From an uncultured Bacteroides sp. (GTDB taxonomy: Bacteria; Bacteroidota; Bacteroidia; Bacteroidales; Bacteroidaceae), in assembly GCA_949296575.1 (NCBI GenBank), contig CASFPE010000003.1, positions 1 to 64,000 on the forward strand: DNA of 64,000 bases, written 5' to 3'. The position numbers were made by a program, and so were the translations under genes. The stretch's first letter is position 1; each line of letters begins with the position of its first letter. Below are positions 1 through 64,000 of the stretch, piece by piece. The notes beneath the pieces are model-generated. The model saw nothing but the letters and a program-made list of their open reading frames with translations. It was not told the origin of the DNA and did not search any database.

Positions 1-65
1 AGAAAATCCACGAATCGTGAAAATATCCCGACGCATTATGTAACGCCTTTCTGCATCAAGCCGTG

Positions 66-73
66 TAAATTTG
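66..73 (+). promoter_or_regulatory. Candidate -7 box for the aldo/keto reductase operon
   Basis: TAAATTTG matches the Bacteroidetes -7 consensus TAnnTTTG and lies 20 bp before the first reductase start. I see no convincing TTTG -33 element at the right distance. Confidence 0.4.
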
Positions 74-92
74 CGACATCAACAAAAAGACA

Positions 93-947
93 ATGGATAT
101 GAAAGAAGTAAGATTGAACAACGACGTCATGATGCCGGCTATCGGATTCGGCGTCTATCAGATTCCGGTGGATGAAACGGAAAGAATTGTAAGCGAAGCG
201 CTCGAAACGGGCTATCGGATGATAGACACAGCGGCTTCGTATTTCAATGAGGAGCAAGTGGGAAATGCCATCTGTCGCAGCGGACTGAAGCGGGAGGAGA
301 TATTTGTCACCACCAAGCTTTGGGTGCAGGACTATGAATACGACGATGCCCTGCGTGCTTTCGACAAATCGATGAAGTTGCTCGGGCTGGATTATGTCGA
401 CCTCTACCTGCTGCACAAGCCCTACGGCAACTATTATGCCGCATGGAGAGCTTGCGAGCGGCTTTATAAAGAAGGCAGAATCCGAGCCATCGGCGTGACG
501 AGCTTCTCTAACGAACGCCTGCAAGACCTTTTCCTGCACAACGAAGTGAAACCTGCCGTCAATCAGTTGGAAACCCACCCGTTCTTCCAGCAGAAAGCCG
601 CCAACAAGTTCTTGCAATGCGAAGGCATACAGCACGAAGCATGGGCACCTTTTGCCGAAGGGCAGAACGACATCTGGAACAATCCCGTACTGAAAGCCAT
701 TGCCGAAAAGCATGGACGGACAGTCGGTCAGGTTGTCCTCCGCTGGCTGAACCAACGCAATGTGGTGGTCATTCCCAAGACGGTACGCAAGGAACGGATG
801 ATAGAGAACTTTTCTATTTTTGATTTCACACTGACCGAACAAGAAATGCAGGCTATCGCCGGACTGGACACGGGGAAAAGTCCGATTTACGATGATATGG
901 ACTTGCCTATGGTGAAAGGCATCGGGTTGCATAAGATTCACGATTAA
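93..947 (+). CDS. Aldo/keto reductase (AKR, 2,5-diketogluconate reductase-like)
   Basis: An NADPH-dependent aldehyde/ketone reductase of 284 residues, the usual size for a single-domain AKR barrel. The catalytic tetrad is visible: Asp in MIDTA, Tyr in SYFNEE, Lys in TTKLW and His in LLHKP. The C-terminal part holds the cofactor-binding VVVIPKTVRKERM segment (IPK-S/T-x-x-R/E-R type). It is the first gene of a four-gene operon; the next gene begins 12 bp after its stop. The physiological substrate cannot be read from sequence. An ATG at 99 is an alternative start six bases downstream. It is closely similar to the fourth gene of the operon, suggesting in-operon duplication. Confidence 0.93.
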   Translation: MDMKEVRLNNDVMMPAIGFGVYQIPVDETERIVSEALETGYRMIDTAASYFNEEQVGNAICRSGLKREEIFVTTKLWVQDYEYDDALRAFDKSMKLLGLDYVDLYLLHKPYGNYYAAWRACERLYKEGRIRAIGVTSFSNERLQDLFLHNEVKPAVNQLETHPFFQQKAANKFLQCEGIQHEAWAPFAEGQNDIWNNPVLKAIAEKHGRTVGQVVLRWLNQRNVVVIPKTVRKERMIENFSIFDFTLTEQEMQAIAGLDTGKSPIYDDMDLPMVKGIGLHKIHD

Positions 948-959
948 AAATAAAACAAT

Positions 960-1955
960 ATGAAGACAAGAAAACTAAGAAACTTGGAAGTCTCGGCAGT
1001 CGGCATGGGCTGCATGGGATTTACGCATGGCTATGGAGCCTGTCCGACTGAAGAAGAAAGCATCCGTCTTATCCGCAAATCCTTTGACTTGGACTGTACA
1101 TTCTTCGACACAGCAGAGATTTACTCCGCTTATGGCAATGAACTGTTGGTTGGCAAAGCATTGAAGCCGATACGGGATAAAGTGGTACTCTCCAGCAAAG
1201 TACATCCCGCCGTGTTGCCCGGACAAGATTTTCCGGAAGGGAAGATGAGCCGTCGGGGTATACGCAGTGCATTGGAAGGTTCGTTGCGCCGATTGCAAAC
1301 CGACCATCTCGACCTCTACTACGCGCACCGTATACCTCAAGACATTGATGTGGAAGAACTGGTGCGGGTGTTTGGCGAACTGATTCAGGAAGGCAAGATA
1401 TTGGGCTGGGGCGTATCGGAAGCCACGGCAGAACAAATCAGCAAGGCGAATGCCGTAACTCCGCTCACCGCCGTGCAGAGCGAATACTCCATGATGGCAC
1501 GCCAGTGGGAAAAGGACGTGATACCGCTTTGCGCCGAATTAGGTATCGGTTTCGTGGCTTACTCTCCCATGGCAAGTGGTTTCCTGAGCGGCAAATATAC
1601 GGCAGAGACAGAATATAAAGGCGATGATGTACGCCGTGTCATCACCCGTTTTGCCAAAGAGAACGTCGTAGCCAACCAGCCGTTGCTTGATCTTCTGCAC
1701 AAGTATGCTGCCGAGAAACAGGCTACACCCGCACAGATTTCCTTGGCTTGGCTGATGCATCGGGGAGACTTCATCGTTCCCATTCCGGGAATGAGGCGGG
1801 AGGAGCGTATCATCGAGAACTTAGGTGCAGCAGATGTGGTGCTGACCGATGAAGAGTTTACACGCTTGGAAGCGGAATTGGACAAGATAACCATCCATGG
1901 AGACCGTAAGGACGAGGATATAGCTAAGTTAGGAACTATTGCAACTTATAAATAA
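960..1955 (+). CDS. Aldo/keto reductase (AKR13/YakC-like)
   Basis: A second NADPH-dependent aldo/keto reductase of 331 residues from a different AKR subgroup than its neighbours. The start MKTRKLRNLEVSAVGMGCMG, the tetrad (Asp in FFDTAEIY, Tyr in the same segment, Lys in SSKVH, His in YYAHR) and the C-terminal FIVPIPGMRREERIIEN cofactor loop are typical of the AKR13-like group with voltage-gated K+ channel beta-subunit resemblance. It lies 12 bp after the previous reductase and 6 bp before the next gene, so translation is probably coupled. Function is inferred only to the level of carbonyl reduction. Confidence 0.92.
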   Translation: MKTRKLRNLEVSAVGMGCMGFTHGYGACPTEEESIRLIRKSFDLDCTFFDTAEIYSAYGNELLVGKALKPIRDKVVLSSKVHPAVLPGQDFPEGKMSRRGIRSALEGSLRRLQTDHLDLYYAHRIPQDIDVEELVRVFGELIQEGKILGWGVSEATAEQISKANAVTPLTAVQSEYSMMARQWEKDVIPLCAELGIGFVAYSPMASGFLSGKYTAETEYKGDDVRRVITRFAKENVVANQPLLDLLHKYAAEKQATPAQISLAWLMHRGDFIVPIPGMRREERIIENLGAADVVLTDEEFTRLEAELDKITIHGDRKDEDIAKLGTIATYK

Positions 1956-1961
1956 GAAGAA

Positions 1962-2612
1962 ATGAAATATGGTGTATTAGGTACGGGAGATGTTGCCCAT
2001 ACCATTGCAAACAAACTGATTGAATTGGGTCATGAGGTGATGATGGGTTCACGCTCGGCGAACAATCCTTCTGCCGTACTTTGGGCTGGGCAAAACGGTG
2101 AACGGGCTTCGCATGGGACTTTTGCCGATGCAGCCCAATTCGGAGAACGGGTATTCTGTTGCGTACAAGGCATTCATGCGTTGGAAGCCTTGCAAATGGC
2201 TGGAGAAGAGAATTTAGCAGGCAAGATACTCATAGACCAATCCAATCCATTCTTATATAAGGAAGGAAATATCTCGCTCGACCCGCAGTATAGCGGTTGG
2301 ACCAGCTTGGGCGAAGAAGTACAGCGGCTACTGCCGCAAACAAAGGTTGTAAAGACACTGAATTACTTGCACAATTACCTGATGACCCATCCTGATGAAC
2401 TTCCCGAACCCATTACGGGTTTCTACTGCGGTAACGACAAGGAGGCCAAACAAGCCGTAGCTGCCTTGCTGCACGATTTTGGCTGGACGGACACCATGGA
2501 TTTGGGCGATATCTCCCGTTCGCGCTATACCGAGATGCTCGGTGCGTTCTGGCCTGCCGTATATGGTTCGTTAGGACACATGGATTGGGGATTCAAATTG
2601 ATAAGAAAGTAA
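1962..2612 (+). CDS. NAD(P)-binding F420-reductase-like oxidoreductase
   Basis: A 216-residue protein with an N-terminal Rossmann fold: MKYGVLGTGDVAHTIANKL carries the GxGxxA nucleotide motif, and the MGSRSANN segment ends the second strand in a way that favours NADP. The remainder resembles small NADP reductases of the F420-dependent/pyrroline-5-carboxylate reductase superfamily. F420 itself is not expected in this phylum, so the family name is structural only. Located inside the aldo/keto reductase operon, it probably acts on the same class of metabolites, but no substrate is evident. Confidence 0.85.
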   Translation: MKYGVLGTGDVAHTIANKLIELGHEVMMGSRSANNPSAVLWAGQNGERASHGTFADAAQFGERVFCCVQGIHALEALQMAGEENLAGKILIDQSNPFLYKEGNISLDPQYSGWTSLGEEVQRLLPQTKVVKTLNYLHNYLMTHPDELPEPITGFYCGNDKEAKQAVAALLHDFGWTDTMDLGDISRSRYTEMLGAFWPAVYGSLGHMDWGFKLIRK

Positions 2613-2639
2613 TATCAAACAAATAAAAGAAATGTAACA

Positions 2640-3503
2640 ATGAACAAGACTATCACTTTAAACAACGGCGTCGAAATGCCCCTGATGGGCTACGGCGTAT
2701 GGCAAATTGCTCCCGCGGAATGTGAGCAATATGTATCGGAAGCCTTGAAAACCGGATATCGCTCTATCGATACGGCTCAGGCGTATTATAATGAGGAAGG
2801 CGTGGGCGAAGCCATCAGCAAAAGCGGCATTCCACGACAGGAATTGTTCCTGACTACCAAAGTTTGGATAAGCAACGCGGGTGAAGAGAAAGCGGCACGA
2901 AGCATCGACGAGTCGCTTCGCAAACTGAAGACGGACTATATCGACCTGCTGCTTATCCACCAGCCATTTGGTGATTACTACGGAACTTATCGTGCCATGG
3001 AAAAGGCATACAAGGCAGGAAAGGCGCGTGCTATCGGACTGAGCAATTTCTACGATGCCCGTTTCGTAGACTTGGCTGAAAATATGGAAGTAAAACCTGC
3101 CGTAGTACAACTGGAGACGCACGTTTTTTCCCAACAGGTAAAGACGCGTGAGTTGATGAAGGAATACGGCACACGCCTGATGGCTTGGAGCCCGCTGGCA
3201 AGAGGGATGAACAACCTTTTCGGCAATGAAACGCTGAAAGAGATTGCCGACAGGCACGGCAAGGACATCGCCCAAATCTGCCTGAAATTCCTGACGGACG
3301 AAGGCATCATCGTCATTCCTCAATCCACCAAGCCGGAACGCATAAGAAGCAATTTTGCTCTTGATGATTTCGAACTGACGGACGATGAACAGGAAGCCAT
3401 CCACCGTTTGGATGCGGGACATCCTTTTGCAGCCGACTTCAATGACCCTGTGTTGGCGAAGTACCTGTTGGGATATGACGCACAGTTCAATCCGAATAAA
3501 TAA
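2640..3503 (+). CDS. Aldo/keto reductase (AKR, 2,5-diketogluconate reductase-like)
   Basis: Third aldo/keto reductase of the operon, 287 residues, paralogous to the first gene. Tetrad residues are seen in SIDTAQAY, YYNEEGVG, TTKVW and LLIHQP; the cofactor loop is IIVIPQSTKPERIRSNF. It starts 27 bp after the previous stop, with an A-rich, weakly ribosome-binding leader typical of Bacteroidetes. It is the last gene of the operon; the next gene is convergent. Confidence 0.92.
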   Translation: MNKTITLNNGVEMPLMGYGVWQIAPAECEQYVSEALKTGYRSIDTAQAYYNEEGVGEAISKSGIPRQELFLTTKVWISNAGEEKAARSIDESLRKLKTDYIDLLLIHQPFGDYYGTYRAMEKAYKAGKARAIGLSNFYDARFVDLAENMEVKPAVVQLETHVFSQQVKTRELMKEYGTRLMAWSPLARGMNNLFGNETLKEIADRHGKDIAQICLKFLTDEGIIVIPQSTKPERIRSNFALDDFELTDDEQEAIHRLDAGHPFAADFNDPVLAKYLLGYDAQFNPNK

Positions 3504-3582
3504 GGATGAATGTTGGTACAGCCCATGGCTTTGATGCTACAGTTATGGGCTGAGCCATACACGTGGTGAGAACCTCTCTGTT

Positions 3583-4674
3583 CTATTCAAAGTCGTCCGA
3601 TAGTATCTTCACGATGCGGTCGGCCGTGCGCCCGTCCCACCTTTCCGGGAGTGCGCTTTTCTTCCATTCTCCGTTGAAAAGGCGGTCTAATGCTTCTTCC
3701 AACTTTTCGGGGTTGGTGCCGACCAGTTCGTTGGTGCCTGTGGTCACGGTTTCAGGGTGTTCTGTGTAAGTGTCAAGCGTGATGCAAGGGATGCCGAGGA
3801 ACGTTGCTTCCTCTGCCAAGTTCCCGGAATCGGTGATGATGGCTTTGGCATTGTTTTCCAAGTACCCGAAAGCGAGGTAACCTTGCGGGGGGATGATGTG
3901 GAGGTTGTCGGCTTGGATGCCTGCTTCCGCGATGCCCCGGCTCGCCTGCTCGTGGGCCGGCACGATGACAGGCATTCCTTGGGCTTTGCGGGTGATGGCC
4001 TTTAACAGTTGGGTTAGGGTCGCCCGGTCGTTGGTGAGGCTTTGCTTGTTCAGGGTCAGCAGGATGTATTGTTTCTCTTTCAGCCCTAATGCATCATAGC
4101 ATGGGGGGCGTTGCAGCCGGTTGCGGTTGTAGCGCAGCCCGTCGATGAGGATGTTTCCCACGAAGTAGATGTGTTGGCTTTCTGTTCCGGCTTGGTTCAG
4201 GTTTCGGTTGGCCACCATGCCTGCGGTGAAAAGGTAGTTCGACAGCCCGTCGGCTATCATTCGGTTGATTTCTTTAGGCATGTCCATGTCGAAAGAGCGT
4301 GTGCCTGCCACGAGGTGTGCCACTTTTGCTTTTTCTTTCTTGGCGGCAATGGCGCAGGCCATGGTGGGTGTCAGGTCGTCCACCACGATGACCACATCGG
4401 CGGGGTGTTGTTGCAGTTCCTTGGTGAATGCCACCATGATGGCACCGGCTTGTTCGGCCAAGTTGGAGCCTGCCACTTCAAGGTAGCTGTTCGGTTGCGG
4501 CATGTCAAGGTCTGAGAACAGGGATGCGTCTATGTTCCGGTCATGGCGCGTGCCGGTATAGACGAGCCGGTAAGAGATGTTTTTCCCTTCGTTGCGGGCG
4601 CGTTCGATGGCTCTTGCCAAGGGGGCGATTTTGATGAAGTTCGGGCGTGCGCCGGCGACAATGCTTATTTTCAT
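3583..4674 (-). CDS. UDP-N-acetylglucosamine 2-epimerase family protein with altered active site
   Basis: A 363-residue GT-B-fold protein of the non-hydrolysing UDP-GlcNAc 2-epimerase (WecB/MnaA) family, which makes UDP-ManNAc for surface glycans. Conserved features: start MKISIVAGARPNFIKIAPLA, the PKEINRMIAD segment, GNILIDGL, and the C-terminal UDP-site ITDSGNLAEEATFLGIP. Several positions that are catalytic in characterised enzymes differ: the usual HVEAG is HLVAG, so the glutamate is valine; the usual HRREN-type motif is LNKQSL, so the histidine is missing; and the VxGDTxS motif is VVDDLTPT. It may therefore be a specialised or non-epimerising homologue. It is divergent from the channel gene, with its own -7 box. 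Confidence 0.82.
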   Translation of the reverse strand: MKISIVAGARPNFIKIAPLARAIERARNEGKNISYRLVYTGTRHDRNIDASLFSDLDMPQPNSYLEVAGSNLAEQAGAIMVAFTKELQQHPADVVIVVDDLTPTMACAIAAKKEKAKVAHLVAGTRSFDMDMPKEINRMIADGLSNYLFTAGMVANRNLNQAGTESQHIYFVGNILIDGLRYNRNRLQRPPCYDALGLKEKQYILLTLNKQSLTNDRATLTQLLKAITRKAQGMPVIVPAHEQASRGIAEAGIQADNLHIIPPQGYLAFGYLENNAKAIITDSGNLAEEATFLGIPCITLDTYTEHPETVTTGTNELVGTNPEKLEEALDRLFNGEWKKSALPERWDGRTADRIVKILSDDFE

Positions 4675-4697
4675 TTCTTCTGCATATTAGTGTTGCG

Positions 4698-4705
4698 CAA
4701 AAGTA
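4698..4705 (-). promoter_or_regulatory. -7 box for the epimerase-family gene
   Basis: On the minus strand this reads TACTTTTG, fitting TAnnTTTG, and ends 23 bp before the ATG at 4674. It lies back-to-back with the plus-strand box at 4728, so the two genes share an 88-bp divergent control region. Confidence 0.55.
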
Positions 4706-4727
4706 GGTTTTCTTCGGGAAATAACCT

Positions 4728-4735
4728 TATCTTTG
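4728..4735 (+). promoter_or_regulatory. -7 box for the TRIC/YicG channel gene
   Basis: TATCTTTG fits the Bacteroidetes -7 consensus and lies 27 bp before the ATG at 4763. It contains the TTG at 4733, which would otherwise be a possible start codon; this argues that translation starts at 4763. Confidence 0.6.
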
Positions 4736-4762
4736 CCGCCAAAATTATCCCTATTTATCCCT

Positions 4763-5380
4763 ATGCCCACGTTTGTGCAAATATTGGAGTTTATCGGCAC
4801 GTTTGCTTTTGCCATCAGCGGCATCCGGCTGGCTTCCGCCAAGCGGTTTGATTGGTTCGGGGCATACGTGGTGGGGGTGGCGACGGCCATTGGCGGCGGC
4901 ACGATACGTGATGTGCTGCTTGACCTTACCCCTTTCTGGATGACCAATCCGGTTTATCTGGTGTGTTCGGCATTGGCTCTGTTCTGGGTCATCATCTTCG
5001 GAAAGCACTTGATACACCTTCATAACACGTTTTTCTTGTTCGACAGCATCGGGCTGGCTTTGTTCACTGTGGTCGGGGTGGAGAAGACGCTGGCATTGGG
5101 TTACCCTTTGTGGGTGGCAGTCATCATGGGGACGCTGACAGGGGCGGCCGGCGGAGTCATCCGCGACATCTTCATCAATGAAATCCCGTTGATATTCCGC
5201 AAGGAGATTTATGCCCTTGCCTGCGTGGCGGGCGGGATGGTGTACGGACTCTGCGCATGGTTGGGCATAGGGGTGGTGTGGGTGGAACTGTTGAGCGGGT
5301 GCAGCGTGTTGTTGGTCCGCATCTTGGCGGTGAAGTACGGCATCTGCCTGCCCACCTTGAAGGGCGACCAGAGGGAATGA
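4763..5380 (+). CDS. TRIC/YicG (UPF0126) family membrane channel
   Basis: A 205-residue inner-membrane protein with about seven hydrophobic segments. It contains the two pseudo-repeats of the family: FAFAISGIRLASAKRFDWFG followed by VATAIGGGTIRDVLLD, and later MGTLTGAAGGVIRDIFINE. The glycine-rich GGGxxRD motifs occur in the trimeric intracellular cation channel (TRIC) family, whose prokaryotic members form homotrimeric cation channels. The ATG at 4763 is preferred because the upstream in-frame TTG lies in the promoter. No partner is apparent. Confidence 0.9.
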   Translation: MPTFVQILEFIGTFAFAISGIRLASAKRFDWFGAYVVGVATAIGGGTIRDVLLDLTPFWMTNPVYLVCSALALFWVIIFGKHLIHLHNTFFLFDSIGLALFTVVGVEKTLALGYPLWVAVIMGTLTGAAGGVIRDIFINEIPLIFRKEIYALACVAGGMVYGLCAWLGIGVVWVELLSGCSVLLVRILAVKYGICLPTLKGDQRE

Positions 5381-5530
5381 CAGGACTGCCCTTGACAATA
5401 TGATATAAAACATATCTTTTACGGTGAAAAAATAAGGGATATCGCATTGCCGGTCGCTTGATTTTTCTTTCCTTTGTGACAGAATGATTTCAGTCATCCT
5501 TTGTTTTTACTAACCTTGACCGTAACAGTT

Positions 5531-7306
5531 ATGAAAAAAGAGATTAAGTTTAGCCTCGTTTACCGCGACATGTGGCAGTCGTCGGGCAAGTACCAGCCAA
5601 GGGCCGACCAATTGGCCCGCATTGCTCCAGTGATTATCGATATGGGCTGTTTCGCCCGGGTGGAGACGAACGGGGGAGCGTTCGAGCAAGTGAACTTGCT
5701 TTATGGCGAGAATCCCAACAAGGCCGTCCGCACCTTCACCCGCCCGTTCAATGAGGCGGGCATCCAGACGCACATGCTCGACCGTGGTCTGAACGCCTTG
5801 CGGATGTATCCTGTGCCGGCTGATGTGCGCCGCCTGATGTACCGGGTGAAGAAGGCGCAGGGCGTGGACATCACGCGCATCTTCTGCGGGCTGAACGAGG
5901 AGCGCAACATCATCCCTTCCATCCGCTATGCTTTGGAGGCGGGCATGATACCGCAGGCCACGCTTTGCATCACTTCGTCGCCGGTGCATACGGTGGAGTA
6001 TTATTCCACGCTGGCCGACCGCTTGGTGGCTGCCGGCGCGCCTGAGATTTGCCTGAAGGACATGGCAGGCATCGGCCGCCCGGCCATGCTGGGCCGCCTG
6101 GTGAAGTCCATCCGCGAGAAGCATCCCGATATCGTCATCCAATACCACGGGCATAGCGGCCCCGGCTTGTCGATGGCTTCCATCCTGGAGGTGTGCGAGA
6201 ATGGCGCCGACATCATCGACGTGGCCATGGAGCCGATGGCATGGGGCAAGGTGCATCCCGATGTCATATCCGTGCAGGCCATGCTGAAGGACGCGGGCTT
6301 CCAGGTGCCGGACATCAACATGAAGGCGTACATGAAGGCGCGGAGCCTGACGCAGGAGTTCATCGACGACTTCCTGGGCTACTTCATGGACCCGACGAAC
6401 AAGCACATGTCGTCGCTCCTGCTGGGGTGCGGCCTGCCGGGCGGCATGATGGGTTCGATGATGGCCGACCTGAAAGGCGTGCATTCGGGCATCAACCTGA
6501 TACTGAAGGGGCAGGGCAAGGACCCGATGTCGCTCGACGACCTCTTGGTGATGCTCTTCGACGAGGTGGCCTACGTGTGGCCCAAATTAGGCTATCCCCC
6601 GTTGGTCACGCCGTTCAGCCAGTATGTGAAGAACGTGGCGCTGATGAACGTGATGCAGCTGGTGAAGGGCGAGGGCCGCTGGACGATGATTGACAACCAC
6701 ACGTGGGACATGATATTGGGCAAGAGCGGGCGGCTGCCCGGCCCCTTGGCGCCGGAGATTGCGGCCCTGGCCAAGGAGAAGGGCTACGAGTTCACGGACG
6801 CCGACCCGCAGTCGAACTATCCCGACCAGTTGGACGAATACCGCAAGGAGATGGCCGACAACGGCTGGGACACGGGCGAGGACGACGAGGAACTCTTTGA
6901 ACTGGCGATGCACGACCGGCAGTACCGCGACTACAAGTCGGGCGTGGCGAAGAAGCGGTTCGAGGACGACTTGCAGCGCATGAAGGATGCCGCCATGGCC
7001 AAGAACGGCTTCTCGGAGGAAGAAATCCGCCGCCTGAAGCGGGCGAAGGCCGACCCCGTGGCGGCGCCCGAAAAGGGGCAGGTGCTGTGGGAAGTGTCGG
7101 TGGAAGGCCCGTCGCAAGCGCCGTTCATCGGGCGCAAGTACCAGCACGACGAGGTGTTCTGCTACCTCTCCACCCCTTGGGGCGAATACGAGAAGGTGAT
7201 GACCGGCTTCACCGGCCGCGTGGTGGAGGTGTGCGCCAAGCAGGGCGACACGGTGAACAAGGGCGACGTGATTGCCTACATCGAGCGCAGCGAGATATTT
7301 GCCTGA
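5531..7306 (+). CDS. Oxaloacetate decarboxylase/pyruvate carboxylase-type carboxyltransferase, biotinyl lysine absent
   Basis: A 591-residue homologue of the carboxyltransferase subunit of oxaloacetate decarboxylase (OadA) and pyruvate carboxylase subunit B. The barrel is recognisable in order: ETNGGAFEQVNLLYGE, TSSPVHTVEYY, the catalytic-lysine segment CLKDMAGIG, the metal-binding HGHSG, and PPLVTPFSQ. The usual RDAHQS motif is RDMWQSS. The C-terminal residues look like the second half of a biotinyl domain (FTGRVVEVCAKQGDTVNKGD), but where the EAMKM lysine should be there is TPWGE. It may transfer carboxyl to or from a separate carrier, or have another role. The ATG at 5531 is preferred over an in-frame TTG at 5501. 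It is much more GC-rich than flanking genes and ends at a strong terminator. Confidence 0.85.
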   Translation: MKKEIKFSLVYRDMWQSSGKYQPRADQLARIAPVIIDMGCFARVETNGGAFEQVNLLYGENPNKAVRTFTRPFNEAGIQTHMLDRGLNALRMYPVPADVRRLMYRVKKAQGVDITRIFCGLNEERNIIPSIRYALEAGMIPQATLCITSSPVHTVEYYSTLADRLVAAGAPEICLKDMAGIGRPAMLGRLVKSIREKHPDIVIQYHGHSGPGLSMASILEVCENGADIIDVAMEPMAWGKVHPDVISVQAMLKDAGFQVPDINMKAYMKARSLTQEFIDDFLGYFMDPTNKHMSSLLLGCGLPGGMMGSMMADLKGVHSGINLILKGQGKDPMSLDDLLVMLFDEVAYVWPKLGYPPLVTPFSQYVKNVALMNVMQLVKGEGRWTMIDNHTWDMILGKSGRLPGPLAPEIAALAKEKGYEFTDADPQSNYPDQLDEYRKEMADNGWDTGEDDEELFELAMHDRQYRDYKSGVAKKRFEDDLQRMKDAAMAKNGFSEEEIRRLKRAKADPVAAPEKGQVLWEVSVEGPSQAPFIGRKYQHDEVFCYLSTPWGEYEKVMTGFTGRVVEVCAKQGDTVNKGDVIAYIERSEIFA

Positions 7307-7336
7307 CGCTCTCCCGATAATAATGTTGCTTCACGA

Positions 7337-7366
7337 GGGGCGCGGCACATGCCGCGCCCCTTTTTT
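7337..7366 (+). terminator. Rho-independent terminator after the carboxyltransferase gene
   Basis: A perfect 10-bp GC stem (GGGGCGCGGC at 7337-7346 with its complement at 7351-7360), loop ACAT, followed by six T. It lies 30 bp after the stop codon. Confidence 0.9.
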
Positions 7367-7392
7367 GCAGGGTGGCCGCCGTGCCGTGCGCT

Positions 7393-7553
7393 TGATACTG
7401 CCAGTACCGTGCGCTTGATACTGCCAGTACCCACGGCATGGTACTCCCAGTACCACAGTTATGGTACTCCCAGTACCGCAGTTATGGTACTGCCAGTACC
7501 GCAGTTATGGTACTGCCAGTACCGCAGTTATGGTACTGCCAGTACCACAGTTG
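7393..7553. repeat. Seven tandem 23-bp palindromic repeats
   Basis: Units begin at 7393, 7416, 7439, 7462, 7485, 7508 and 7531, exactly 23 bp apart. Each has a 16-bp core such as TGGTACTGCCAGTACC, in which GGTACT and AGTACC form a hairpin with a 3-base loop, and a 7-bp linker, mostly RCAGTTA. The first two units and the linkers vary most; the central units are nearly identical. The array sits between two convergent genes and between two facing terminators. There are no unique spacers, so it is not a CRISPR array. Confidence 0.95.
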
Positions 7554-7631
7554 CGGCGCTCCGCCCGCCTTCACCATCCTCCGCGCAGGGAGGCGGGCAG
7601 GGCGGTGGCGGCATTTCCGGCGAAGGAATGC

Positions 7632-7661
7632 AAAAAGGGGCGCGGCTCACTGCTGCGCCCC
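7632..7661 (-). terminator. Rho-independent terminator after ettA
   Basis: A GC-rich stem (7637-7646 with 7652-7661, one G-T pair) and loop 7647-7651. Read on the minus strand it is followed by five T (7636-7632), and it begins 14 bp after the ettA stop. Its stem sequence is almost the same as that of the terminator at 7337. Confidence 0.85.
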
Positions 7662-7675
7662 TTTCTTGTGATGCC

Positions 7676-9370
7676 TCAGTCGGCATCCAGTTTGCGGTAG
7701 CGCACGCGCTTGGGCTCCGTCTGCCCGAGCCGCTTCAGCTTGTTCTCCTCGTATTCCGTGTAGCTGCCCTCGAAGAAGAACACCTTCGAGTCGCCCTCGA
7801 AGGCGAGGATGTGCGTGCAGATGCGGTCGAGGAACCAGCGGTCGTGGCTGATGACCACGGCGCACCCGGCAAAGTCGTCCAAGCCTTCCTCCAAGGCGCG
7901 GAGGGTGTTCACGTCGATGTCGTTGGTCGGCTCGTCGAGCAGCAGCACGTTGCCTTCCTCCTTCAAGGCCATGGCGAGGTGGAGGCGGTTGCGTTCGCCG
8001 CCCGACAGCATGCCGCACAGCTTCTCTTGGTCGGCTCCAGAGAAGTTGAACCGCGACAGGTAGGCGCGGGCGTTGATGTCGCGGCCTCCCATGCGGAGCG
8101 TTTCGTTGCCGCCCGACACCACTTGATAGACCGTCTTCTGCGGGTCGATGTCCTTGTGCTGCTGGTCCACGTAGGCGAGCTTCACCGTCTCGCCCACCTC
8201 GAAGGTGCCTGCGTCGGCCTTCTCCAATCCCATGATGAGGCGGAACAGGGTGGTCTTGCCTGCCCCGTTGGGGCCGATGACGCCGACGATGCCGTTGGGC
8301 GGCAGCATGAAGTTGAGGTCGTCGAACAGGAGCTTGTCGCCGTATGTCTTCTTCACGTGCTGGGCTTCGATGACCTTGTTGCCGAGCCTCGGCCCGTTGG
8401 GGATGAAGATTTCCAGCCGCGCTTCCTTCTCCTTCACGTCCTCGTTCAGCAGCTTGTCGTAAGAGTTGAGGCGCGCCTTGCCTTTCGCCTGCCGTGCCTT
8501 GGGCGCCATGCGCACCCATTCCAGTTCGCGCTCCAAGGTCTTGCGCCGTTTGCTGGCCACCTTTTCCTCCATCTCCATGCGGCGTGTCTTCTGTTCGAGC
8601 CACGAGGAGTAGTTGCCCTTCCAAGGGATGCCTTCGCCACGGTCCAGTTCCAGTATCCATCCGGCCACGTGGTCGAGGAAGTAGCGGTCGTGGGTGATGC
8701 AGATGACGGTGCCTTCGTATTGCTGGAGGTGCTGTTCCAGCCAGTCGATGGACTCGGCGTCGAGATGGTTGGTCGGCTCGTCGAGCAGCAGGATGTCCGG
8801 CTTTTGCAGGAGCAGGCGGCACAAGGCCACGCGGCGGCGTTCGCCTCCCGAAAGCTGGTTGACGGGCTGGCCTTCTGGCGGGCAGCGCAGGGCGTCCATG
8901 GCGCGTTCCAGGCGGCTGTCGAGGTTCCATGCGTCGGTGGCATCGATGATGTCCTGCAATTCCGCCTGCCGGGCGAACAGCTGGTCCATCTTTTCCGGGT
9001 CTTCGTAATATTCGGGCAGGCCGAACTTCTGGTTGATGTCCTCGTATTCGGCAAGGGCGTCCACCACGGGCTGCACGCCTTCCATCACCACTTCCTTCAC
9101 CGTCTTTTCCGGGTCGAGGAAAGGTTCTTGGGCAAGGTAACCCACGGAATAGCCCGGCGCGAAGACCACTTCGCCTTGGTATGACTTGTCCAGCCCGGCG
9201 ATAATCTTCAGCAGGGTGGACTTGCCGGAGCCGTTGAGGCCGATGATGCCTATCTTGGCTCCATAGAAGAAGGACAGGTAGATGTCCTTCAGCACTTGTT
9301 TGTTGTTCTGGAATGACTTGCTCACTCCGACCATCGAGAAGATGACTTTCTTGTCGTCTGTTGTTGCCAT
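7676..9370 (-). CDS. ettA: Energy-dependent translational throttle protein EttA (ABC-F ATPase)
   Basis: A 564-residue cytoplasmic ABC-F ATPase with two nucleotide-binding domains and no membrane segment. Domain 1 has Walker A GLNGSGKST and signature LSGGERRRVAL; domain 2 has GPNGAGKTT and LSGGERNRLHL; each has a DEPTNH/DEPTND Walker B. The length (EttA is about 555 residues), the arm insertion in domain 1 and the interdomain linker with KARQAKGKARLNSYDKLL are characteristic of EttA, which binds the ribosomal E site and gates translation by ADP/ATP ratio. It is a single gene with its own terminator. Confidence 0.93.
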   Translation of the reverse strand: MATTDDKKVIFSMVGVSKSFQNNKQVLKDIYLSFFYGAKIGIIGLNGSGKSTLLKIIAGLDKSYQGEVVFAPGYSVGYLAQEPFLDPEKTVKEVVMEGVQPVVDALAEYEDINQKFGLPEYYEDPEKMDQLFARQAELQDIIDATDAWNLDSRLERAMDALRCPPEGQPVNQLSGGERRRVALCRLLLQKPDILLLDEPTNHLDAESIDWLEQHLQQYEGTVICITHDRYFLDHVAGWILELDRGEGIPWKGNYSSWLEQKTRRMEMEEKVASKRRKTLERELEWVRMAPKARQAKGKARLNSYDKLLNEDVKEKEARLEIFIPNGPRLGNKVIEAQHVKKTYGDKLLFDDLNFMLPPNGIVGVIGPNGAGKTTLFRLIMGLEKADAGTFEVGETVKLAYVDQQHKDIDPQKTVYQVVSGGNETLRMGGRDINARAYLSRFNFSGADQEKLCGMLSGGERNRLHLAMALKEEGNVLLLDEPTNDIDVNTLRALEEGLDDFAGCAVVISHDRWFLDRICTHILAFEGDSKVFFFEGSYTEYEENKLKRLGQTEPKRVRYRKLDAD

Positions 9371-9406
9371 AAGTGATACGGTATAGTTATTGGGTATTCT
9401 GTTCGT

Positions 9407-10660
9407 TCATTGCTGGAATTTCACGACGGCCCTTCCGATGAGGCGGTCGTAACGCCCGCCGAAGGGGCGGTGGTACACGAGTATCATGTATTCGTTCTCC
9501 GTCTCATACGAGTTGCCCTCCACGGGCAGGGTGGAGCCTTGCGCGCTGCCGTCGGGGACGTAGAGGTACATGTAGTTGTAGGCTCCCTGCTTGAGCAGTT
9601 GCACGGCTTCGTACATCTGCGTCTGCGGGTTGTAGGTCATGCGGCTGGACGCATCGAACCGCCCGTCGGTGAATGCCCCTTGCAGGTAGAGGCCGCCATC
9701 ATGGAGGGGTGCATCGTCCCATGCCAAGGCGAAGTGTATGAAGATGTAGTCGGCCTCGGTGTCGTTGTCCTCCGCCTCGTTGTAGCGGATGAAGTAACGC
9801 CCGTTCTGGTCCACGTCGTAGCTGTAGTTGCGGCGGTTCTTGTCGGTGAACAGCACGGCATGGTAGTAAGGGTCGAAGAAGCGCACGTAGTCCACTCCCT
9901 GCGTGGCATAATGCACGTTGGTCAGCTCAAAGCGGCGGTATTCGTTGCCTGCGTCGAAGATGAGTCGGCGGTTATGCACGTATTGCAGCCTTCCCGGTTG
10001 CTGGTAGGTAGGCGCGATGCCGTCCACCATGTTGTCCCGCCGTTGGTTCTGGAACACTTGCACCTTCACTTCCGATGCCGGGTTGCGGATGTCGTAGCTC
10101 CCGTAGTTGACGCTGAAGCTCACTTGCTGGTGGGTGCTGTTGGTGTCGATGTCGGTGTTGCTGCTCACGGATGCGGCGATGGCCACCTGTTGTTCCACCA
10201 CGGAGAAGCAGGCGTTCAATACGTGTTCGCCTCCGTTGTCGTCATCGTAAACGCTCACGATGTAGTTGCCCGATGCCGTGATGCTCACGTCTTCGTTGGG
10301 GATTTCCAGCGCATAGTGGGTGTAGAGCATGGTGGTGTTGAACGAGTTGGCGTAGTAGTCGATGGTGTTGCCGTTGAATCCGTCCAGGTAGTCCAGTTCC
10401 GACAGTTCCGACGGTTGCCAGTCAGCGTTGCAATGCGTGATTTTGTAGGTGTAGCGGTGGTACTGGTGGCTCAGTTCGTCGAATGATATTTCGATGTAGT
10501 CGTCCGTTCCCAACTCGATGATGGGAGGCAGTTCCCAATCGCCGTTGGCCATGACCCGTATGGTCTTGATGCTTTTGTTGAAAGCTTCGTTGCGTTGGGC
10601 ATCGGCAGGCGCGGCGGCGCAGGCCAGCAGCAGGGGCAGGATGATGAGGAATCGTTTCAT
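9407..10660 (-). CDS. Type IX secretion system plug-type protein (DUF5103)
   Basis: A 417-residue secreted protein with a signal peptide (MKRFLIILPLLLACAAAPADAQ). After it comes a beta-rich region with IKTIRVMANGDWELPPII, then FDELSHQYHRYTYKITHCNADWQPSELSE, typical of DUF5103; members of this family were described as the plug protein of the SprA translocon in the type IX secretion system. The start at 10660 is chosen because the signal peptide begins there; an in-frame ATG at 10684 would add eight residues. It follows the Crp-type regulator gene closely. A likely T9SS cargo, the M6 protease, is encoded at 26.9 kb. Confidence 0.8.
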   Translation of the reverse strand: MKRFLIILPLLLACAAAPADAQRNEAFNKSIKTIRVMANGDWELPPIIELGTDDYIEISFDELSHQYHRYTYKITHCNADWQPSELSELDYLDGFNGNTIDYYANSFNTTMLYTHYALEIPNEDVSITASGNYIVSVYDDDNGGEHVLNACFSVVEQQVAIAASVSSNTDIDTNSTHQQVSFSVNYGSYDIRNPASEVKVQVFQNQRRDNMVDGIAPTYQQPGRLQYVHNRRLIFDAGNEYRRFELTNVHYATQGVDYVRFFDPYYHAVLFTDKNRRNYSYDVDQNGRYFIRYNEAEDNDTEADYIFIHFALAWDDAPLHDGGLYLQGAFTDGRFDASSRMTYNPQTQMYEAVQLLKQGAYNYMYLYVPDGSAQGSTLPVEGNSYETENEYMILVYHRPFGGRYDRLIGRAVVKFQQ

Positions 10661-10686
10661 GGTCATGGGTTTGAAAAAAGGCATCT

Positions 10687-11268
10687 TTACAATTGCCCTG
10701 CCCGCACGCGGCTCAGGGTTTCGGGAGTCATTTGCAGGAAGGAGGCGATGTGTTGCAGCGGCGAGCGTTTGGCCGGTTCGGGAAACAGTTTTAGGAATTT
10801 CTGGTAGCGGTCGTGCGCAGACTCGAAGCGGAACATGTCGGCTTTTATCTGCGATTCGATGAGGGAATGCTCCAGCATCCTTTGGTAGAGGAGGGCTATT
10901 TCAGGCAATTGCCCTGCTAATTGGAAGAAGGCATCGTGCGGGATGCCCCACACGCGCGATGGTTCGATGGCTTCGGCCATCAGGCGCGTGGGTTCTTGTT
11001 TCAGGAAACTTTCGATGCAGATGAACAGCCTGTCTTCGGAGGAGAAGTGTTCCGTCAGGTCTTTCCCGTTCTTGTAGTAGAACTGGCGTATCAGCCCCTT
11101 TTCCACGAATCCCATGCTTTTGCTCGTCTGCCCTTCTTGCAGGAACAGTTCTCCCCGGCTCATGTCCCTTGCGTAGAGTATCCCGGCAAAGCGGGCAAGC
11201 GTTTCGGGCGCGGGCTTCAAGGCGTATGCTTGGGTGATTCTCTGTGCGATAGTCAGGTTTGTTTCCAT
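10687..11268 (-). CDS. Crp/Fnr-family transcriptional regulator
   Basis: A 193-residue cytoplasmic regulator. Residues about 20-120 form a cyclic-nucleotide-binding-type barrel (GELFLQEGQTSKSMGFVEKGLIRQFY), followed by a dimer helix and a short C-terminal helix-turn-helix (QHIASFLQMTPETLSRVRAG). The effector-binding arginine/glutamate pair of true cAMP receptors is not evident, as is usual for Bacteroidetes members. Its stop lies just before the T9SS plug-type gene, so the two may be cotranscribed. Targets cannot be inferred. Confidence 0.88.
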   Translation of the reverse strand: METNLTIAQRITQAYALKPAPETLARFAGILYARDMSRGELFLQEGQTSKSMGFVEKGLIRQFYYKNGKDLTEHFSSEDRLFICIESFLKQEPTRLMAEAIEPSRVWGIPHDAFFQLAGQLPEIALLYQRMLEHSLIESQIKADMFRFESAHDRYQKFLKLFPEPAKRSPLQHIASFLQMTPETLSRVRAGQL

Positions 11269-11341
11269 AAGTCCAAGGGGGATATATTAAAAAAAGGAAC
11301 ATACGCTTTCTTCGGTGCGTGCATTCCTTCCTGTATCTTTT

Positions 11342-11416
11342 TGGTAGTGGATACGGGAATCGAACCCGTATTACATGCGTGAGAGGCATGCGTCCTAACC
11401 GTTAGACGAATCCACC
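11342..11416 (-). tRNA. tRNA-Glu (CTC)
   Basis: A complete cloverleaf on the minus strand. The acceptor stem is GGTGGAT with ATCCACT, the anticodon loop CTCTCAC gives CTC, the T-arm is CGGGTTCGATTCCCG, and a 3' CCA is encoded (TGG at 11342-11344 on the plus strand). Confidence 0.95.
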
Positions 11417-11467
11417 GATTGTTGTTTTCCCATGTTTGCCACGCTTCGTTTGCGCGGCATCCTTTGC

Positions 11468-11555
11468 GGAAGCGGGGGGATTCGAACCCCCGGTACGGTA
11501 ATCCCGTACGTCAGTTTAGCAAACTGGTGGTTTCAGCCACTCACCCACACTTCCT
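11468..11555 (-). tRNA. tRNA-Ser (GCT)
   Basis: An 88-base class II tRNA on the minus strand. The acceptor stem is GGAAGTG with CGCTTCC, the anticodon loop TTGCTAA gives GCT, and the long variable arm is GTACGGGATTACCGTAC. The T-arm is GGGGGTTCGAATCCCCC with a G discriminator. No CCA is encoded. Confidence 0.95.
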
Positions 11556-11685
11556 TTCCTTGCGTTTCCTCTCAAACGCGGGTGCAAATATAGGCACTTG
11601 TTTTGACGTGGCCAAGACTTTGCTGCCTTTTTTCTCAAATATTCTCTGCCGGCGGGGATATTTGCCGCTTCTTCCGGGGCTGTTC

Positions 11686-13344
11686 TCAGCCTTTGGCTTC
11701 TTGGTAGAGGAAGCGTTTGATGCTCTTTTTGGGCGTTTTCTCGAATTCTTCCGGGTAGATTTTCATTTTTGCGATTTGGGAGTAGGCCGGCAGTTCGGCG
11801 TTGATGGCCACCCTGTTTTCTTCCATCACCCTTTCGATGTCGGCATTCGTCAGCCCGTGCGCAAAGGCGTCGTCGAAGTCGGGATAGACAAGCCCCACCA
11901 GTTTGTCGTTTTGTTGCACCACGATGCTTTCTGCCACGTAGGGCATGTTGTTCAGCTTGTCTTCGATTTCTTCGGGGTAGATGTTCTGCCCGGACGCGCC
12001 CAGTATCATGTTCTTGCTTCTTCCCTTGATGAAAAGGTTGCCTTCTTCGTCGATGATCCCGAGGTCGCCGGTGTGCATCCATCCGTCTTCGTCGAGTACT
12101 TGCCGGGTGGCTTCTTCGTTCTTGTAGTATCCGAGCATCACGTTCGGCCCTTTGCACACGATTTCGCCTACCACGTGCGCGGGGTCGGGCGACAGGATTT
12201 TCACCTCCATTCTTGGGGCGGCTTTCCCGCACGAGCCGGGAGCGAAGCGCGTCCAGTCCTCGTAGGTGATGATGGGGCCGCATTCTGTCATGCCGTATCC
12301 CACGGTGTAGGGGAAGTCGATCATCTTCAGGAACATCTCCACTTCGTGGTTGAACGCCGCGCCCCCCACGATGACCACCTTGAAGTTTCCCCCGAAGCCG
12401 TTGATGATTTGTTCGCGCACGGTGGCTTTTATCTTGTCGTTCACGATGGGTACTTTCATGAGTATCTTCATGGTGGGGGTCTCTAACTTCGGCAGCACGC
12501 TTTTCTTGATGATTTTCTCGATGATGAGCGGCACGGAGATGATGATGCGGGGTTTCACGTCGGCAAATGCTTGGAAGATGATTTTGGGGCTGGGCATGCG
12601 CGTCAGGAAATAAATGTGGCATCCGGCGGTGAATTCGTAGATGAATTCGAAGGCCAGCCCGTACATGTGCGCCATGGGCAGCATGGACACAATCTTGTCT
12701 TCCGGCTTCAGGTCCAGCACTTCGTAGGCAAACCGCGTGTTGGACCACAGGCTCCGGTAGGGCAGCATCACGCCTTTCGAGTAGCTGGTGGTGCCGGAGG
12801 TGTAGTTGATGACGGCCAGTTCGTCGGGCTGGTCCTGGTGGTATTTCACGTGTTCCGTGCGGAAGTTCTTGGGGAATTTCTGGCCGAACATCTCGTTCAG
12901 GTGTTCTCTTGCGTGCGTCAGCTTGCGCGAGCGCGACACGAGCAGCGAGAAGTCGTTCATCAGCACGATGCCGTGCAGGAGGGGCATGGCGGCTTCGTTC
13001 AGGTTTTCCCACACCATGTCGCCCACGAAGAGCAGCTTTGCCTCTGAATGGTTCACGATGTGGTGTACGTTGTCGGCTTTGAACTCGTGGAGGATCGGCA
13101 CGGCTACCGCGCCGTACGTCAACGTGGCCAGGAAGGTGACGCCCCAGTGCGAACTGTTGCGCCCGCAGATGGCAATCTTGTCGCCTTTCTTTATCCCGCT
13201 TTCTTCAAACAGGATATGCACTTTCTCAATCTTCCGCGCAACGTCCTTGTATTGCAGCGTGGCGCCTTTGTAGTCGGTCAGCGCGTCGAGGTCCCAATTC
13301 CTCTTGATGCTTTCTTCTATATAGGAGATGAAGCTGTTTTCCAT
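11686..13344 (-). CDS. AMP-binding long-chain fatty acid-CoA ligase
   Basis: A 552-residue ANL-superfamily adenylating enzyme, most like long-chain acyl-CoA synthetases, which activate fatty acids by ATP to acyl-AMP and then acyl-CoA. Visible motifs: P-loop YTSGTTSYSKGVMLPY (canonical is SGTTGxPKG; here SYSKG), GYGMTECGP, and GWMHTGDLGIIDEEGNLFIKGRSKNMIL in the hinge region. The start MENSFISYIEES at 13344 is preferred over an upstream ATG at 13407, because a -7 promoter box lies between them. No other lipid genes are nearby. Confidence 0.9.
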   Translation of the reverse strand: MENSFISYIEESIKRNWDLDALTDYKGATLQYKDVARKIEKVHILFEESGIKKGDKIAICGRNSSHWGVTFLATLTYGAVAVPILHEFKADNVHHIVNHSEAKLLFVGDMVWENLNEAAMPLLHGIVLMNDFSLLVSRSRKLTHAREHLNEMFGQKFPKNFRTEHVKYHQDQPDELAVINYTSGTTSYSKGVMLPYRSLWSNTRFAYEVLDLKPEDKIVSMLPMAHMYGLAFEFIYEFTAGCHIYFLTRMPSPKIIFQAFADVKPRIIISVPLIIEKIIKKSVLPKLETPTMKILMKVPIVNDKIKATVREQIINGFGGNFKVVIVGGAAFNHEVEMFLKMIDFPYTVGYGMTECGPIITYEDWTRFAPGSCGKAAPRMEVKILSPDPAHVVGEIVCKGPNVMLGYYKNEEATRQVLDEDGWMHTGDLGIIDEEGNLFIKGRSKNMILGASGQNIYPEEIEDKLNNMPYVAESIVVQQNDKLVGLVYPDFDDAFAHGLTNADIERVMEENRVAINAELPAYSQIAKMKIYPEEFEKTPKKSIKRFLYQEAKG

Positions 13345-13373
13345 GGTATCTGCATGTTTGGTATAGATGTGCG

Positions 13374-13381
13374 CAAAGTTA
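13374..13381 (-). promoter_or_regulatory. -7 box for the acyl-CoA ligase gene
   Basis: TAACTTTG on the minus strand, 29 bp before the ATG at 13344. It fixes the gene start downstream of it. Confidence 0.55.
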
Positions 13382-13407
13382 TGCTTTTTTGTGCATTGCG
13401 CAAACAA

Positions 13408-13846
13408 AAAGGGAAGAAAAACGCCGAAATCTCAGATTTTGGTTCTTGGGCTTCCGGCAGGGGCGCAAAATCTTGCCGTTTGATGCAGGGAACAGTTCCC
13501 GGAACTTTTCAAAAAAGTTCAGCAACAATTGCATGGAAGCTCATAGAACATTTCGCGAAACCTTCCATGGTTTCATGCAACACATTGGAAGGTTTTTCAA
13601 AAACCTTTGGGGCTGTTTTCCGGCGCATGCGGATGGGGCTTTCACCGTTCCCGATAACGTTTTGATTTTTACCTGAAAAGCGGGCGCATTTTCCTTGAAA
13701 GATTTTGGATTTTATTGGGAAAGATTCCGGCAGATTCATCATCTGCCGGAACACCCCATTGGGGATTTCCTGCAAAGCGGCATAACGTTGCGGTCGATAT
13801 TTTTGCTTTCCGAGGTGCTTTTGCCGGTTTTTATTGCTATTTTTGC
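13408..13846. other. Non-coding spacer with overlapping inverted repeats
   Basis: No gene is visible here. Between 13488 and 13605 there are five perfect inverted repeats: 13488-13500 (GGGAAC/GTTCCC), 13502-13520 (8-bp stem), 13532-13539 with 13562-13569, 13558-13567 with 13586-13595, and 13591-13605 (7-bp stem, 1-base loop). The third and fourth share bases 13562-13567, so they cannot form together. The rest (13606-13846) shows nothing recognisable. Confidence 0.7.
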
Positions 13847-13888
13847 AAAAAAGAACGTTCAAAGGTAGCCATTGGCCACCTTTGAACG
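13847..13888 (-). terminator. Rho-independent terminator downstream of the RhuM remnant
   Basis: An 11-bp perfect stem (13856-13866 with 13878-13888), one mismatch, three more pairs and a 3-base loop. On the minus strand it is followed by TTCTTTTTT (13855-13847). Confidence 0.8.
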
Positions 13889-13919
13889 GAACAAAACAGG
13901 AAAAGCATGGATCGGAGGT

Positions 13920-14321
13920 TCTCATGCGCTTTTTGTCGATGATATATCCTCTGATGGCAAACTGCCGAAGCACGAACGTACACCATTGCCGGAACTGGGT
14001 GGCGCGGACGGAATTGACGCGGTAGCCTACGGAAATGATGGCATCGAGGTTGTAAAACGTGGTATTGTATGTTTTCCCATCCTCGGCAGTATGTGCAAAT
14101 TTTGCACATACTGAATCTTGTTGTAATTCAGAACTGTCGAAGATATTTTTCAGGTGCTTGGTGATGACCGTCCTGTCAACGCCAAACAATTCGGCCATTG
14201 CCTTTTGGGTTGCCCAAATGGTTTCACCCTTATACAATACTTGTATGCCGTTTTCTTGGCCTTCGGCGATAAAGGTAAGGAACTCTGCTGTGCTGTTCCG
14301 TATTTCAAATTTCTTAGCCAC
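13920..14321 (-). pseudogene. RhuM-family protein, N-terminal remnant
   Basis: The encoded segment EIRNSTAEFL, then TQKAMAELFGVDRTVITKHL, CAKFAHTAEDGKTYN, and YRVNSVRATQFRQW through FAIRGYIIDKKR, is the N-terminal half of RhuM-family proteins (first named from Salmonella SPI-3; common on bacterial islands, function unclear). Homology stops abruptly after DKKRMR near 13920. The open frame continues to 13509 but reads through a terminator hairpin and repeat DNA with no resemblance to the family. Intact relatives are around 300 residues or more, so about half is lost. A GTG at 14321 is the likeliest original start; a TAAATTTG -7 box lies just upstream on the minus strand. Confidence 0.75.
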
Positions 14322-14567
14322 GATGCGATGGATGATCAATGATGACGAATGCAAATTTAGATAAAATTTGCGGGATTCTGCATCAGTAGGATAAAGAAAA
14401 CGCCCGTCCTTTGACAAAAGATTGTCTTGAACCCTAAAATCTGAAATCTAAAAACCAGAAATCTGCAATTTCCTTGTCCACTGGTCCCCTTGTCAACTTA
14501 AAAAAGATTTTTCGGTTCATGTTGGCTTTGTTTGTAAATAAATACAAAAAATGAAAGGGGCGTAAGA

Positions 14568-14599
14568 TTTGCTTTTCATAAAATGGATATTTACATTTG
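14568..14599 (+). promoter_or_regulatory. Promoter of the first TPR-HTH gene copy
   Basis: TTTG at 14568-14571, 20 bp, then TACATTTG at 14592-14599: a full Bacteroidetes promoter, 20 bp before the ATG at 14620. Confidence 0.7.
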
Positions 14600-14619
14600 C
14601 AGGCAATTTGCCGTGAATT

Positions 14620-15981
14620 ATGTATAAATATTTGCTTAATATGCTGTTGGGCTTTTTGTTGCTCCTCTTTTTCCTGCCTTCTTGCAGCAACCGGCAGCAG
14701 GAAGTGGAGGAACTTTTTGCGCGTGCCGCGCAGTGGGAGGAGGCAGGCCATCCCGATTCTGCATTGGTGGACTACCGCCGCGTGCTGCTATTGTTGGAGG
14801 AGAGGGACGATGCGGAGTCCGAAGCCCGTGCGCACGCCAAGGCAGGCGAATTGTTGTTCAAGCATTCCCTCTACGATTTCTCTTTGGAGGAATACCGGCA
14901 GGCATGCGTCCCTGCCGCCCGTTTGGCAGACAAGGCATTGCTGTCGGCTTCCTTGCGCGGCATGGCGAAGAACTATTGGATGAAGGATTCCATGCGACGG
15001 GCAGACGAATGCTTCCGCCGGGCGTTGCAGTGCGTGGCGCAGGTTGCGGATTCGCAAGAGGTGGCATTGATATATAATAATGTGGCAGGGTTCCTGTTCG
15101 AGCAAGGGAAGTATGACAGTGTTTTGTATTATAACCGCCATGCCCTTCTTTGCGATGCCAACGACACCATGCTCCACCGCAGCTATTTGCAGCGGGGGGA
15201 TGTTTTCAAGATGAAAGGGCAATACGATTCTGCGGCTTATTATTACCATCAGTGCGTGGATTTTCCGGAAATCTATATAAGGGGTGGGGCTTTCCTTTCA
15301 TTGAAACGCCTGTACGAACAGTTGGGCGATACGCTTCGGGCGGATGCTTATTCCAAGCAATACCATTTGCGCCTGGATACGATTCTGTATCGTGAACGCA
15401 CGGATGAGATGTCATCGGCCTACTTGCGCCATGCCGTGCAGGCTGCTGTTAAAGAATCGGCTTCATCAAAAGCAGGGTGGGCATGGGCGCTTGCGCTTTT
15501 GGGGGCAGGGTGCTTCCTGTATGGGTGGCGGCGCATGCGGAAGCGCAGGGGAACGCGAGCCTTGCGCCAAGCCAAGCGACGGGAGCAGGAACTCGGCAGC
15601 TGCTGGCAGGCGTTCCAAGCAAGCAGGGCGTATCAGAAGATTTGCCAATAGCAGGAAGAAGAAGCAGGCAACTTGCGCAGCAAATAGGCCGTGTCCGTCA
15701 CCTTTTCCCACGAGGAGCAGGAGGCGTTGGCTGCGGAAGTATTCGCTGCCTGTCCCGATTGGGTGGCGCAGCTTCGCCGTGCATGCCCGTCGCTGTCTGA
15801 GCAAGAAATCCTTTACTGCTGCTTGGCGGGGCGGCTGGGTTTGTCGAACTTCTGCATCGAGCGTTGCATGAATCTGTCGCAGGGCGCGGTGCGCCAATGC
15901 AAGCTGCGCGTCAAAAGGAAGTTGGAGGCTTCCAAAGAGGGACAAAAGCTGTGGAAACAAATATTCCATAAAAACGGCTGA
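14620..15981 (+). pseudogene. TPR sensor/HTH regulator, copy 1, interrupted by two amber codons
   Basis: Closely similar to the intact regulator at 18422-19783 and exactly the same length (1362 bp). It encodes a lipobox-like signal (FLPSC, Cys22), TPR-type helices, a membrane segment around residues 280-300, and then TAG at 15649-15651 and TAG at 15685-15687. In the intact copy these are TTG (Leu) and CAG (Gln), so each is a single-base change. The 98 codons after the second TAG stay open and encode the complete HTH domain. Translation to the first TAG gives 343 residues: sensor and membrane anchor without the DNA-binding domain. This is most simply a recent pseudogene; readthrough or a dominant-negative product is possible. 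Confidence 0.85.
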
Positions 15982-16043
15982 TTTTTCCACACGTTTTCGC
16001 CCGTTCGTAACGCTTAAGGCCGAATTTGTAACGGGATAATCGC

Positions 16044-16073
16044 TTGCCGTTGCAGAAATATCCCTTATCTTTG
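16044..16073 (+). promoter_or_regulatory. Promoter of the truncated DUF3244 gene
   Basis: TTG at 16044-16046, 19 bp, TATCTTTG at 16066-16073. It is conserved with copy 2 (19856-19885) although its gene is truncated. Confidence 0.6.
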
Positions 16074-16096
16074 CGTCAGACAAAATTGATAAAATC

Positions 16097-16186
16097 ATGA
16101 AAAAAGTTATTTTATTTGTGTTTGCATTATTCATGTGTCAGGGATTTGCCTTTTCAAGAAGCCGAAGCTTTATAGTAATAATATAA
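16097..16186 (+). pseudogene. DUF3244 secreted protein, truncated copy
   Basis: Encodes 29 residues, beginning MKKVILFVFALFMCQGFAFS, almost the same signal peptide as the intact DUF3244 protein at 19910. After SRS the frame runs into sequence that corresponds to the region downstream of the intact gene, so the mature domain is deleted. At most a free signal peptide would be made. Confidence 0.8.
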
Positions 16187-16201
16187 GGTAATAAACTGAA
16201 C

Positions 16202-16290
16202 CGGCAGGAACTGGGAAAGAACCTTTCCGCCCGTCCTGCCGATGGAAATCGTTGCTTTGCAACTATACGCAATTGCAAAGGTAGCGGTTT
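16202..16290. other. Conserved structured intergenic element, copy 1
   Basis: An outer 8-bp stem (16202-16209 CGGCAGGA with 16234-16241 TCCTGCCG) encloses a GGAAAG/CTTTCC stem. It is followed by a second hairpin with TTGCAA arms and, on the minus strand, TACCTTTG, a -7-like box. The same element is at 20400-20490 before the peptide precursor gene. It may be an untranslated leader structure or a small divergent RNA. Confidence 0.5.
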
Positions 16291-16349
16291 CCAAAGGGAA
16301 AGGCAATTATTAATCATTAAAAATTTAAGAAATAGGTGAATTTACAGCT

Positions 16350-16787
16350 ATGAGAAATCCTGAGGTTGTATGGGAACGCATGGGCAATATTCTGCGTTAT
16401 TCTACTGATATTTGGTATTCTTTGTTGGTGACCCTGGGTGTTGTCAATGTTATGTTAGGCACATTGTTGCATGGCGATGTTGCGTTACAGATCTTGACAT
16501 GGAGCGGGTGGACTATTATTGTCCTCCTTGTGCTGCGGGCTAGCGTGCTTTTCTTCAACAAGAAGTATGAGCCAAAAGCTGGCATTGGATCACGTGCGTA
16601 CAAGTTGCGGAGATGGATGGCTGGGCTATTTCTCCCTGTCATGATTCTGCAAGTATTCGGAAACTTTTTTGTTGAATTGAAACTTGTCGCAGAAATAGCT
16701 GCATACGTTTATATCGTTGCAATTATTGCGGTGGAGGCGTACAATATCGCTATGAACAATAAGAAAAACAAACTTTCTGCCGCATGA
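16350..16787 (+). CDS. Four-helix membrane protein of unknown function
   Basis: A 145-residue protein with about four hydrophobic segments (roughly residues 18-40, 46-68, 88-108 and 115-133) and short charged ends; the C-terminus is NNKKNKLSAA. I do not recognise the family. It is less GC-rich than its neighbours and lies directly after the conserved structured element, in the position that the peptide precursor has in the other copy. It has its own strong terminator. It lies between the two copies of the regulator module. Confidence 0.8.
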   Translation: MRNPEVVWERMGNILRYSTDIWYSLLVTLGVVNVMLGTLLHGDVALQILTWSGWTIIVLLVLRASVLFFNKKYEPKAGIGSRAYKLRRWMAGLFLPVMILQVFGNFFVELKLVAEIAAYVYIVAIIAVEAYNIAMNNKKNKLSAA

Positions 16788-16792
16788 ATAGA

Positions 16793-16834
16793 AAGCAAGC
16801 CGGGACACGCGGCAAAGCATCCCGGCTTGCTTTT
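16793..16834 (+). terminator. Rho-independent terminator
   Basis: Perfect 13-bp stem (16793-16805 with 16820-16832), 14-base loop, and a T run at 16831-16834, just after the membrane-protein stop. Confidence 0.88.
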
Positions 16835-16869
16835 CCAAAAACAGAATACAAATACATAACAACCATAAT

Positions 16870-17481
16870 ATGAAGACTAAGAAACCAACTGCCGTTGCCG
16901 CCTGCCTGATGCTGTGCCTGCTATTCTTTTCCTGCACTTTTGCCAACCTTCCCGGCTTTTATTCCGGCTACAAACTGTTGACAGACGAGCAGAAAGCAAG
17001 GGTCGTCCGCTGCGACCGTCCCATTGAAGAATTGGAAAACGACGGCAATGTGTATGTGGTGGACACGGCGCAGATGCGGGCTTACCTTCAAAGGCACGAC
17101 AGCGTGATGGTGTATGACTGGGGAGTCAACTGCCATTCCGAGCATTGCATTTCCCTCCCTTTGTTTGAATCGCTGTGCAAAAGCCACGGGCTTACGCCCT
17201 GCATCGTCAAGGAATACTTCCAGTTGGATTCGCTTCCTTCCCGCGAGAAGGTGGTTTCACCCATCCTGTTCATCGACAAAAGCATGTACCGCACCGACTA
17301 TTGCAACAAATACACCAAGCGTTTCTACGGGCAGTTGACGGGGACAACGATGAAAGAGCGCGGCTACGGGCGCTTCCATTTGTTCGTGGAAGGAAGGTAT
17401 GTGGACACGTATGATGCCTGCACGGACGGCTTCGCGCCTTCCGCATTGAACTTTAAAAAACTGGAACCAACCGATAAATGA
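16870..17481 (+). CDS. Putative lipoprotein of unknown function
   Basis: A 203-residue exported protein. The N-terminus (MKTKKPTAVAACLMLCLLFFSC) is a lipoprotein signal with Cys22 as the likely lipidated residue. The mature part contains five or more cysteines, including a CHSEHC motif in DWGVNCHSEHCISLPLF, as well as SPILFIDKSMYRTDYC. The CxxxxC placement after a beta-strand-like VMVYDWGV recalls thioredoxin-like folds, but the spacing is not CxxC, so this is only a suggestion. It is followed 7 bp later by a probable outer-membrane barrel, likely in one operon. Confidence 0.8.
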   Translation: MKTKKPTAVAACLMLCLLFFSCTFANLPGFYSGYKLLTDEQKARVVRCDRPIEELENDGNVYVVDTAQMRAYLQRHDSVMVYDWGVNCHSEHCISLPLFESLCKSHGLTPCIVKEYFQLDSLPSREKVVSPILFIDKSMYRTDYCNKYTKRFYGQLTGTTMKERGYGRFHLFVEGRYVDTYDACTDGFAPSALNFKKLEPTDK

Positions 17482-17488
17482 CAATATC

Positions 17489-18187
17489 ATGAGAACAAGA
17501 TCATTCATCCTTATCGCCGCTTGCCTGATGCTCCTGCCGGGAACGATGGCGGACGCGCAGGAAACAAAAGCGCAGCAACAGCCGCCGCACAACATGGTGC
17601 GCATTGAGGGCGGTTATGCCTTGACGGGATTGAAGAAAGAGAACTTCTCGCCTTGGGGCAAGGATTATTACCGCCGGTTGAAGGGCGGCCCTGCCGTCAC
17701 GGCGGGTTACAGCCGTTTGTTGAAGCAAGGGCGGAAAAATGATTTCCTGTATTTGGGTGTGGAATACCGCCATTTGGACGTTTCGTCCGGGGAATACACG
17801 GTGAAGGAGGCGGGCAGCCTCGTGGAAGACCACGTGCGGCTGCACTACCTTGCCCCGCAAGCAACGTGGATATGGCAGTTTGCCAAGCAGTGGCGCACGC
17901 ACATCGGCGCGGGTTTGGGCTATGCCCTCTACAACAACAACGGAAAGAAGGACGGCGCGGCTTGCGTGACGAACGCGCACGGCCTTGGGATGAACATTGA
18001 TGTGCATTTGGAATGGATGGCGGGCGATCGGTTCAGCATCACGGCAGGCTTGGAGGCCGTGACGGGCTGGTACTGGAACTTGCGCCGGAAGCAAGGGGGC
18101 GTGTCGGAGAAAATCCGCCTGAACGACGATTACGATTTCTCGCCCACTTACGGCGGCTTCATGGCGGGTTTCCGCTATTATTGGTGA
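17489..18187 (+). CDS. Probable outer-membrane beta-barrel protein
   Basis: A 232-residue protein with a signal peptide ending near ADAQ (MRTRSFILIAACLMLLPGTMADAQ). The mature sequence is rich in alternating aromatic/polar strands (VTAGYSRLL, FLYLGVEYRHLDV, THIGAGLGYALY) and ends with FMAGFRYYW; a C-terminal aromatic residue is typical of outer-membrane barrels. It resembles TraO-like small porin-fold proteins, but no conjugation genes are near. It forms an operon with the preceding lipoprotein and ends at a terminator. Confidence 0.8.
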   Translation: MRTRSFILIAACLMLLPGTMADAQETKAQQQPPHNMVRIEGGYALTGLKKENFSPWGKDYYRRLKGGPAVTAGYSRLLKQGRKNDFLYLGVEYRHLDVSSGEYTVKEAGSLVEDHVRLHYLAPQATWIWQFAKQWRTHIGAGLGYALYNNNGKKDGAACVTNAHGLGMNIDVHLEWMAGDRFSITAGLEAVTGWYWNLRRKQGGVSEKIRLNDDYDFSPTYGGFMAGFRYYW

Positions 18188-18215
18188 AACACAGAAGTAA
18201 ATCAATACACTCTCT

Positions 18216-18257
18216 GCCCTCTGCCGATGCGAATCGCCGGAGGGCAACCCTTTTCTT
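18216..18257 (+). terminator. Probable terminator
   Basis: GCCCTC at 18216-18221 pairs with GAGGGC at 18240-18245, enclosing a CGAT-GCGA-ATCG hairpin, with a T-rich tail from 18251. It lies 28 bp after the barrel gene stop. Confidence 0.6.
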
Positions 18258-18360
18258 CAACAGATATGGGGGCAAGAGCATGGGATGCATATTATGCACC
18301 ACAAACGTGAATAAACGTGAAAATTCGGGGGGGGGTAAAAACCGTTTTCTTGATAAATGT

Positions 18361-18391
18361 TTTGTGTTGTTAAGCGCAGCCGTTATATTTG
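18361..18391 (+). promoter_or_regulatory. Promoter of the intact TPR-HTH regulator
   Basis: TTTG at 18361-18364, 19 bp, TATATTTG at 18384-18391. Its layout matches the copy-1 promoter at 14568, although surrounding bases differ. Confidence 0.7.
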
Positions 18392-18421
18392 CAATCGGGA
18401 TTTGTAAAAAATGAATAAGTC

Positions 18422-19783
18422 ATGAATAGATTCCTATCCTTTACATATAGGTTCGTTTTATTGTTTCTTTTTTTGTTTCCTGCTTGCAGCAACCGTCAGC
18501 AGGAAGTGCAGGAACTCTTTGTACGTGCTGCGCAGTGGGAGGAGTCAGGCCGTCCCGATTCTGCATTGGTGGACTACCGCCGCGTGCTGCTATTGTTGGA
18601 GGAGAGGGACGATGCGGAGTCCGAAGCCCGTGCCCACGCCAAGGCAGGCGAACTCTTGTTCAAGCATTCCCTCTACGATTTTTCTTTGGAAGAATACCGG
18701 CAGGCATGCGTCCCTGCCGCCCGTTTGGCAGACAAGGCATTGCTGTCGGCCTCCTTGCGCGGCATGGCGAAGAACTATTGGATGAAGGATTCCATGCGAC
18801 GGGCGGACGAATGCTTCCGCCGGGCGTTGCAGCGCGTCGAGCAGATTACGGACTCGCAAGAGGTTGGGGCATTGTATAATAATGTGGCAATGCATCATTT
18901 TTTTCAAAGCACTTATGCAGATGCCTTGCGCATGAGCCGCCTTTCCCTCCAGTATGCGCCGGACGACACGATGCTTCACCGTAGCTACCTCTTGCGGGGC
19001 CACATTTGCAAGGCGACGGGGCAATACGATTCTGCGGCTTATTATTACCATCAGTGCGTGGGCTTCCCGGATATTTACATAAGGGGTGGTGCCTTGTTGT
19101 CATTGATGCGCCTCTACGAACAGTTGGGCGACACGCTTCAGGCGGATGCCTACTCCAAGCAATATCATTTGCGATTGGACACGATTGTGCATCGTGAGCG
19201 CACGGATGAGATGTCGTCGGCCTACTTGCGCCAAGCTGTGCAGGAAGCGGCAAGTGCAAATGATTCCGCAAAAGGATGGTGGGCAGGGATGCTTGTATTC
19301 CTTTTGGCGGGTGCAGGTGCATATTTTGTGTGGCGCAGGCGGAAGCGCAGGCTCATGCGTGCCTTGCGCCAGGCCAAGCGGCAGGAGCAGGCGCTCGGCA
19401 ACTGCTGGCAGGCGTTCCAAAATAGCCGCACTTACCAGAAGATTTGCCAATTGCAGGAGGAGGAAGCAGGCAACTTGCGCAGCAAACAGGCCGTGTCCGT
19501 CGCCTTTTCCCACGAGGAGCAGGAGGCATTGGCCGCAGAAGTGTCAGCCGCCTGTCCCGATTGGGTGGCGCAGCTTCGCCGTGCATGCCCGTCGCTGTCT
19601 GAGCAGGAAATCCTTTATTGCTGCTTGGCGGGGCGGTTGGGTTTGTCGAACTTCTGCATCGAGCGGTGCATGAATCTGGCCACCGGCAGCGCACGCCAGC
19701 ACAAACAGCGCATCAAAAAGAAGCTGGAGACTTCCAAAGAGGGTCAAAAGCTGTGGAAACAAATATTCCACAAAAACGGCTGA
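18422..19783 (+). CDS. Membrane-anchored TPR sensor with C-terminal HTH domain
   Basis: A 453-residue regulator. Order: lipobox-like signal (FLFPAC, Cys22); TPR-type helical repeats to about residue 270 (AQWEESGRPDSALVDYRRVL, AYYYHQCVGFPDIYIRGGALLSL); a membrane helix near 280-300 followed by positive charges; a Gln/Glu-rich coiled coil (RALRQAKRQEQALGNC); and a C-terminal domain (about 365-453) with SLSEQEILYCCLAGRLGLSNFCIERCMNLATGSARQHKQRIKKKL, like LuxR-type or sigma region 4 helix-turn-helices. It probably senses an extracytoplasmic signal and regulates the adjacent DUF3244 and peptide genes. A lipobox plus a later membrane helix is unusual; the N-terminal segment may instead be a plain signal or anchor. 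Confidence 0.88.
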   Translation: MNRFLSFTYRFVLLFLFLFPACSNRQQEVQELFVRAAQWEESGRPDSALVDYRRVLLLLEERDDAESEARAHAKAGELLFKHSLYDFSLEEYRQACVPAARLADKALLSASLRGMAKNYWMKDSMRRADECFRRALQRVEQITDSQEVGALYNNVAMHHFFQSTYADALRMSRLSLQYAPDDTMLHRSYLLRGHICKATGQYDSAAYYYHQCVGFPDIYIRGGALLSLMRLYEQLGDTLQADAYSKQYHLRLDTIVHRERTDEMSSAYLRQAVQEAASANDSAKGWWAGMLVFLLAGAGAYFVWRRRKRRLMRALRQAKRQEQALGNCWQAFQNSRTYQKICQLQEEEAGNLRSKQAVSVAFSHEEQEALAAEVSAACPDWVAQLRRACPSLSEQEILYCCLAGRLGLSNFCIERCMNLATGSARQHKQRIKKKLETSKEGQKLWKQIFHKNG

Positions 19784-19855
19784 TTTTTCCACACGTTTCG
19801 GCCCGTTTCCCGTCATTTGTCACGCTTAAGGCCGAATTTGTCACGGGATAATCGC

Positions 19856-19885
19856 TTGCCGTTGCAAAATTATCCTCTATCTTTG
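19856..19885 (+). promoter_or_regulatory. Promoter of the DUF3244 gene
   Basis: TTG at 19856-19858, 19 bp, TATCTTTG at 19878-19885; the ATG is at 19910. Confidence 0.65.
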
Positions 19886-19909
19886 CGTTAAACAAAATCA
19901 ATAAAAACA

Positions 19910-20260
19910 ATGAAAAAAGTTATTTTATTCGCGATTACATTGTTCATGTGTCAGGGATTTGCCTTTTCGAGGAATCACACGGAACCGGAAAAGAAAGTAA
20001 TAATAATAAGTGGAGGTGCCTTGGTTAAGCCTGAAATGGTGGATGTGACCATCGGCAACAACACCTTAAAGGCCACGTTCCGCCAAGCGGTGGACGATGT
20101 GCGGGTGGTTGTTTCCGGCAAGATGGGCGAGGTGGTGTTTGAAGAAGAAATGGACGTGCAGCCCCTTGAACAATTGCCTGTTTATCTGCCCGACTACGAA
20201 GCAGGCACGTATCGTGTGGAAATCATCACGCCCGAAGGAGTGTTGGAAGGCGAATTTTAA
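19910..20260 (+). CDS. DUF3244-type small secreted protein
   Basis: A 116-residue exported protein with a clear signal peptide (MKKVILFAITLFMCQGFAFS). The mature region is one small beta-sandwich-like domain of the DUF3244 type, ending PVYLPDYEAGTYRVEIITPEGVLEGEF. The family occurs in Bacteroidales beside TPR-HTH regulators, as here; no activity is known. Its own promoter and terminator suggest that it is a separate unit, perhaps the target or ligand of the upstream sensor. A truncated copy remains at 16097. Confidence 0.82.
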   Translation: MKKVILFAITLFMCQGFAFSRNHTEPEKKVIIISGGALVKPEMVDVTIGNNTLKATFRQAVDDVRVVVSGKMGEVVFEEEMDVQPLEQLPVYLPDYEAGTYRVEIITPEGVLEGEF

Positions 20261-20331
20261 TGTTTCACTTGCAAACAATTCAGTTTATGGAATGTTTGAA
20301 TAAATTGGGCAAGAACAACTTCAGCCCGTGT

Positions 20332-20369
20332 GGCTGCACCGCATTTGTCGGTTTGGCCGTGCAGCCTTT
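20332..20369 (+). terminator. Probable terminator after the DUF3244 gene
   Basis: Perfect 8-bp stem GGCTGCAC (20332-20339) with GTGCAGCC (20359-20366), followed by TTTG. The poly-T run is short. Confidence 0.55.
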
Positions 20370-20399
20370 GCCTTAAATAATAAGGTGCATAAACTGAAC

Positions 20400-20490
20400 C
20401 GGCAGGAACCGGGAAAGAACCTTTCCGCCCGTCCTGCCGATGGGAATCGTTGCCTTGCAACTCTACACAATTGCAAAGGTAGCGGTTTCC
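20400..20490. other. Conserved structured intergenic element, copy 2
   Basis: The 8-bp outer stem (20400-20407 with 20432-20439) and inner GGAAAG/CTTTCC stem (20412-20417 with 20421-20426) are conserved with 16202-16241, as is the TTGCAA hairpin and the minus-strand TACCTTTG. It lies about 40 bp before the peptide precursor gene and is the likeliest site of transcriptional control for it. Confidence 0.5.
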
Positions 20491-20531
20491 AAAGGGGAAG
20501 GGAGTTTTTACAACTTTTATTTATATAAATT

Positions 20532-20771
20532 ATGAATGCGAAAGAAGTTATGCAAAAGAATGTCCTTCTTGCTTTGAAAGGCGAAGAAGTGTTGCAAGAG
20601 TTTGAAATGGTGGAACTGAAAGGTGGAAACTCTCCCGGAGGAGATATTGAAGGGAAAGGGGCTGATGTCCTCTGCCCAAATATAGTGTGTCCGGGTGAAA
20701 CGAACTTAGGCGATGACTGCAAGCCGATCATAATACCACCAATCAATAATATTAAGATTTGCGGTATTTGA
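20532..20771 (+). CDS. Probable RiPP precursor peptide, GG-Bacteroidales type
   Basis: A 79-residue peptide without a Sec signal. Residues 1-32 look like a leader: charged MNAKEVMQKN, then LKGEEVLQEFEMVELKGG, ending in a double glycine (31-32) of the kind cut by C39 peptidases. The predicted core (33-79) has glycine-rich NSPGGDIEGKG, then four cysteines (48, 53, 63, 77) in CPNIVCPG, DDCKPIIIPP and IKICGI. It is followed by a radical SAM maturase and a C39-peptidase exporter, the context described for GG-type Bacteroidales natural-product precursors. The modification and final structure are unknown. It is separated from the maturase gene by a perfect 30-bp palindrome. Confidence 0.8.
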   Translation: MNAKEVMQKNVLLALKGEEVLQEFEMVELKGGNSPGGDIEGKGADVLCPNIVCPGETNLGDDCKPIIIPPINNIKICGI

Positions 20772-20781
20772 TTTTGAGTTT

Positions 20782-20811
20782 TTTCGGGTACGCCAATTGG
20801 CGTACCCGAAA
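20782..20811. promoter_or_regulatory. Perfect 30-bp intercistronic palindrome
   Basis: Fifteen bp on each side of the centre 20796/20797 pair perfectly, starting TTTCGGG and ending CCCGAAA. It lies 10 bp after the precursor stop. No T run follows, so it is more likely an RNA-stabilising or partial-termination hairpin that keeps precursor mRNA in excess over maturase mRNA. Confidence 0.75.
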
Positions 20812-20842
20812 CTAAAACTAATATGTAAATTAAGAAGATACC

Positions 20843-22153
20843 ATGAAGACAAGCCGATACAACTATATCATCCACAACAACGGGCAGTTGCTTTGCTTCA
20901 ACGCCTTGTCGAGGGCGTATTTCTACATGCGCCCGGAGATGGAGCATTATTTGGACGAAGTGCTGGCTCGCCCGGATGACTACAAGGAAAAGCTTCCGTC
21001 GTTCTACCAAAAGCTGTCGCAAGGATGGTTCATCGTGGACGAGACGGTGGACGAACTGGAGGTCATCCGCAAGCTGCACCGCGAGGCGTGCGATGCGAAG
21101 GATTACAACCTCACCATCCTCCCCACCTTGGGGTGCAACTTCCGCTGCTGGTATTGCTACGAAGAACATGCGAATGCCCGGCCGATGAGCGACGAAGTGG
21201 TGGGGCGCGTCCGCAAGTGCATTGCCCGGATTGTGGAAGACAAGGAAACGCGTTCCCTGAACTTGACGTGGTTTGGCGGGGAGCCGTTCTTGCTTTTCCA
21301 AAAAATCATCGCTCCGCTGAACACGTATGCCAAGACGCTTTGCCGGGACAGGGGCATCCGCTTCTCCTCGTCGGCCACGACCAATGGGTATTTAATCAAC
21401 GAAACTGTGGCGCGGCAGTTGGCGGAACTGTGCATCAACCATTTCCAAATCACCTTGGACGGCGACCGCACGCACCACGACCGCACGCGGGTGGCCAAGG
21501 AGGGGTCGTCGTTTGACACCATCCTGCATAACGTGAACCTCATCTGCCGGGAAAATTCGGAGGCGGAGGTGCTGCTCCGCTTCAACTATGAGGCCGGCAA
21601 CTTCCTGCCGGAGCAAATAGCCCGGCAAGTGGCGGAGCGCGTTGGGAAGACCCATCGGAAGCGAATCCGCTTCATCTTCCGCAAGGTGTGGCAAGCCGAG
21701 GAAGTGCCGGACGTGAGGGCGAAGGTGCAGGAACTGATTCGCCTGCTGAAAGCGGAAGGCTTTGATTATGCCTACGGGTATGAGTTGGTGACAGATTATA
21801 CTTCCTGCTATGCAGCCCGCAAGCACTCTATTGTCATCACGCCGGACGGCTTGGTGGGCAAATGCACGGCGAGGACTGATTTTGCGCAATATGCGGCGGG
21901 GCGGTTAGGCGAAGACGGGCGCATCGTGTGGAAAGAGGCAGGCGCATCGCTGAACGACATTTATGCCACGCCGCTGTTTGAGAACGAGATGTGCCTGTCG
22001 TGCAAGAAGCTGCCCCTGTGCATCGGGATGTGTCCCAAAATCATCAGCCCGGAGGGCAAGATACCTCCTTTGGATTATGCCTGCCCGCACAAGGACAAGC
22101 AGTTTGATTGGGGCGACCTGATAGCGGGTTATTGCCGGATGCGGGATGCCTGA
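20843..22153 (+). CDS. Radical SAM/SPASM peptide maturase
   Basis: A 436-residue radical S-adenosylmethionine enzyme. The N-terminal 85 residues resemble a peptide-recognition region (YNYIIHNNGQLLCFNALSRAYFYM). The [4Fe-4S]-SAM motif is CNFRCWYC, followed by a WFGGEP strand. The C-terminal SPASM region carries auxiliary-cluster cysteines in SCYAARK, GKCTARTD, MCLSCKKLPLCIGMCPK and YACPHKD. Enzymes of this class install crosslinks or epimerise residues in precursor peptides; the likely substrate is the peptide encoded just upstream. The stop codon lies in the centre of a perfect palindrome. Assignment to a peptide maturase is strong; the chemistry is unknown. Confidence 0.9.
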   Translation: MKTSRYNYIIHNNGQLLCFNALSRAYFYMRPEMEHYLDEVLARPDDYKEKLPSFYQKLSQGWFIVDETVDELEVIRKLHREACDAKDYNLTILPTLGCNFRCWYCYEEHANARPMSDEVVGRVRKCIARIVEDKETRSLNLTWFGGEPFLLFQKIIAPLNTYAKTLCRDRGIRFSSSATTNGYLINETVARQLAELCINHFQITLDGDRTHHDRTRVAKEGSSFDTILHNVNLICRENSEAEVLLRFNYEAGNFLPEQIARQVAERVGKTHRKRIRFIFRKVWQAEEVPDVRAKVQELIRLLKAEGFDYAYGYELVTDYTSCYAARKHSIVITPDGLVGKCTARTDFAQYAAGRLGEDGRIVWKEAGASLNDIYATPLFENEMCLSCKKLPLCIGMCPKIISPEGKIPPLDYACPHKDKQFDWGDLIAGYCRMRDA

Positions 22154-22164
22154 CAGGCATCCCG
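22142..22164. promoter_or_regulatory. Palindrome spanning the maturase stop codon
   Basis: CGGGATGCCTG (22142-22152) and CAGGCATCCCG (22154-22164) are perfect complements around the single base 22153. The maturase TGA is 22151-22153, at the hairpin tip. No T run follows. Confidence 0.75.
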
Positions 22165-22219
22165 TGGACAGGCGGGAATCATCGTTTGGAATTTGTATCA
22201 CTTTATAAACATTCAGATT

Positions 22220-24538
22220 ATGAGAGGGAAACGTTTTTGGGTAGCGGCGCTGGCAGGATGCTTGGCGGCGGCTGCGCATGCCTACAAGCTGGAAGGCACG
22301 TTGCAAGATGCGGCGCAACGCCCCGTGGAGTATGCCAACGTGCAACTGTTGGGCAGGGACTCATCGTTCGTGGCAGGCACGGTGTCCGACCGTCGGGGCG
22401 CATTCATGGTGGAAGCCGACGGGGGCGACTACTTGCTGCGCGTGTCGATGGTGGGCTATGCCACGGTGACAAGGGAGGTGAGGAATGTGGCCGGTGATGT
22501 GCGGCTTGGCACGATTGTGCTGGAAGAAGCGACCAATGAGTTGGACAGCATTACGGTGACGGCTCACCGCATCATTCGCCGCATCGACCGGCAGATTGCG
22601 TTTCCCGGCAAACTGGAAACGGAAAGTTCTGCCACGGCCTTGGAACTGCTGAAGAAAATGTCGCTTCCTTTGCTGAAAGTGGACGACGTGAACCGCAGCG
22701 TGAGCATGGTGACGGGGGGCAGCGTGCAGCTACGCATCAACGGGCGTCCCGCCACGGTGGAAGAAGCCGCCCGCATCCCTTCGAAAGATATTATCCGCAT
22801 TGAGTATCACGATAACCCCGGCGTGCGGATACAGGAAGAAGCCTTGGTGGACTTCATTGTGCGCCGACGGGAAGCCGGAGGGCAAGTAGTGGTCAACACG
22901 CGGAATGCCGTTCACTTGTGGTTCAGCGATGATGATGTGACTTTCAAGGTGAACCACGGGCATTCCGAATGGTCGGGCAACTACACGTTCTCTTATCGCG
23001 ACTATGACGATGCTTGGAATGAGACGACCTTGGACTATACAACGCCGGAAGGCGAGTTCAGCCAGAAGTTAGATGGCATTCCTTCGCCTTTCTATTATCA
23101 GACACATACTGTCGATTTGTCTTACAACTACACGAAGCCGGACAAGCGGATGCTGAACGTGCTTTACAGAGGAACTTACCATCGGAACAATTCATTGGAC
23201 CGCGCCAATGTGACCTATTCCGAACACCCGGAATGGAACTATACGTTTGAAGACCGTGACAAAGATCCGTACAGTGTTTCTGCGTTGGATTTTTTCTATA
23301 AAGAGGAAATCGACAAGACCCAGCGTGTGTATGCCGACCTGTGGGGAAGCTACACGGACACGAAATATGACCGAGAATACATTTACCGCAGCATGGCGCA
23401 ACCCGATGCGGGCGGCAGCTATGTGAACCACACGAAGGGGAAGAAATACAGCCTGATAGCCGAGGCGGATTATGAAAAGGAGTGGGACAAGGTGAAGCTC
23501 TATGCGGGCGGAAAGTACAGTTGGGGACATGCCGACAACCGCTACCGAGGAACAACCGTGGCCAACACCGAGATGACCAATTCCGACCTTTATCTCTACT
23601 CCCAACTGACGGGACGCTACAAGAAGCTGTCGTACCAAGTGGGCGTGGGCGTGTCGTATGCTTATTTTGACGAAGGGGGGGAGGGGTACAAGTTTTGGAC
23701 GTTCCGTCCTTCTGCCTCCTTGAACTACCAGCAGACGGAGACGGGCGGATGGATGTTCCGCTACGATTTCCGAAGTTTGCCGAGCATTCCTTCGCTTTCC
23801 AGCCTCAGTGATGTGGAGCAAGACGTGGATCCATTGGTGGTCAGCCGGGGAACACCGGGCTTGAAACCGTACCGTTATTATGCAAATGCGATGATGGCGG
23901 GCTATGTGCATCCGAAAGTGACAGTCTATTGGGGCGGTGAGCATTATTATTATGACAATGTAATTATGACAAGCATGTGGTGGGACGATGCGCGGGGCAA
24001 GTTTGTTTCCGCGCCTGAAAACCAGAAACATTATCAGACAGCGAGGGCTTTTGCCGGCCTGCAATGGCAGGTGGTGAAAGATGTGTTCAACCTCTCGTTC
24101 TATGGGATGGCAGGCTGGATGGAGAGCAAGGGGAACAATTTCCGCCATACTTATACGAGCCTTTACGGACGGGTCTCGGCAGATTTTTATTGGAAAGGAT
24201 GGAACTTGGGCGTAAGTGCGCACAACCGCTTCCACAGCCTTTGGGGAGAAAGCCTGAGTTATGGGGAATGGCCGGGCTATGGTTTCTCTGGTGGTTACCG
24301 CTACAAAGACTGGTACTTCGGCCTTTATGCCTGGGGGCCGTTCACAGATGCGGCAAGTTATTATAGCGAGTCCCTTCGGGAAGTGTATCGGAGAAAGTCG
24401 TGGCGCTACATCGGGCAGTCATCCCCCATTTACATGTTGCAAATCAACTGGAACTTCAACTGGGGCAGGAAGTCGCAAGCCGGGAAGAAAACAATCAACA
24501 ACAGCGATTCCGATACCGGCATCTTGAGGGCGAACTGA
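22220..24538 (+). CDS. Outer-membrane beta-barrel protein, TonB-receptor-like
   Basis: A 772-residue protein with a signal peptide (MRGKRFWVAALAGCLAAAAHA), then a carboxypeptidase-regulatory-like domain (YKLEGTLQDAAQRPVEYANVQLLG to about residue 95), a plug-like segment (ALELLKKMSLPLLKVDDV, VQLRINGRPATVEEAARIPSKDIIRIEYHDNPG) and a long barrel rich in WxxNYTFSYRDYDD-type strands. It belongs to the outer-membrane-barrel group often annotated in Bacteroidetes as TonB-dependent receptor-like. Placed between maturase and exporter, it may release the peptide through the outer membrane or act in immunity or reuptake. The ATG at 22220 is chosen because the signal peptide starts there. Confidence 0.82.
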   Translation: MRGKRFWVAALAGCLAAAAHAYKLEGTLQDAAQRPVEYANVQLLGRDSSFVAGTVSDRRGAFMVEADGGDYLLRVSMVGYATVTREVRNVAGDVRLGTIVLEEATNELDSITVTAHRIIRRIDRQIAFPGKLETESSATALELLKKMSLPLLKVDDVNRSVSMVTGGSVQLRINGRPATVEEAARIPSKDIIRIEYHDNPGVRIQEEALVDFIVRRREAGGQVVVNTRNAVHLWFSDDDVTFKVNHGHSEWSGNYTFSYRDYDDAWNETTLDYTTPEGEFSQKLDGIPSPFYYQTHTVDLSYNYTKPDKRMLNVLYRGTYHRNNSLDRANVTYSEHPEWNYTFEDRDKDPYSVSALDFFYKEEIDKTQRVYADLWGSYTDTKYDREYIYRSMAQPDAGGSYVNHTKGKKYSLIAEADYEKEWDKVKLYAGGKYSWGHADNRYRGTTVANTEMTNSDLYLYSQLTGRYKKLSYQVGVGVSYAYFDEGGEGYKFWTFRPSASLNYQQTETGGWMFRYDFRSLPSIPSLSSLSDVEQDVDPLVVSRGTPGLKPYRYYANAMMAGYVHPKVTVYWGGEHYYYDNVIMTSMWWDDARGKFVSAPENQKHYQTARAFAGLQWQVVKDVFNLSFYGMAGWMESKGNNFRHTYTSLYGRVSADFYWKGWNLGVSAHNRFHSLWGESLSYGEWPGYGFSGGYRYKDWYFGLYAWGPFTDAASYYSESLREVYRRKSWRYIGQSSPIYMLQINWNFNWGRKSQAGKKTINNSDSDTGILRAN

Positions 24539-24539
24539 C

Positions 24540-26753
24540 ATGCGGGCGCGGAGGTTTCCATATTATCCGCAGTTGGACGGCATGGATTGCGGCGGGGCGT
24601 GCCTGCGCATGGTGGCGGCTTACTACGGGCGCAGCTTTTCCGGCCAAGAGGTGCAACGGCTCTGCATGGCGGGGCGCGAGGGCGTGTCGGTGCTTTCCGT
24701 GTGTGAAGCGGCAGAGGCGCTGGGCTTCCGCGCCGTGGCTGGCCGGGTGTCGTTGGAAAAGCTGATGGCGCAACAGCCTTTCCCTTGCATTTTGCATTGG
24801 AATCAAGAACACTTTGTGGTGCTATATGCGGTGAAAAAGAGGCGTGAGGGCAAACGACGGTTCTGTGTGGCCGATCCGGGAAAAGGCGTGCTGTCGATGG
24901 ATGAAGAAACTTTCAAGGAACATTGGCTGAGTACGCGTCGGCAGGGTGAAGAACGCGGCATTGTGGTGTCGCTCCAGCCTGCGGCAGCTTTCTTTGAGAA
25001 GCATCCTGCCTGTGGAAAGAAGGTGCCTGCGGCGGCTTTCCTGTACAGGTATATGCGGCCATACGGGAAGTTTTTCCTGCATCTGGCGGCAGGGCTGCTG
25101 TTGGGGAGCGTGTTGCAACTGATTGCTCCTTTCCTGACGCAGGCCATTGTGGACACCGGCATTGCCAACCGCGACATCGGTTTCATCTATTTGGTGCTGG
25201 CCGGGCAACTGATGTTGGTGCTGAGCAGCACGGCCATTGACTTTGTGCGGCGGTGGATTTTGCTCCACATCAGCGTGCGGGTCAACTTGTCGCTGTTGTC
25301 CGATTTCATCATCAAATTGATGAAGCTGCCCATGGGCTTCTTTGAGGCGAAGCAAATCGGCGACTTGATGCAGCGGATGAACGACCATGAACGGGTGCAG
25401 CAGTTCCTTACCACGCAGACGCTCGGCATTCTGTATTCGCTATTCAGTTTCGTGATTTTCGGCGCGGTGTTGCTGTATTATGACGTTTGGATTTTTGCTG
25501 TATTTGCCTTGGGCAGCCTGCTTTATGCCGGATGGATTGGCCTGTTTCTGCGGCGGAGGCGGACGATTGATTATGAGTATTTCGAGCAAAGGGCGCGGAA
25601 TCAGAGCAAGACGATGCAATTGTTGAGCGGCATGCAGGAGATAAAGCTGCAAGGATGCGAAAGCCGCCGCCGGTGGGAATGGGAAGACGTGCAGGCAGGA
25701 TTGTTCCAAGTGAACATGAAATCGCTGAAACTGTCGCAAGCCCAAGAGGTGGGCGGCGTTTTCATAAACCAGGCCAAAAACATTGTCATCACCATCATGG
25801 CGGCAACCGCTGTGGTGGACGGGCGTTTGTCGTTGGGCATGATGCTGGCCATCCAGTACATCTTAGGGCAACTTTCCTACCCCGTGGAGCAACTGCTGGC
25901 CTTCATCTACCATTGGCAGGACGTGAAAATCAGTTTGGAACGCATGACGGAAATCCATGTGCAGGAAAATGAAAGCGAAGGAAGCCGGGCGAGGACGGCA
26001 GTCCCGGACAGCCCGGCAGCCATCGATGTGGAGAATGTCAGCTTCCAATACGAAGGAAAGCATTCACCGAAAGTGCTGGACCATGTGACGCTGCACATAC
26101 CGCAGGGGAAGATGACGGCCATCGTTGGCGGCAGCGGCAGCGGAAAGACCACTCTGGTAAAACTGTTGCTGGGTTATTATGCTCCCACGGAAGGAAACAT
26201 ACGAGTGGACGGGACGAATTTGGCCGGGATGGACAAGCGGGAATGGCGGCGGCAATGCGGCGCGGTGATGCAGGACGGTTTCATTTTCTCGGAATCCATT
26301 GCCCGCAACATTGCGGTGAGTGACGGGGAGGTGGACAAGCAAAGGTTGGCAGAAGCTGCACGGGTGGCCTGCGTGGATGAATTTGCGGAACGCCTGCCGT
26401 TGCGCTATGACACGGTGGTGGGAATGGACGGGCGGGGCATTAGCCAAGGCCAGCGGCAGCGCATCCTGATCGCCCGTGCGGTATATAAAGACCCGCCTTT
26501 TTTGTTTCTTGACGAAGCGACCAATGCATTGGACACGGTGAATGAACGGGTCATCATGGAGAATTTGGATGCTTTTTATAAGGGAAAGACGGTTGTGGTG
26601 GTGGCGCATCGGTTGAGTACGGTGCGCCATGCGGATCAGATTGTGGTGTTGGACAAAGGCCGGGTTGTGGAAACCGGCACGCATGAGGAACTGGCCGCCC
26701 GCAAGGGGGCATATTTTCATTTGGTGAAAAACCAGTTGGAATTGGGAGGATAG
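24540..26753 (+). CDS. C39-peptidase-containing ABC exporter
   Basis: A 737-residue peptidase/permease/ATPase fusion. Residues 1-150 form a C39 cysteine peptidase: the oxyanion glutamine and catalytic cysteine in YPQLDGMDCGGACL, the histidine in NQEHFVVLY, and the aspartate in VADPGKG. The central part has about six membrane helices (from FLYRYMRPYGKFFLH). The C-terminal ATPase has Walker A GGSGSGKTT, signature GISQGQRQR and Walker B FLFLDEATNALD. Such proteins cut double-glycine leaders and export the core. It starts one base after the outer-membrane gene stop, so it is translationally coupled. An adaptor is needed for envelope crossing, but only a stub follows. Confidence 0.93.
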   Translation: MRARRFPYYPQLDGMDCGGACLRMVAAYYGRSFSGQEVQRLCMAGREGVSVLSVCEAAEALGFRAVAGRVSLEKLMAQQPFPCILHWNQEHFVVLYAVKKRREGKRRFCVADPGKGVLSMDEETFKEHWLSTRRQGEERGIVVSLQPAAAFFEKHPACGKKVPAAAFLYRYMRPYGKFFLHLAAGLLLGSVLQLIAPFLTQAIVDTGIANRDIGFIYLVLAGQLMLVLSSTAIDFVRRWILLHISVRVNLSLLSDFIIKLMKLPMGFFEAKQIGDLMQRMNDHERVQQFLTTQTLGILYSLFSFVIFGAVLLYYDVWIFAVFALGSLLYAGWIGLFLRRRRTIDYEYFEQRARNQSKTMQLLSGMQEIKLQGCESRRRWEWEDVQAGLFQVNMKSLKLSQAQEVGGVFINQAKNIVITIMAATAVVDGRLSLGMMLAIQYILGQLSYPVEQLLAFIYHWQDVKISLERMTEIHVQENESEGSRARTAVPDSPAAIDVENVSFQYEGKHSPKVLDHVTLHIPQGKMTAIVGGSGSGKTTLVKLLLGYYAPTEGNIRVDGTNLAGMDKREWRRQCGAVMQDGFIFSESIARNIAVSDGEVDKQRLAEAARVACVDEFAERLPLRYDTVVGMDGRGISQGQRQRILIARAVYKDPPFLFLDEATNALDTVNERVIMENLDAFYKGKTVVVVAHRLSTVRHADQIVVLDKGRVVETGTHEELAARKGAYFHLVKNQLELGG

Positions 26754-26759
26754 CGCAAT

Positions 26760-26909
26760 ATGGATGGACAGGGAGATATTGAATTACGGAGCGAAAAGGC
26801 AAGGGACATTATTGGGAAGATGCCCCGTTCGTTGACGGTGTGGAGCTATGTGGTGCTGTGCGTGGTGGCTGCTTTGCTGGCATTAGGAATATGGATTGCC
26901 CTCCACTGA
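26760..26909 (+). CDS. 49-residue membrane stub resembling the start of an HlyD-type adaptor
   Basis: The product begins MDGQGDIELRSEKARDIIGK, followed by MPRSLTVWSYVVLCVVAALL and ends at GIWIALH. The IELRSE-x-x-DIIGKxP segment and a single membrane helix match the N-terminal end of Bacteroidetes HlyD-family membrane fusion proteins, which normally continue for more than 300 periplasmic residues. Here a TGA follows the helix and sits in the loop of a strong terminator. It is either a truncated adaptor gene or a retained mini-subunit of the exporter. It starts 6 bp after the exporter stop, so it is very likely translated. Confidence 0.7.
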   Translation: MDGQGDIELRSEKARDIIGKMPRSLTVWSYVVLCVVAALLALGIWIALH

Positions 26910-26940
26910 TGCGGCATCGGCGGAGGGCAATCTTTTGTTT
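26894..26940 (+). terminator. Terminator of the peptide cluster
   Basis: Perfect 11-bp stem (26894-26904 with 26922-26932), 17-base loop, followed by TTTTGTTT. The last codons of the 49-residue gene form the left arm, and its stop is in the loop. Confidence 0.88.
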
Positions 26941-26944
26941 GTGC

Positions 26945-28708
26945 TTATCTTGCCACCACTTTGGCGGAGACATTGCCCATTTGCACGATGTAAAGTCCTT
27001 GGGGCAAACGGATGATATGTTCGCCCGGCGTAAGGTTTTCTGTTTTATAGAGGATGCCGTTGGCGGTATAGATGCGTGCTTGCCCGCCTGTTTCGGCATG
27101 GATGGCAATGCTTTGCGGCAGGGCTTTCACCGAAACAGCCTTATGGGACGTGACGGATGTGGGGTCGCCGCCCATGAAATCGAAGGAAACGATGCCGTCG
27201 CTTTCCGTGATGTTGGTGACCGGCATGGCAATGTCTTCGCCTTCATAGACTTCAAAGGAGGTGATTTCCGTGACGTTGCGGATGCCCGGATAGGGGTCGC
27301 CTTGCCGGCTTGACAGGGAGATGTTGCCCAATTCGCCATCGGCGGGCAGGATGGTCATGCCTTGCTGGCTGCTGTTGTTCACGGCATTGTTGAACCATTT
27401 CTGCTCATCATAATCGACATGCATCACCAACATGCCGTGTCCCAACAGGGCAGAGTCCCAGCCTTCCTGTTGCCTGTTCTCCAACAGGAAATATTCATCG
27501 GGGTTGCTTTCGTTGATGATTTTGAAAGCCTGCCCTTCCGGCGTGTGCGCGGCAGCCAAGCAGACGGTGCAAGGCTGGGTTAATGCTTCCGTGCTTTTCC
27601 AGCCCATGAACTCCTTTTCATAGGCCGTGTAGCCGCATGGCGTGTGGGAGTTGTCGTTGTAGGAACCATAGTCCATGACATCCCATGTGTCCATGCCGAA
27701 ATAAGATCGGTTGTTGGTGGGGTAGAAATCGGGAAGCCCCAAGCAATGGCTGAATTCATGGCAGAAAGTGCCGATGCCATCAATCTCATTGCCATACAGT
27801 TCATTGTTGCAGGCATAGCTGTAAAGGAGTACGCCATCGAGTTCCGGCAATTCATCCATGGCGGAATGGAAGTCCCATTGGTGCGGCCAAATGCTGTTTT
27901 CTTCTTCGCTGGATGCTTCGCCCACGCCTGCATAGATGGTGTAGAGTACATCCACGATGCCATCGCCATCGTTGTCATAGACCGAGAAGTCGGGAATCAA
28001 CCCTTCGGCTTTCGCGAGGGTGCAGGCTTCCAAAACCATTTCGGCGGGGCGGATGTCATCGCCTTTCCAATCGTTGGCACCGTAATATTCCCGGTTGTTT
28101 TCCAATGTGACGGGGCCGATGATGTCGAACTGTGGGTTGAACAGGCCGCCGGACTGCGCAATGAAATAGTCGCGCACGCTGCCATAGTCCCGCCCTTCGG
28201 TGTAGCCTTCTTGGCCGACCCGTTGCTGGTAGCCTGTATGAGCCTGTTCGCCTTCGCTGAAAGCCACATCTTTGTATTGAATGAGGATGACAGGTATCCG
28301 GGGGCTTCCGTTGGGATGCACCTCGGAAACTTTCATGGGGGCTGCTTTTGCCTGCTGCTTGTTTTGCCGGATTTGCGGGATATGGTTGGCAATGGTTTGC
28401 CTGTTTTTTCTCGCGAACTCAGCTTCTTCTGCCGTGCGGTCGGCTGACAGGTGCGCCAACTGCGCGGAAGCGGCAAGCGTTTCTTGGGCAGAAAGCACGG
28501 AATAATAGAAATGGCCGTCCGTTCCTTTGGAAAGGATGATGCCGTCGTCGGTCGTGTAATAATGCAAATGCTCGTCGCCCTGCTTGGTGACGATGAGAGT
28601 GGTGCCGTCTTTTTGCACATGGGTGATGCGCAACCGTTTGGCAGGCACAGCCTGCAAGGCGGAGAAAGCCATCCATGCACATGCGATGGTGGATAAGATT
28701 CGTTTCAT
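26945..28708 (-). CDS. Secreted M6-family metalloprotease with T9SS sorting domain
   Basis: A 587-residue exported zinc protease. Signal peptide MKRILSTIACAWMAFSALQA; N-terminal propeptide-like region; catalytic M6 domain (immune inhibitor A-like) with FCHEFSHCLGLPD, which fits HExxHxxGxxD, and NRSYFGMDTWDVMDYGSY as the following Met-turn region. The C-terminal about 60 residues (SIAIHAETGGQARIYTANG to LPQGLYIVQMGNVSAKVVAR) form a type A sorting domain recognised by the type IX secretion system. It is therefore predicted to reach the cell surface or medium. It is convergent with the peptide cluster; a functional link is not shown. Confidence 0.88.
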   Translation of the reverse strand: MKRILSTIACAWMAFSALQAVPAKRLRITHVQKDGTTLIVTKQGDEHLHYYTTDDGIILSKGTDGHFYYSVLSAQETLAASAQLAHLSADRTAEEAEFARKNRQTIANHIPQIRQNKQQAKAAPMKVSEVHPNGSPRIPVILIQYKDVAFSEGEQAHTGYQQRVGQEGYTEGRDYGSVRDYFIAQSGGLFNPQFDIIGPVTLENNREYYGANDWKGDDIRPAEMVLEACTLAKAEGLIPDFSVYDNDGDGIVDVLYTIYAGVGEASSEEENSIWPHQWDFHSAMDELPELDGVLLYSYACNNELYGNEIDGIGTFCHEFSHCLGLPDFYPTNNRSYFGMDTWDVMDYGSYNDNSHTPCGYTAYEKEFMGWKSTEALTQPCTVCLAAAHTPEGQAFKIINESNPDEYFLLENRQQEGWDSALLGHGMLVMHVDYDEQKWFNNAVNNSSQQGMTILPADGELGNISLSSRQGDPYPGIRNVTEITSFEVYEGEDIAMPVTNITESDGIVSFDFMGGDPTSVTSHKAVSVKALPQSIAIHAETGGQARIYTANGILYKTENLTPGEHIIRLPQGLYIVQMGNVSAKVVAR

Positions 28709-28740
28709 TCAGGCTTAGGTTAACGGGTGGTATTTTCAGT

Positions 28741-29226
28741 TTAATTTGTTTTTGCTGCGTCCGGAAATTCGGGCTGCACATCCGGTTCGGCTTTATAGGG
28801 ATATACATCCATGATGGGCGTTTCCGCCACGGAGGCAATAACGTAGTCCGCCATCGTGCCTTTCATCCCTTCGTCCAAGCGTTTCACAGCATCGCGGAGG
28901 TCGCTGGCCTGCACGAGGACTTGCGTAGAGGTCTTTTTCTCTGCGCCGCTTTTCTCGTCCAAAGTGATGAAAAGCAATTTGCATTTGAACCATCGGTCAG
29001 CTGTTTCTTCTTCGCAATTGAACAATTCGCTGTAGTTTGCCCTTTTGATGTCGGACACGGTAAATTCGCCGGAGAGGAACGGGGTCATTTCCTCGATGAT
29101 GCGTGCTTCGGCTTCTGTGAAGCTGAGGGCATCCACCAAATAAGGCTCAGTGACCTTTTTGGTCATACCGTTTTCCATTGTTTTTTCATATCTGATTTTG
29201 CATTCAAACCAATTGTGCATTGCCAT
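28741..29226 (-). CDS. DUF4494 domain-containing protein
   Basis: A 161-residue cytoplasmic protein of the DUF4494 family, common in Bacteroidales and of unknown function. It shows NWFECKIRYEKTMENG at the start, a VTEPYLVDALSFTEAEARIIEEM segment, and RWFKCKLLFITLDEKSGAEKK in a second, similar strand-rich half, followed by an acidic, proline-containing tail. It has its own full promoter. No partner is evident. Confidence 0.82.
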   Translation of the reverse strand: MAMHNWFECKIRYEKTMENGMTKKVTEPYLVDALSFTEAEARIIEEMTPFLSGEFTVSDIKRANYSELFNCEEETADRWFKCKLLFITLDEKSGAEKKTSTQVLVQASDLRDAVKRLDEGMKGTMADYVIASVAETPIMDVYPYKAEPDVQPEFPDAAKTN

Positions 29227-29270
29227 ATGTTTTTCCTTTTTTTAGTGTGACATTCGTTTAAAACCGCGTG

Positions 29271-29301
29271 CAAAGATACCGAAATGGCCGAATAATGCAA
29301 A
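29271..29301 (-). promoter_or_regulatory. Promoter of the DUF4494 gene
   Basis: Read on the minus strand: TTTG (29301-29298), 19 bp, TATCTTTG (29278-29271), ending 44 bp before the ATG at 29226. Confidence 0.65.
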
Positions 29302-29334
29302 AGCGAAAGAGGGATTATTTGGAAAGGCGCATCC

Positions 29335-30165
29335 TCACCCGATGGGGGTTTCTTCCCATTCCCCATGGTGGAGTTCCATAACTGCCGGAATGCCGTTGGC
29401 TTTCAGTGCAGCCAATGCTTCGGCTCGCCCGCTGTTGATGCGTGCCGGGAAGTGGGCATCTGAATTGACCAAGACGGGTATATGCAAGTCGCGAAGAAGG
29501 GGGAAGTATTTGGCATGAGGGAAGAAAACGCCCGTGCTTTCATAGGCTTTTGTATTGATCTCCACCATGATGCCTTTGGAGGCGATGAGGGAGAAATAGT
29601 CTTGTATCAAGCGGCTGTACCAATCGGACTCCAGCAGCGAAGGGTCGCAGCAGGAAGCATTGTACGACATCTTGTCGGCATGGCCCAAAATGTCGAACCC
29701 GCCTGTTTCGACCATGGCCATGAGCTTGGCGAAATATTTTCGTACCATTCTTTCCAGATTGTTCCCGAAATAGAGGGGCAATATGGTTTTGAAACGCCCG
29801 ACAGGGGTATCGATGTCGATCAATCCGTCTTCTAATGATTCGAGCAGATGCACGGAACCGATGCGGTAGTCCAAAGGCAGTTGCCGGAAGTATTCGATGC
29901 CCGGATTGCTCCCGGCATCCAAGTAGTCGATTTCCATTCCGGCATAGATTTCGATTTCATCGGCATATTGTTGTTTCAAGCGGCAGATTTCATGGAGGTA
30001 GTCCGGCACGTCTTCCCGCTCCATGGTCCATCGTGTGGGGAAAGGGAGGGGCGCATGGGACGAGATGCCATATGAAGTGAAGCCTTGCCGGATGGCTTCT
30101 TTCACAAAATCTTCCATGGAGGCACGGCCATCGCAAAACGTGCAATGGCTGTGGTAATTGGTCAT
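29335..30165 (-). CDS. PHP-family histidinol-phosphatase-like protein
   Basis: A 276-residue PHP-domain phosphoesterase. Metal ligands are visible: HSH in NYHSHCTFCDG near the N-terminus, HAPLPFP, the E of GMEIDYLD, H in DILGHADK, and the DAH of NSDAHFPARI near the C-terminus. It resembles HisJ/HisK-type histidinol phosphatases (histidine biosynthesis), but no his genes adjoin. The start MTNYHSH at 30165 is preferred over the ATG at 30183, which would overlap the upstream ABC-F gene end; both are possible. Confidence 0.85.
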   Translation of the reverse strand: MTNYHSHCTFCDGRASMEDFVKEAIRQGFTSYGISSHAPLPFPTRWTMEREDVPDYLHEICRLKQQYADEIEIYAGMEIDYLDAGSNPGIEYFRQLPLDYRIGSVHLLESLEDGLIDIDTPVGRFKTILPLYFGNNLERMVRKYFAKLMAMVETGGFDILGHADKMSYNASCCDPSLLESDWYSRLIQDYFSLIASKGIMVEINTKAYESTGVFFPHAKYFPLLRDLHIPVLVNSDAHFPARINSGRAEALAALKANGIPAVMELHHGEWEETPIG

Positions 30166-30179
30166 GTTCGTTGGGCGGT

Positions 30180-32042
30180 TCATTCTTCTATCTCGCTTAA
30201 TTCAAGCCATCTTGTGGATTTCTCGTCGATTAATTTCCCGATTTCTGCAACGCGGATGGATTGGGTGGTCAGTTCTTCCACGGAAAGCGTGCCGGAGCAA
30301 AGGGCGGCTTCCAATTTTTTCTTTTCGGCCTCTAATGCTTCTATGTCTTTTTCTATTTGTTGCAGTTCAAGGCGTTCCTTGTAGGTCAGTTTCCGCTTGT
30401 CGTTGTTGCGGCTGCGGGGAGTGGCATTTGCTTTTGGCTTTTCGGCTTGCTTTTGTTGTTCCTGTACGCTTTTCCATTTACGGTAGTCGGAGTAATTGCC
30501 GGGAAAGTCTTGGATTTCGCCTTGCCCTTTGAACACCAAGATGTGGTCTACGACTTTGTCCATGAAAAAGCGGTCGTGCGACACTACGATGACGCATCCT
30601 TTGAAATGAACCAAATAGTCTTCCAAGATGTGGAGGGTGGCGATATCCAAATCGTTGGTCGGTTCATCTAAAACAAGGAAGTTCGGATTGGCCATTAGGA
30701 CAGTGCAGAGATAGAGCCTCCGCCGTTCGCCTCCGCTTAGTTTGCAGACATAGTCATGTTGTTTTTCTGGTGTGAACAGGAAATATTGTAGGAATTGTGA
30801 GGCGGTGAGCCGTTTGTTGTTGCCTAACTCGATGATGTCGGCGATGTTCCGCACGACATCGATGACTTTGGTTTGTCCATCGAATTGGAGCCCATTTTGT
30901 GAATAATACCCGAAGCGCACTGTTTCACCGATTTCAAGCGTGCCGCTGTCCGGCTGGACTTCGCCGGTCAGTATTTTGATGAAAGTGGATTTCCCGGTTC
31001 CGTTGTCGCCGATGATGCCCATTTTCTCATATCTGGAAAAGATGTAAGAGAAGTCATTCAGGATGGTAATGTTGCCAAAGCTCTTATACAGGTGTTCGGC
31101 TTCGAATATTTTATTGCCTATGTAGGATGACTTTACGTCTAAAGTGATGTTCTGTTGAGTAGTTCGTTGTTTGGCTGTTTTTTCTAATTCATAAAAGGCT
31201 TCTTCGCGATAGCGGGCTTTGTGTCCTCGCGCTTGCGGCATGCGCCGCATCCATTCTAATTCTGTACGATACAGGTTATTGGCTTTTGTTATCTCTGCAT
31301 TGGCGGCATGGATGCGTTCTTGCCTTTTCTCCAGATAGTATGCGTAGTTGCCTTTGTAGGCATATAGTTGTTGATTGTCGATTTCAATGATTTCAGAACA
31401 TACCCGGTCGAGGAAATAGCGGTCGTGCGTCACCATCAGCAGGCTGGCAGGGTTGTGCTTGAGGTAGCTTTCCAACCATTCTGTCATGTCCAAATCGAGA
31501 TGGTTGGTCGGTTCATCAAGGATGAGCAGTTCCGGTTCCATGATGAGGACGTTGGCTAAAGCTACACGTTTGAGTTGTCCTCCTGAAAGATGCCTGACTT
31601 TTTGATTGAAGTCATTGATTTTTAATTTGGAAAGAATCTGCTTGATTTTTGTTTCATATTCCCATGCTTTTTCATGCTCCATCCGCATGAGCAGATTCTC
31701 CATTCCTGGGTGGCCTTCCGTATGGAGGCATTGTTCGTATTCTTGAATTAGCCGGGCCGTGCTGTTTGATGACTGAAAACAGGCTTCCAGCACGGTGAGT
31801 TCGCCGGGGTATTGAGGGCTTTGCTCTAAGTATCCGACCCGCAGGCCGCGCCGGAAACTGATATTTCCGCTGTCGTACCCTTCTTTTCCTGCGATGATGT
31901 TGAGCAAGGTGGTTTTTCCTTTTCCGTTTTGCGCAATCAGCCCTACTTTTTGCTTTTCGTCTATGCCGAGCGAGATATTCTGAAAAAGGATCAAATCGCC
32001 GAACGACTTGGTAAGGTTCTCTATTTGAAGGTGGCAGGCCAT
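30180..32042 (-). CDS. ABC-F family ATPase (Uup/YheS-like)
   Basis: A 620-residue soluble protein with duplicated ABC domains and no membrane segments. Domain 1: Walker A AQNGKGKTT, signature LSGGQLKRVAL, DEPTNHLD. Domain 2: GDNGTGKST, LSGGERRRLYL, DEPTNDLD. The C-terminal about 80 residues (LTYKERLELQQIEKDIEALEAEKKKLEAAL) form a coiled coil as in Uup. ABC-F proteins act on ribosomes; some give antibiotic protection, but the Uup-like coiled coil suggests a housekeeping role. It is distinct from EttA at 7.7 kb. It touches the genes on both sides, so it is in an operon. Confidence 0.9.
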   Translation of the reverse strand: MACHLQIENLTKSFGDLILFQNISLGIDEKQKVGLIAQNGKGKTTLLNIIAGKEGYDSGNISFRRGLRVGYLEQSPQYPGELTVLEACFQSSNSTARLIQEYEQCLHTEGHPGMENLLMRMEHEKAWEYETKIKQILSKLKINDFNQKVRHLSGGQLKRVALANVLIMEPELLILDEPTNHLDLDMTEWLESYLKHNPASLLMVTHDRYFLDRVCSEIIEIDNQQLYAYKGNYAYYLEKRQERIHAANAEITKANNLYRTELEWMRRMPQARGHKARYREEAFYELEKTAKQRTTQQNITLDVKSSYIGNKIFEAEHLYKSFGNITILNDFSYIFSRYEKMGIIGDNGTGKSTFIKILTGEVQPDSGTLEIGETVRFGYYSQNGLQFDGQTKVIDVVRNIADIIELGNNKRLTASQFLQYFLFTPEKQHDYVCKLSGGERRRLYLCTVLMANPNFLVLDEPTNDLDIATLHILEDYLVHFKGCVIVVSHDRFFMDKVVDHILVFKGQGEIQDFPGNYSDYRKWKSVQEQQKQAEKPKANATPRSRNNDKRKLTYKERLELQQIEKDIEALEAEKKKLEAALCSGTLSVEELTTQSIRVAEIGKLIDEKSTRWLELSEIEE

Positions 32043-32908
32043 TATTTCTTGTCGTTTATTTGCAAGCTGGAGATGATGCGTTCAAATTCTTGCTCTAAAT
32101 TGATATTCTTTTTATTTTTTATTTTTTCCCATACGATGTCTTGGGGGGATATGACGTTATCTTCATTGGCTTGATAGCAGAGTGCGGGGTATTCAAATCG
32201 TCCGTCAATGACCGTAACCCATTCCAATTCTTCGATTTCATTGGCCAGTATGATTCCGAACACGAGCCCCATGGCTTGCCAGATATCTTTTTTGCCGGGC
32301 GGGCATAGGTTCTCATTGATGATTTGCTGCATGTGTGGAAAGTCTTTGCTCGTTCCGGTAAAGTCTTTTTTCAACAATGTCTTGACAGTAGATGATACTG
32401 ATTCGAAAGCATTGTTGATTTCGCCAATCTCCAATATCCGTATGGGAATGACGGTTTTGGGCAGGCTTGATTCTTCTCTGAACGCCCGGATAGATGCGAT
32501 GATTTGCCGGGCTATTTCTGGGGTTTCACCTTGGAAAGTAGCAAAACTGCATTCAAACACGATGCTTTCGTGGCCTGTCAGCCAATAGTGTGATGTGAAT
32601 GCCTGCCCGTTTTCAGAAAAGTTTTCTTGTGAGTATGCGCAATCCCATGAACCAATCTTGACCATGACGGCAGACGGATTCAATCGCAACTCTTCTTTCA
32701 TGGATTGCCGCGCATAGAGTGCAGCATCGGGCTGGTGGCGGTCCTGTTTATAGGCGGAGATGCGGAAATTTCCTGTCCAGTTTACCGGGTCGTAAAACAG
32801 GAACCGGCTTTCTGTATCTTCAAATTCATTCCAGTTGTTGGGGTATGTCAGGGCAAACCATGATTTCGGGCTGATGAAAAGTTTTCCTTTTTTCTTTATT
32901 TCTTGCAT
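32042..32908 (-). CDS. DUF3805/DUF3806-type protein
   Basis: A 288-residue probably cytoplasmic protein without a signal peptide. The N-terminal half (KLFISPKSWFALTYPNNWNEFEDTE) fits DUF3805; the C-terminal half (YPALCYQANEDNVISPQDIVWEKI) fits DUF3806. Both are described only from Bacteroidales-like genomes, with unknown function. It lies 9 bp after glmS and overlaps the ABC-F gene by one base, so the three are cotranscribed. Confidence 0.8.
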   Translation of the reverse strand: MQEIKKKGKLFISPKSWFALTYPNNWNEFEDTESRFLFYDPVNWTGNFRISAYKQDRHQPDAALYARQSMKEELRLNPSAVMVKIGSWDCAYSQENFSENGQAFTSHYWLTGHESIVFECSFATFQGETPEIARQIIASIRAFREESSLPKTVIPIRILEIGEINNAFESVSSTVKTLLKKDFTGTSKDFPHMQQIINENLCPPGKKDIWQAMGLVFGIILANEIEELEWVTVIDGRFEYPALCYQANEDNVISPQDIVWEKIKNKKNINLEQEFERIISSLQINDKK

Positions 32909-32917
32909 GTCAATGAG

Positions 32918-34762
32918 TTATTCTACAGTTACGCTTTTGGCTAAGTTTCTGGGCTGGTCCACATCTTTCCCTTTGCATACGGCGATATGGTATGCTAACA
33001 GTTGCAATGGGATGGTAGTGATTAACGGGTCTAAGCATTCGATAGTGGCAGGCAGTTCGATGGTGTCATCGGCAATTTTGCTGATGACTTCATCTCCTTC
33101 TGTCACCAAAGCGATGACCCGTCCTTTCCTTGCCTTGATTTCTTGGATGTTGCTAAGGATTTTTTCGTACATCCCGTTGTGGGTTGCGATGACTACTACA
33201 GGCATTTCAGTGTCGATCAATGCAATCGGCCCATGTTTCATTTCTGCTGCGGGATAACCTTCTGCATGGATGTAGGATATTTCTTTTAACTTCAGTGCGC
33301 CTTCCAATGCGACCGGGTAACTGTATCCGCGTCCTAAATAAATGAAGTTGTGCGCGTATGTGAATATCTTGGCCAGTTCTGCAATTTTGGAATTCAGTTC
33401 CAGCACTTCTTTCATCTTTTGCGGGATTTGTTCCAGTTCCTTCACGATTCCAAAGAATGTTTCTTGGCTGAGGCTTTTCTTTTCTTTTGCCAACGTCAGG
33501 GCGAGCATGGCCAATACGGTTACTTGCCCGGTGAATGCTTTGGTGGAAGCCACGCCTATTTCCGGCCCTACGTGGATGTAAGACCCTGTGTCTGTGGCGC
33601 GTGGGATGGATGAACCGATGGCATTGCAGATGCCATAGATGAAAGCTCCTTCTTTTTTTGCTCGTTCTATGGCAGCCAAAGTGTCGGCTGTTTCGCCACT
33701 TTGGGAAATGGCGATGACAACATCGTCTGGATAGATAACCGGATCCCTATAACGGAATTCAGATGCATATTCCACTTCTACCGGAATGCGGCAAAAGCTT
33801 TCTATCAAGTGTTTGCCGATAAGGGCGGCATGCCATGATGTGCCGCATGCCACGATAATGAAACGTCTTGCATTGAGCAGTTTTTCTTTATGGTCAATGA
33901 CGGCAGAAAGGACGACATTGGTTGCTTCCACGTTGATGCGTCCTCGCATGCAATCTTTTATGCAGTCTGGCTGTTCGAATATTTCTTTCAGCATGAAATG
34001 CGGATATCCCCCCTTCTCCAGTTGGCCGATGTTCATTTCCACTTTTTTGATTTCCGGATTCATCAAAACATTGTTCAAATTGACAACTTTCAATTTCTCG
34101 CCTTGCTTGATGACGGCTATTTCTTCGTCTTCCAAATAGATGACTTTGTCGGTGTATTCCACGATGGGGGTAGCATCGGATGCCAAGAAGTATTCGTTTT
34201 CGCCAATGCCTATGACAAGGGGGCTGCTTTTGCGTGCAGCAATGATTTCGTTGGGATTGTTTTTGTCAAGAATGGCAATGGCGTATGCGCCTATGACTTC
34301 CCGCAAAGCTAATTGCACAGCTGTGAGCAAGTCTAATTTGTTGCTGTCTTTGAAGAATTCAATCAGTTGTACTAATACTTCCGAATCCGTAGTGCTGCGG
34401 AATGTGTACCCTTTCTGCTGCAATCGCTCTTTCAGGATGGCATAATTTTCTATGATTCCGTTATGGATGAGTGCCAAGTTCTCGGATAAGGAGTAATGCG
34501 GGTGGGCATTGGCTTGGCAAGGTTCTCCATGTGTCGCCCATCGTGTATGGGCGATGCCAATGGTGCCGGATGTGTCTTTTTGTCCGGCAAACTCCTCCAA
34601 ATCAGAAACTTTGCCTTTGGCCTTGTATACGTTTAAATCATTATTGTTGCTTATCAAGGCGACACCTGCGCTGTCATAACCTCTGTATTCTAACCGTTTC
34701 AGTCCTTTTATTAAAATGGGATAGGCTTGTTTCCGGCCTATGTAACCTACGATTCCACACAT
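32918..34762 (-). CDS. glmS: Glutamine-fructose-6-phosphate aminotransferase GlmS
   Basis: A 614-residue enzyme making glucosamine-6-phosphate for peptidoglycan and LPS. The N-terminal glutaminase begins MCGIVGYIGRKQAYPIL; Cys2 must be the N-terminal nucleophile after Met removal, which fixes the start at 34762. Two SIS domains follow (IIVACGTSWHAALIGK; ISQSGETADTLAAI; YLGRGYSYPVALEGALKLKEISYIHAEGYPAAEMKHGP), with the terminal PRNLAKSVTVE typical of GlmS. No glmS ribozyme is seen; the leader is short. The promoter is immediately upstream. Confidence 0.96.
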   Translation of the reverse strand: MCGIVGYIGRKQAYPILIKGLKRLEYRGYDSAGVALISNNNDLNVYKAKGKVSDLEEFAGQKDTSGTIGIAHTRWATHGEPCQANAHPHYSLSENLALIHNGIIENYAILKERLQQKGYTFRSTTDSEVLVQLIEFFKDSNKLDLLTAVQLALREVIGAYAIAILDKNNPNEIIAARKSSPLVIGIGENEYFLASDATPIVEYTDKVIYLEDEEIAVIKQGEKLKVVNLNNVLMNPEIKKVEMNIGQLEKGGYPHFMLKEIFEQPDCIKDCMRGRINVEATNVVLSAVIDHKEKLLNARRFIIVACGTSWHAALIGKHLIESFCRIPVEVEYASEFRYRDPVIYPDDVVIAISQSGETADTLAAIERAKKEGAFIYGICNAIGSSIPRATDTGSYIHVGPEIGVASTKAFTGQVTVLAMLALTLAKEKKSLSQETFFGIVKELEQIPQKMKEVLELNSKIAELAKIFTYAHNFIYLGRGYSYPVALEGALKLKEISYIHAEGYPAAEMKHGPIALIDTEMPVVVIATHNGMYEKILSNIQEIKARKGRVIALVTEGDEVISKIADDTIELPATIECLDPLITTIPLQLLAYHIAVCKGKDVDQPRNLAKSVTVE

Positions 34763-34780
34763 GTTTTTGTTGTTTTGGTG

Positions 34781-34811
34781 CAAAATTAGAAAATTCCTTT
34801 TATCTGACAAA
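34781..34811 (-). promoter_or_regulatory. glmS promoter
   Basis: On the minus strand: TTTG (34811-34808), 19 bp, TAATTTTG (34788-34781), 18 bp before the ATG. An in-frame upstream ATG at 34810 lies inside this promoter and is rejected as a start. Confidence 0.75.
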
Positions 34812-34847
34812 CGTGGAATCCCCTATAATATTGCAAGCAAGTTTGGC

Positions 34848-35921
34848 CTATTTGGGGCTTTTTGCTTGCCTTTTTCCATGAAAGGTTGGTTGCTGTTGGC
34901 ATGTCATGCTTTGTTGGTGCGAGGCAGGGCGATTTAAGAAACGTTCCACGTCGTTGCATAATTTGCGGTACAGGCAGGAATCTTTGTAATTGGTGTTCTT
35001 CCTTAACATCAGTTCCACGCTGCATTGGCTGTTCTGGTAGCAAGTCAGTTCGTTGCGGTATTGGATGCTGTGTTCGGCCAATGCCTTTATTTCGTTTTCT
35101 CGTTCGCGCCTCAACAAAGTGCATACAGGGGTGAGTATTTTCAAGACGACATTGTCCATCAAGTGATGTCCTTGTATAAAGAGATAGGTGGTGTCGGGGG
35201 TGACTCCTAACTGTTCTAACTCTTTGGCAAGATTCGGCAGTTGTTTTGACAGGGATAAATGGCGTACGGAAAGTTCGGATAGTTTGTGTTGCACATCGCG
35301 TTCTATATTGCGGAGGCATGCATATGGCTCCTTTACATTGAAACGATGGATGCGCACGACAGCGCAGAAATCTGTCAGGGAAAATGTGTTGAGGTCGTGA
35401 TGGCGATAAAACAGCACCGACCATAGGAACAACGGATAGACAATGCGGGAATATCGGGACAGAAAATCATGGAAATCCATCACTTGCCTGTCATTGAGGG
35501 TGGCTTGCACGCATACTTCATGGAGGCTGTTGGCATAGCACTGGTAGTTTTCTATTGCATAGGTATAAGTATGAAATATGTAAGGGTTGCCTATGATGCG
35601 CCGTGAAAGATGGGTGGCTCCTTGCAAAAGATAATCGTAGTCGCTGTCTACGCAGGCAATCATGTTTTCACCTAACCCTGAATCGCCTAATGCGTTCATC
35701 AATGCCATTTTTTTCCCTTTGGCAAGGGAGGATGATGAGGGGAGCATGACTTGGAATATACAGCTGTCCGTTTCATAATCATTGAACAGGTTGCGCCAAA
35801 AAGATATGTCGTCGTAACTTTCGACATAGGCGATAATCCTGCGTTTGGCTTTTCGGGATGCCATGCGGTTGGCAGCTTCTACCCAAGAGGAGGTGACATG
35901 TTCGGTCAAGCGTTTTGCCAT
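34848..35921 (-). CDS. DUF4435 TOPRIM-like protein (AriB-like)
   Basis: A 357-residue cytoplasmic protein of the DUF4435 family. The pattern of a TOPRIM nuclease is visible: Glu34 in IIAYVESYDDISFW, and a DxD (Asp92, Asp94) in MIACVDSDYDYLL. The C-terminal half is helical, ending in a Gln/Lys-rich tail (PASHQQSMTCQQQPTFHGKR). It lies 12 bp after an SMC-like ATPase gene. An ATPase (AriA) followed by a DUF4435 TOPRIM protein (AriB) is the arrangement of the PARIS anti-phage system, in which AriB is the toxic effector released on infection. The relationship is inferred from domain content and order. Confidence 0.8.
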   Translation of the reverse strand: MAKRLTEHVTSSWVEAANRMASRKAKRRIIAYVESYDDISFWRNLFNDYETDSCIFQVMLPSSSSLAKGKKMALMNALGDSGLGENMIACVDSDYDYLLQGATHLSRRIIGNPYIFHTYTYAIENYQCYANSLHEVCVQATLNDRQVMDFHDFLSRYSRIVYPLFLWSVLFYRHHDLNTFSLTDFCAVVRIHRFNVKEPYACLRNIERDVQHKLSELSVRHLSLSKQLPNLAKELEQLGVTPDTTYLFIQGHHLMDNVVLKILTPVCTLLRRERENEIKALAEHSIQYRNELTCYQNSQCSVELMLRKNTNYKDSCLYRKLCNDVERFLNRPASHQQSMTCQQQPTFHGKRQAKSPK

Positions 35922-35933
35922 AATCAGCTTCGT

Positions 35934-36758
35934 TTAAAGGGTAGTGCTGATGTCGCTTACTTCTGTTACTGCATCCATCCAGCCGTTCATGATGACGGCA
36001 GGTGAATGGGTTGTCAGTACAATTTGTGCATGTGGGTTCAATTCCCGTATGAGGGCAATCAGTTTTTGCTGCCATTCAATGTGGAGTGATACTTCTGGTT
36101 CATCCATGAACAGGACGCAAGCTGCATTGTCCTGCACCAGTGCGGTGAGCAAGATCACGAGCATTTGTTTTTCTCCGGATGAAAGTTTGTAAGGGGGCAG
36201 GGCTTCGTTTCCTTGCAACAAGCGTATTTCGTTGCTTTGCCGGTCAATGCGTTTTCCTGTTTCGTTGAACAGTTCGTCAATCATGTCTTGGAATCTTGTT
36301 TTTGCTTTTGCCGTTTCGCCGGCTTTTGTCCTGTCTTGCTCATTGCCTGAAGTTAGCAACGCAATCATTCGGTTCCCGATATTCACTTGATAGTCAAGGT
36401 AGCGTCGTTGCAATTGATATAATTGCCAATCCAAGTCTGTGTGAACGTTTTTGTCGGGCAATCGTTCCATCATGTCTGCTTTGATGAATGGGCGGTCGAA
36501 GCTTCGTACAACGTCGTAGCGTATCCCGTCAGCATCCTCCGGTTCAAAAAGAATGTGTACTTTCACGCCATTAGCTTCGTAATTGCCTGATTGGCGCGCT
36601 CCATGGTCCAAGCAGTGCAGTACGACGTTCAATATCGTGCTTTTTCCTACACCGTTGATGCCGGAGAGGATGTTTACGTCAGGCCGAAGTTCCCATGCGA
36701 TATTTTTCCAGCCCCAAAGGCCTGTTATTTCTATTCTTTTGATGTAGGTTGCTTCCAT
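35934..36758 (-). CDS. AAA/ABC-type ATPase (AriA-like)
   Basis: A 274-residue SMC/OLD-type ATPase. Walker A SGINGVGKST (Lys39), signature-like LSSGEKQMLVIL, Walker B VLFMDEPEVSLH and the switch histidine in TTHSPAVI are all present. The inserted coiled region between Walker A and signature is short, so the protein is smaller than typical AriA or OLD ATPases (about 400-500 residues). It is followed by the DUF4435 gene, with which it probably forms one complex. It has its own promoter inside a run of housekeeping genes. It could alternatively be a conserved DNA-repair-like pair rather than a defence system. Confidence 0.85.
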   Translation of the reverse strand: MEATYIKRIEITGLWGWKNIAWELRPDVNILSGINGVGKSTILNVVLHCLDHGARQSGNYEANGVKVHILFEPEDADGIRYDVVRSFDRPFIKADMMERLPDKNVHTDLDWQLYQLQRRYLDYQVNIGNRMIALLTSGNEQDRTKAGETAKAKTRFQDMIDELFNETGKRIDRQSNEIRLLQGNEALPPYKLSSGEKQMLVILLTALVQDNAACVLFMDEPEVSLHIEWQQKLIALIRELNPHAQIVLTTHSPAVIMNGWMDAVTEVSDISTTL

Positions 36759-36787
36759 CTTCGCTATGTTGTTCCGTGAGTTTCGTA

Positions 36788-36795
36788 CAAAGATA
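36788..36795 (-). promoter_or_regulatory. -7 box of the ATPase/DUF4435 pair
   Basis: TATCTTTG on the minus strand, 29 bp before the ATG at 36758. The -33 region has only a weak match. Confidence 0.55.
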
Positions 36796-36838
36796 GAAGT
36801 TCTTTATGAAACGAGAAGCAAGAAATGCGCCTTTTTCG

Positions 36839-38056
36839 TTAGTTGCCTGATATGTCGCTTGCTTTCTGTAGGTTGCGAAGGTCGCTGCCGGATGGCAATT
36901 GGAATATTCTCAAGCTGAATTGCGGCGCAATGGCCAAGATGTGGTCGAAAACTTCGGCTTGCACTCGTTCGTAGGCTATCCATTCTTTTTCTTTGCAGAA
37001 AAAGTAGATTTCCAATGGAATGCCGGTTTCTGTGGGTTGCAGTTGCCGTACCATGTGAACCAGTTCAATGTTGGCATCCGGCAGGTTCTCAATGTATTTC
37101 TCCAAATAGATGCGGAATATGCCGAGATTTGTCAGTTGCTTTGTCTGCGTATTGGCTATATATTCCTGTATCAATGGCATACGGCTGAATTGAACCAGCA
37201 TTTCCGGCGTGCAGAATTGCACGCTGTCCATGTCAATGTTTATGAACCGCTTGATGCGCCGTCCTCCGCTTTCGCGCATGCCACGCCAGTTTTGGAATGA
37301 ATCGCTGACTAAAGCATAAGGGGGAATAGTGGTGATAGTGTTGTCCCAATTGCGTACTTTCACGGTGTTCAGGGTCACGTCGACCACAATGCCGTTGGCT
37401 CCATATTTTTCCATGGTAATCCAATCGCCGGGGCGCAGCATGTCGTAGGCTGCCAATTGAATGCCAGAGACGAAGCCTGTGATGGTGTCTTTAAATACCA
37501 ACATCAACACTGCTGCCGAAGCGCCTAATCCTGCAATGAGATGAAGGGGGGATTTGTCTATCAGAATACCGACGATGAGAATGGCGCCGATAAAGAACAG
37601 TCCGACTTTGGCAATCTGGAATACGCCTTTCAGGGGCTTGTCGCGGAGGCTTTCTTTATTGCTTGTCAGTTCAAACAGAACGGAAAGCAATACATTGACA
37701 AAGCGCAGCACGACAGCAATGATGTAAATCATGCAGATGCGTAGCAGAAAGGACAACAGTCCTGCCTGGTTGGGGAAAGCCACCGGCAATAATGCGTAAA
37801 TGATTATTGGCGGGATGATGTGGCAAAGGTGGTTCAGCACCCTGTCATTGAATAGGATGTCGTCCCATGTGGCTTTTGTGCGTCGAGTGATCCGCCGGAT
37901 GCCTTCCACAAAGAACCGTCGGCAAATGAAATCGGCTGTATAAGCTGCCAGCAGGATCGCAGCCAGCAACAACAGTTGTTCCACCCATCCTGTGGCCTGC
38001 GGGGCGATGCCCCAATGCTGCAATAATGCGTGGAGTTTGGCATGCAATAAATCCAT
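36839..38056 (-). CDS. MscS-family mechanosensitive ion channel
   Basis: A 405-residue inner-membrane protein with about five hydrophobic segments in the N-terminal half, then the MscS pore helix and beta domain: LIAGLGASAAVLMLVFKDTITGFVSGIQLAAYDMLRPGDWITM followed by GANGIVVDVTLNTVKVRNWDNTITTIPPYALV. The C-terminal cytoplasmic domain includes IPLEIYFFCKEKEW. The family releases solutes on hypo-osmotic shock. The N-terminal part is longer than in the small MscS, like YbdG-type channels. It begins 8 bp after the amidase gene stop, so the two are probably cotranscribed. Confidence 0.92.
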   Translation of the reverse strand: MDLLHAKLHALLQHWGIAPQATGWVEQLLLLAAILLAAYTADFICRRFFVEGIRRITRRTKATWDDILFNDRVLNHLCHIIPPIIIYALLPVAFPNQAGLLSFLLRICMIYIIAVVLRFVNVLLSVLFELTSNKESLRDKPLKGVFQIAKVGLFFIGAILIVGILIDKSPLHLIAGLGASAAVLMLVFKDTITGFVSGIQLAAYDMLRPGDWITMEKYGANGIVVDVTLNTVKVRNWDNTITTIPPYALVSDSFQNWRGMRESGGRRIKRFINIDMDSVQFCTPEMLVQFSRMPLIQEYIANTQTKQLTNLGIFRIYLEKYIENLPDANIELVHMVRQLQPTETGIPLEIYFFCKEKEWIAYERVQAEVFDHILAIAPQFSLRIFQLPSGSDLRNLQKASDISGN

Positions 38057-38064
38057 GGCGTTTG

Positions 38065-39033
38065 TTATTTAGAATTTTTGTAGTCCGTCATTAATCCTTC
38101 GGCAATCCAGTTGGCCAATGCTTGTCGGTTGTCTGAGAGGATGAGCCGTTGCAAGTCGCGTTTGTTCTGTATATTTCCGAGTTCAAGGAATACGGCTACC
38201 GGGGCAGTGTTGCGCAATACGTATAGATTGCGAGGACTGACAGTCCCGTCGAAGCCACGGTTGGGTTGGTGTTTGTCGTACTTTCTGTCAAAGGTTGTAC
38301 GAAGAGTGTTGGCCAAGCGTCGTCCTTGTGTGCTTCCTTCACAGTGGTAAAAGAATACATCGATTTGTTCTCCTTTGCTTCGGCTGTCCACGTGTATGAA
38401 TACGGCCCGTCGGTATTTTTCTTTGTCCTTTTTGTGGAGTTGGTTGATTTTGTCGCATCGTTGCTTCAGGCGTTCTACTTGGTTTAGAGGGATTTTTTCG
38501 CCCATGCATGTTTCACGGCTGCTGTTGGACAGGAAACGGTCGTCGCGTATGCCGTCTTTGGCATCTTGTATGATGATATGCACTTTTGCTCCTCTCATCA
38601 GCAAATTGCGTGCGAGGCGCAGCACAATGTCGTATGCGTATTCGTCTTCGTGCAGTTGCCTGCCGTTGTAAATGCCAACGGCACCGGGATCTGGACCTCC
38701 ATGTCCGCTGACCAAATAGAAACAGGCTCCTTGGAGGTCTTGCGAGGTGATTGGGTAATGGGCTAGCTCTTTCCCGAACAAAGGTTCCGTGTTTTCTGTC
38801 TCAATAGGCGGTAAAATGTATTCTACACCTATTTTCAGTCCATTGTCTTTGGTGAATTTCCCTTTGTTTAGTTCCAAGAACTGGCGGTAGTGTTCTTTCG
38901 AGGTTCGGTTGAACCGCCGCAACATCATGTTGATTCCTTCCCCGTGTTTGGGACGTGCGATTTCTTGGGCAGGCAATTCTCCTCCTATGGCCAAGAGAAT
39001 TGCGAGTACGATGGTTGCAACTATTTTCTTCAT
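38065..39033 (-). CDS. N-acetylmuramoyl-L-alanine amidase (Amidase_3)
   Basis: A 322-residue exported zinc amidase that cuts the bond between N-acetylmuramic acid and the stem peptide. Signal peptide MKKIVATIVLAILLAIGGELPAQ; an N-terminal segment with GEGINMMLRRFNRTSKEHYRQFLELN (LysM-like); catalytic domain with zinc ligands in LVSGHGGPDPGAVGIY, the Glu of QLHEDEYAYDI, and HVDSRSK; and terminal VAVFLELGNIQNKRDLQRL containing the catalytic Glu. The usual SxHxN is IHVDSRS. The ATG at 39033 gives the signal peptide; an upstream in-frame ATG at 39111 lies beyond the promoter. Confidence 0.9.
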   Translation of the reverse strand: MKKIVATIVLAILLAIGGELPAQEIARPKHGEGINMMLRRFNRTSKEHYRQFLELNKGKFTKDNGLKIGVEYILPPIETENTEPLFGKELAHYPITSQDLQGACFYLVSGHGGPDPGAVGIYNGRQLHEDEYAYDIVLRLARNLLMRGAKVHIIIQDAKDGIRDDRFLSNSSRETCMGEKIPLNQVERLKQRCDKINQLHKKDKEKYRRAVFIHVDSRSKGEQIDVFFYHCEGSTQGRRLANTLRTTFDRKYDKHQPNRGFDGTVSPRNLYVLRNTAPVAVFLELGNIQNKRDLQRLILSDNRQALANWIAEGLMTDYKNSK

Positions 39034-39037
39034 GTGG

Positions 39038-39068
39038 CAAAAATAGGCAATATCTTGAATGTGAGCAA
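39038..39068 (-). promoter_or_regulatory. Promoter of the amidase gene, very close to its start
   Basis: On the minus strand: TTG (39068-39066), 20 bp, TATTTTTG (39045-39038). Only four bases separate the -7 box from the ATG at 39033, so the transcript may be leaderless or nearly so. Confidence 0.6.
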
Positions 39069-39152
39069 GGCAAAGCCGTTTAATTTGCATTGTTTGGGAA
39101 ACGCTTTTCAATTACTGCGCAGTAGCTGGAAAGGCATCTCAAGGCAATGCCT

Positions 39153-41627
39153 TTAGTCTTGATAATAAATGCGTTTTACCCGTGTGGATATGCTGGTCAG
39201 CACTTCGTAGGGAATCGTGTTGAGCGTGTCGGACAATACGGTGACAGGCAGATGGTCGCCGAAGATTTCTACTCTGTCGCCTTCTTTGCAATCAATGCTT
39301 GTCACGTCAATCATGCATACGTCCATGCAGATATTTCCTATGTATGGTGCTTTTTGTCCGTTCACAAGGCAGTAACCACGTCCGTTTCCCAAATGGCGGT
39401 TTAGTCCGTCGGCATATCCGATAGGGAGGGCGGCTATCCGTGAATTGCGCGCCAGCACACCTTTGCGTCCGTACCCTACGGTTTCGTTTTGGGGGACGTT
39501 TTTGATTTGGAGTATGGTGGTGTAGAGTGAACTTACGTTGTGGAGGATGGAGTTGTTTGCCGGGTTGATTCCATAGAGGCCGATGCCGAGGCGCACCATG
39601 TCGAATTGCGCACCTGGAAAACGTTCTATTCCTGCTGAGTTGCAGATGTGCCTTAGAATTTTGTGGCTGAAAGCTTGCTGGAGTTCCTGCGTGGCATTTT
39701 CAAATATTTCTATCTGTTTGCGGGTGAAACTATCGAAATGTTTGTCATCGCTGCCCGCCAAATGAGAGAATACCGATCGGGGAATGAGAGCGGTTTGCGA
39801 TTTCAATAGTTTGATGAGCCGGGGCATATCTTCGGGTATGAAACCGAGACGGTGCATGCCTGTGTCTATTTTGATATGGACTGGAAAATTGTTGAGGCCT
39901 TCTTTTTCAGCCTCTTTAATAAGTGCTTCGAGCAGATAAAAACTGTAGACTTCCGGTTCCAGCTTGTACTCGAACAAGGTCTTGAAAGCACTGATTTCGG
40001 GGTTCATGATTAAAATAGAACTCGTGATGCCAGCTTTCCTCAGTTCGGAACCTTCATCGGCTACGGCCACGGCTAAATAGTCTACTTTATGTTCCTGCAA
40101 AGTTTTGGCGATTTCGTAGGAACCGGCTCCGTAGGCTGAGGCTTTGATCATGCAGGTCATTTTTGTTTCAGGATTCAGTTTTTCCCGGAAATGGTTGAGA
40201 TTGTCTACCAAGGCATTCAAATTGATTTCAAGGGTGGTTTCATGTACTTTTAATTCCAAGTAGTCAGATATTTTCTCGAATTGGAAACTTCTGGAGCCTT
40301 TGATAAGAATGATTTCGTTTCTGAAGTCCTTGATGGCTTCAGATTTAAGGAAGCTCTCTGTATCAGGGAAGAAGTGTTTTTCGGCATTGAATTTGTCGCT
40401 TGCTGCTGAGATGTTTTTGCCGATCCCGATGAGCTTGTCTATGTTTCTGTTGTGCATGAATTGGGCAACTTTCCGATAAAGGAGATTATTGGTTTGGCCG
40501 CTCTCCAATATGTCGGACAGGATCAGTGTCCGTTTCATTTTTTTGGTTTGCGAGCGCCTGTACAGGAAATCAAGGGCTATGTCAAGTGAAGCCAAGTCGG
40601 AATTGTAGCTGTCGTTGATGAGGATGCAGTCGTTTTTTCCTTCTTTTACATCCAAGCGCATAGCTACGGGTTCTAATTCTGCCATTCTTTCTTTGATTTT
40701 CTCAGTTGGCAACATCAGGTAGAGGCATGCGGCCAAGCAGTTGAGCGAGTTCTCTATTGATGCGTTGTCGATGAACGGAATCCAATAATCATTGTCGAAC
40801 CCTAAGTAGCGGTAACTGATTTTTGTTCCTTTTTCTTCTTGTTGAATGGATTTGATAAATAAAGGCTTTTTATCGTCTTTTTTAGACCAAGCGATTTCTT
40901 GGGCTGTCAGTAGTGATTTGGCTACGCAATTGGATATCAATTCGTCGTCACTATTGTAGATGACAACCTCGCAGTTCCTGAATAAGGTAAGTTTTTCCAT
41001 GCATTTTTCTTGCAAGGAGAAAAAGTTCTCTTGGTGCGCTCCGCCGATATTGGTCAAGATGCCGATGGTGGGACGTATGATGCTTTCTAAGGCCCGCATT
41101 TCCTCCATTTCAGAGATGCCGGCCTCAAATATGCCAATTTCGCTGTCTTCATTAAGCAACCATACGGAAAGAGGTACTCCGATTTGTGAATTGTAGCTTC
41201 GCGGCGACCGTGTGATGTTTCTTTCCGGGCTTAATAATTGGTAAAGCCATTCTTTCACGACGGTCTTGCCGTTGCTTCCAGTGATTCCAACAATAGGAAT
41301 TTGGAATTTGTCCCGATGCAATTCTGCCAGTCTTTGCAATGCTTTCAATGGCTGTGCGACTTGCAGGAAATTGGCATCGGCATAGTCATTGTCATTTTCG
41401 GGTTGTGGAAATTCGCTGACAACAAAATTCCTGACACCTCTGGCATATAGGTCGTGGATGTATTTATGTCCGTCGTTGCGTTTTGTTTTTAATGCGAAGA
41501 AAAGGGTTTCTTCTGGGAAACATAGTGAACGGCTGTCGGTTAAAAGCCAATTGATATCATAGTTTTTGTTCCCGTTGCGTTTTGCTCCGATGAGTTTAGC
41601 TATTTTTCCAATAGAGTAGTGTGGCAT
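39153..41627 (-). CDS. murF/alr: Bifunctional MurF / alanine racemase
   Basis: An 824-residue fusion. Residues 1-450: UDP-MurNAc-tripeptide:D-Ala-D-Ala ligase with the ATP loop GITGSNGKTVVKEW, and NDSYNSDLASLDIALDFL. Residues about 455-824: PLP-dependent alanine racemase with the lysine in MIKASAYGAGSYEIAKTL, and the GYGRKGVLARNSRIAALPIGYADGLNR segment. The racemase supplies D-alanine for the D-Ala-D-Ala dipeptide that the ligase adds to the peptidoglycan precursor. This fusion is a regular feature of Bacteroidales. The start region overlaps the GSCFA gene by 28 bp. Confidence 0.95.
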   Translation of the reverse strand: MPHYSIGKIAKLIGAKRNGNKNYDINWLLTDSRSLCFPEETLFFALKTKRNDGHKYIHDLYARGVRNFVVSEFPQPENDNDYADANFLQVAQPLKALQRLAELHRDKFQIPIVGITGSNGKTVVKEWLYQLLSPERNITRSPRSYNSQIGVPLSVWLLNEDSEIGIFEAGISEMEEMRALESIIRPTIGILTNIGGAHQENFFSLQEKCMEKLTLFRNCEVVIYNSDDELISNCVAKSLLTAQEIAWSKKDDKKPLFIKSIQQEEKGTKISYRYLGFDNDYWIPFIDNASIENSLNCLAACLYLMLPTEKIKERMAELEPVAMRLDVKEGKNDCILINDSYNSDLASLDIALDFLYRRSQTKKMKRTLILSDILESGQTNNLLYRKVAQFMHNRNIDKLIGIGKNISAASDKFNAEKHFFPDTESFLKSEAIKDFRNEIILIKGSRSFQFEKISDYLELKVHETTLEINLNALVDNLNHFREKLNPETKMTCMIKASAYGAGSYEIAKTLQEHKVDYLAVAVADEGSELRKAGITSSILIMNPEISAFKTLFEYKLEPEVYSFYLLEALIKEAEKEGLNNFPVHIKIDTGMHRLGFIPEDMPRLIKLLKSQTALIPRSVFSHLAGSDDKHFDSFTRKQIEIFENATQELQQAFSHKILRHICNSAGIERFPGAQFDMVRLGIGLYGINPANNSILHNVSSLYTTILQIKNVPQNETVGYGRKGVLARNSRIAALPIGYADGLNRHLGNGRGYCLVNGQKAPYIGNICMDVCMIDVTSIDCKEGDRVEIFGDHLPVTVLSDTLNTIPYEVLTSISTRVKRIYYQD

Positions 41628-42595
41628 GTCTCAAGTTCTTTTTGGAAATCTAAGAACGGGCTTTTTTCTTGCAACTGTTTAATCTTTAACACTAATTGTC
41701 TTAAAAATATTTTATGCTGTTCGGAGCCTGCATGGAACGGCCTATGGTTTAGGCTTTTCCTTATTTCTTCCAGTTCTTTCATCAACAAAAGGGTGCTTTT
41801 GCTGAAATAGGTTTTAGCAAAGCATTCCCAGATATAGTTGATGGCTGTCTCAGATGGATGTAGCATATCGCTGGCATAAAAGCGGTAGTCCCGTAGCTCA
41901 TCCATCATAATTTCGTAAGCCGGGAAATAGAAGGCTCGGTTTGGATGTTCGTTGATGAAATGATTGGCCATTAATAATAAGGTGGCTTTGCTTAATTGGT
42001 TCTCATGGAAGCCGTCTTTTGCATGGCGGATAGGGCTTATGGTGAAAATGATGTGAAGATCCGGGTAGGTGTGCAGAAGGCATTGCATTTGCTTTTGTAT
42101 ATACGTGTAAACCGTGTCTCCCAATCGAATTATTTGGCGATGAAACATTTTTCCGGGGCGTTTGTGGCAATTTCCGGCTATCATATGTGTATCTTTTGTC
42201 TCGTAGTAAAATGCGGTGCCATACGTGATAAAAAGGTATTTGGCCTGATTTAATGAAGAATGGGCTGCTTGTATGTGTGCATTAATGTTCCTAAGGCAGG
42301 CATCCTTGTCGTCGTTTGAAAAAAGAGTGTGATGCATGTTGCTGTGCCATTGCCCGTTCCAAAAGAAAAGGTCGTCTTCGGTGTATTGCTTGTTACGTCT
42401 TATTTCATCGAGTGCTGAGGCGATGGAGTAGGGGTTGTACAAAATGCCATATGGATTGATGGTGCAGTTGAATTTGTTATCCGTGAGCCGGTTGCCGAGA
42501 TTCTCGGAAAAGCAAGACCCCATGAGCATGATAGGGTGGTGGTGGGAAATTTCTGTTTGTTTTTCCGGTAATTGCACTAATGTTCTGAATTCCAT
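41600..42595 (-). CDS. GSCFA domain protein
   Basis: A 331-residue protein named from the motif seen here as LMGSCFSENLGNRLTDNKF. The family is SGNH-esterase-like; a possible C-terminal DxxH pair is DMLHPSETAINYIWE. It has no signal peptide. Its substrate is unknown, but the gene is conserved next to cell-wall genes in Bacteroidetes, and here it overlaps murF/alr in the same operon, suggesting a role in cell-envelope metabolism. Confidence 0.88.
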   Translation of the reverse strand: MEFRTLVQLPEKQTEISHHHPIMLMGSCFSENLGNRLTDNKFNCTINPYGILYNPYSIASALDEIRRNKQYTEDDLFFWNGQWHSNMHHTLFSNDDKDACLRNINAHIQAAHSSLNQAKYLFITYGTAFYYETKDTHMIAGNCHKRPGKMFHRQIIRLGDTVYTYIQKQMQCLLHTYPDLHIIFTISPIRHAKDGFHENQLSKATLLLMANHFINEHPNRAFYFPAYEIMMDELRDYRFYASDMLHPSETAINYIWECFAKTYFSKSTLLLMKELEEIRKSLNHRPFHAGSEQHKIFLRQLVLKIKQLQEKSPFLDFQKELETCHTTLLEK

Positions 42596-42627
42596 GGATA
42601 AATGTAGATTGAACTATTTTTTATGCG

Positions 42628-42635
42628 CAAAAATA
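42628..42635 (-). promoter_or_regulatory. -7 box for the GSCFA-murF/alr operon
   Basis: TATTTTTG on the minus strand, 32 bp before the ATG at 42595. It overlaps the divergent dxs control region. Confidence 0.5.
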
Positions 42636-42657
42636 GGCATCTTACCTTAATTTGTTT

Positions 42658-42665
42658 TACTTTTG
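42658..42665 (+). promoter_or_regulatory. -7 box for dxs
   Basis: TACTTTTG, 20 bp before the ATG at 42686. The in-frame ATG at 42623 lies upstream of it and is rejected as the start. Confidence 0.55.
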
Positions 42666-42685
42666 CGACAGAAATATCTAAGTCA

Positions 42686-44578
42686 ATGAGTGTGGAATCT
42701 GCTTATGCCTTACTAAATACGATTGATAGTCCGGATGATCTGCGCCAGTTGGACGTGGAGATGTTGCCGGAAGTATGTAAGGAACTGAGGCAGGACATCA
42801 TTAAAGAAGTGTCGTGCAATCCCGGCCATTTTGCGGCAAGCCTTGGCGTGGTGGAATTGACGGTCGCATTGCACTATGTTTTCAATACACCTTATGATTT
42901 GATTGTGTGGGACGTTGGCCATCAGGCTTACGGCCATAAGATATTGACAGGCAGACGGGATGCTTTTGCCACGAACCGCAAATTCAAAGGTATACGCCCG
43001 TTTCCTTCTCCTGAAGAAAGCGTTTATGACACTTTTACTTGCGGGCATGCTTCTAATTCTATTTCTGCGGCATTGGGAATGGCAGTGGCAGCCCGTATGC
43101 AAGGGGAGAAAGACAGGCATGTAGTGGCCGTGATAGGCGATGGCTCGATGAGTGGAGGTTTGGCCTTTGAGGGGTTGAACAATGTGTCGTCCACTTCGAA
43201 TGACATTTTGATTGTCCTGAATGATAATAATATGTCGATAGATAGGAGCGTAGGGGGCATGAAGCAGTATTTGCTAAACCTCACGACGACGAGCCGCTAC
43301 AACCGCATCCGTTTCCGCTTGGCGAGAATGTTTACCCGGTGGGGGCTTTTGGACGAGAAACGCCGGAAAAGCATCATCCGTTTCAATAACAGTTTGAAGT
43401 CCATGCTTTCTCAGCAGCAGAACATATTTGAGGGATTGAATATCCGTTATTTCGGGCCTTTTGACGGTCACGATGTGAAGAACCTTGTCCGGGTGTTACG
43501 GGACATAAAGGACATGAAAGGGCCTAAGTTGTTGCATTTGCACACCGTGAAAGGGAAGGGTTTTGAGCCTGCTGAGAAAGCGGCAACGGTATGGCATGCT
43601 CCTGGACGTTTCGACCCTGAGACAGGAGAACGTTTTGTGTCGGATGCAGAGGGGCTTCCGCCTTTGTTCCAAGATGTGTTTGGAAATACGTTGCTGGAAC
43701 TGGCGCGGGAGAATGACAAGATTGTGGGCGTGACGCCTGCCATGCCCTCAGGGTGTTCGATGAATATCCTGATGCGTGAGATGCCGGACCGGGCTTTTGA
43801 CGTGGGCATTGCAGAGGGGCATGCTGTCACATTCTCAGGAGGTTTGGCAAAAGGCGGGCTATTGCCGTTTTGCAACATATATTCTTCTTTCATGCAGCGG
43901 GGTTACGACAATGTGATTCACGATGTGGCTATCCAGAAGTTGCATGTGGTGTTATGTTTGGACCGTGCGGGGCTGGTGGGCGAGGACGGGCCTACCCACC
44001 ATGGCGTATTTGACATGGCTTGCTTGCGATCTATCCCGAACTTGACTATTTCTTCTCCTTATGATGAATGCGAGTTGCGCCGCCTGATGTATACGGCGCA
44101 GTTGCCGGGAAAGGGGCCTTTTGTCATCCGTTACCCGAAGGGGCGGGGTTGTCGGGCGGACTGGCAATGCCCGTTGGAGGAGATACCGGTGGGCAAGGGG
44201 CGGAAATTGAAGGACGGCGAGGACTGTGCGGTGCTGAGCATCGGCCCGATTGGGCAGGTAGCGGGGCGTGCTATAGCCCGTGCGGAGGAGGCGGGGCTGA
44301 GCATTGCCCATTACGACTTGCGCTTCTTGAAGCCGCTCGACGAGGAGATGCTGCACGAGGTGGGGCGGAGGTTCCGGCGCATCGTGACGGTGGAGGACGG
44401 GGTGCTGGAAGGCGGCATGGGCAGCGCTGTGTTGGAGTTCATGGCCGGCCAAGGCTATTCACCTTCCGTGCGGCGCATCGGCGTGCCGGACGAGTTTGTG
44501 GAACATGGCAGCGTGCAGGAGCTTTACAAATTGTGTGGTATGGATGAATACAGTATCTATAATGCTTTGACAGTATGA
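42686..44578 (+). CDS. dxs: 1-deoxy-D-xylulose-5-phosphate synthase
   Basis: A 630-residue thiamine-diphosphate enzyme, first step of the non-mevalonate isoprenoid pathway (pyruvate plus glyceraldehyde-3-phosphate). It shows [24 protein letters not shown], the ThDP motif [16 protein letters not shown] with the closing NDNNMS, the transketolase pyrimidine domain [17 protein letters not shown], and [18 protein letters not shown]. The start [11 protein letters not shown] follows a promoter box. Base composition changes inside the gene: the last 500 bp or so are clearly more GC-rich than the first half. It overlaps trkA by four bases (ATGA). Confidence 0.95.
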
Positions 44579-45915
44579 GAATCGTAATTGCGGGAGCCGG
44601 TTCGGTAGGGACGCACTTGGCCCAGCTGCTTTCCGGCGAGAAGCAGGACATTGTTTTGATAGACGAGCAGGAGGAGAGGCTGGCCAAGCTGGAGTCGGAC
44701 TTCGACTTGATGACGGCGGTGGCTTCGCCTTCGTCGGCGGCGGGGCTGAAGGATGCGGGGGCGGCGGATGCCGACCTTTTCGTGGCGGTGACGCCTGACG
44801 AGAGCCGCAACATCGTGGCCTGCATGCTGGCGGCCAATTTGGGCGCCAGGAAGACTGTGGCGCGCATCGACAACTATGAGTACCTGCAGCCCAAGCACCA
44901 AGAGTTTTTCCGCAAGGCGGGGGTGGACTCGTTGATTTACCCTGAGATGCTGGCGGCGAAGGAGGTCGTGGCTTCGGTGCGGATGAGCTGGGTGCGGCAG
45001 TGGTGGGAGTTTTGCGGGGGTGCGCTGATATTGGTCGGCACGAAGATGCGCGAGACGGCGGAGATACTCGACATCCCGCTTTGCGAGCTGGGCGAGCCGG
45101 GCATTCCGTTCCATGTGGTGGCCATCAAGCGGGGCAGCGAGACAATCATCCCTCGCGGCGACGACGTGATCAAGCTGCATGACATCGTGTATTTCACGAC
45201 GACGAAGAAGCACATCCCTTATATCCGCAAGATTGCGGGGAAGGAGGATTACCCGGACGTGCGCAATGTGATGGTGATGGGGGGAAGCCGCATCGCTGTG
45301 CGCACGGCGCAGTACGTGCCGGACTACATGAAGGTGAAGATCATCGAGAGCGACTATGACCGCTGCAACCGCCTGACGGAGCTTCTGGACGACGGGGTGA
45401 TGGTGATCAACGGCGACGGGCGCGACATGAACTTGCTCAAGGAGGAGGGCATCGAGCGGATGGAGGCGTTCGTGGCGCTGACGGGCAGCTCGGAGTCGAA
45501 CATCCTGGCGTGCCTTGCCGCCAAGCGCATGGGGGTGCGCAAGACGGTGGCGGAGGTGGAGAACATCGACTACATCAGCATGGCGGAGAGCCTGGACATC
45601 GGGACGGTCATCAACAAGAAGATGATCACGGCGAGCCACATTTACCAGATGATGCTGGACGCGGACGTGTCGAACGTGAAGTGCCTGACGTATGTGGACG
45701 CGGACGTGGCGGAGTTCACGGTGAACGAGCATTCGAAGGTGACGAGGCACTTGGTGAAGGACTTGGGGCTGCCGAAGGGCATCACCATCGGGGGGCTGAT
45801 ACGCGGCGGCGAGGGCGTGGTGGTGGTGGGCAACACGCAGGTACTGCCGGGCGACCACGTGGTGGTGTTCTGCCACGGGATGATGATCAAGAAGGCGGAG
45901 AAGTATTTCAAATAA
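44575..45915 (+). CDS. trkA: Trk potassium uptake system protein TrkA
   Basis: A 446-residue cytoplasmic regulatory subunit. It has two tandem RCK units, each with a Rossmann NAD-binding start: [21 protein letters not shown] and, at about residue 230, [19 protein letters not shown], each followed by a TrkA-C domain ([35 protein letters not shown]). It gates TrkH, which is encoded next. Start and dxs stop overlap as ATGA, implying translational coupling. Confidence 0.94.
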
Positions 45916-45933
45916 GGAAAGGAGGAGCGGCCG

Positions 45934-47388
45934 ATGGTCAATGTGAGGATTATCCTGAAGGTATTAGGCATCTTGCTTTTCATCGAGGCGTTCATGCTGC
46001 TGTGCTGCGCGGGCGTGTCGCTGTACTACGGGGAGGAGGATCTGCGGGCGTTCCTGTGGTCGGCGGGTGCGACGGCGGCGGCGGGCCTGGCGGGCGTGGC
46101 TGCGGGCTGGCGGTCGGGGCGCGGGCTGGGGCGGCGCGACGGGTATGTGATCGTGAGCCTCACGTGGGTGCTGTTTTCGCTGTTCGGCATGCTGCCGTAC
46201 CTCATCGGGGGGTATTTGCCGTCGGCGGCGGACGCTTTCTTCGAGACGATGTCGGGGTTCACGACGACGGGGGCGACGATGTTCAACGACTTGGACGCCA
46301 TGCCGCACGGCATCCTGTTCTGGCGGGCGTTCACGCACTGGGTGGGGGGCCTGGGCATCGTGTTCTTCACGATTGCGGTGCTGCCCATCTTCGGCAAGGG
46401 GGGCATCTTCTTGTTCGGGGCGGAAAGCACGGGGGTGCGGCAGGAGAAGGTGCATCCGCGCATCGGGGTGACGGCGAAGTGGATTTGGAGCATTTACCTG
46501 GGGCTGAACGTGTCGGCCGCCGTGCTGCTCATGGCGGGGGGCATGGGCGTGTTCGACGCGGTGTGCCATGCGATGGCGGCTACCGCCACGGGGGGCTTCT
46601 CGACGCACCAGGCGAGCGTGGCTTACTTCGATTCGCCGTACATCGAGTATGTGCTGGCGGCGGCCATGCTCGTGTCGGGGGTGAACTTCACGCTGCTTTA
46701 CTTGTTGTTCCTGCGGGGCAAGGTGAAAGCGTTCTTCAAGGACATTGAGCTGCGGTGGTACCTCGGCTCGGTGCTGGTGATTACGTTGCTTATCGCGGCC
46801 TGCCTGTGGGCGGAGACCCCGATGGGGCTGGAGGAGGCGTTCCGCCGGTCGTTGTTCCAGGTGGTGTCGGTGCATACGACGACGGGGTTCTCGTCGGCCG
46901 ACTACATGACGTGGCCGCCGTTCACGTGGACGCTGCTGGGGCTGGCGATGTTCCTCGGCGGGTGCGCGGGCTCCACGTCGGGGGCGGTGAAGAGCATCCG
47001 GATGGTGATTCTGGCGAAGGTGCTGCGCAACGAGTTCCGGCAGCGGTCGCACCCGAACGCGGTGCTGCCGGTGCGGGTGAACGGGCAGGTGCTTTCGCCG
47101 CAGGCGCGGTCGTCGCTGCTGGGCTTCCTGGCGTTGTACGTGGCGCTGGTGGCGTTGGGCTGGCTGGCGCTGTCGGCGATGGGGGTGGGCTCGATGGAGT
47201 CGTTCAGCGTGGTGGTGTCGGCCTTGGGCAACGGGGGCCTGGGCCTCGGCCTCTACGGGCCGGCCTACTCGTGGGCTTCGCTGCCGGAGGCGGGGAAGTG
47301 GCTGCTGTCGTTCCTGATGATGGTGGGCCGGCTGGAGTTGTTCACGGTGTTCCTCCTGTTCCTGCCCGAGTTCTGGAAGGAGCGGTGA
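45934..47388 (+). CDS. trkH: Trk potassium uptake protein TrkH
   Basis: A 484-residue integral membrane K+ transporter subunit with four pore-loop repeats. The selectivity-loop glycines can be seen in ETMSGFTTTGATMF, AMAATATGGFSTHQAS, SVHTTTGFSSADY and SALGNGGLGLGLYGP; the HWVGGLGIVFFTIAVLPIFG helix is typical of TrkH. It works with TrkA, 18 bp upstream. The gene is very GC-rich and ends at a strong terminator. Confidence 0.94.
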   Translation: MVNVRIILKVLGILLFIEAFMLLCCAGVSLYYGEEDLRAFLWSAGATAAAGLAGVAAGWRSGRGLGRRDGYVIVSLTWVLFSLFGMLPYLIGGYLPSAADAFFETMSGFTTTGATMFNDLDAMPHGILFWRAFTHWVGGLGIVFFTIAVLPIFGKGGIFLFGAESTGVRQEKVHPRIGVTAKWIWSIYLGLNVSAAVLLMAGGMGVFDAVCHAMAATATGGFSTHQASVAYFDSPYIEYVLAAAMLVSGVNFTLLYLLFLRGKVKAFFKDIELRWYLGSVLVITLLIAACLWAETPMGLEEAFRRSLFQVVSVHTTTGFSSADYMTWPPFTWTLLGLAMFLGGCAGSTSGAVKSIRMVILAKVLRNEFRQRSHPNAVLPVRVNGQVLSPQARSSLLGFLALYVALVALGWLALSAMGVGSMESFSVVVSALGNGGLGLGLYGPAYSWASLPEAGKWLLSFLMMVGRLELFTVFLLFLPEFWKER

Positions 47389-47417
47389 CGCGCTCCTTAT
47401 ATATATAAGGTGTACGG

Positions 47418-47453
47418 CGGGGGCTGCCCATGGGGGCGGCCCCCGTTTGTTTT
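47418..47453 (+). terminator. Terminator of the dxs-trkA-trkH operon
   Basis: A 12-bp GC stem (47418-47429 with 47434-47445, one T-G pair), loop ATGG, then TTTGTTTT. A 16-bp AT palindrome (47395-47410) precedes it. Confidence 0.9.
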
Positions 47454-47494
47454 CCGGCGGGGGAGGGCGCGCCGTGGGGAATCCTCCTTTCCCT

Positions 47495-47560
47495 TTCCCG
47501 AAACGGGCAGGCGTCCTTCCCGGAAGGGGCAGGCGTCCTTCCCGAAATGGGCGCGGGAGG
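47495..47560. repeat. Three tandem 22-bp repeats, array 1
   Basis: Units start at 47495, 47517 and 47539, of the form TTCCCGAAACGGGCAGGCG followed by TCC; the third is degenerate in its second half. The unit start (CCCG-AA-CGGG-like) is palindromic. Confidence 0.75.
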
Positions 47561-47564
47561 AAAG

Positions 47565-47626
47565 TTGAACGGATGCGGGGGCATTTTTAAACGGATGCGG
47601 TGGCATTGTTGAACGGATGCGGTTCC
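47565..47626. repeat. Three tandem 22-bp repeats, array 2
   Basis: The segment TTGAACGGATGCGG recurs at 47565, 47587 (as TTAAACGG...) and 47609, exactly 22 bp apart, with GGCATT-type linkers. Same period as array 1 but different sequence. Confidence 0.75.
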
Positions 47627-47950
47627 GTTTTCCGTTTCATTCCGTGAAACGCTTGTTCCGCGTGCGCGAATCGCTTGTTTCACGGGCGTGAAACATGGAT
47701 TCGGCACGTGCGGAGGAGAGTTTCACGCCCGTGCGGATGCATGGATGGCGCACGTGCGGATGGTTGCTTCCCGCCCGTTCGGATGCGCGGGAGGCGAACG
47801 GGCGGGGCGTTGCGGGCTTTGCTGCACGGCTTCGTGCCGGGCGTAACGGGATTGTCACGCGCCGTTCACGGGATTGTAACAGGGTTGAACCATGCATGTA
47901 ACGGGAATGCCCGACTTTTGCGGCGTGAAATGAACGTAGAAAGAGAAAGT

Positions 47951-50632
47951 ATGCAAAAGAAGGTTTTATTGGCATTCATGCTGTTTTTCGGATGGGCGTC
48001 GGCCATGCTGGCGGGCGACATCAAGGGTACTGTGAGGGACGCTTCGACGGGGGAGGCGCTGATTGGCGCGACGGTGCAGGTGAGCGCGACGGTCGGCACG
48101 GTGACGGACTTGGACGGGAATTTCGTCCTCGCGGGGCTGCCGGCGGGGACGCACACGCTGACCGTGCAGTACGTGTCGTACAAGGCGGTGGTGATGGAGG
48201 GCGTGGCCGCCGGTTCCGTGCTGGACATCCGCATGGAGCCGGAGACGCAGGCGCTGGGCGACGTGACGGTGGTGGCGCGCAAGAACCTGGAGGGCGAGCG
48301 GGCGCTGCAGGCGGAGCGGAAGCTGTCGGGCATCGCCATCGAGAACCTCGGGGCGAAGGAAATGAGCATGAAGGGCATCGGCAACGTGCAGGAGGGCGTG
48401 AAGCAGATCACGGGCGTGTCCATCGCCGACGCGGGGCAGCTCATCGTGCGGGGCCTGGGCGACCGCTACAGCATCACGACGCTGAACGGGCTGCCCATCG
48501 CTTCGCCGAACCCGGACAACAAGCTGATTCCCTTGGACTTGTTCCCCTCCAGCACGGTGCAGAACATCACGGTGAGCAAGGTGTACGACGCGGGCGCGCC
48601 TGCCGACTACAGCGGGGCGCACATCGACATCAGCACGAAGGAGAACACGGCGGGCGACTTCTTCAACGTGTCGTTCAACGCGGGCGGCAAGTTCAACACG
48701 CTGGGCAAGGACTTCTACCGCATGGACCACGGGCGTTCGCTCTTCCGCACCCCCTCGCTGGACCGGGGCATCGTGGACATGGCGCGCCCGGACTTCGACC
48801 AGCACGTGAAGCGGAACGTGATATTCCCCACCACCTTCAACGTGTCGGAGCGCCGCTCGCTGCCGGAGTTCGGCGGCAACATCGGCGCGGGGAAGGACTT
48901 CCGCGTGCTGGGGCAGACGCTCAGCCTGCTCGGCTCGTTCAGCATGAGCAATGAGGTGCAGAACATCTACGACGCGTACGCCACGAACCGGGAGGCGCAG
49001 GGCAACATACTGGACGACTTCGCCTATGACGAATACGCCATCGCGCTGAAGATGGCGGGCCTGGCCTCCGCAGGGCTGACGCTGCGCGGGGGCGGCCACG
49101 TGGGCTACACCTTCTTCTACGCCCGCAACGCCAGCGACGCTTACCAGCGGCGCGAGGGCGAGGACTACGAGGGCAAGAAGCTGATAGGCAGCAACAGCGT
49201 GACGCACGTCTACACCTTGCAGAACCACCAGGCGAACGGGCTGCACCGCTTCGGCAAGCGGTGGGAACTCGCGTGGGGCGGCTCCTACGGCAAGACGAGC
49301 AGCGACGAGCCGGACCGCCGCCAAGTGATGTTCGAGAAGAAAAACGACGGCACGCTGGAGCTGTTCGACGAGAACCAGCAGGAGACGATGCGCTACTTCG
49401 GCACGCTGGTCGAGCAGGAGTGGATTGGCAACATCGCCGCCAAATACGAGTGGAAGGAGAACAACTTCGTGCGCGCCGGTTTCAGCTACAAGGACAAGGA
49501 CCGCGACTTCGAGGCCGTCCGCTTCCACTACGACACGCGCAACTCGGGCATCACGGGCATCCAGAGCATCTACGAAACGGACGCCTACTTGAACCAGGAG
49601 AACATCGAGGACGGGCTTGTGACGGTGATCCGCGAGAAATACTCCAACGAAGCCTACTTGGCGGGCAACAGCATTTGCGCCGGCTTCGTGCAGGCGGACT
49701 TCTATCCCTTGGAATCCCTGCTGGTCAACGTCGGCCTGCGCTACGAGCATTCCGAGCAGTGGGTGAAGTATGCCGGGCAGGGCGGCCAGCGCTACAGCCG
49801 CCGCCGCGACCTGGACACGGACGACGTGTTCCCGACGGTGAACTTGAAATACACGGTGAACGACAGGAACAGCCTCCGGTTCTCCGTGAGCCGCACGGTG
49901 ACGCGCCCGTCGTTCATCGAGATGGCGCCGTTCGAATACCAGGAATCCTACGGCTCGGCTTTCATCTGCGGTAACGAGGAATTGCAGAACGGGTATAACT
50001 ACAACCTGGACCTGCGCTACGAGTTCTTCGGCGACAATGGGGACATGTTCTCCGTCACCGGCTACTACAAGCACCTCGACAAGCCCATCGAACGCACCCA
50101 GACGGTGGCAGGCGGAAAGACCACGCACTCGTTCCAGAACGCTGACCAAGGCATGGCGGCCGGCATCGAGGTGGAGTTGCGCAAACAGATAGTCAAAGAC
50201 TTCCGTGCCAGTGCCAACGTGTCCTGCATGTACACCAATGTGAAGTTGCCGGAGGGCGGCGTTTACACCAGCAAGGAACGTTCCTTGCAAGGCGCGTCGC
50301 CCATCCTGATGAATGCCGACCTGGCGTATTCGCCGCGTTTTGGCGAGGAGAAGCAGCTTGTGCTGGCCTTGCTTTATAACTTGCAGGGGAAACGCATCCA
50401 TGCGGTCGGCATTTCCAAAATGGGCGACATCGAACAGGAAGCCGTGCATACGATGAATTTCAATGCCAGCTATGCTTTCAACCGCCACTTCAGCATGAAG
50501 CTGCAAGTGAACGATTTGCTCAACCGTGCCATTGTCTTCAACCAGGAATTCCCGGAGATCGGCAAAACGTTTGAAGTGGAGAGGTACAAAGAGGGGACAA
50601 GCTTCGAAATCGGCTTCACTTATACATTGTAA
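47951..50632 (+). CDS. TonB-dependent receptor
   Basis: An 893-residue outer-membrane transporter. Signal peptide MQKKVLLAFMLFFGWASAMLAG; carboxypeptidase-regulatory-like domain (about 22-110, DIKGTVRDASTGEALIGATV); plug (LSGIAIENLGAKEMSMKGIGN, QLIVRGLGDRYSITTLNGLP); then a 22-strand-type barrel ending FEIGFTYTL. It is not a classic SusC: no SusD follows; instead a large repeat lipoprotein gene starts 53 bp later and probably encodes its surface partner. The substrate is unknown. The start at 47951 is chosen by the signal peptide; an ATG at 47930 is possible. Confidence 0.92.
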   Translation: MQKKVLLAFMLFFGWASAMLAGDIKGTVRDASTGEALIGATVQVSATVGTVTDLDGNFVLAGLPAGTHTLTVQYVSYKAVVMEGVAAGSVLDIRMEPETQALGDVTVVARKNLEGERALQAERKLSGIAIENLGAKEMSMKGIGNVQEGVKQITGVSIADAGQLIVRGLGDRYSITTLNGLPIASPNPDNKLIPLDLFPSSTVQNITVSKVYDAGAPADYSGAHIDISTKENTAGDFFNVSFNAGGKFNTLGKDFYRMDHGRSLFRTPSLDRGIVDMARPDFDQHVKRNVIFPTTFNVSERRSLPEFGGNIGAGKDFRVLGQTLSLLGSFSMSNEVQNIYDAYATNREAQGNILDDFAYDEYAIALKMAGLASAGLTLRGGGHVGYTFFYARNASDAYQRREGEDYEGKKLIGSNSVTHVYTLQNHQANGLHRFGKRWELAWGGSYGKTSSDEPDRRQVMFEKKNDGTLELFDENQQETMRYFGTLVEQEWIGNIAAKYEWKENNFVRAGFSYKDKDRDFEAVRFHYDTRNSGITGIQSIYETDAYLNQENIEDGLVTVIREKYSNEAYLAGNSICAGFVQADFYPLESLLVNVGLRYEHSEQWVKYAGQGGQRYSRRRDLDTDDVFPTVNLKYTVNDRNSLRFSVSRTVTRPSFIEMAPFEYQESYGSAFICGNEELQNGYNYNLDLRYEFFGDNGDMFSVTGYYKHLDKPIERTQTVAGGKTTHSFQNADQGMAAGIEVELRKQIVKDFRASANVSCMYTNVKLPEGGVYTSKERSLQGASPILMNADLAYSPRFGEEKQLVLALLYNLQGKRIHAVGISKMGDIEQEAVHTMNFNASYAFNRHFSMKLQVNDLLNRAIVFNQEFPEIGKTFEVERYKEGTSFEIGFTYTL

Positions 50633-50685
50633 TCAACCAAAACCAACAACAGAATATTCATTTACTAACTAAAACCAATCGAGTT

Positions 50686-52902
50686 ATGAAATTGTTTTAT
50701 GGGAAATTCATTTCGATGGCTTTGATAGCCGGAATGACACTTTTTACCGCTTGTGACGACGAAGAAAACGGCGGCAACGGCGGCGATGGCGATTATGCTG
50801 CCACGTTGAGTGGAGATGTTACAGAAGACGTGACTTTGACGTCAGGCAACACGTATGAATTGAACGGCAGCTATACGGTAAAGGACGGAGCCACCTTGAC
50901 GATTGAGCCGGGCGTGAAGATTGTGGCAGTGTATGACGACATTGTGGACTATATCCTTGTGGAGCAAGGCGGCAAAATCAATGCCGTAGGAACTGCGGAC
51001 GCTCCTATCGTGATGACTTCTGAACAAGAAATGCCGGGTTCATGGGGCGGCATCCACATTTGCGGGAAGGCTCCTATCAATGTAGAAGGCGGAACAGGCC
51101 TGTCTGAAATCGGTGAGGCTGTTTACGGCGGCAATGAGAATACCGACAATTCAGGAACATTGAAATATGTGCGAGTGGAATATACAGGTTATGCGTTCAA
51201 TGATGAAACGGAATCAAACGGCATTACTTTCTATGGCGTAGGCAGCGGCACGGACATTTCCTATTGCCAGGCTTACCGGGGCAAGGATGATGGCTTCGAG
51301 TTCTTTGGCGGCACGGTGAATGTCAGCAACATGGTCGTAATCAGCTGCGGTGATGACTCTTTTGACTGGACGGAAGGCTGGACCGGACGTGGTGACAACT
51401 GGATTGCCGTGCAGGAAGAAGGTGAAGACTGCGACTGCCTCATTGAAGCAGACAACAACAGCAACGATTTCGCGGCTTCTCCTGTTTCCCATCCCGTGCT
51501 GAGCAACCTCTTGCTGGTGGGCAACGGTGGCGATGCACAAGGCGTTCGTCTGCGTGCCGGCACGCAAGTGGAGATTGACAAGGCCATTGTTTGCGGCAAG
51601 GCTCTGCCTTTGACGGTAGAGACAACGGAGACGGAAAATGCCTTGAAGGATGGCACGTCCAAGTTGTCCAACATCCAGTTGAGCGGTGTGCTGGCAAGCG
51701 AGAACGGCATCTACACCAATGATGACTTCACTGCCGATGGCAACAACAACCAAGTGAACCAAACGTTTGATGCATTCACTTACGAGAGCATTTGCGAGGA
51801 CTATGCATGGGTAGCCGGCTGGACGCACAGCTGGGGCGATGGAGGCAGCACGTCTGAGGAAGTGGCCGGCGAACTTTCCGGCGACTTGACCGGTGAAATG
51901 ACTTTGGCTGCCGGCAGCACTTATATGCTGAATGGAGAATATCACGTAAAAGCCGGTGCCACGCTCAATATTGAAGAAGGTGTGACTATCATTTCCATCT
52001 ATGACGATATTACGGATTACATCCTTGTGGAACAGGGCGGAAAAATCAATGCCGTGGGAACAGCAGATGCTCCTATCGTGATGACGGCACAGGATAAGAA
52101 AGCCGGTGCATGGGGCGGCATCCATATCTGCGGCAATGCGCCAATCAATGTGTTAGGCGGAACAGGCAGTTCTGAAATCGGCGGCGCGTCTTATGGCGGT
52201 TCTACGGCTAATGACAATTCGGGTACGTTGCAGTATGTGCGTGTAGAATACACCGGTTATTCACTCAATGAAGAAACGGAGTCAAACGGTATTTCTTTCT
52301 ACGGAGTCGGCAACGGCACTACGGTGGACCATTGTGTGGCTGCCAATGGCAAGGACGACGGTTTTGAGTTTTTTGGCGGCACGGTGAACATCAGCAATAT
52401 GGTTGTGATAGATTGCGGTGACGACTCTTTCGATTGGACAGAAGGCTGGAGCGGTAGAGGAACAAATCTTGTGGCTTATCAATCTACAGGCAATGATTGC
52501 GACTGCCTCATCGAGGCCGATAACAACGGTACTGACTTTGGTGCTTCTCCTGTATCGCATCCTACTTTGAGCAACCTTGTCCTTGTGGGCAACGGTGGCG
52601 ATGCCCAAGGTGTCCGCTTGCGTGCCGGAACGCAAGTGACGATGGACAACGCACGGATTTGCGGCAAGGCTTTGCCTTTGACGGTAGAGACCTCTGAGAC
52701 GGAAAATGCATTGAAGGACGGTACGTCCAAGTTGACGAACGTCACCATCAGCGCTGAAATGCAAAGCAAGGAAGGCATCTATACGCCTGCTGATTTCCTG
52801 GCCGGTGAAGGCAATGCAGTTGATGCCAACTTGGCTTATGCTGATTTCAATGCTGTGAAGGAAGCCTGCGATTGGTTGGACGGTGCATGGATTGGCGAAT
52901 AA
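50686..52902 (+). CDS. Surface lipoprotein made of two tandem beta-helix-like domains
   Basis: A 738-residue lipoprotein: signal MKLFYGKFISMALIAGMTLF, lipobox TAC with Cys23, then DDEENGGNGGDGD, an acidic stretch like Bacteroidetes surface-export signals. The mature part is two copies of one domain of about 350 residues (about 38-390 and 395-738). Shared landmarks include GGKINAVGTADAPIVM, WGGIHICG, GKDDGFEFFGGTVN, DDSFDWTEGW, CDCLIEADNN and GNGGDAQGVRLRAGTQV. The repeating short strands suggest a right-handed parallel beta-helix. Copies remain very similar at DNA level, so the duplication is recent or homogenised. It follows a TonB receptor and likely works with it. Confidence 0.88.
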   Translation: MKLFYGKFISMALIAGMTLFTACDDEENGGNGGDGDYAATLSGDVTEDVTLTSGNTYELNGSYTVKDGATLTIEPGVKIVAVYDDIVDYILVEQGGKINAVGTADAPIVMTSEQEMPGSWGGIHICGKAPINVEGGTGLSEIGEAVYGGNENTDNSGTLKYVRVEYTGYAFNDETESNGITFYGVGSGTDISYCQAYRGKDDGFEFFGGTVNVSNMVVISCGDDSFDWTEGWTGRGDNWIAVQEEGEDCDCLIEADNNSNDFAASPVSHPVLSNLLLVGNGGDAQGVRLRAGTQVEIDKAIVCGKALPLTVETTETENALKDGTSKLSNIQLSGVLASENGIYTNDDFTADGNNNQVNQTFDAFTYESICEDYAWVAGWTHSWGDGGSTSEEVAGELSGDLTGEMTLAAGSTYMLNGEYHVKAGATLNIEEGVTIISIYDDITDYILVEQGGKINAVGTADAPIVMTAQDKKAGAWGGIHICGNAPINVLGGTGSSEIGGASYGGSTANDNSGTLQYVRVEYTGYSLNEETESNGISFYGVGNGTTVDHCVAANGKDDGFEFFGGTVNISNMVVIDCGDDSFDWTEGWSGRGTNLVAYQSTGNDCDCLIEADNNGTDFGASPVSHPTLSNLVLVGNGGDAQGVRLRAGTQVTMDNARICGKALPLTVETSETENALKDGTSKLTNVTISAEMQSKEGIYTPADFLAGEGNAVDANLAYADFNAVKEACDWLDGAWIGE

Positions 52903-52944
52903 TCAAGCAGAAACTTTCATAATATAGTCGTTTTTATGGTGAAG

Positions 52945-52984
52945 GAAGCGGCATGGACGTGATGGTTCGTGCCGCTTCTTTATC
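52945..52984. terminator. Terminator between convergent genes
   Basis: A 9-bp stem GAAGCGGCA (52945-52953) with TGCCGCTTC (52970-52978) and a short T-rich tail. It may serve both the lipoprotein gene and hemW. Confidence 0.7.
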
Positions 52985-52993
52985 TCAAGGCGT

Positions 52994-54127
52994 TCAGTCT
53001 ACGGTAAGCAGGTCGCTCATGATGCGGTCGGAGATGAACACGCCTTTGGGGCTTATGTGCAATGTGTTGTCTGTAATCGTCAGTTCTCCGTTTTTTATGT
53101 AAGGGCGGGCGCATTCCATGCAATAGTCATGCAATTTTTCTCCATATGTTTCTTTTAGTTTTTCGAGCGGCATGCCCCACATGGTGCGCAGGGAGGTAAT
53201 CACAAATTCGTTGTAGCGTGTGTGCTGGTCGAGGTATTCTTTTTCTTCGTCGGGTGTGCCGTTCTCAATGCCTTTTATGTATGCAGTAAGTGAGGCCGTG
53301 TTCCATTGCCGGTGCGACATCCCGTCATAAGAGTGTGCAGAGGGGCCGCATCCTAAGTAGGGTATTCCTTTCCAATAGCTGGAATTATGTCTGGAGAATC
53401 GTTCGGGCAGGCAGAAGTTGGAGATTTCGTAATGGATATAACCGGATGCTTTCAACCTTTCAGTCAGCATATTGTAAAATTCAAGGCTGTTTTCTTCGCT
53501 TGTCTCGTTGATTCGGCGGTCACGTTTCATTTTCCATAATTCCGTCCCGTCTTCGTAAGTGAGATGGTAGGCAGAGATGTGTTCGGGCTGAAGTTCCAAG
53601 GCTTGTTCGAGGTCATTCTCCCAAATGGCTTTTGTTTCATCCGGGAGTCCGTACATCAAATCGATGCTGACATTCGTGAATCCTGCTTTCCGGCAGTTTC
53701 GCACGGCTTCGATGGCTTGCGTGGCAGTATGCCGCCGTTTAAGCAGCTTCAGCAATGGTTCATGGAATGTTTGGATGCCGATGCTGATGCGGTTGAAAGG
53801 GAATGTGGCCAACATTTCTGCATATTCGGGCGAAAGGTCATCGGGATTGGCTTCCACGGTGATTTCTTTGCAGTATCCGATGGGGTACATCCGGGATAAG
53901 GTGTCGAATATTTTTTTCCATTCATTCCTGTTTAGCTGCGATGGGGTGCCTCCTCCGAAATAAATGGTTTCTATTTTCTCACCGGAAAGGTAGCCTTCCC
54001 GTATTTCTAATTCTTTGCATAGTGCCTGCACATACCGTTCTTTCCATTCAGGCAAAGTGGTGGAATAGAAGTCGCAGTAGGCGCACCGCGTCTTGCAAAA
54101 AGGGATGTGGAGATAGATTCCGGCCAT
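52994..54127 (-). CDS. hemW: Radical SAM heme chaperone HemW
   Basis: A 377-residue radical SAM protein formerly annotated as coproporphyrinogen III oxidase-like. It has IYLHIPFCKTRCAYCDFYS with the CxxxCxxC cluster motif, YFGGGTPSQL, SIGIQTFHEPLLKLLKRRH and ISAYHLTYEDGTEL. The C-terminal domain (LRTMWGMPLEKLKETYG) is of HemW type. The family transfers heme to target proteins. The start at 54127 is chosen because a -7 box lies just upstream; the open frame to 54298 would run through it. Confidence 0.93.
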   Translation of the reverse strand: MAGIYLHIPFCKTRCAYCDFYSTTLPEWKERYVQALCKELEIREGYLSGEKIETIYFGGGTPSQLNRNEWKKIFDTLSRMYPIGYCKEITVEANPDDLSPEYAEMLATFPFNRISIGIQTFHEPLLKLLKRRHTATQAIEAVRNCRKAGFTNVSIDLMYGLPDETKAIWENDLEQALELQPEHISAYHLTYEDGTELWKMKRDRRINETSEENSLEFYNMLTERLKASGYIHYEISNFCLPERFSRHNSSYWKGIPYLGCGPSAHSYDGMSHRQWNTASLTAYIKGIENGTPDEEKEYLDQHTRYNEFVITSLRTMWGMPLEKLKETYGEKLHDYCMECARPYIKNGELTITDNTLHISPKGVFISDRIMSDLLTVD

Positions 54128-54149
54128 GTCATTAATGGGACTTTTTCGG

Positions 54150-54157
54150 CAAAGATA
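54150..54157 (-). promoter_or_regulatory. -7 box for hemW
   Basis: TATCTTTG on the minus strand, 22 bp before the ATG at 54127. An ATGCC-N6-GGCAT inverted repeat (54165-54180) overlaps the area just upstream of it. Confidence 0.6.
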
Positions 54158-54262
54158 GGGATAAATGCCGTATATGGCATCATTTTTCTTTCGTTCCTTG
54201 GCTGTTTCATTGCATGCGCGGTTGCGAGGGGGTGATAAATTTGTTTCATCTTTTGTCACAAA

Positions 54263-54303
54263 TGTTGCATGCAACATATTTGTTTGTGGATGCAACATAT
54301 TTA
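54263..54303. promoter_or_regulatory. Candidate operator upstream of the fructan genes
   Basis: A perfect 16-bp palindrome ATGTTGCATGCAACAT (54263-54278). The 12-mer TGCAACATATTT occurs at 54271-54282 and again at 54292-54303, 21 bp apart, which is two helical turns. It lies about 60-100 bp before the GH32 start, in the hemW/GH32 divergent region. Confidence 0.5.
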
Positions 54304-54363
54304 GGCTTGTTTCTCGGATGCATGGCCGTATATTTGAGGCAAGAAATAAAAGTTTGTTGTACT

Positions 54364-56166
54364 ATGGGAAAACATTTTTTATATGCATGGATGCTATGGG
54401 CATTGTTCCCTTTGTGCTTGCATGCAGGAGGTTCATGCCTTTCCGTTATTCATTTGGCAAGCGAGCGGAATATAGTCCGGGTGGACAGCATGTTCAATTA
54501 TCTGCTCTTGCCGGTACAGGATACGGCGCCAGAGGGCATGCTGTCTGTCGTTTCCGGGAGCAATCATGCTGTTTCGCCGGTTTTCCGTGTCCGTTTGGCG
54601 CGTGATAGGGTGGATTATTATGTTCCCTTTCCTCTTTCCGGTTATAAAGCTTGCGGCTGTTTGTCGATAGACGTCCAAGGTGTTCCTTCATCTTCTGTTT
54701 GTTGGGCTTCGTTGCAGTTGTCCGATTCATTTGCTGTGGCTCGTGAGGAGATGTTCCGCCCGGTTTATCACCATACGCCGCTTTATGGATGGATGAATGA
54801 CCCGAATGGCTTGTTTTACAAAGATGGTGTTTGGCATTTGTATTTTCAGCATAATCCGTATGGCTCTACATGGGGGAACATGACTTGGGGGCATTCCATA
54901 AGTGCCGATTTGGCGCATTGGGCATTTCAGGGAGATGTTTTGCATCCTGATGCTTGGGGTGCGGTGTTCAGTGGCTCGGTGGTTGTGGATGAGAAGAACA
55001 CGGCTGGTTTTGGCGCAGGTGCAGTTGTTGCTTTTTATACGTCTGCTTTGCCCACTCCTTGGGGAGATGTGCAGGCGCAAAGCATGGCTTACAGCCTTGA
55101 CGATGGAAAGACATTCGTTAAGTTTGCCCACAATCCGGTCTTGACTTCCGGGAAGCGTGATTTCCGTGACCCGAAAGTGTTTTGGTACGAGCCGGGCAAG
55201 CATTGGGTGATGGTTCTTGCGGGCGGGCAGGAGATGGATATTTATTCTTCGATGAACTTGAGAGACTGGAAGCATGAGAGCAGTTTTGGCATCATGCAAG
55301 GGGCGCATGGCGGTGTGTGGGAATGTCCGGACCTATTTGAACTGCCGGTGGAAGGAAGCAAGGAAAAGAAGTGGGTTTTGGTTTGCAATATCAATCCGGG
55401 AGGCCCGTTCGGAGGCAGCGCAACGCAATATTTTGTAGGTTCGTTCGATGGGAAGGCGTTTGTCAATGAGTCGCCGGTGGGCGTGAAATGGATGGATTAT
55501 GGCAAAGACCATTATGCGGCCGTCACGTTCAGCCATGCGCCGGATGGCAGGACGGTTCTTCTTGCATGGATGAGCAATTGGCAGTACCAAGCCGTGTTGC
55601 CTACATTGCAATACCGTGGCGCCAATACCATTGCCCGCGATTTGAGTTTGTATGAAGCGGATGGAGATTACTTTTTGCGGTGTGTTCCTGTTCCTGAAAT
55701 GCGGGAGGCCCGGACGGATACGGTGCAGGTTGCCCCGTTCCGGGTGGATGGAAAGCGTGAATTGCTTGGCCTGTTAAAGGGCAATGATGGCGCTTGCGAG
55801 ATAGAATTGGTGATGGAGAAAAAGGATGCTTCGAAAATTTCCGTAACTTTGTGCAACCAACGAGGAGAGTCTACGGTGTTATGTTGTGACATCGCACATG
55901 CGCAATGGACAGTGGACCGCAGCCAAAGCGGGATGACGGGCTTCAGCCCCGACTTCCCGGCTGTTACAGCGGCTCCTTTGGCAGACACCCCGCAGATATG
56001 TGTAAGGTTGTTTATGGACCGTTCCAGTTTGGAGGTGTTTTGCGATGGAGGAAAGTCAGTGATGACAAACCGCATTTTCCCTTCGGAACCTTACGACAGA
56101 TTGGTTTTTGAATCCCTTCATGGGGCGTTTGACGTGTGTTCATTGGCTGTGCATCAATTGAAATAG
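54364..56166 (+). CDS. Glycoside hydrolase family 32 (fructan hydrolase)
   Basis: A 600-residue exported enzyme cleaving beta-fructosides (levan, inulin or sucrose). The N-terminus (MGKHFLYAWMLWALFPLCLHAGG) is a signal sequence. Residues about 25-130 resemble the DUF4980-type domain that precedes GH32 in Bacteroidales. The five-blade propeller has the nucleophile motif WMNDPNG (Asp146), the stabilising RDP (RDPKVFWY) and the acid/base glutamate in WECPDLFEL, then a C-terminal beta-sandwich with RLFMDRSSLEVFCDGG. A fructokinase-like gene follows 27 bp later. No SusC/D pair or sensor is adjacent. Confidence 0.93.
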   Translation: MGKHFLYAWMLWALFPLCLHAGGSCLSVIHLASERNIVRVDSMFNYLLLPVQDTAPEGMLSVVSGSNHAVSPVFRVRLARDRVDYYVPFPLSGYKACGCLSIDVQGVPSSSVCWASLQLSDSFAVAREEMFRPVYHHTPLYGWMNDPNGLFYKDGVWHLYFQHNPYGSTWGNMTWGHSISADLAHWAFQGDVLHPDAWGAVFSGSVVVDEKNTAGFGAGAVVAFYTSALPTPWGDVQAQSMAYSLDDGKTFVKFAHNPVLTSGKRDFRDPKVFWYEPGKHWVMVLAGGQEMDIYSSMNLRDWKHESSFGIMQGAHGGVWECPDLFELPVEGSKEKKWVLVCNINPGGPFGGSATQYFVGSFDGKAFVNESPVGVKWMDYGKDHYAAVTFSHAPDGRTVLLAWMSNWQYQAVLPTLQYRGANTIARDLSLYEADGDYFLRCVPVPEMREARTDTVQVAPFRVDGKRELLGLLKGNDGACEIELVMEKKDASKISVTLCNQRGESTVLCCDIAHAQWTVDRSQSGMTGFSPDFPAVTAAPLADTPQICVRLFMDRSSLEVFCDGGKSVMTNRIFPSEPYDRLVFESLHGAFDVCSLAVHQLK

Positions 56167-56193
56167 CAAAATAGTTTAAAGAATCAGGAGTTT

Positions 56194-57087
56194 ATGGAAA
56201 ATGAAATCGTAGTAGGGATAGGCGAGGCGCTTTGGGACGTGCTTCCCGATGGAAAACAGATTGGAGGCGCACCTGCCAATTTTGCGTACCACGTTTCACA
56301 GTTCGGGTGGAACGGCTGTGTGGCCAGTGCCGTGGGCGGCGACCCGTTGGGCAAGGAAATCTTGGACAATTTCCGCGCCAAGCGTTTGGGCGGCTTGGTC
56401 AGCACGGTGCCTTACCCCACAGGCACTGTCCAAGTGGAACTGGATGCGGAAGGGGTGCCGCGCTACCACATCCGCGAAGGAGTGGCTTGGGACAATATAC
56501 CTTATACCAAGGAACTTGAAGCCTTGGCGCAGCGCACAAAAGCTGTTTGTTTCGGCTCTTTGGCGCAGCGCAGCGTGGTGTCGCGTGAGACGATCAACCG
56601 CTTCCTCGATGCCATGCCGGACGGGGAGGGAAGCTACAAGGTGTTCGACATCAACCTGCGGCAGAACTTTTACACGAAGGAGGTCATTTGCCGCTCCTTG
56701 CAGAAGTGCAACATCCTGAAGATTAACGATGAAGAATTGGTGACAGTGAGCCGCATGTTCGGCTATCCCGGCATCGACTTGCAGGACAAGTGCTGGATAC
56801 TTCTGGCCAAGTACGGCCTGAAGATGCTGATCCTCACTTGTGGCGTGAACGGCAGTTACGTGTTTGCGCCGGGCAGAATGTCGTTTTTGGAAACGCCGAA
56901 AGTGCAGGTGGCCGACACGGTGGGCGCGGGCGATTCCTTTACCGCAGCCTTTGTGTCCGCCTTGTTGCGCGGCCTGCCTCTTGAAGATGCCCACCGCTTG
57001 GCGGTCGACACTTCGGCATACGTCTGCACGCAGAACGGGGCCATGCCGCAGCTTCCCCGCGAATTGTTGGAGCGGCTTCGGGGATAA
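56194..57087 (+). CDS. PfkB-family carbohydrate kinase (probable fructokinase)
   Basis: A 297-residue cytoplasmic sugar kinase. It starts MENEIVVGIGEALWDVLPDG, has the substrate-side GGAPANFAYHVSQFGW motif, and the ATP-site motif VADTVGAGDSFTAAFVSALL with the catalytic Asp in GAGD. Coupling with GH32 suggests it phosphorylates fructose released from fructans, so the two genes make a minimal fructan-use operon. Confidence 0.92.
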   Translation: MENEIVVGIGEALWDVLPDGKQIGGAPANFAYHVSQFGWNGCVASAVGGDPLGKEILDNFRAKRLGGLVSTVPYPTGTVQVELDAEGVPRYHIREGVAWDNIPYTKELEALAQRTKAVCFGSLAQRSVVSRETINRFLDAMPDGEGSYKVFDINLRQNFYTKEVICRSLQKCNILKINDEELVTVSRMFGYPGIDLQDKCWILLAKYGLKMLILTCGVNGSYVFAPGRMSFLETPKVQVADTVGAGDSFTAAFVSALLRGLPLEDAHRLAVDTSAYVCTQNGAMPQLPRELLERLRG

Positions 57088-57098
57088 TCAGGCGGCTG

Positions 57099-57130
57099 TT
57101 TGCATGTTCCGCTGATAATCCCTACCTTTG
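57099..57130 (+). promoter_or_regulatory. Promoter of the Wzi-type gene
   Basis: TTTG at 57099-57102, 20 bp, TACCTTTG at 57123-57130; the ATG is 24 bp further on. A CCCGG/CCGGG hairpin (57131-57150) lies in the leader. Confidence 0.7.
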
Positions 57131-57153
57131 CCCGGAATTAATGAGCCGGGTAT

Positions 57154-58623
57154 ATGGGTAAGAATTGGCGTGGCTTGCTTCTGTTGTGCTGGATGTTCCT
57201 TTCGCAGATGGGACATGCGCAATTCGTCAAGGAACTGGATTACAAGGTGGAGACGGGCGTTTCTTTCAGCGGAGGCGCCCACACGCCGCTTTGGCTGGCG
57301 GCCAACCGTCAGGGATTGGGTTCCATGCAGAAGAACAGCGGTTACGTGCTGGCAGGCGTGTCGCAGGCCGGAGAGTTTGGCAAAGGCTTCTCCTATGCTT
57401 GGGGGTTGGAGTTGGCAGGAGCTTATCGTTCCGTTTCCCCTTTCTTTGTTCGCCAGGCGTATGCCGACCTCCGTTGGCGTTTCTTGGGCTTGAGCATCGG
57501 CAGCAAGTGCCGCGATGCGGTGTTGAAAAACCAAGAACTTTCCAGCGGAGGGCTTACATTTTCCGGCAATTCCTTGCCGATTCCCCAAGTGCGTTTGGGC
57601 ATCCCGGACTATCTTGCAGTGCCGGGAACGAAAGGATGGTTCTCATTCAAGGGCTATATAGCTTACGGGATGTTCACCGACGGGCGTTGGCAGGAGGACT
57701 TCGCTTCCGCTCATTTGAACAAATACGTGACGAAAGCCCTTTTCCACGACAAGGCGATTTATTTTAAGATAGGGAATGGCAGATTTCCCTTGGCCGTGGA
57801 AGGCGGCTTGGACATGCCGGCGCGTTTCAGCGGCGATTTCCATCAATATAATGCAAAGAAAGGGGCATGGGAGGTGACGGAAATCCCCCACCGGGTGAAA
57901 GACTTCTGGAGAGTGCTGGTGCCTTCCAGGGGCGATGCGGAGAATTTGCCCATGGACCAGGCCAACATCGTGGGCGACATGCTGGGCAGTTGGAATTTTT
58001 CTGTGGAGTACCGTGTGAAGGACTGGAAGCTCCGTGCCTATTTCGAGCATCAGTTCAACGACCATTCGCAGCTTTTCGGCGAATACGGTTGGAAGGACGG
58101 CTTGCTGGGATTGGAACTTTCCTTGCCCCGCAACCCTTACGTCTCCTGCATGGTTTATGAACACCTTTACAGCAAAGACCAGACGGGTCCCATTTACCAC
58201 GACTCTACGCCGGCTATCCCCGACCAAATCAGCGGGGCCGACGATTATTACAACCACGGCATTTATTCCGGCTGGCAGCATTGGGGCATGGCCATTGGCA
58301 ATCCTTTGTTCCTGTCGCCCCTGTACAATGAAGACGGGAACCTGCGTTTCCGCTCCAACCGCCTCATTGCGCGGCATGTGGGGATAAGCGGGAATCCCTC
58401 GCAGGAATGGAAGTACCGGCTGCTTTTTTCCCATGTCCGCCATTGGGGGAGCTATCTCTACCCGTTGGCCGAAGTGGAGACCAGCATCCACGCATTGGGC
58501 GAGTTGTCCTACCGTCCGGCGGCTTTGAAGCATTGGTGCTTCACCGCCGCATTGGGCGCCGACAAGAGCGGGCTTATCGGCAACAGCTTGGGCGGCATGT
58601 TGACCGTATGTTTCAGCCGGTGA
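57154..58623 (+). CDS. Capsule assembly Wzi-family outer-membrane protein
   Basis: A 489-residue outer-membrane barrel with a signal peptide (MGKNWRGLLLLCWMFLSQMGHAQ). It has the Wzi-family features THTPLWLAANRQG-like start (here AHTPLWLAANRQGLG), GLELAGAY, RQAYADLRWRFLGLSIGSK, and a final strand GGMLTVCFSR. In enterobacteria Wzi is a lectin-like barrel that attaches capsule to the surface; Bacteroidales homologues are common near glycan genes. Here it precedes the GDP-fucose operon, which supports a role in surface polysaccharide. Confidence 0.88.
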   Translation: MGKNWRGLLLLCWMFLSQMGHAQFVKELDYKVETGVSFSGGAHTPLWLAANRQGLGSMQKNSGYVLAGVSQAGEFGKGFSYAWGLELAGAYRSVSPFFVRQAYADLRWRFLGLSIGSKCRDAVLKNQELSSGGLTFSGNSLPIPQVRLGIPDYLAVPGTKGWFSFKGYIAYGMFTDGRWQEDFASAHLNKYVTKALFHDKAIYFKIGNGRFPLAVEGGLDMPARFSGDFHQYNAKKGAWEVTEIPHRVKDFWRVLVPSRGDAENLPMDQANIVGDMLGSWNFSVEYRVKDWKLRAYFEHQFNDHSQLFGEYGWKDGLLGLELSLPRNPYVSCMVYEHLYSKDQTGPIYHDSTPAIPDQISGADDYYNHGIYSGWQHWGMAIGNPLFLSPLYNEDGNLRFRSNRLIARHVGISGNPSQEWKYRLLFSHVRHWGSYLYPLAEVETSIHALGELSYRPAALKHWCFTAALGADKSGLIGNSLGGMLTVCFSR

Positions 58624-58642
58624 AGATATTTTTCCGCTTTTC

Positions 58643-58674
58643 TTGTTCTAATTTGCGGAAAAAGCCTACCTTTG
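58643..58674 (+). promoter_or_regulatory. Promoter of the GDP-fucose operon
   Basis: TTG at 58643-58645, 21 bp, TACCTTTG at 58667-58674, 21 bp before the ATG of the guanylyltransferase gene. Confidence 0.65.
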
Positions 58675-58695
58675 TCAAATTGATAGAATAGCCTT

Positions 58696-59760
58696 ATGAA
58701 ACAAAAGAACCATTTGGTAATTATGGCGGGCGGAGTAGGGAGCCGTTTTTGGCCGATGAGTACTTCCGAGTACCCGAAACAGTTCATTGATGTGTTGGGG
58801 TGCGGGCGTACTTTGATTCAGTTGACGGTGGACCGCTTTGCAGGCATTTGCCCGCAAGAGAACATTTGGGTGGTCACATCCGAGAAATATGCGGAAATGG
58901 CAAAAGAACAACTTCCGGAAATCCCCGAAAGCAATATCCTTTTGGAACCCTGCATGCGCAATACAGCGCCCTGCATTGCTTATGTAAGTTGGAAAATCAA
59001 GCAGAAGCATCCCGATGCCAATGTCGTGGTCACTCCGTCGGACCATGTGGTGATGGACAGGGCAGAGTTTAAAAGGGTGGTGGAGTCTGCGTTGTCGTTC
59101 ACGGAAGATTCGGATGCCATCATCACCTTGGGCATGAAGCCCACACGCCCGGAAACGGGATACGGGTATATTGAAGCCGACCTTTCCGCTTCTTCAGTTG
59201 CCAATAAGGAGGTTTTCAGGGTCGATTCTTTCAAGGAAAAGCCGGATGCGGAGACTGCCCGGAAGTATATTTCCAAGTCGAACTTCTTTTGGAATGCGGG
59301 CATCTTCATTTGGAATATCAAGACCATTATCACATCTTTCCAGATTTACCAGCCGGAGATTGCCGCCATCTTCAATGGCTTGAAGCCGTATTTTTACACC
59401 GACGGGGAACAAGAAGCCGTCAACCGCGCTTTCCCGGACTGTGTGAACATTTCGGTGGATTACGCGATTTTGGAGAAAGCGGATGAAATCTTTGTGTTCC
59501 CCGCCGATTTCGGGTGGAGCGATTTAGGCACATGGGGCTCGTTGCAGAGCCGTCTTCCGCACGACATCAACGGCAATGCTTGCGTGGGCGACAGTGTCCG
59601 GATGATTGAAAGTTACAATTGCATCGTCCATGCCACGCAGGAAAAGCAGGTCATCGTCCAAGGGCTGGACGGCTACATCGTGGCAGAAAAAAACAATGCC
59701 TTGTTGATTTGCAAGCTGGGCGACGAACAACGTATTAAGGAATTTTTACAATTAAAATAA
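58696..59760 (+). CDS. manC: Mannose-1-phosphate guanylyltransferase
   Basis: A 354-residue nucleotidyltransferase making GDP-mannose from GTP and mannose-1-phosphate. Signature [21 protein letters not shown] at residues 11-31, then [30 protein letters not shown] and [12 protein letters not shown]. It is the short form, lacking the phosphomannose isomerase domain of bifunctional ManC. It is the first gene of the manC-gmd-fcl operon. Confidence 0.95.
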
Positions 59761-59770
59761 ACGACGAATC

Positions 59771-60853
59771 ATGAAAAAAGTAGCATTGATTTCAGGCATT
59801 ACAGGACAAGACGGGTCATTTCTGGCGGAATTCCTGATAGACAAAGGATATGAGGTGCATGGCATTTTGCGCCGTTCTTCTTCTTTCAACACAGGCCGCA
59901 TCGAACACCTTTATCTGGACGAATGGGTGCGCGACATGAAGCGGAGCCGCCTGGTGAACCTCCACTACGGCGACATGACCGATTCCAGTTCCTTGATCCG
60001 CATCATCCAGATGGTGCAGCCTGACGAAATATACAATCTTGCGGCGCAGAGCCACGTGAAGGTCAGCTTCGATGTGCCGGAATATACGGCCGAGGCCGAC
60101 GCTATCGGCACCTTGCGCATGCTGGAAGCCGTGCGAATCCTCGGCTTGGAGAAGAAGACAAGGATTTATCAGGCTTCCACGTCGGAACTGTTCGGCCTGG
60201 TGCAGGAAGTGCCGCAGAAGGAGACCACTCCCTTTTACCCGCGCTCGCCTTACGGGGTGGCCAAGCAATATGGTTTCTGGATTACGAAGAACTACCGCGA
60301 AAGCTATGGCATGTTTGCCGTGAACGGCATCCTGTTCAACCACGAAAGCGAGCGGCGCGGCGAAACGTTCGTCACCCGCAAAATCACGCTGGCGGCGGCG
60401 CGCATCGTGCAAGGTTTCCAAGACAAGCTCTATTTGGGCAACCTCAACTCCCTGCGCGACTGGGGCTATGCCAAGGATTATGTGGAGTGCATGTGGTTGA
60501 TTCTCCAGCACGACACGCCGGAGGATTTCGTGATAGCAACGGGCGAATACCACAGCGTGCGCGAGTTCACCACGCTGGCTTTCCGCGAAGTGGGCATCGA
60601 GTTGCAGTGGGAAGGCGAAGGAGTCAACGAAAAAGGCATCGACAAGGCCACAGGAAGGGTGCTGGTGGAAGTGGACCCGAAGTATTTCCGCCCCGCAGAA
60701 GTGGAGCAACTTTTGGGCGACCCCACCAAGGCCAAGACGTTGTTGGGCTGGAATCCGCGTAAGACTTCGTTCGAGGATTTGGTGAAAATCATGGTGAAGC
60801 ACGACATGCGTTTCGTGAAGAAACTGTACCTGAAGTCAAAAGTTGAGGAATAA
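59771..60853 (+). CDS. gmd: GDP-mannose 4,6-dehydratase
   Basis: A 360-residue short-chain dehydrogenase-type enzyme converting GDP-mannose to GDP-4-keto-6-deoxymannose. NADP loop [23 protein letters not shown]; Thr/Glu catalytic region [14 protein letters not shown]; YxxxK in [27 protein letters not shown] typical of Gmd. It starts 10 bp after manC; fcl starts one base after its stop. Confidence 0.96.
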
Positions 60854-60854
60854 G

Positions 60855-61928
60855 ATGGAGAAGAACGCGAAGATATACGTGGCGGGGCATCATGGATTGG
60901 TAGGCTCCGCCATTTTCAAGAACTTGCAGGAAAAGGGATACACGAACGTGATTGGCCGTTCGCATGCGGAATTGGACTTGATGGACGGCGTGGCGGTGAA
61001 GAAGTTTTTCGACGACGAACAGCCGGAATACGTCATCCTTGCGGCAGCCCACGTGGGCGGCATCATGGCCAACAGCCTCTACCGTGCCGACTTCATCTAC
61101 CAGAACTTGCAGATACAGCAGAACGTCATCGGCGAAAGTTTCCGCCACGGCGTGAAGAAGCTGCTGTTCCTCGGCAGCACCTGCATCTATCCCCGCGACG
61201 CAGAGCAGCCCATGAAGGAGGATGCTTTGCTCACCTCCCCGTTGGAATACACCAACGAACCCTATGCCATCGCCAAGATTGCCGGGCTGAAGATGTGCGA
61301 GAGCTTCAACCTCCAGTACGGCACCAACTATATTGCCGTGATGCCCACCAATCTGTACGGGCCGAACGACAATTTCCACCTCGAACGCAGCCACGTGCTT
61401 CCCGCCATGGTGCGCAAGATACACCTTGGGAAGTGCCTGCATGAGGGCGACTGGGATGCCGTTCGCCGCGACCTTGATGCCCGTCCCGTGGAGGGAGTGG
61501 ACGGCAAGGCTTCGCAGCAAGCCATCCTTGACGTGTTGGGGAAATACGGTGTCACGCCTTCGGAAGTGCGCTTGTGGGGGACGGGGACACCGCTCCGCGA
61601 GTTCCTTTGGAGCGAAGAAATGGCCGATGCCAGCGTGTTCGTTATGGAACACGTCGATTTCAAGGACACCTATCGTCCCGGCGAAAAAGACATCCGCAAC
61701 TGCCACATCAACATCGGCACGGGAAAGGAAATCACCATCCGCCGCTTGGCCGAACTGATTGTGCAGGAAGTGGGCTACCAAGGCTGCTTAACCTTCGACC
61801 CCTCGAAGCCGGACGGCACGATGCGCAAGCTCACGGATGTCACCAAGCTCCACCGTCTGGGCTGGCATCACAAGATAGAGATTGAAGAAGGCGTGCGGCG
61901 CATGTACGCTTGGTATATAGCACATTAA
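60855..61928 (+). CDS. fcl: GDP-L-fucose synthase
   Basis: A 357-residue epimerase/reductase (also called WcaG) producing GDP-L-fucose. NADP loop VAGHHGLVGSAIFKNL; SSTCIYPRDAEQPMKEDALL in the family form GSTCIYPR; YAIAKIAGLKMCESF as the YxxxK; NLYGPNDNFHLERSHVLPA; CLTFDPSKPDGTMRKLTDV near the end. The ATG at 60855 follows the gmd stop by one base; an in-frame TTG at 60843 is less likely. It is about 35 residues longer than the E. coli enzyme, through an insertion around residues 190-240, as is usual in Bacteroides. Confidence 0.95.
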   Translation: MEKNAKIYVAGHHGLVGSAIFKNLQEKGYTNVIGRSHAELDLMDGVAVKKFFDDEQPEYVILAAAHVGGIMANSLYRADFIYQNLQIQQNVIGESFRHGVKKLLFLGSTCIYPRDAEQPMKEDALLTSPLEYTNEPYAIAKIAGLKMCESFNLQYGTNYIAVMPTNLYGPNDNFHLERSHVLPAMVRKIHLGKCLHEGDWDAVRRDLDARPVEGVDGKASQQAILDVLGKYGVTPSEVRLWGTGTPLREFLWSEEMADASVFVMEHVDFKDTYRPGEKDIRNCHINIGTGKEITIRRLAELIVQEVGYQGCLTFDPSKPDGTMRKLTDVTKLHRLGWHHKIEIEEGVRRMYAWYIAH

Positions 61929-61934
61929 GGTTTT

Positions 61935-61976
61935 ACAAAGGCTGTCTCGCGGTGGTGCGGGCAGCCTTTGTCGGTA
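61935..61976 (+). terminator. Probable terminator of the GDP-fucose operon
   Basis: A 10-bp stem ACAAAGGCTG (61935-61944) with CAGCCTTTGT (61962-61971), 17-base loop. The downstream T run is weak. Confidence 0.5.
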
Positions 61977-62004
61977 ATTAGGATATTTAATGGGCGTTTT
62001 TATG

Positions 62005-64000
62005 ATGCAGAAACGGATGTTATGGATAGCTTGCCTATGCGCCTGTTTGTGCGGCGTGCAGGCGCAGGAACGTTTGTACCCTTCAGCTTTTCCTTTGGGA
62101 GAAGTCCGGCTGTTGGACGGGCCGTTCAAGCAGGCTTGCAGCCTGAATGTGGACGTATTGTTGCAGTATGACGTGGACCGTTTGCTGGCTCCTTTCCTGA
62201 AAGAAGCCGGATTGCCTCCCAAGGCGGAACCGTTTTCCAACTGGAAAGGGCTGGACGGCCATGTGGGCGGCCATTATCTTTCTGCGTTGGCCATCCATTA
62301 TGCCGCCACAGGCAACGCGGAATGCAAACGCCGCATGGACTATATGGTCCGCGAACTGAAGCGTTGCCAAGAGGCGCAGGGCGATGGCTACTTGGGCGGC
62401 GTCCCGGACGGGAAGGAAGGATGTTGGGGGGAAATACGCAAAGGGAATGTGTCTGCCATTTGGGATTTCTGGGTTCCTTGGTACAATCTGCACAAGATAT
62501 ATGCCGGGTTGCGCGATGCTTGTGTGTATGGCGGCAACGAAGAAGCGCGCCGCCTTTTCCTGCGCCTTTGCGATTGGGGGCTGACGGTGATCCGCCCGCT
62601 CACCGATGCGCAGATGGAGCAGATGCTGGAGAGCGAGTTCGGGGGCATGAATGAAGTGTATGCCGATGCGTATGCGATGACCGGCAACCTGGAATACTTG
62701 GATGCGGCCAAACGCTTCTCGCATCGTTGGCTGCTGGACAGCATGGCCGCCCATGTGGACAACCTTGACAACAAGCATGCCAACACGCAAGTGCCGAAGG
62801 CAGTGGGTTATTTGCGCATGGCCGAATTGTGCAGGCAGGCGGGACGTGAGGAAGACGCGGCCCTTTACCAGGATGCAGCCGCTTTCTTTTGGGAAACCGT
62901 GGTGGAAAACCGCACATTGGCTTTTGGCGGCAATAGCCGCCGTGAGCATTTTGTGCCGGCCGGCGAGTGCATCAGTTATGTGGAAGAACGCGAAGGCCCC
63001 GAATCCTGCAACACTTACAACATGTTGAAGCTCTCAGAAGGCTTGTTCCGGCTGTCTAAAGATGCCCGGTATTTCGATTATGCTGAGCGGGCTTTGTTCA
63101 ACCACATCCTTTCCACCCAGCATCCGGTGCATGGAGGGTACGTGTATTTCACGCCTGCGCGCCCTGCGCATTACCGTGTTTATTCGTTGCCCAACAGTGC
63201 CATGTGGTGTTGTGTCGGCACGGGAATGGAGAATCATGGCAAATATGGAGAGTTCATTTACAGCCATTTCAATGATTCTTTGTATGTGCATTTGTTTGCC
63301 GCTTCCCGCTTGGAGTGGGAAGAACAGGGCATCACCTTGCTTCAGGAAACATCTTTCCCGGACGAAGAAAAGAGCCGGTTGTCTGTCCGCGCCCGCCGTC
63401 CCGTCCGGATGAAGCTGATGATACGCCGCCCGGGATGGTGCGAGGGCATGAAAGCCGTGTGCGATGGCGTGGACTATGCCGTGGAGGCCGCGCCCGGCAG
63501 TTACGTCTGCATCGACCGCATTTGGCGGGATGGCGATGTCGTGGAACTGTCCCTTCCGATGCAGGTTTCCATAGAGGAGTTGCCGCATGTGGAGGATTAT
63601 GTCGCCATCCTGCGGGGACCCGTCCTGTTGGGCGCAAGGATGGGCGAAAAAGACCTGTACGGATTGGTGGCCGACGACGGGCGTTGGTCGCATGTTGCCT
63701 ACGGGCCGTTGGTTTCCGTGTTTGACACGCCGATTCTCATCGGCAGCCGTTTCTCCATCCTCTCCAAGCTGCAGGCCATGCAGCCGGTAGCCGGGAAGCC
63801 CTTCTGCTACACCGTTCCCGGATTGTTTGAAGGGAAATACGAGGATTTGCAGTTGGAACCGTTCTTCCGCATCCATGATTGCCGCTACATGATTTACTGG
63901 CTTTCCATGACGGAAAGGGAGTATGCCGGATTCCTCAAGGCGCACCAAGAGGAAGAACAGCGCAGGTTGGCGCTCGACCGGCGCACGGCCGACCGGGTGA
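62005..64000 (+). CDS. GH127-family (DUF1680) beta-L-arabinofuranosidase-like protein, 3' end outside window
   Basis: An open frame of 665 codons running off the window end. Signal peptide MQKRMLWIACLCACLCGVQA. It shows the GH127 core: GGHYLSALAIHYAATGN, CQEAQGDGYLGGVP, WYNLHKIYAGLRD, NTQVPKAVGYLR. Residues that match the zinc-cysteine active site of characterised GH127 enzymes are present: Glu333 and Cys335 in GPESCNTYNML, and the Cys402-Cys403 pair in MWCCVGTGMENHGKYGE. The family cleaves beta-L-arabinofuranosides by a cysteine nucleophile. The C-terminal part looks like the DUF4986 extension. ATGs at 61990 and 62002 are alternative starts. Confidence 0.9.
   Translation, partial: MQKRMLWIACLCACLCGVQAQERLYPSAFPLGEVRLLDGPFKQACSLNVDVLLQYDVDRLLAPFLKEAGLPPKAEPFSNWKGLDGHVGGHYLSALAIHYAATGNAECKRRMDYMVRELKRCQEAQGDGYLGGVPDGKEGCWGEIRKGNVSAIWDFWVPWYNLHKIYAGLRDACVYGGNEEARRLFLRLCDWGLTVIRPLTDAQMEQMLESEFGGMNEVYADAYAMTGNLEYLDAAKRFSHRWLLDSMAAHVDNLDNKHANTQVPKAVGYLRMAELCRQAGREEDAALYQDAAAFFWETVVENRTLAFGGNSRREHFVPAGECISYVEEREGPESCNTYNMLKLSEGLFRLSKDARYFDYAERALFNHILSTQHPVHGGYVYFTPARPAHYRVYSLPNSAMWCCVGTGMENHGKYGEFIYSHFNDSLYVHLFAASRLEWEEQGITLLQETSFPDEEKSRLSVRARRPVRMKLMIRRPGWCEGMKAVCDGVDYAVEAAPGSYVCIDRIWRDGDVVELSLPMQVSIEELPHVEDYVAILRGPVLLGARMGEKDLYGLVADDGRWSHVAYGPLVSVFDTPILIGSRFSILSKLQAMQPVAGKPFCYTVPGLFEGKYEDLQLEPFFRIHDCRYMIYWLSMTEREYAGFLKAHQEEEQRRLALDRRTADRV

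Follow-up and report, generated by a model that had tools for sequence, protein, structure and literature searches.

Two paralogous TPR regulator genes, copy 1 (14620–15981) and copy 2 (18422–19783), lie in the window analysed here, a 64,000-nucleotide stretch of a draft genome of an uncultured Bacteroides sp. (G000), and they raise the question of why copy 1 carries two amber codons and no frameshift. Translated as a single 1362-bp frame, copy 1 gave 343 codons, TAG, 11 codons, TAG, 97 codons and TGA, and these in-frame stops cut off a C-terminal domain that the intact copy 2 retains (Table 1). A preliminary description had reported that the two copies were equal in length, and both are indeed 1362 bp long and align without a single indel. 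The codons it gave as replaced by TAG were found as TTG and CAG in copy 2, and the 36-bp spacing of the stops and the open frame beyond them were likewise confirmed. Its statement that the copies differ at two positions holds for the TAG changes, which are real, but 18% of sites differ overall (82.1% identity, ungapped). The lesion in copy 1 is real and was correctly described, and its explanation is ordinary.

Table 1. Features of the two regulator loci and the adjoining RiPP genes (positions in the window)
Feature	Position	Strand	Basis
Copy 1 promoter-like site, TTTG-N20-TACATTTG	14568..14599	+	Pattern scan
Translatable 343-aa part of the copy 1 regulator, with lipobox-like signal, TPR, hydrophobic stretch and short basic tail	14620..15651	+	Translation, profile matches, by-eye reading
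Copy 1, in-frame TAG no. 1	15649..15651	+	Translation, alignment to copy 2
Copy 1, in-frame TAG no. 2	15685..15687	+	Translation, alignment to copy 2
Copy 1, stranded C-terminal domain (97 open codons), helical, HTH-like	15688..15981	+	Translation, alignment, structure models, profile search
Remnant of the DUF3244 partner of copy 1 (29 aa): signal-peptide start, then stop	16097..16186	+	Comparison with copy 2 locus
Sequence lying beyond the DUF3244 gene in copy 2, here fused directly to the remnant	16180..16312	+	Comparison with copy 2 locus
Copy 2 promoter-like site, TTTG-N19-TATATTTG	18361..18391	+	Pattern scan
Copy 2 regulator, intact (453 aa)	18422..19783	+	ORF, profile matches, alignment
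Intact DUF3244 gene, partner of copy 2 (116 aa)	19910..20260	+	Profile match
Probable RiPP precursor, ELKGG (double-glycine) leader	20532..20771	+	Sequence and position; no NCBIfam or Pfam match
Radical SAM peptide maturase	20843..22153	+	Profile match

Each copy opens with a lipoprotein-like signal, ending in LPSC or FPAC, and gave TPR profile matches. In both, a run of hydrophobic residues with basic ones after it was read by eye at approximately residues 286–310, where the hydropathy threshold flagged the signal peptide only. These features agree with the earlier view that a complete sensor and membrane anchor remain translatable from copy 1. At the C-terminal end of both copies, approximately 90 residues were helical in structure models. 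The model of this domain (96 residues) consisted entirely of helices in an HTH-like order, at low confidence (mean pLDDT 65.1; 51.7 for full-length copy 2), and Foldseek retrieved no match to it in the PDB at E ≤ 0.001. PDB sequence searches were uninformative. Against the LuxR/GerE profile PF00196 (curated cut-off 23.5), the domain scored 14.5 bits in copy 2 and 11.8 bits in copy 1. In copy 2, it aligned to positions 448–547 of NCBIfam NF053779 (BT3442 family, equivalog), with a score of 34.8 bits that was far under the curated cut-off of 940. The domain severed from copy 1 likely binds DNA, judging from profile matches that all lie under curated cut-offs. Of the proposed split between the regulator and its DNA-binding domain, the loss of the C-terminal domain thus stands, but DNA binding itself is only probable. 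A promoter-like site precedes each copy, and sites of the same pattern (N19–21) numbered seven over both strands of the window. The pattern at the two copies is that of the −33/−7 promoter type of Bacteroidota.

Damage in the copy 1 unit extends beyond the two stops, as its partner DUF3244 gene is truncated as well. Homology between the two loci runs over 14654–16158 and 18456–19971, respectively, and resumes at 16183 and 20380. Approximately 380 bp is missing here, the first ~20 codons of the homologous gene are kept and 29 codons are readable. A 9-nt direct repeat, AATAATAAG, occurs in the copy 2 locus at 20002 and 20376, near both ends of the missing stretch, and would suit a loss of the partner gene by deletion between short repeats. 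The neighbour of copy 2 matched PF11589 (DUF3244) at 37.2 bits, over the curated cut-off of 25; a PDB sequence search with this protein found nothing. This cut-off was also exceeded, at 36.3–38.6 bits, by the genes next to four more TPR regulators, from G000 and from the genome of a sister species (G001). The whole of G000 contains two PF11589 genes, one after copy 2 and one after a regulator on contig C13, both regulators being intact, and G001 contributes three further regulator–DUF3244 pairs. Given these two pairs in G000 and three in G001, the regulator and the DUF3244 gene recur together as a pair, and copy 1 alone stands without its partner.

A very recent tandem duplication was ruled out by the dS of 0.43 between the copies (dN/dS 0.34 overall). 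The differences were uneven, ranging from 1 to 41 per full 30-codon block; codons 31–120 are nearly identical, and codons 151–180 and 271–300 are far apart. The near-identical codons 91–120 hinted at gene conversion (run test, P = 0.06). In the tail after the stops, dN/dS was 0.19, compared with 0.38 before the stop, both being pairwise values from which the copy 1 branch is not separable. Nine of the 11 nonsynonymous tail codons fall at 420–437, overlapping a predicted helix (423–437), presumed to be the recognition helix, and the clustering of tail changes in this helix gave P = 6e-5, a descriptive value because the cluster was seen before testing. Because of the lower ratio in the tail and the concentration of its changes at 420–437, the divergence is considered mostly older than the loss. 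The low tail dN/dS is mainly a record of selection that acted while the gene was still functional, and it does not speak for readthrough. Copy 1 thus appears to be an old, diverged paralogue whose breakage is young, and the position of the tail changes suggests that each copy had already acquired its own preferred DNA sites by the time copy 1 broke.

No homologue suited to an outgroup or population comparison emerged. Among 399 family genomes searched at the protein level, only G000 and G001 gave matches at E ≤ 1e-30, and the G001 match was 30% identical. Genome contigs scanned with copy 2, viral contigs, plasmids (protein search with copy 2) and phages (DNA search with 14600–22200) likewise yielded no relative. 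G001 carries one regulator at its RiPP–radical SAM locus, and this shares 30% identity with copy 2. The two genes after the copy 1 cassette (16839–18251) are found in G001 on a different contig, where no such regulator immediately precedes them. Therefore, copy 1 is absent from G001 or has been lost there. Short intergenic elements at 18191–18251 and 13485–13750 of the window recur many times in G001.

Two stops of the same type with no frameshift had been regarded as an unusual form of decay. This view was not borne out by the codons of the gene itself: starting from copy 2, in which a single substitution would turn 120 of the 453 codons into TAG, this codon accounted for 56%–61% of the nonsense changes across six mutation settings. 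A pair of ambers with no frameshift is therefore not odd, and both stops would be TAG with a probability of 0.31–0.37, or approximately one time in three. The neutral changes since the loss can be set at two, the nonsynonymous tail codons that lie apart from the helix cluster, or at all 11. The gene would then have accumulated between 13 and 60 substitutions, with 0.66 to 3.0 nonsense hits expected, and two or more such hits would have a probability of 0.14 to 0.80. The positions of the stops, which sit in the linker between the membrane helix and the presumed DNA-binding domain, are mildly unusual: 6% of TAG-able pairs have both stops beyond codon 343, and 5% have both inside 12 codons. In the related BT3442-like family, one of 70 matches had an internal stop, a TAA.

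Copy 1 has very probably undergone ordinary and recent pseudogenisation, as an older, diverged paralogue of a membrane-spanning one-component regulator ahead of a DUF3244 gene. This reading is favoured by the combination of two TAGs in an open frame with a destroyed partner gene, by the intact regulator in front of each of the only two DUF3244 genes in the genome, and by the chance expectations for both the type and the number of stops. The occurrence in G001 of the 16839–18251 genes elsewhere, without the regulator, points in the same direction. It is weakened by the retained promoter-like site, the lack of any indel, the placement of the stops and the rarity of internal stops in the BT3442-like family, as well as by another TAG-interrupted gene in such a cassette of the sister species. 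This last gene, of a secreted protein (L074:11212, contig C2 of G001), has an in-frame TAG near the end of its signal peptide, where the G000 counterpart (L124:14078–14509, contig C13) has a Gln codon, and both flanks are conserved. Together with the open and conserved tail of copy 1, it could be taken to indicate amber readthrough, in which both TAGs would be decoded to a degree, yielding full-length copy 1. All three stops in the two genes are TAG, but this arises by chance approximately one time in five at a TAG share of 0.6. When samples of G000 (464 kb) and G001 (495 kb) were compared, 50 in-frame stops were listed, three of them TAG; judged by eye, 49 belonged to wrong-frame, antisense, start-extension or doubtful ORFs, and the one at L074:11212 to a probable real gene. 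A suppressor tRNA, proposed earlier as something to look for, did not emerge, with no CUA anticodon among the 45 tRNAs of G000 or the 42 of G001 (each genome ~85% complete). Release factor RF1 (prfA) is present in G000 (454 bits against a cut-off of 423.25) and free of stops, and TAG is the terminal codon of seven of 48 chosen ORFs in the window, copy 1 among the seven. As successive stops would also multiply the loss of product, readthrough is hardly credible, and the absence of a CUA anticodon among the tRNAs matched, the presence of RF1 and the use of TAG as a terminator all favour plain decay.

An error of sequencing or assembly would be conceivable in a draft, probably metagenome-derived, genome of 35 contigs and 85.4% completeness, in which assembly could be misled where the two copies are nearly identical. 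Both TAGs are, however, clean substitutions between copies that differ at 18% of sites, and the deletion in the partner gene is independent damage; we consider such an artefact very unlikely. Somewhat more room, though still little, is left for the reading that the truncated TPR membrane protein of 343 aa is retained as a dominant-negative partner or decoy, which would bind the signal of copy 2, or copy 2 itself, and dampen it. The promoter-like site and start of copy 1 are intact, its stops lie in the linker between helix and C-terminal domain, and the near-identity of codons 31–120 makes a shared ligand plausible. Against this stand the destroyed partner gene, a stop placement that reaches merely 5%–6% by chance, and the lack, among 399 family genomes, of an orthologue that would show conservation. 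That the linker stops turned a duplicated transmembrane regulator into an output-less sensor competing for the signal of copy 2, ahead of a RiPP cluster, is accordingly improbable; should the truncated sensor prove functional, it would illustrate a simple path from duplicated membrane regulators to decoys. Under ordinary pseudogenisation, the ancestral design would have comprised a periplasmic TPR sensor, one membrane helix and a cytoplasmic helix-turn-helix-like domain. Copy 1 would formerly have served a target promoter of its own, lost this role when its cassette broke up and taken nonsense hits by ordinary mutation, the lesions arising in either order. A 343-aa N-terminal product without the presumed DNA-binding domain may still be made, most likely as a transient step in the decay of the gene. 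In copy 2, the TPR part would sense a periplasmic or envelope signal, and the cytoplasmic domain would act on promoters, probably that of the DUF3244 gene and perhaps those of the RiPP genes. On this reading, copy 1 is a clean case of a regulator paralogue dying along with its partner gene, and it cautions that stops of the same type need not imply recoding.

The RiPP/radical SAM cassette around these genes is of more interest than the stops of copy 1. Copy 2 is followed by the DUF3244 gene, the probable RiPP precursor, the radical SAM maturase, a CarboxypepD_reg-domain protein and a C39-peptidase ABC transporter. The dS relative to G001 was 0.046–0.049 for the radical SAM and CarboxypepD_reg genes (20843–24538) and 0.38 for the ABC transporter, compared with ~0.7–1.2 for most flanking genes (26945–45915). 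These values suggest that the RiPP core was recently transferred or recombined between species. The precursor downstream of copy 2 and that of G001 at L054:12620–12862 have a common leader (EEVLQEFEMVELKGG) and differ strongly past the double glycine. The regulator upstream in G001 is only 30% identical to copy 2, but its promoter and first ~60 codons show ~73% DNA identity. Judged from these sequences, regulator and peptide look like an exchangeable cassette on a fixed maturation machine. The regulator–DUF3244 pair also recurs ahead of secreted-protein genes. A perfect 30-nt inverted repeat (20782–20811), probably a terminator or attenuator, separates the RiPP precursor from the radical SAM gene; an Rfam scan of 9000–29000 gave two tRNAs only. 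Just upstream of copy 1, the minus-strand stretch 13509–14417 seems to hold another broken gene, a truncated RhuM-family gene in which the first 69 of 252 profile positions were matched. Farther along the window, the ORF at 28675–29250 had a dN/dS of 1.31 over 172 codons between the two species and may be a fast-evolving gene, or no gene in that frame, and one 738-aa ORF contains an internal duplication (50932–51666 and 52000–52734, 77% identical).

Among known systems, the BT_3442-type Bacteroides TPR proteins (NF053779) have the TPR N-terminus in common with copy 2 and match its C-terminal domain in the region given above, whereas copy 2 is shorter and scores far under the cut-off of that family. 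The neighbour of BT_3442, BT_3441, is presumably a DUF3244 protein. In a report on B. thetaiotaomicron, the TPR protein BT_3442 and the immunoglobulin-like BT_3441 are placed in one putative operon, an order that resembles the regulator–DUF3244 order found here (PMC2954219). The copy 2 locus also resembles Bacteroidales radical SAM RiPP clusters with TPR genes: another report describes TPR-domain genes in two selected clusters, suggested to be regulatory, together with PCAT exporters and GG-type leaders, and its main text mentions neither DUF3244 nor pseudogene (PMC10352776). For genes with in-frame stops, it has been argued that dN/dS stays below 1 in many of them and that they may undergo readthrough, but also that they tend to be short-lived (PMC7918605). 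Copy 1 differs from bacterial nonsense-mutation pseudogenes in that the gene itself has no frameshift, and it is like them in its in-frame stops, its intact adjoining relative and the damage to its neighbour gene.
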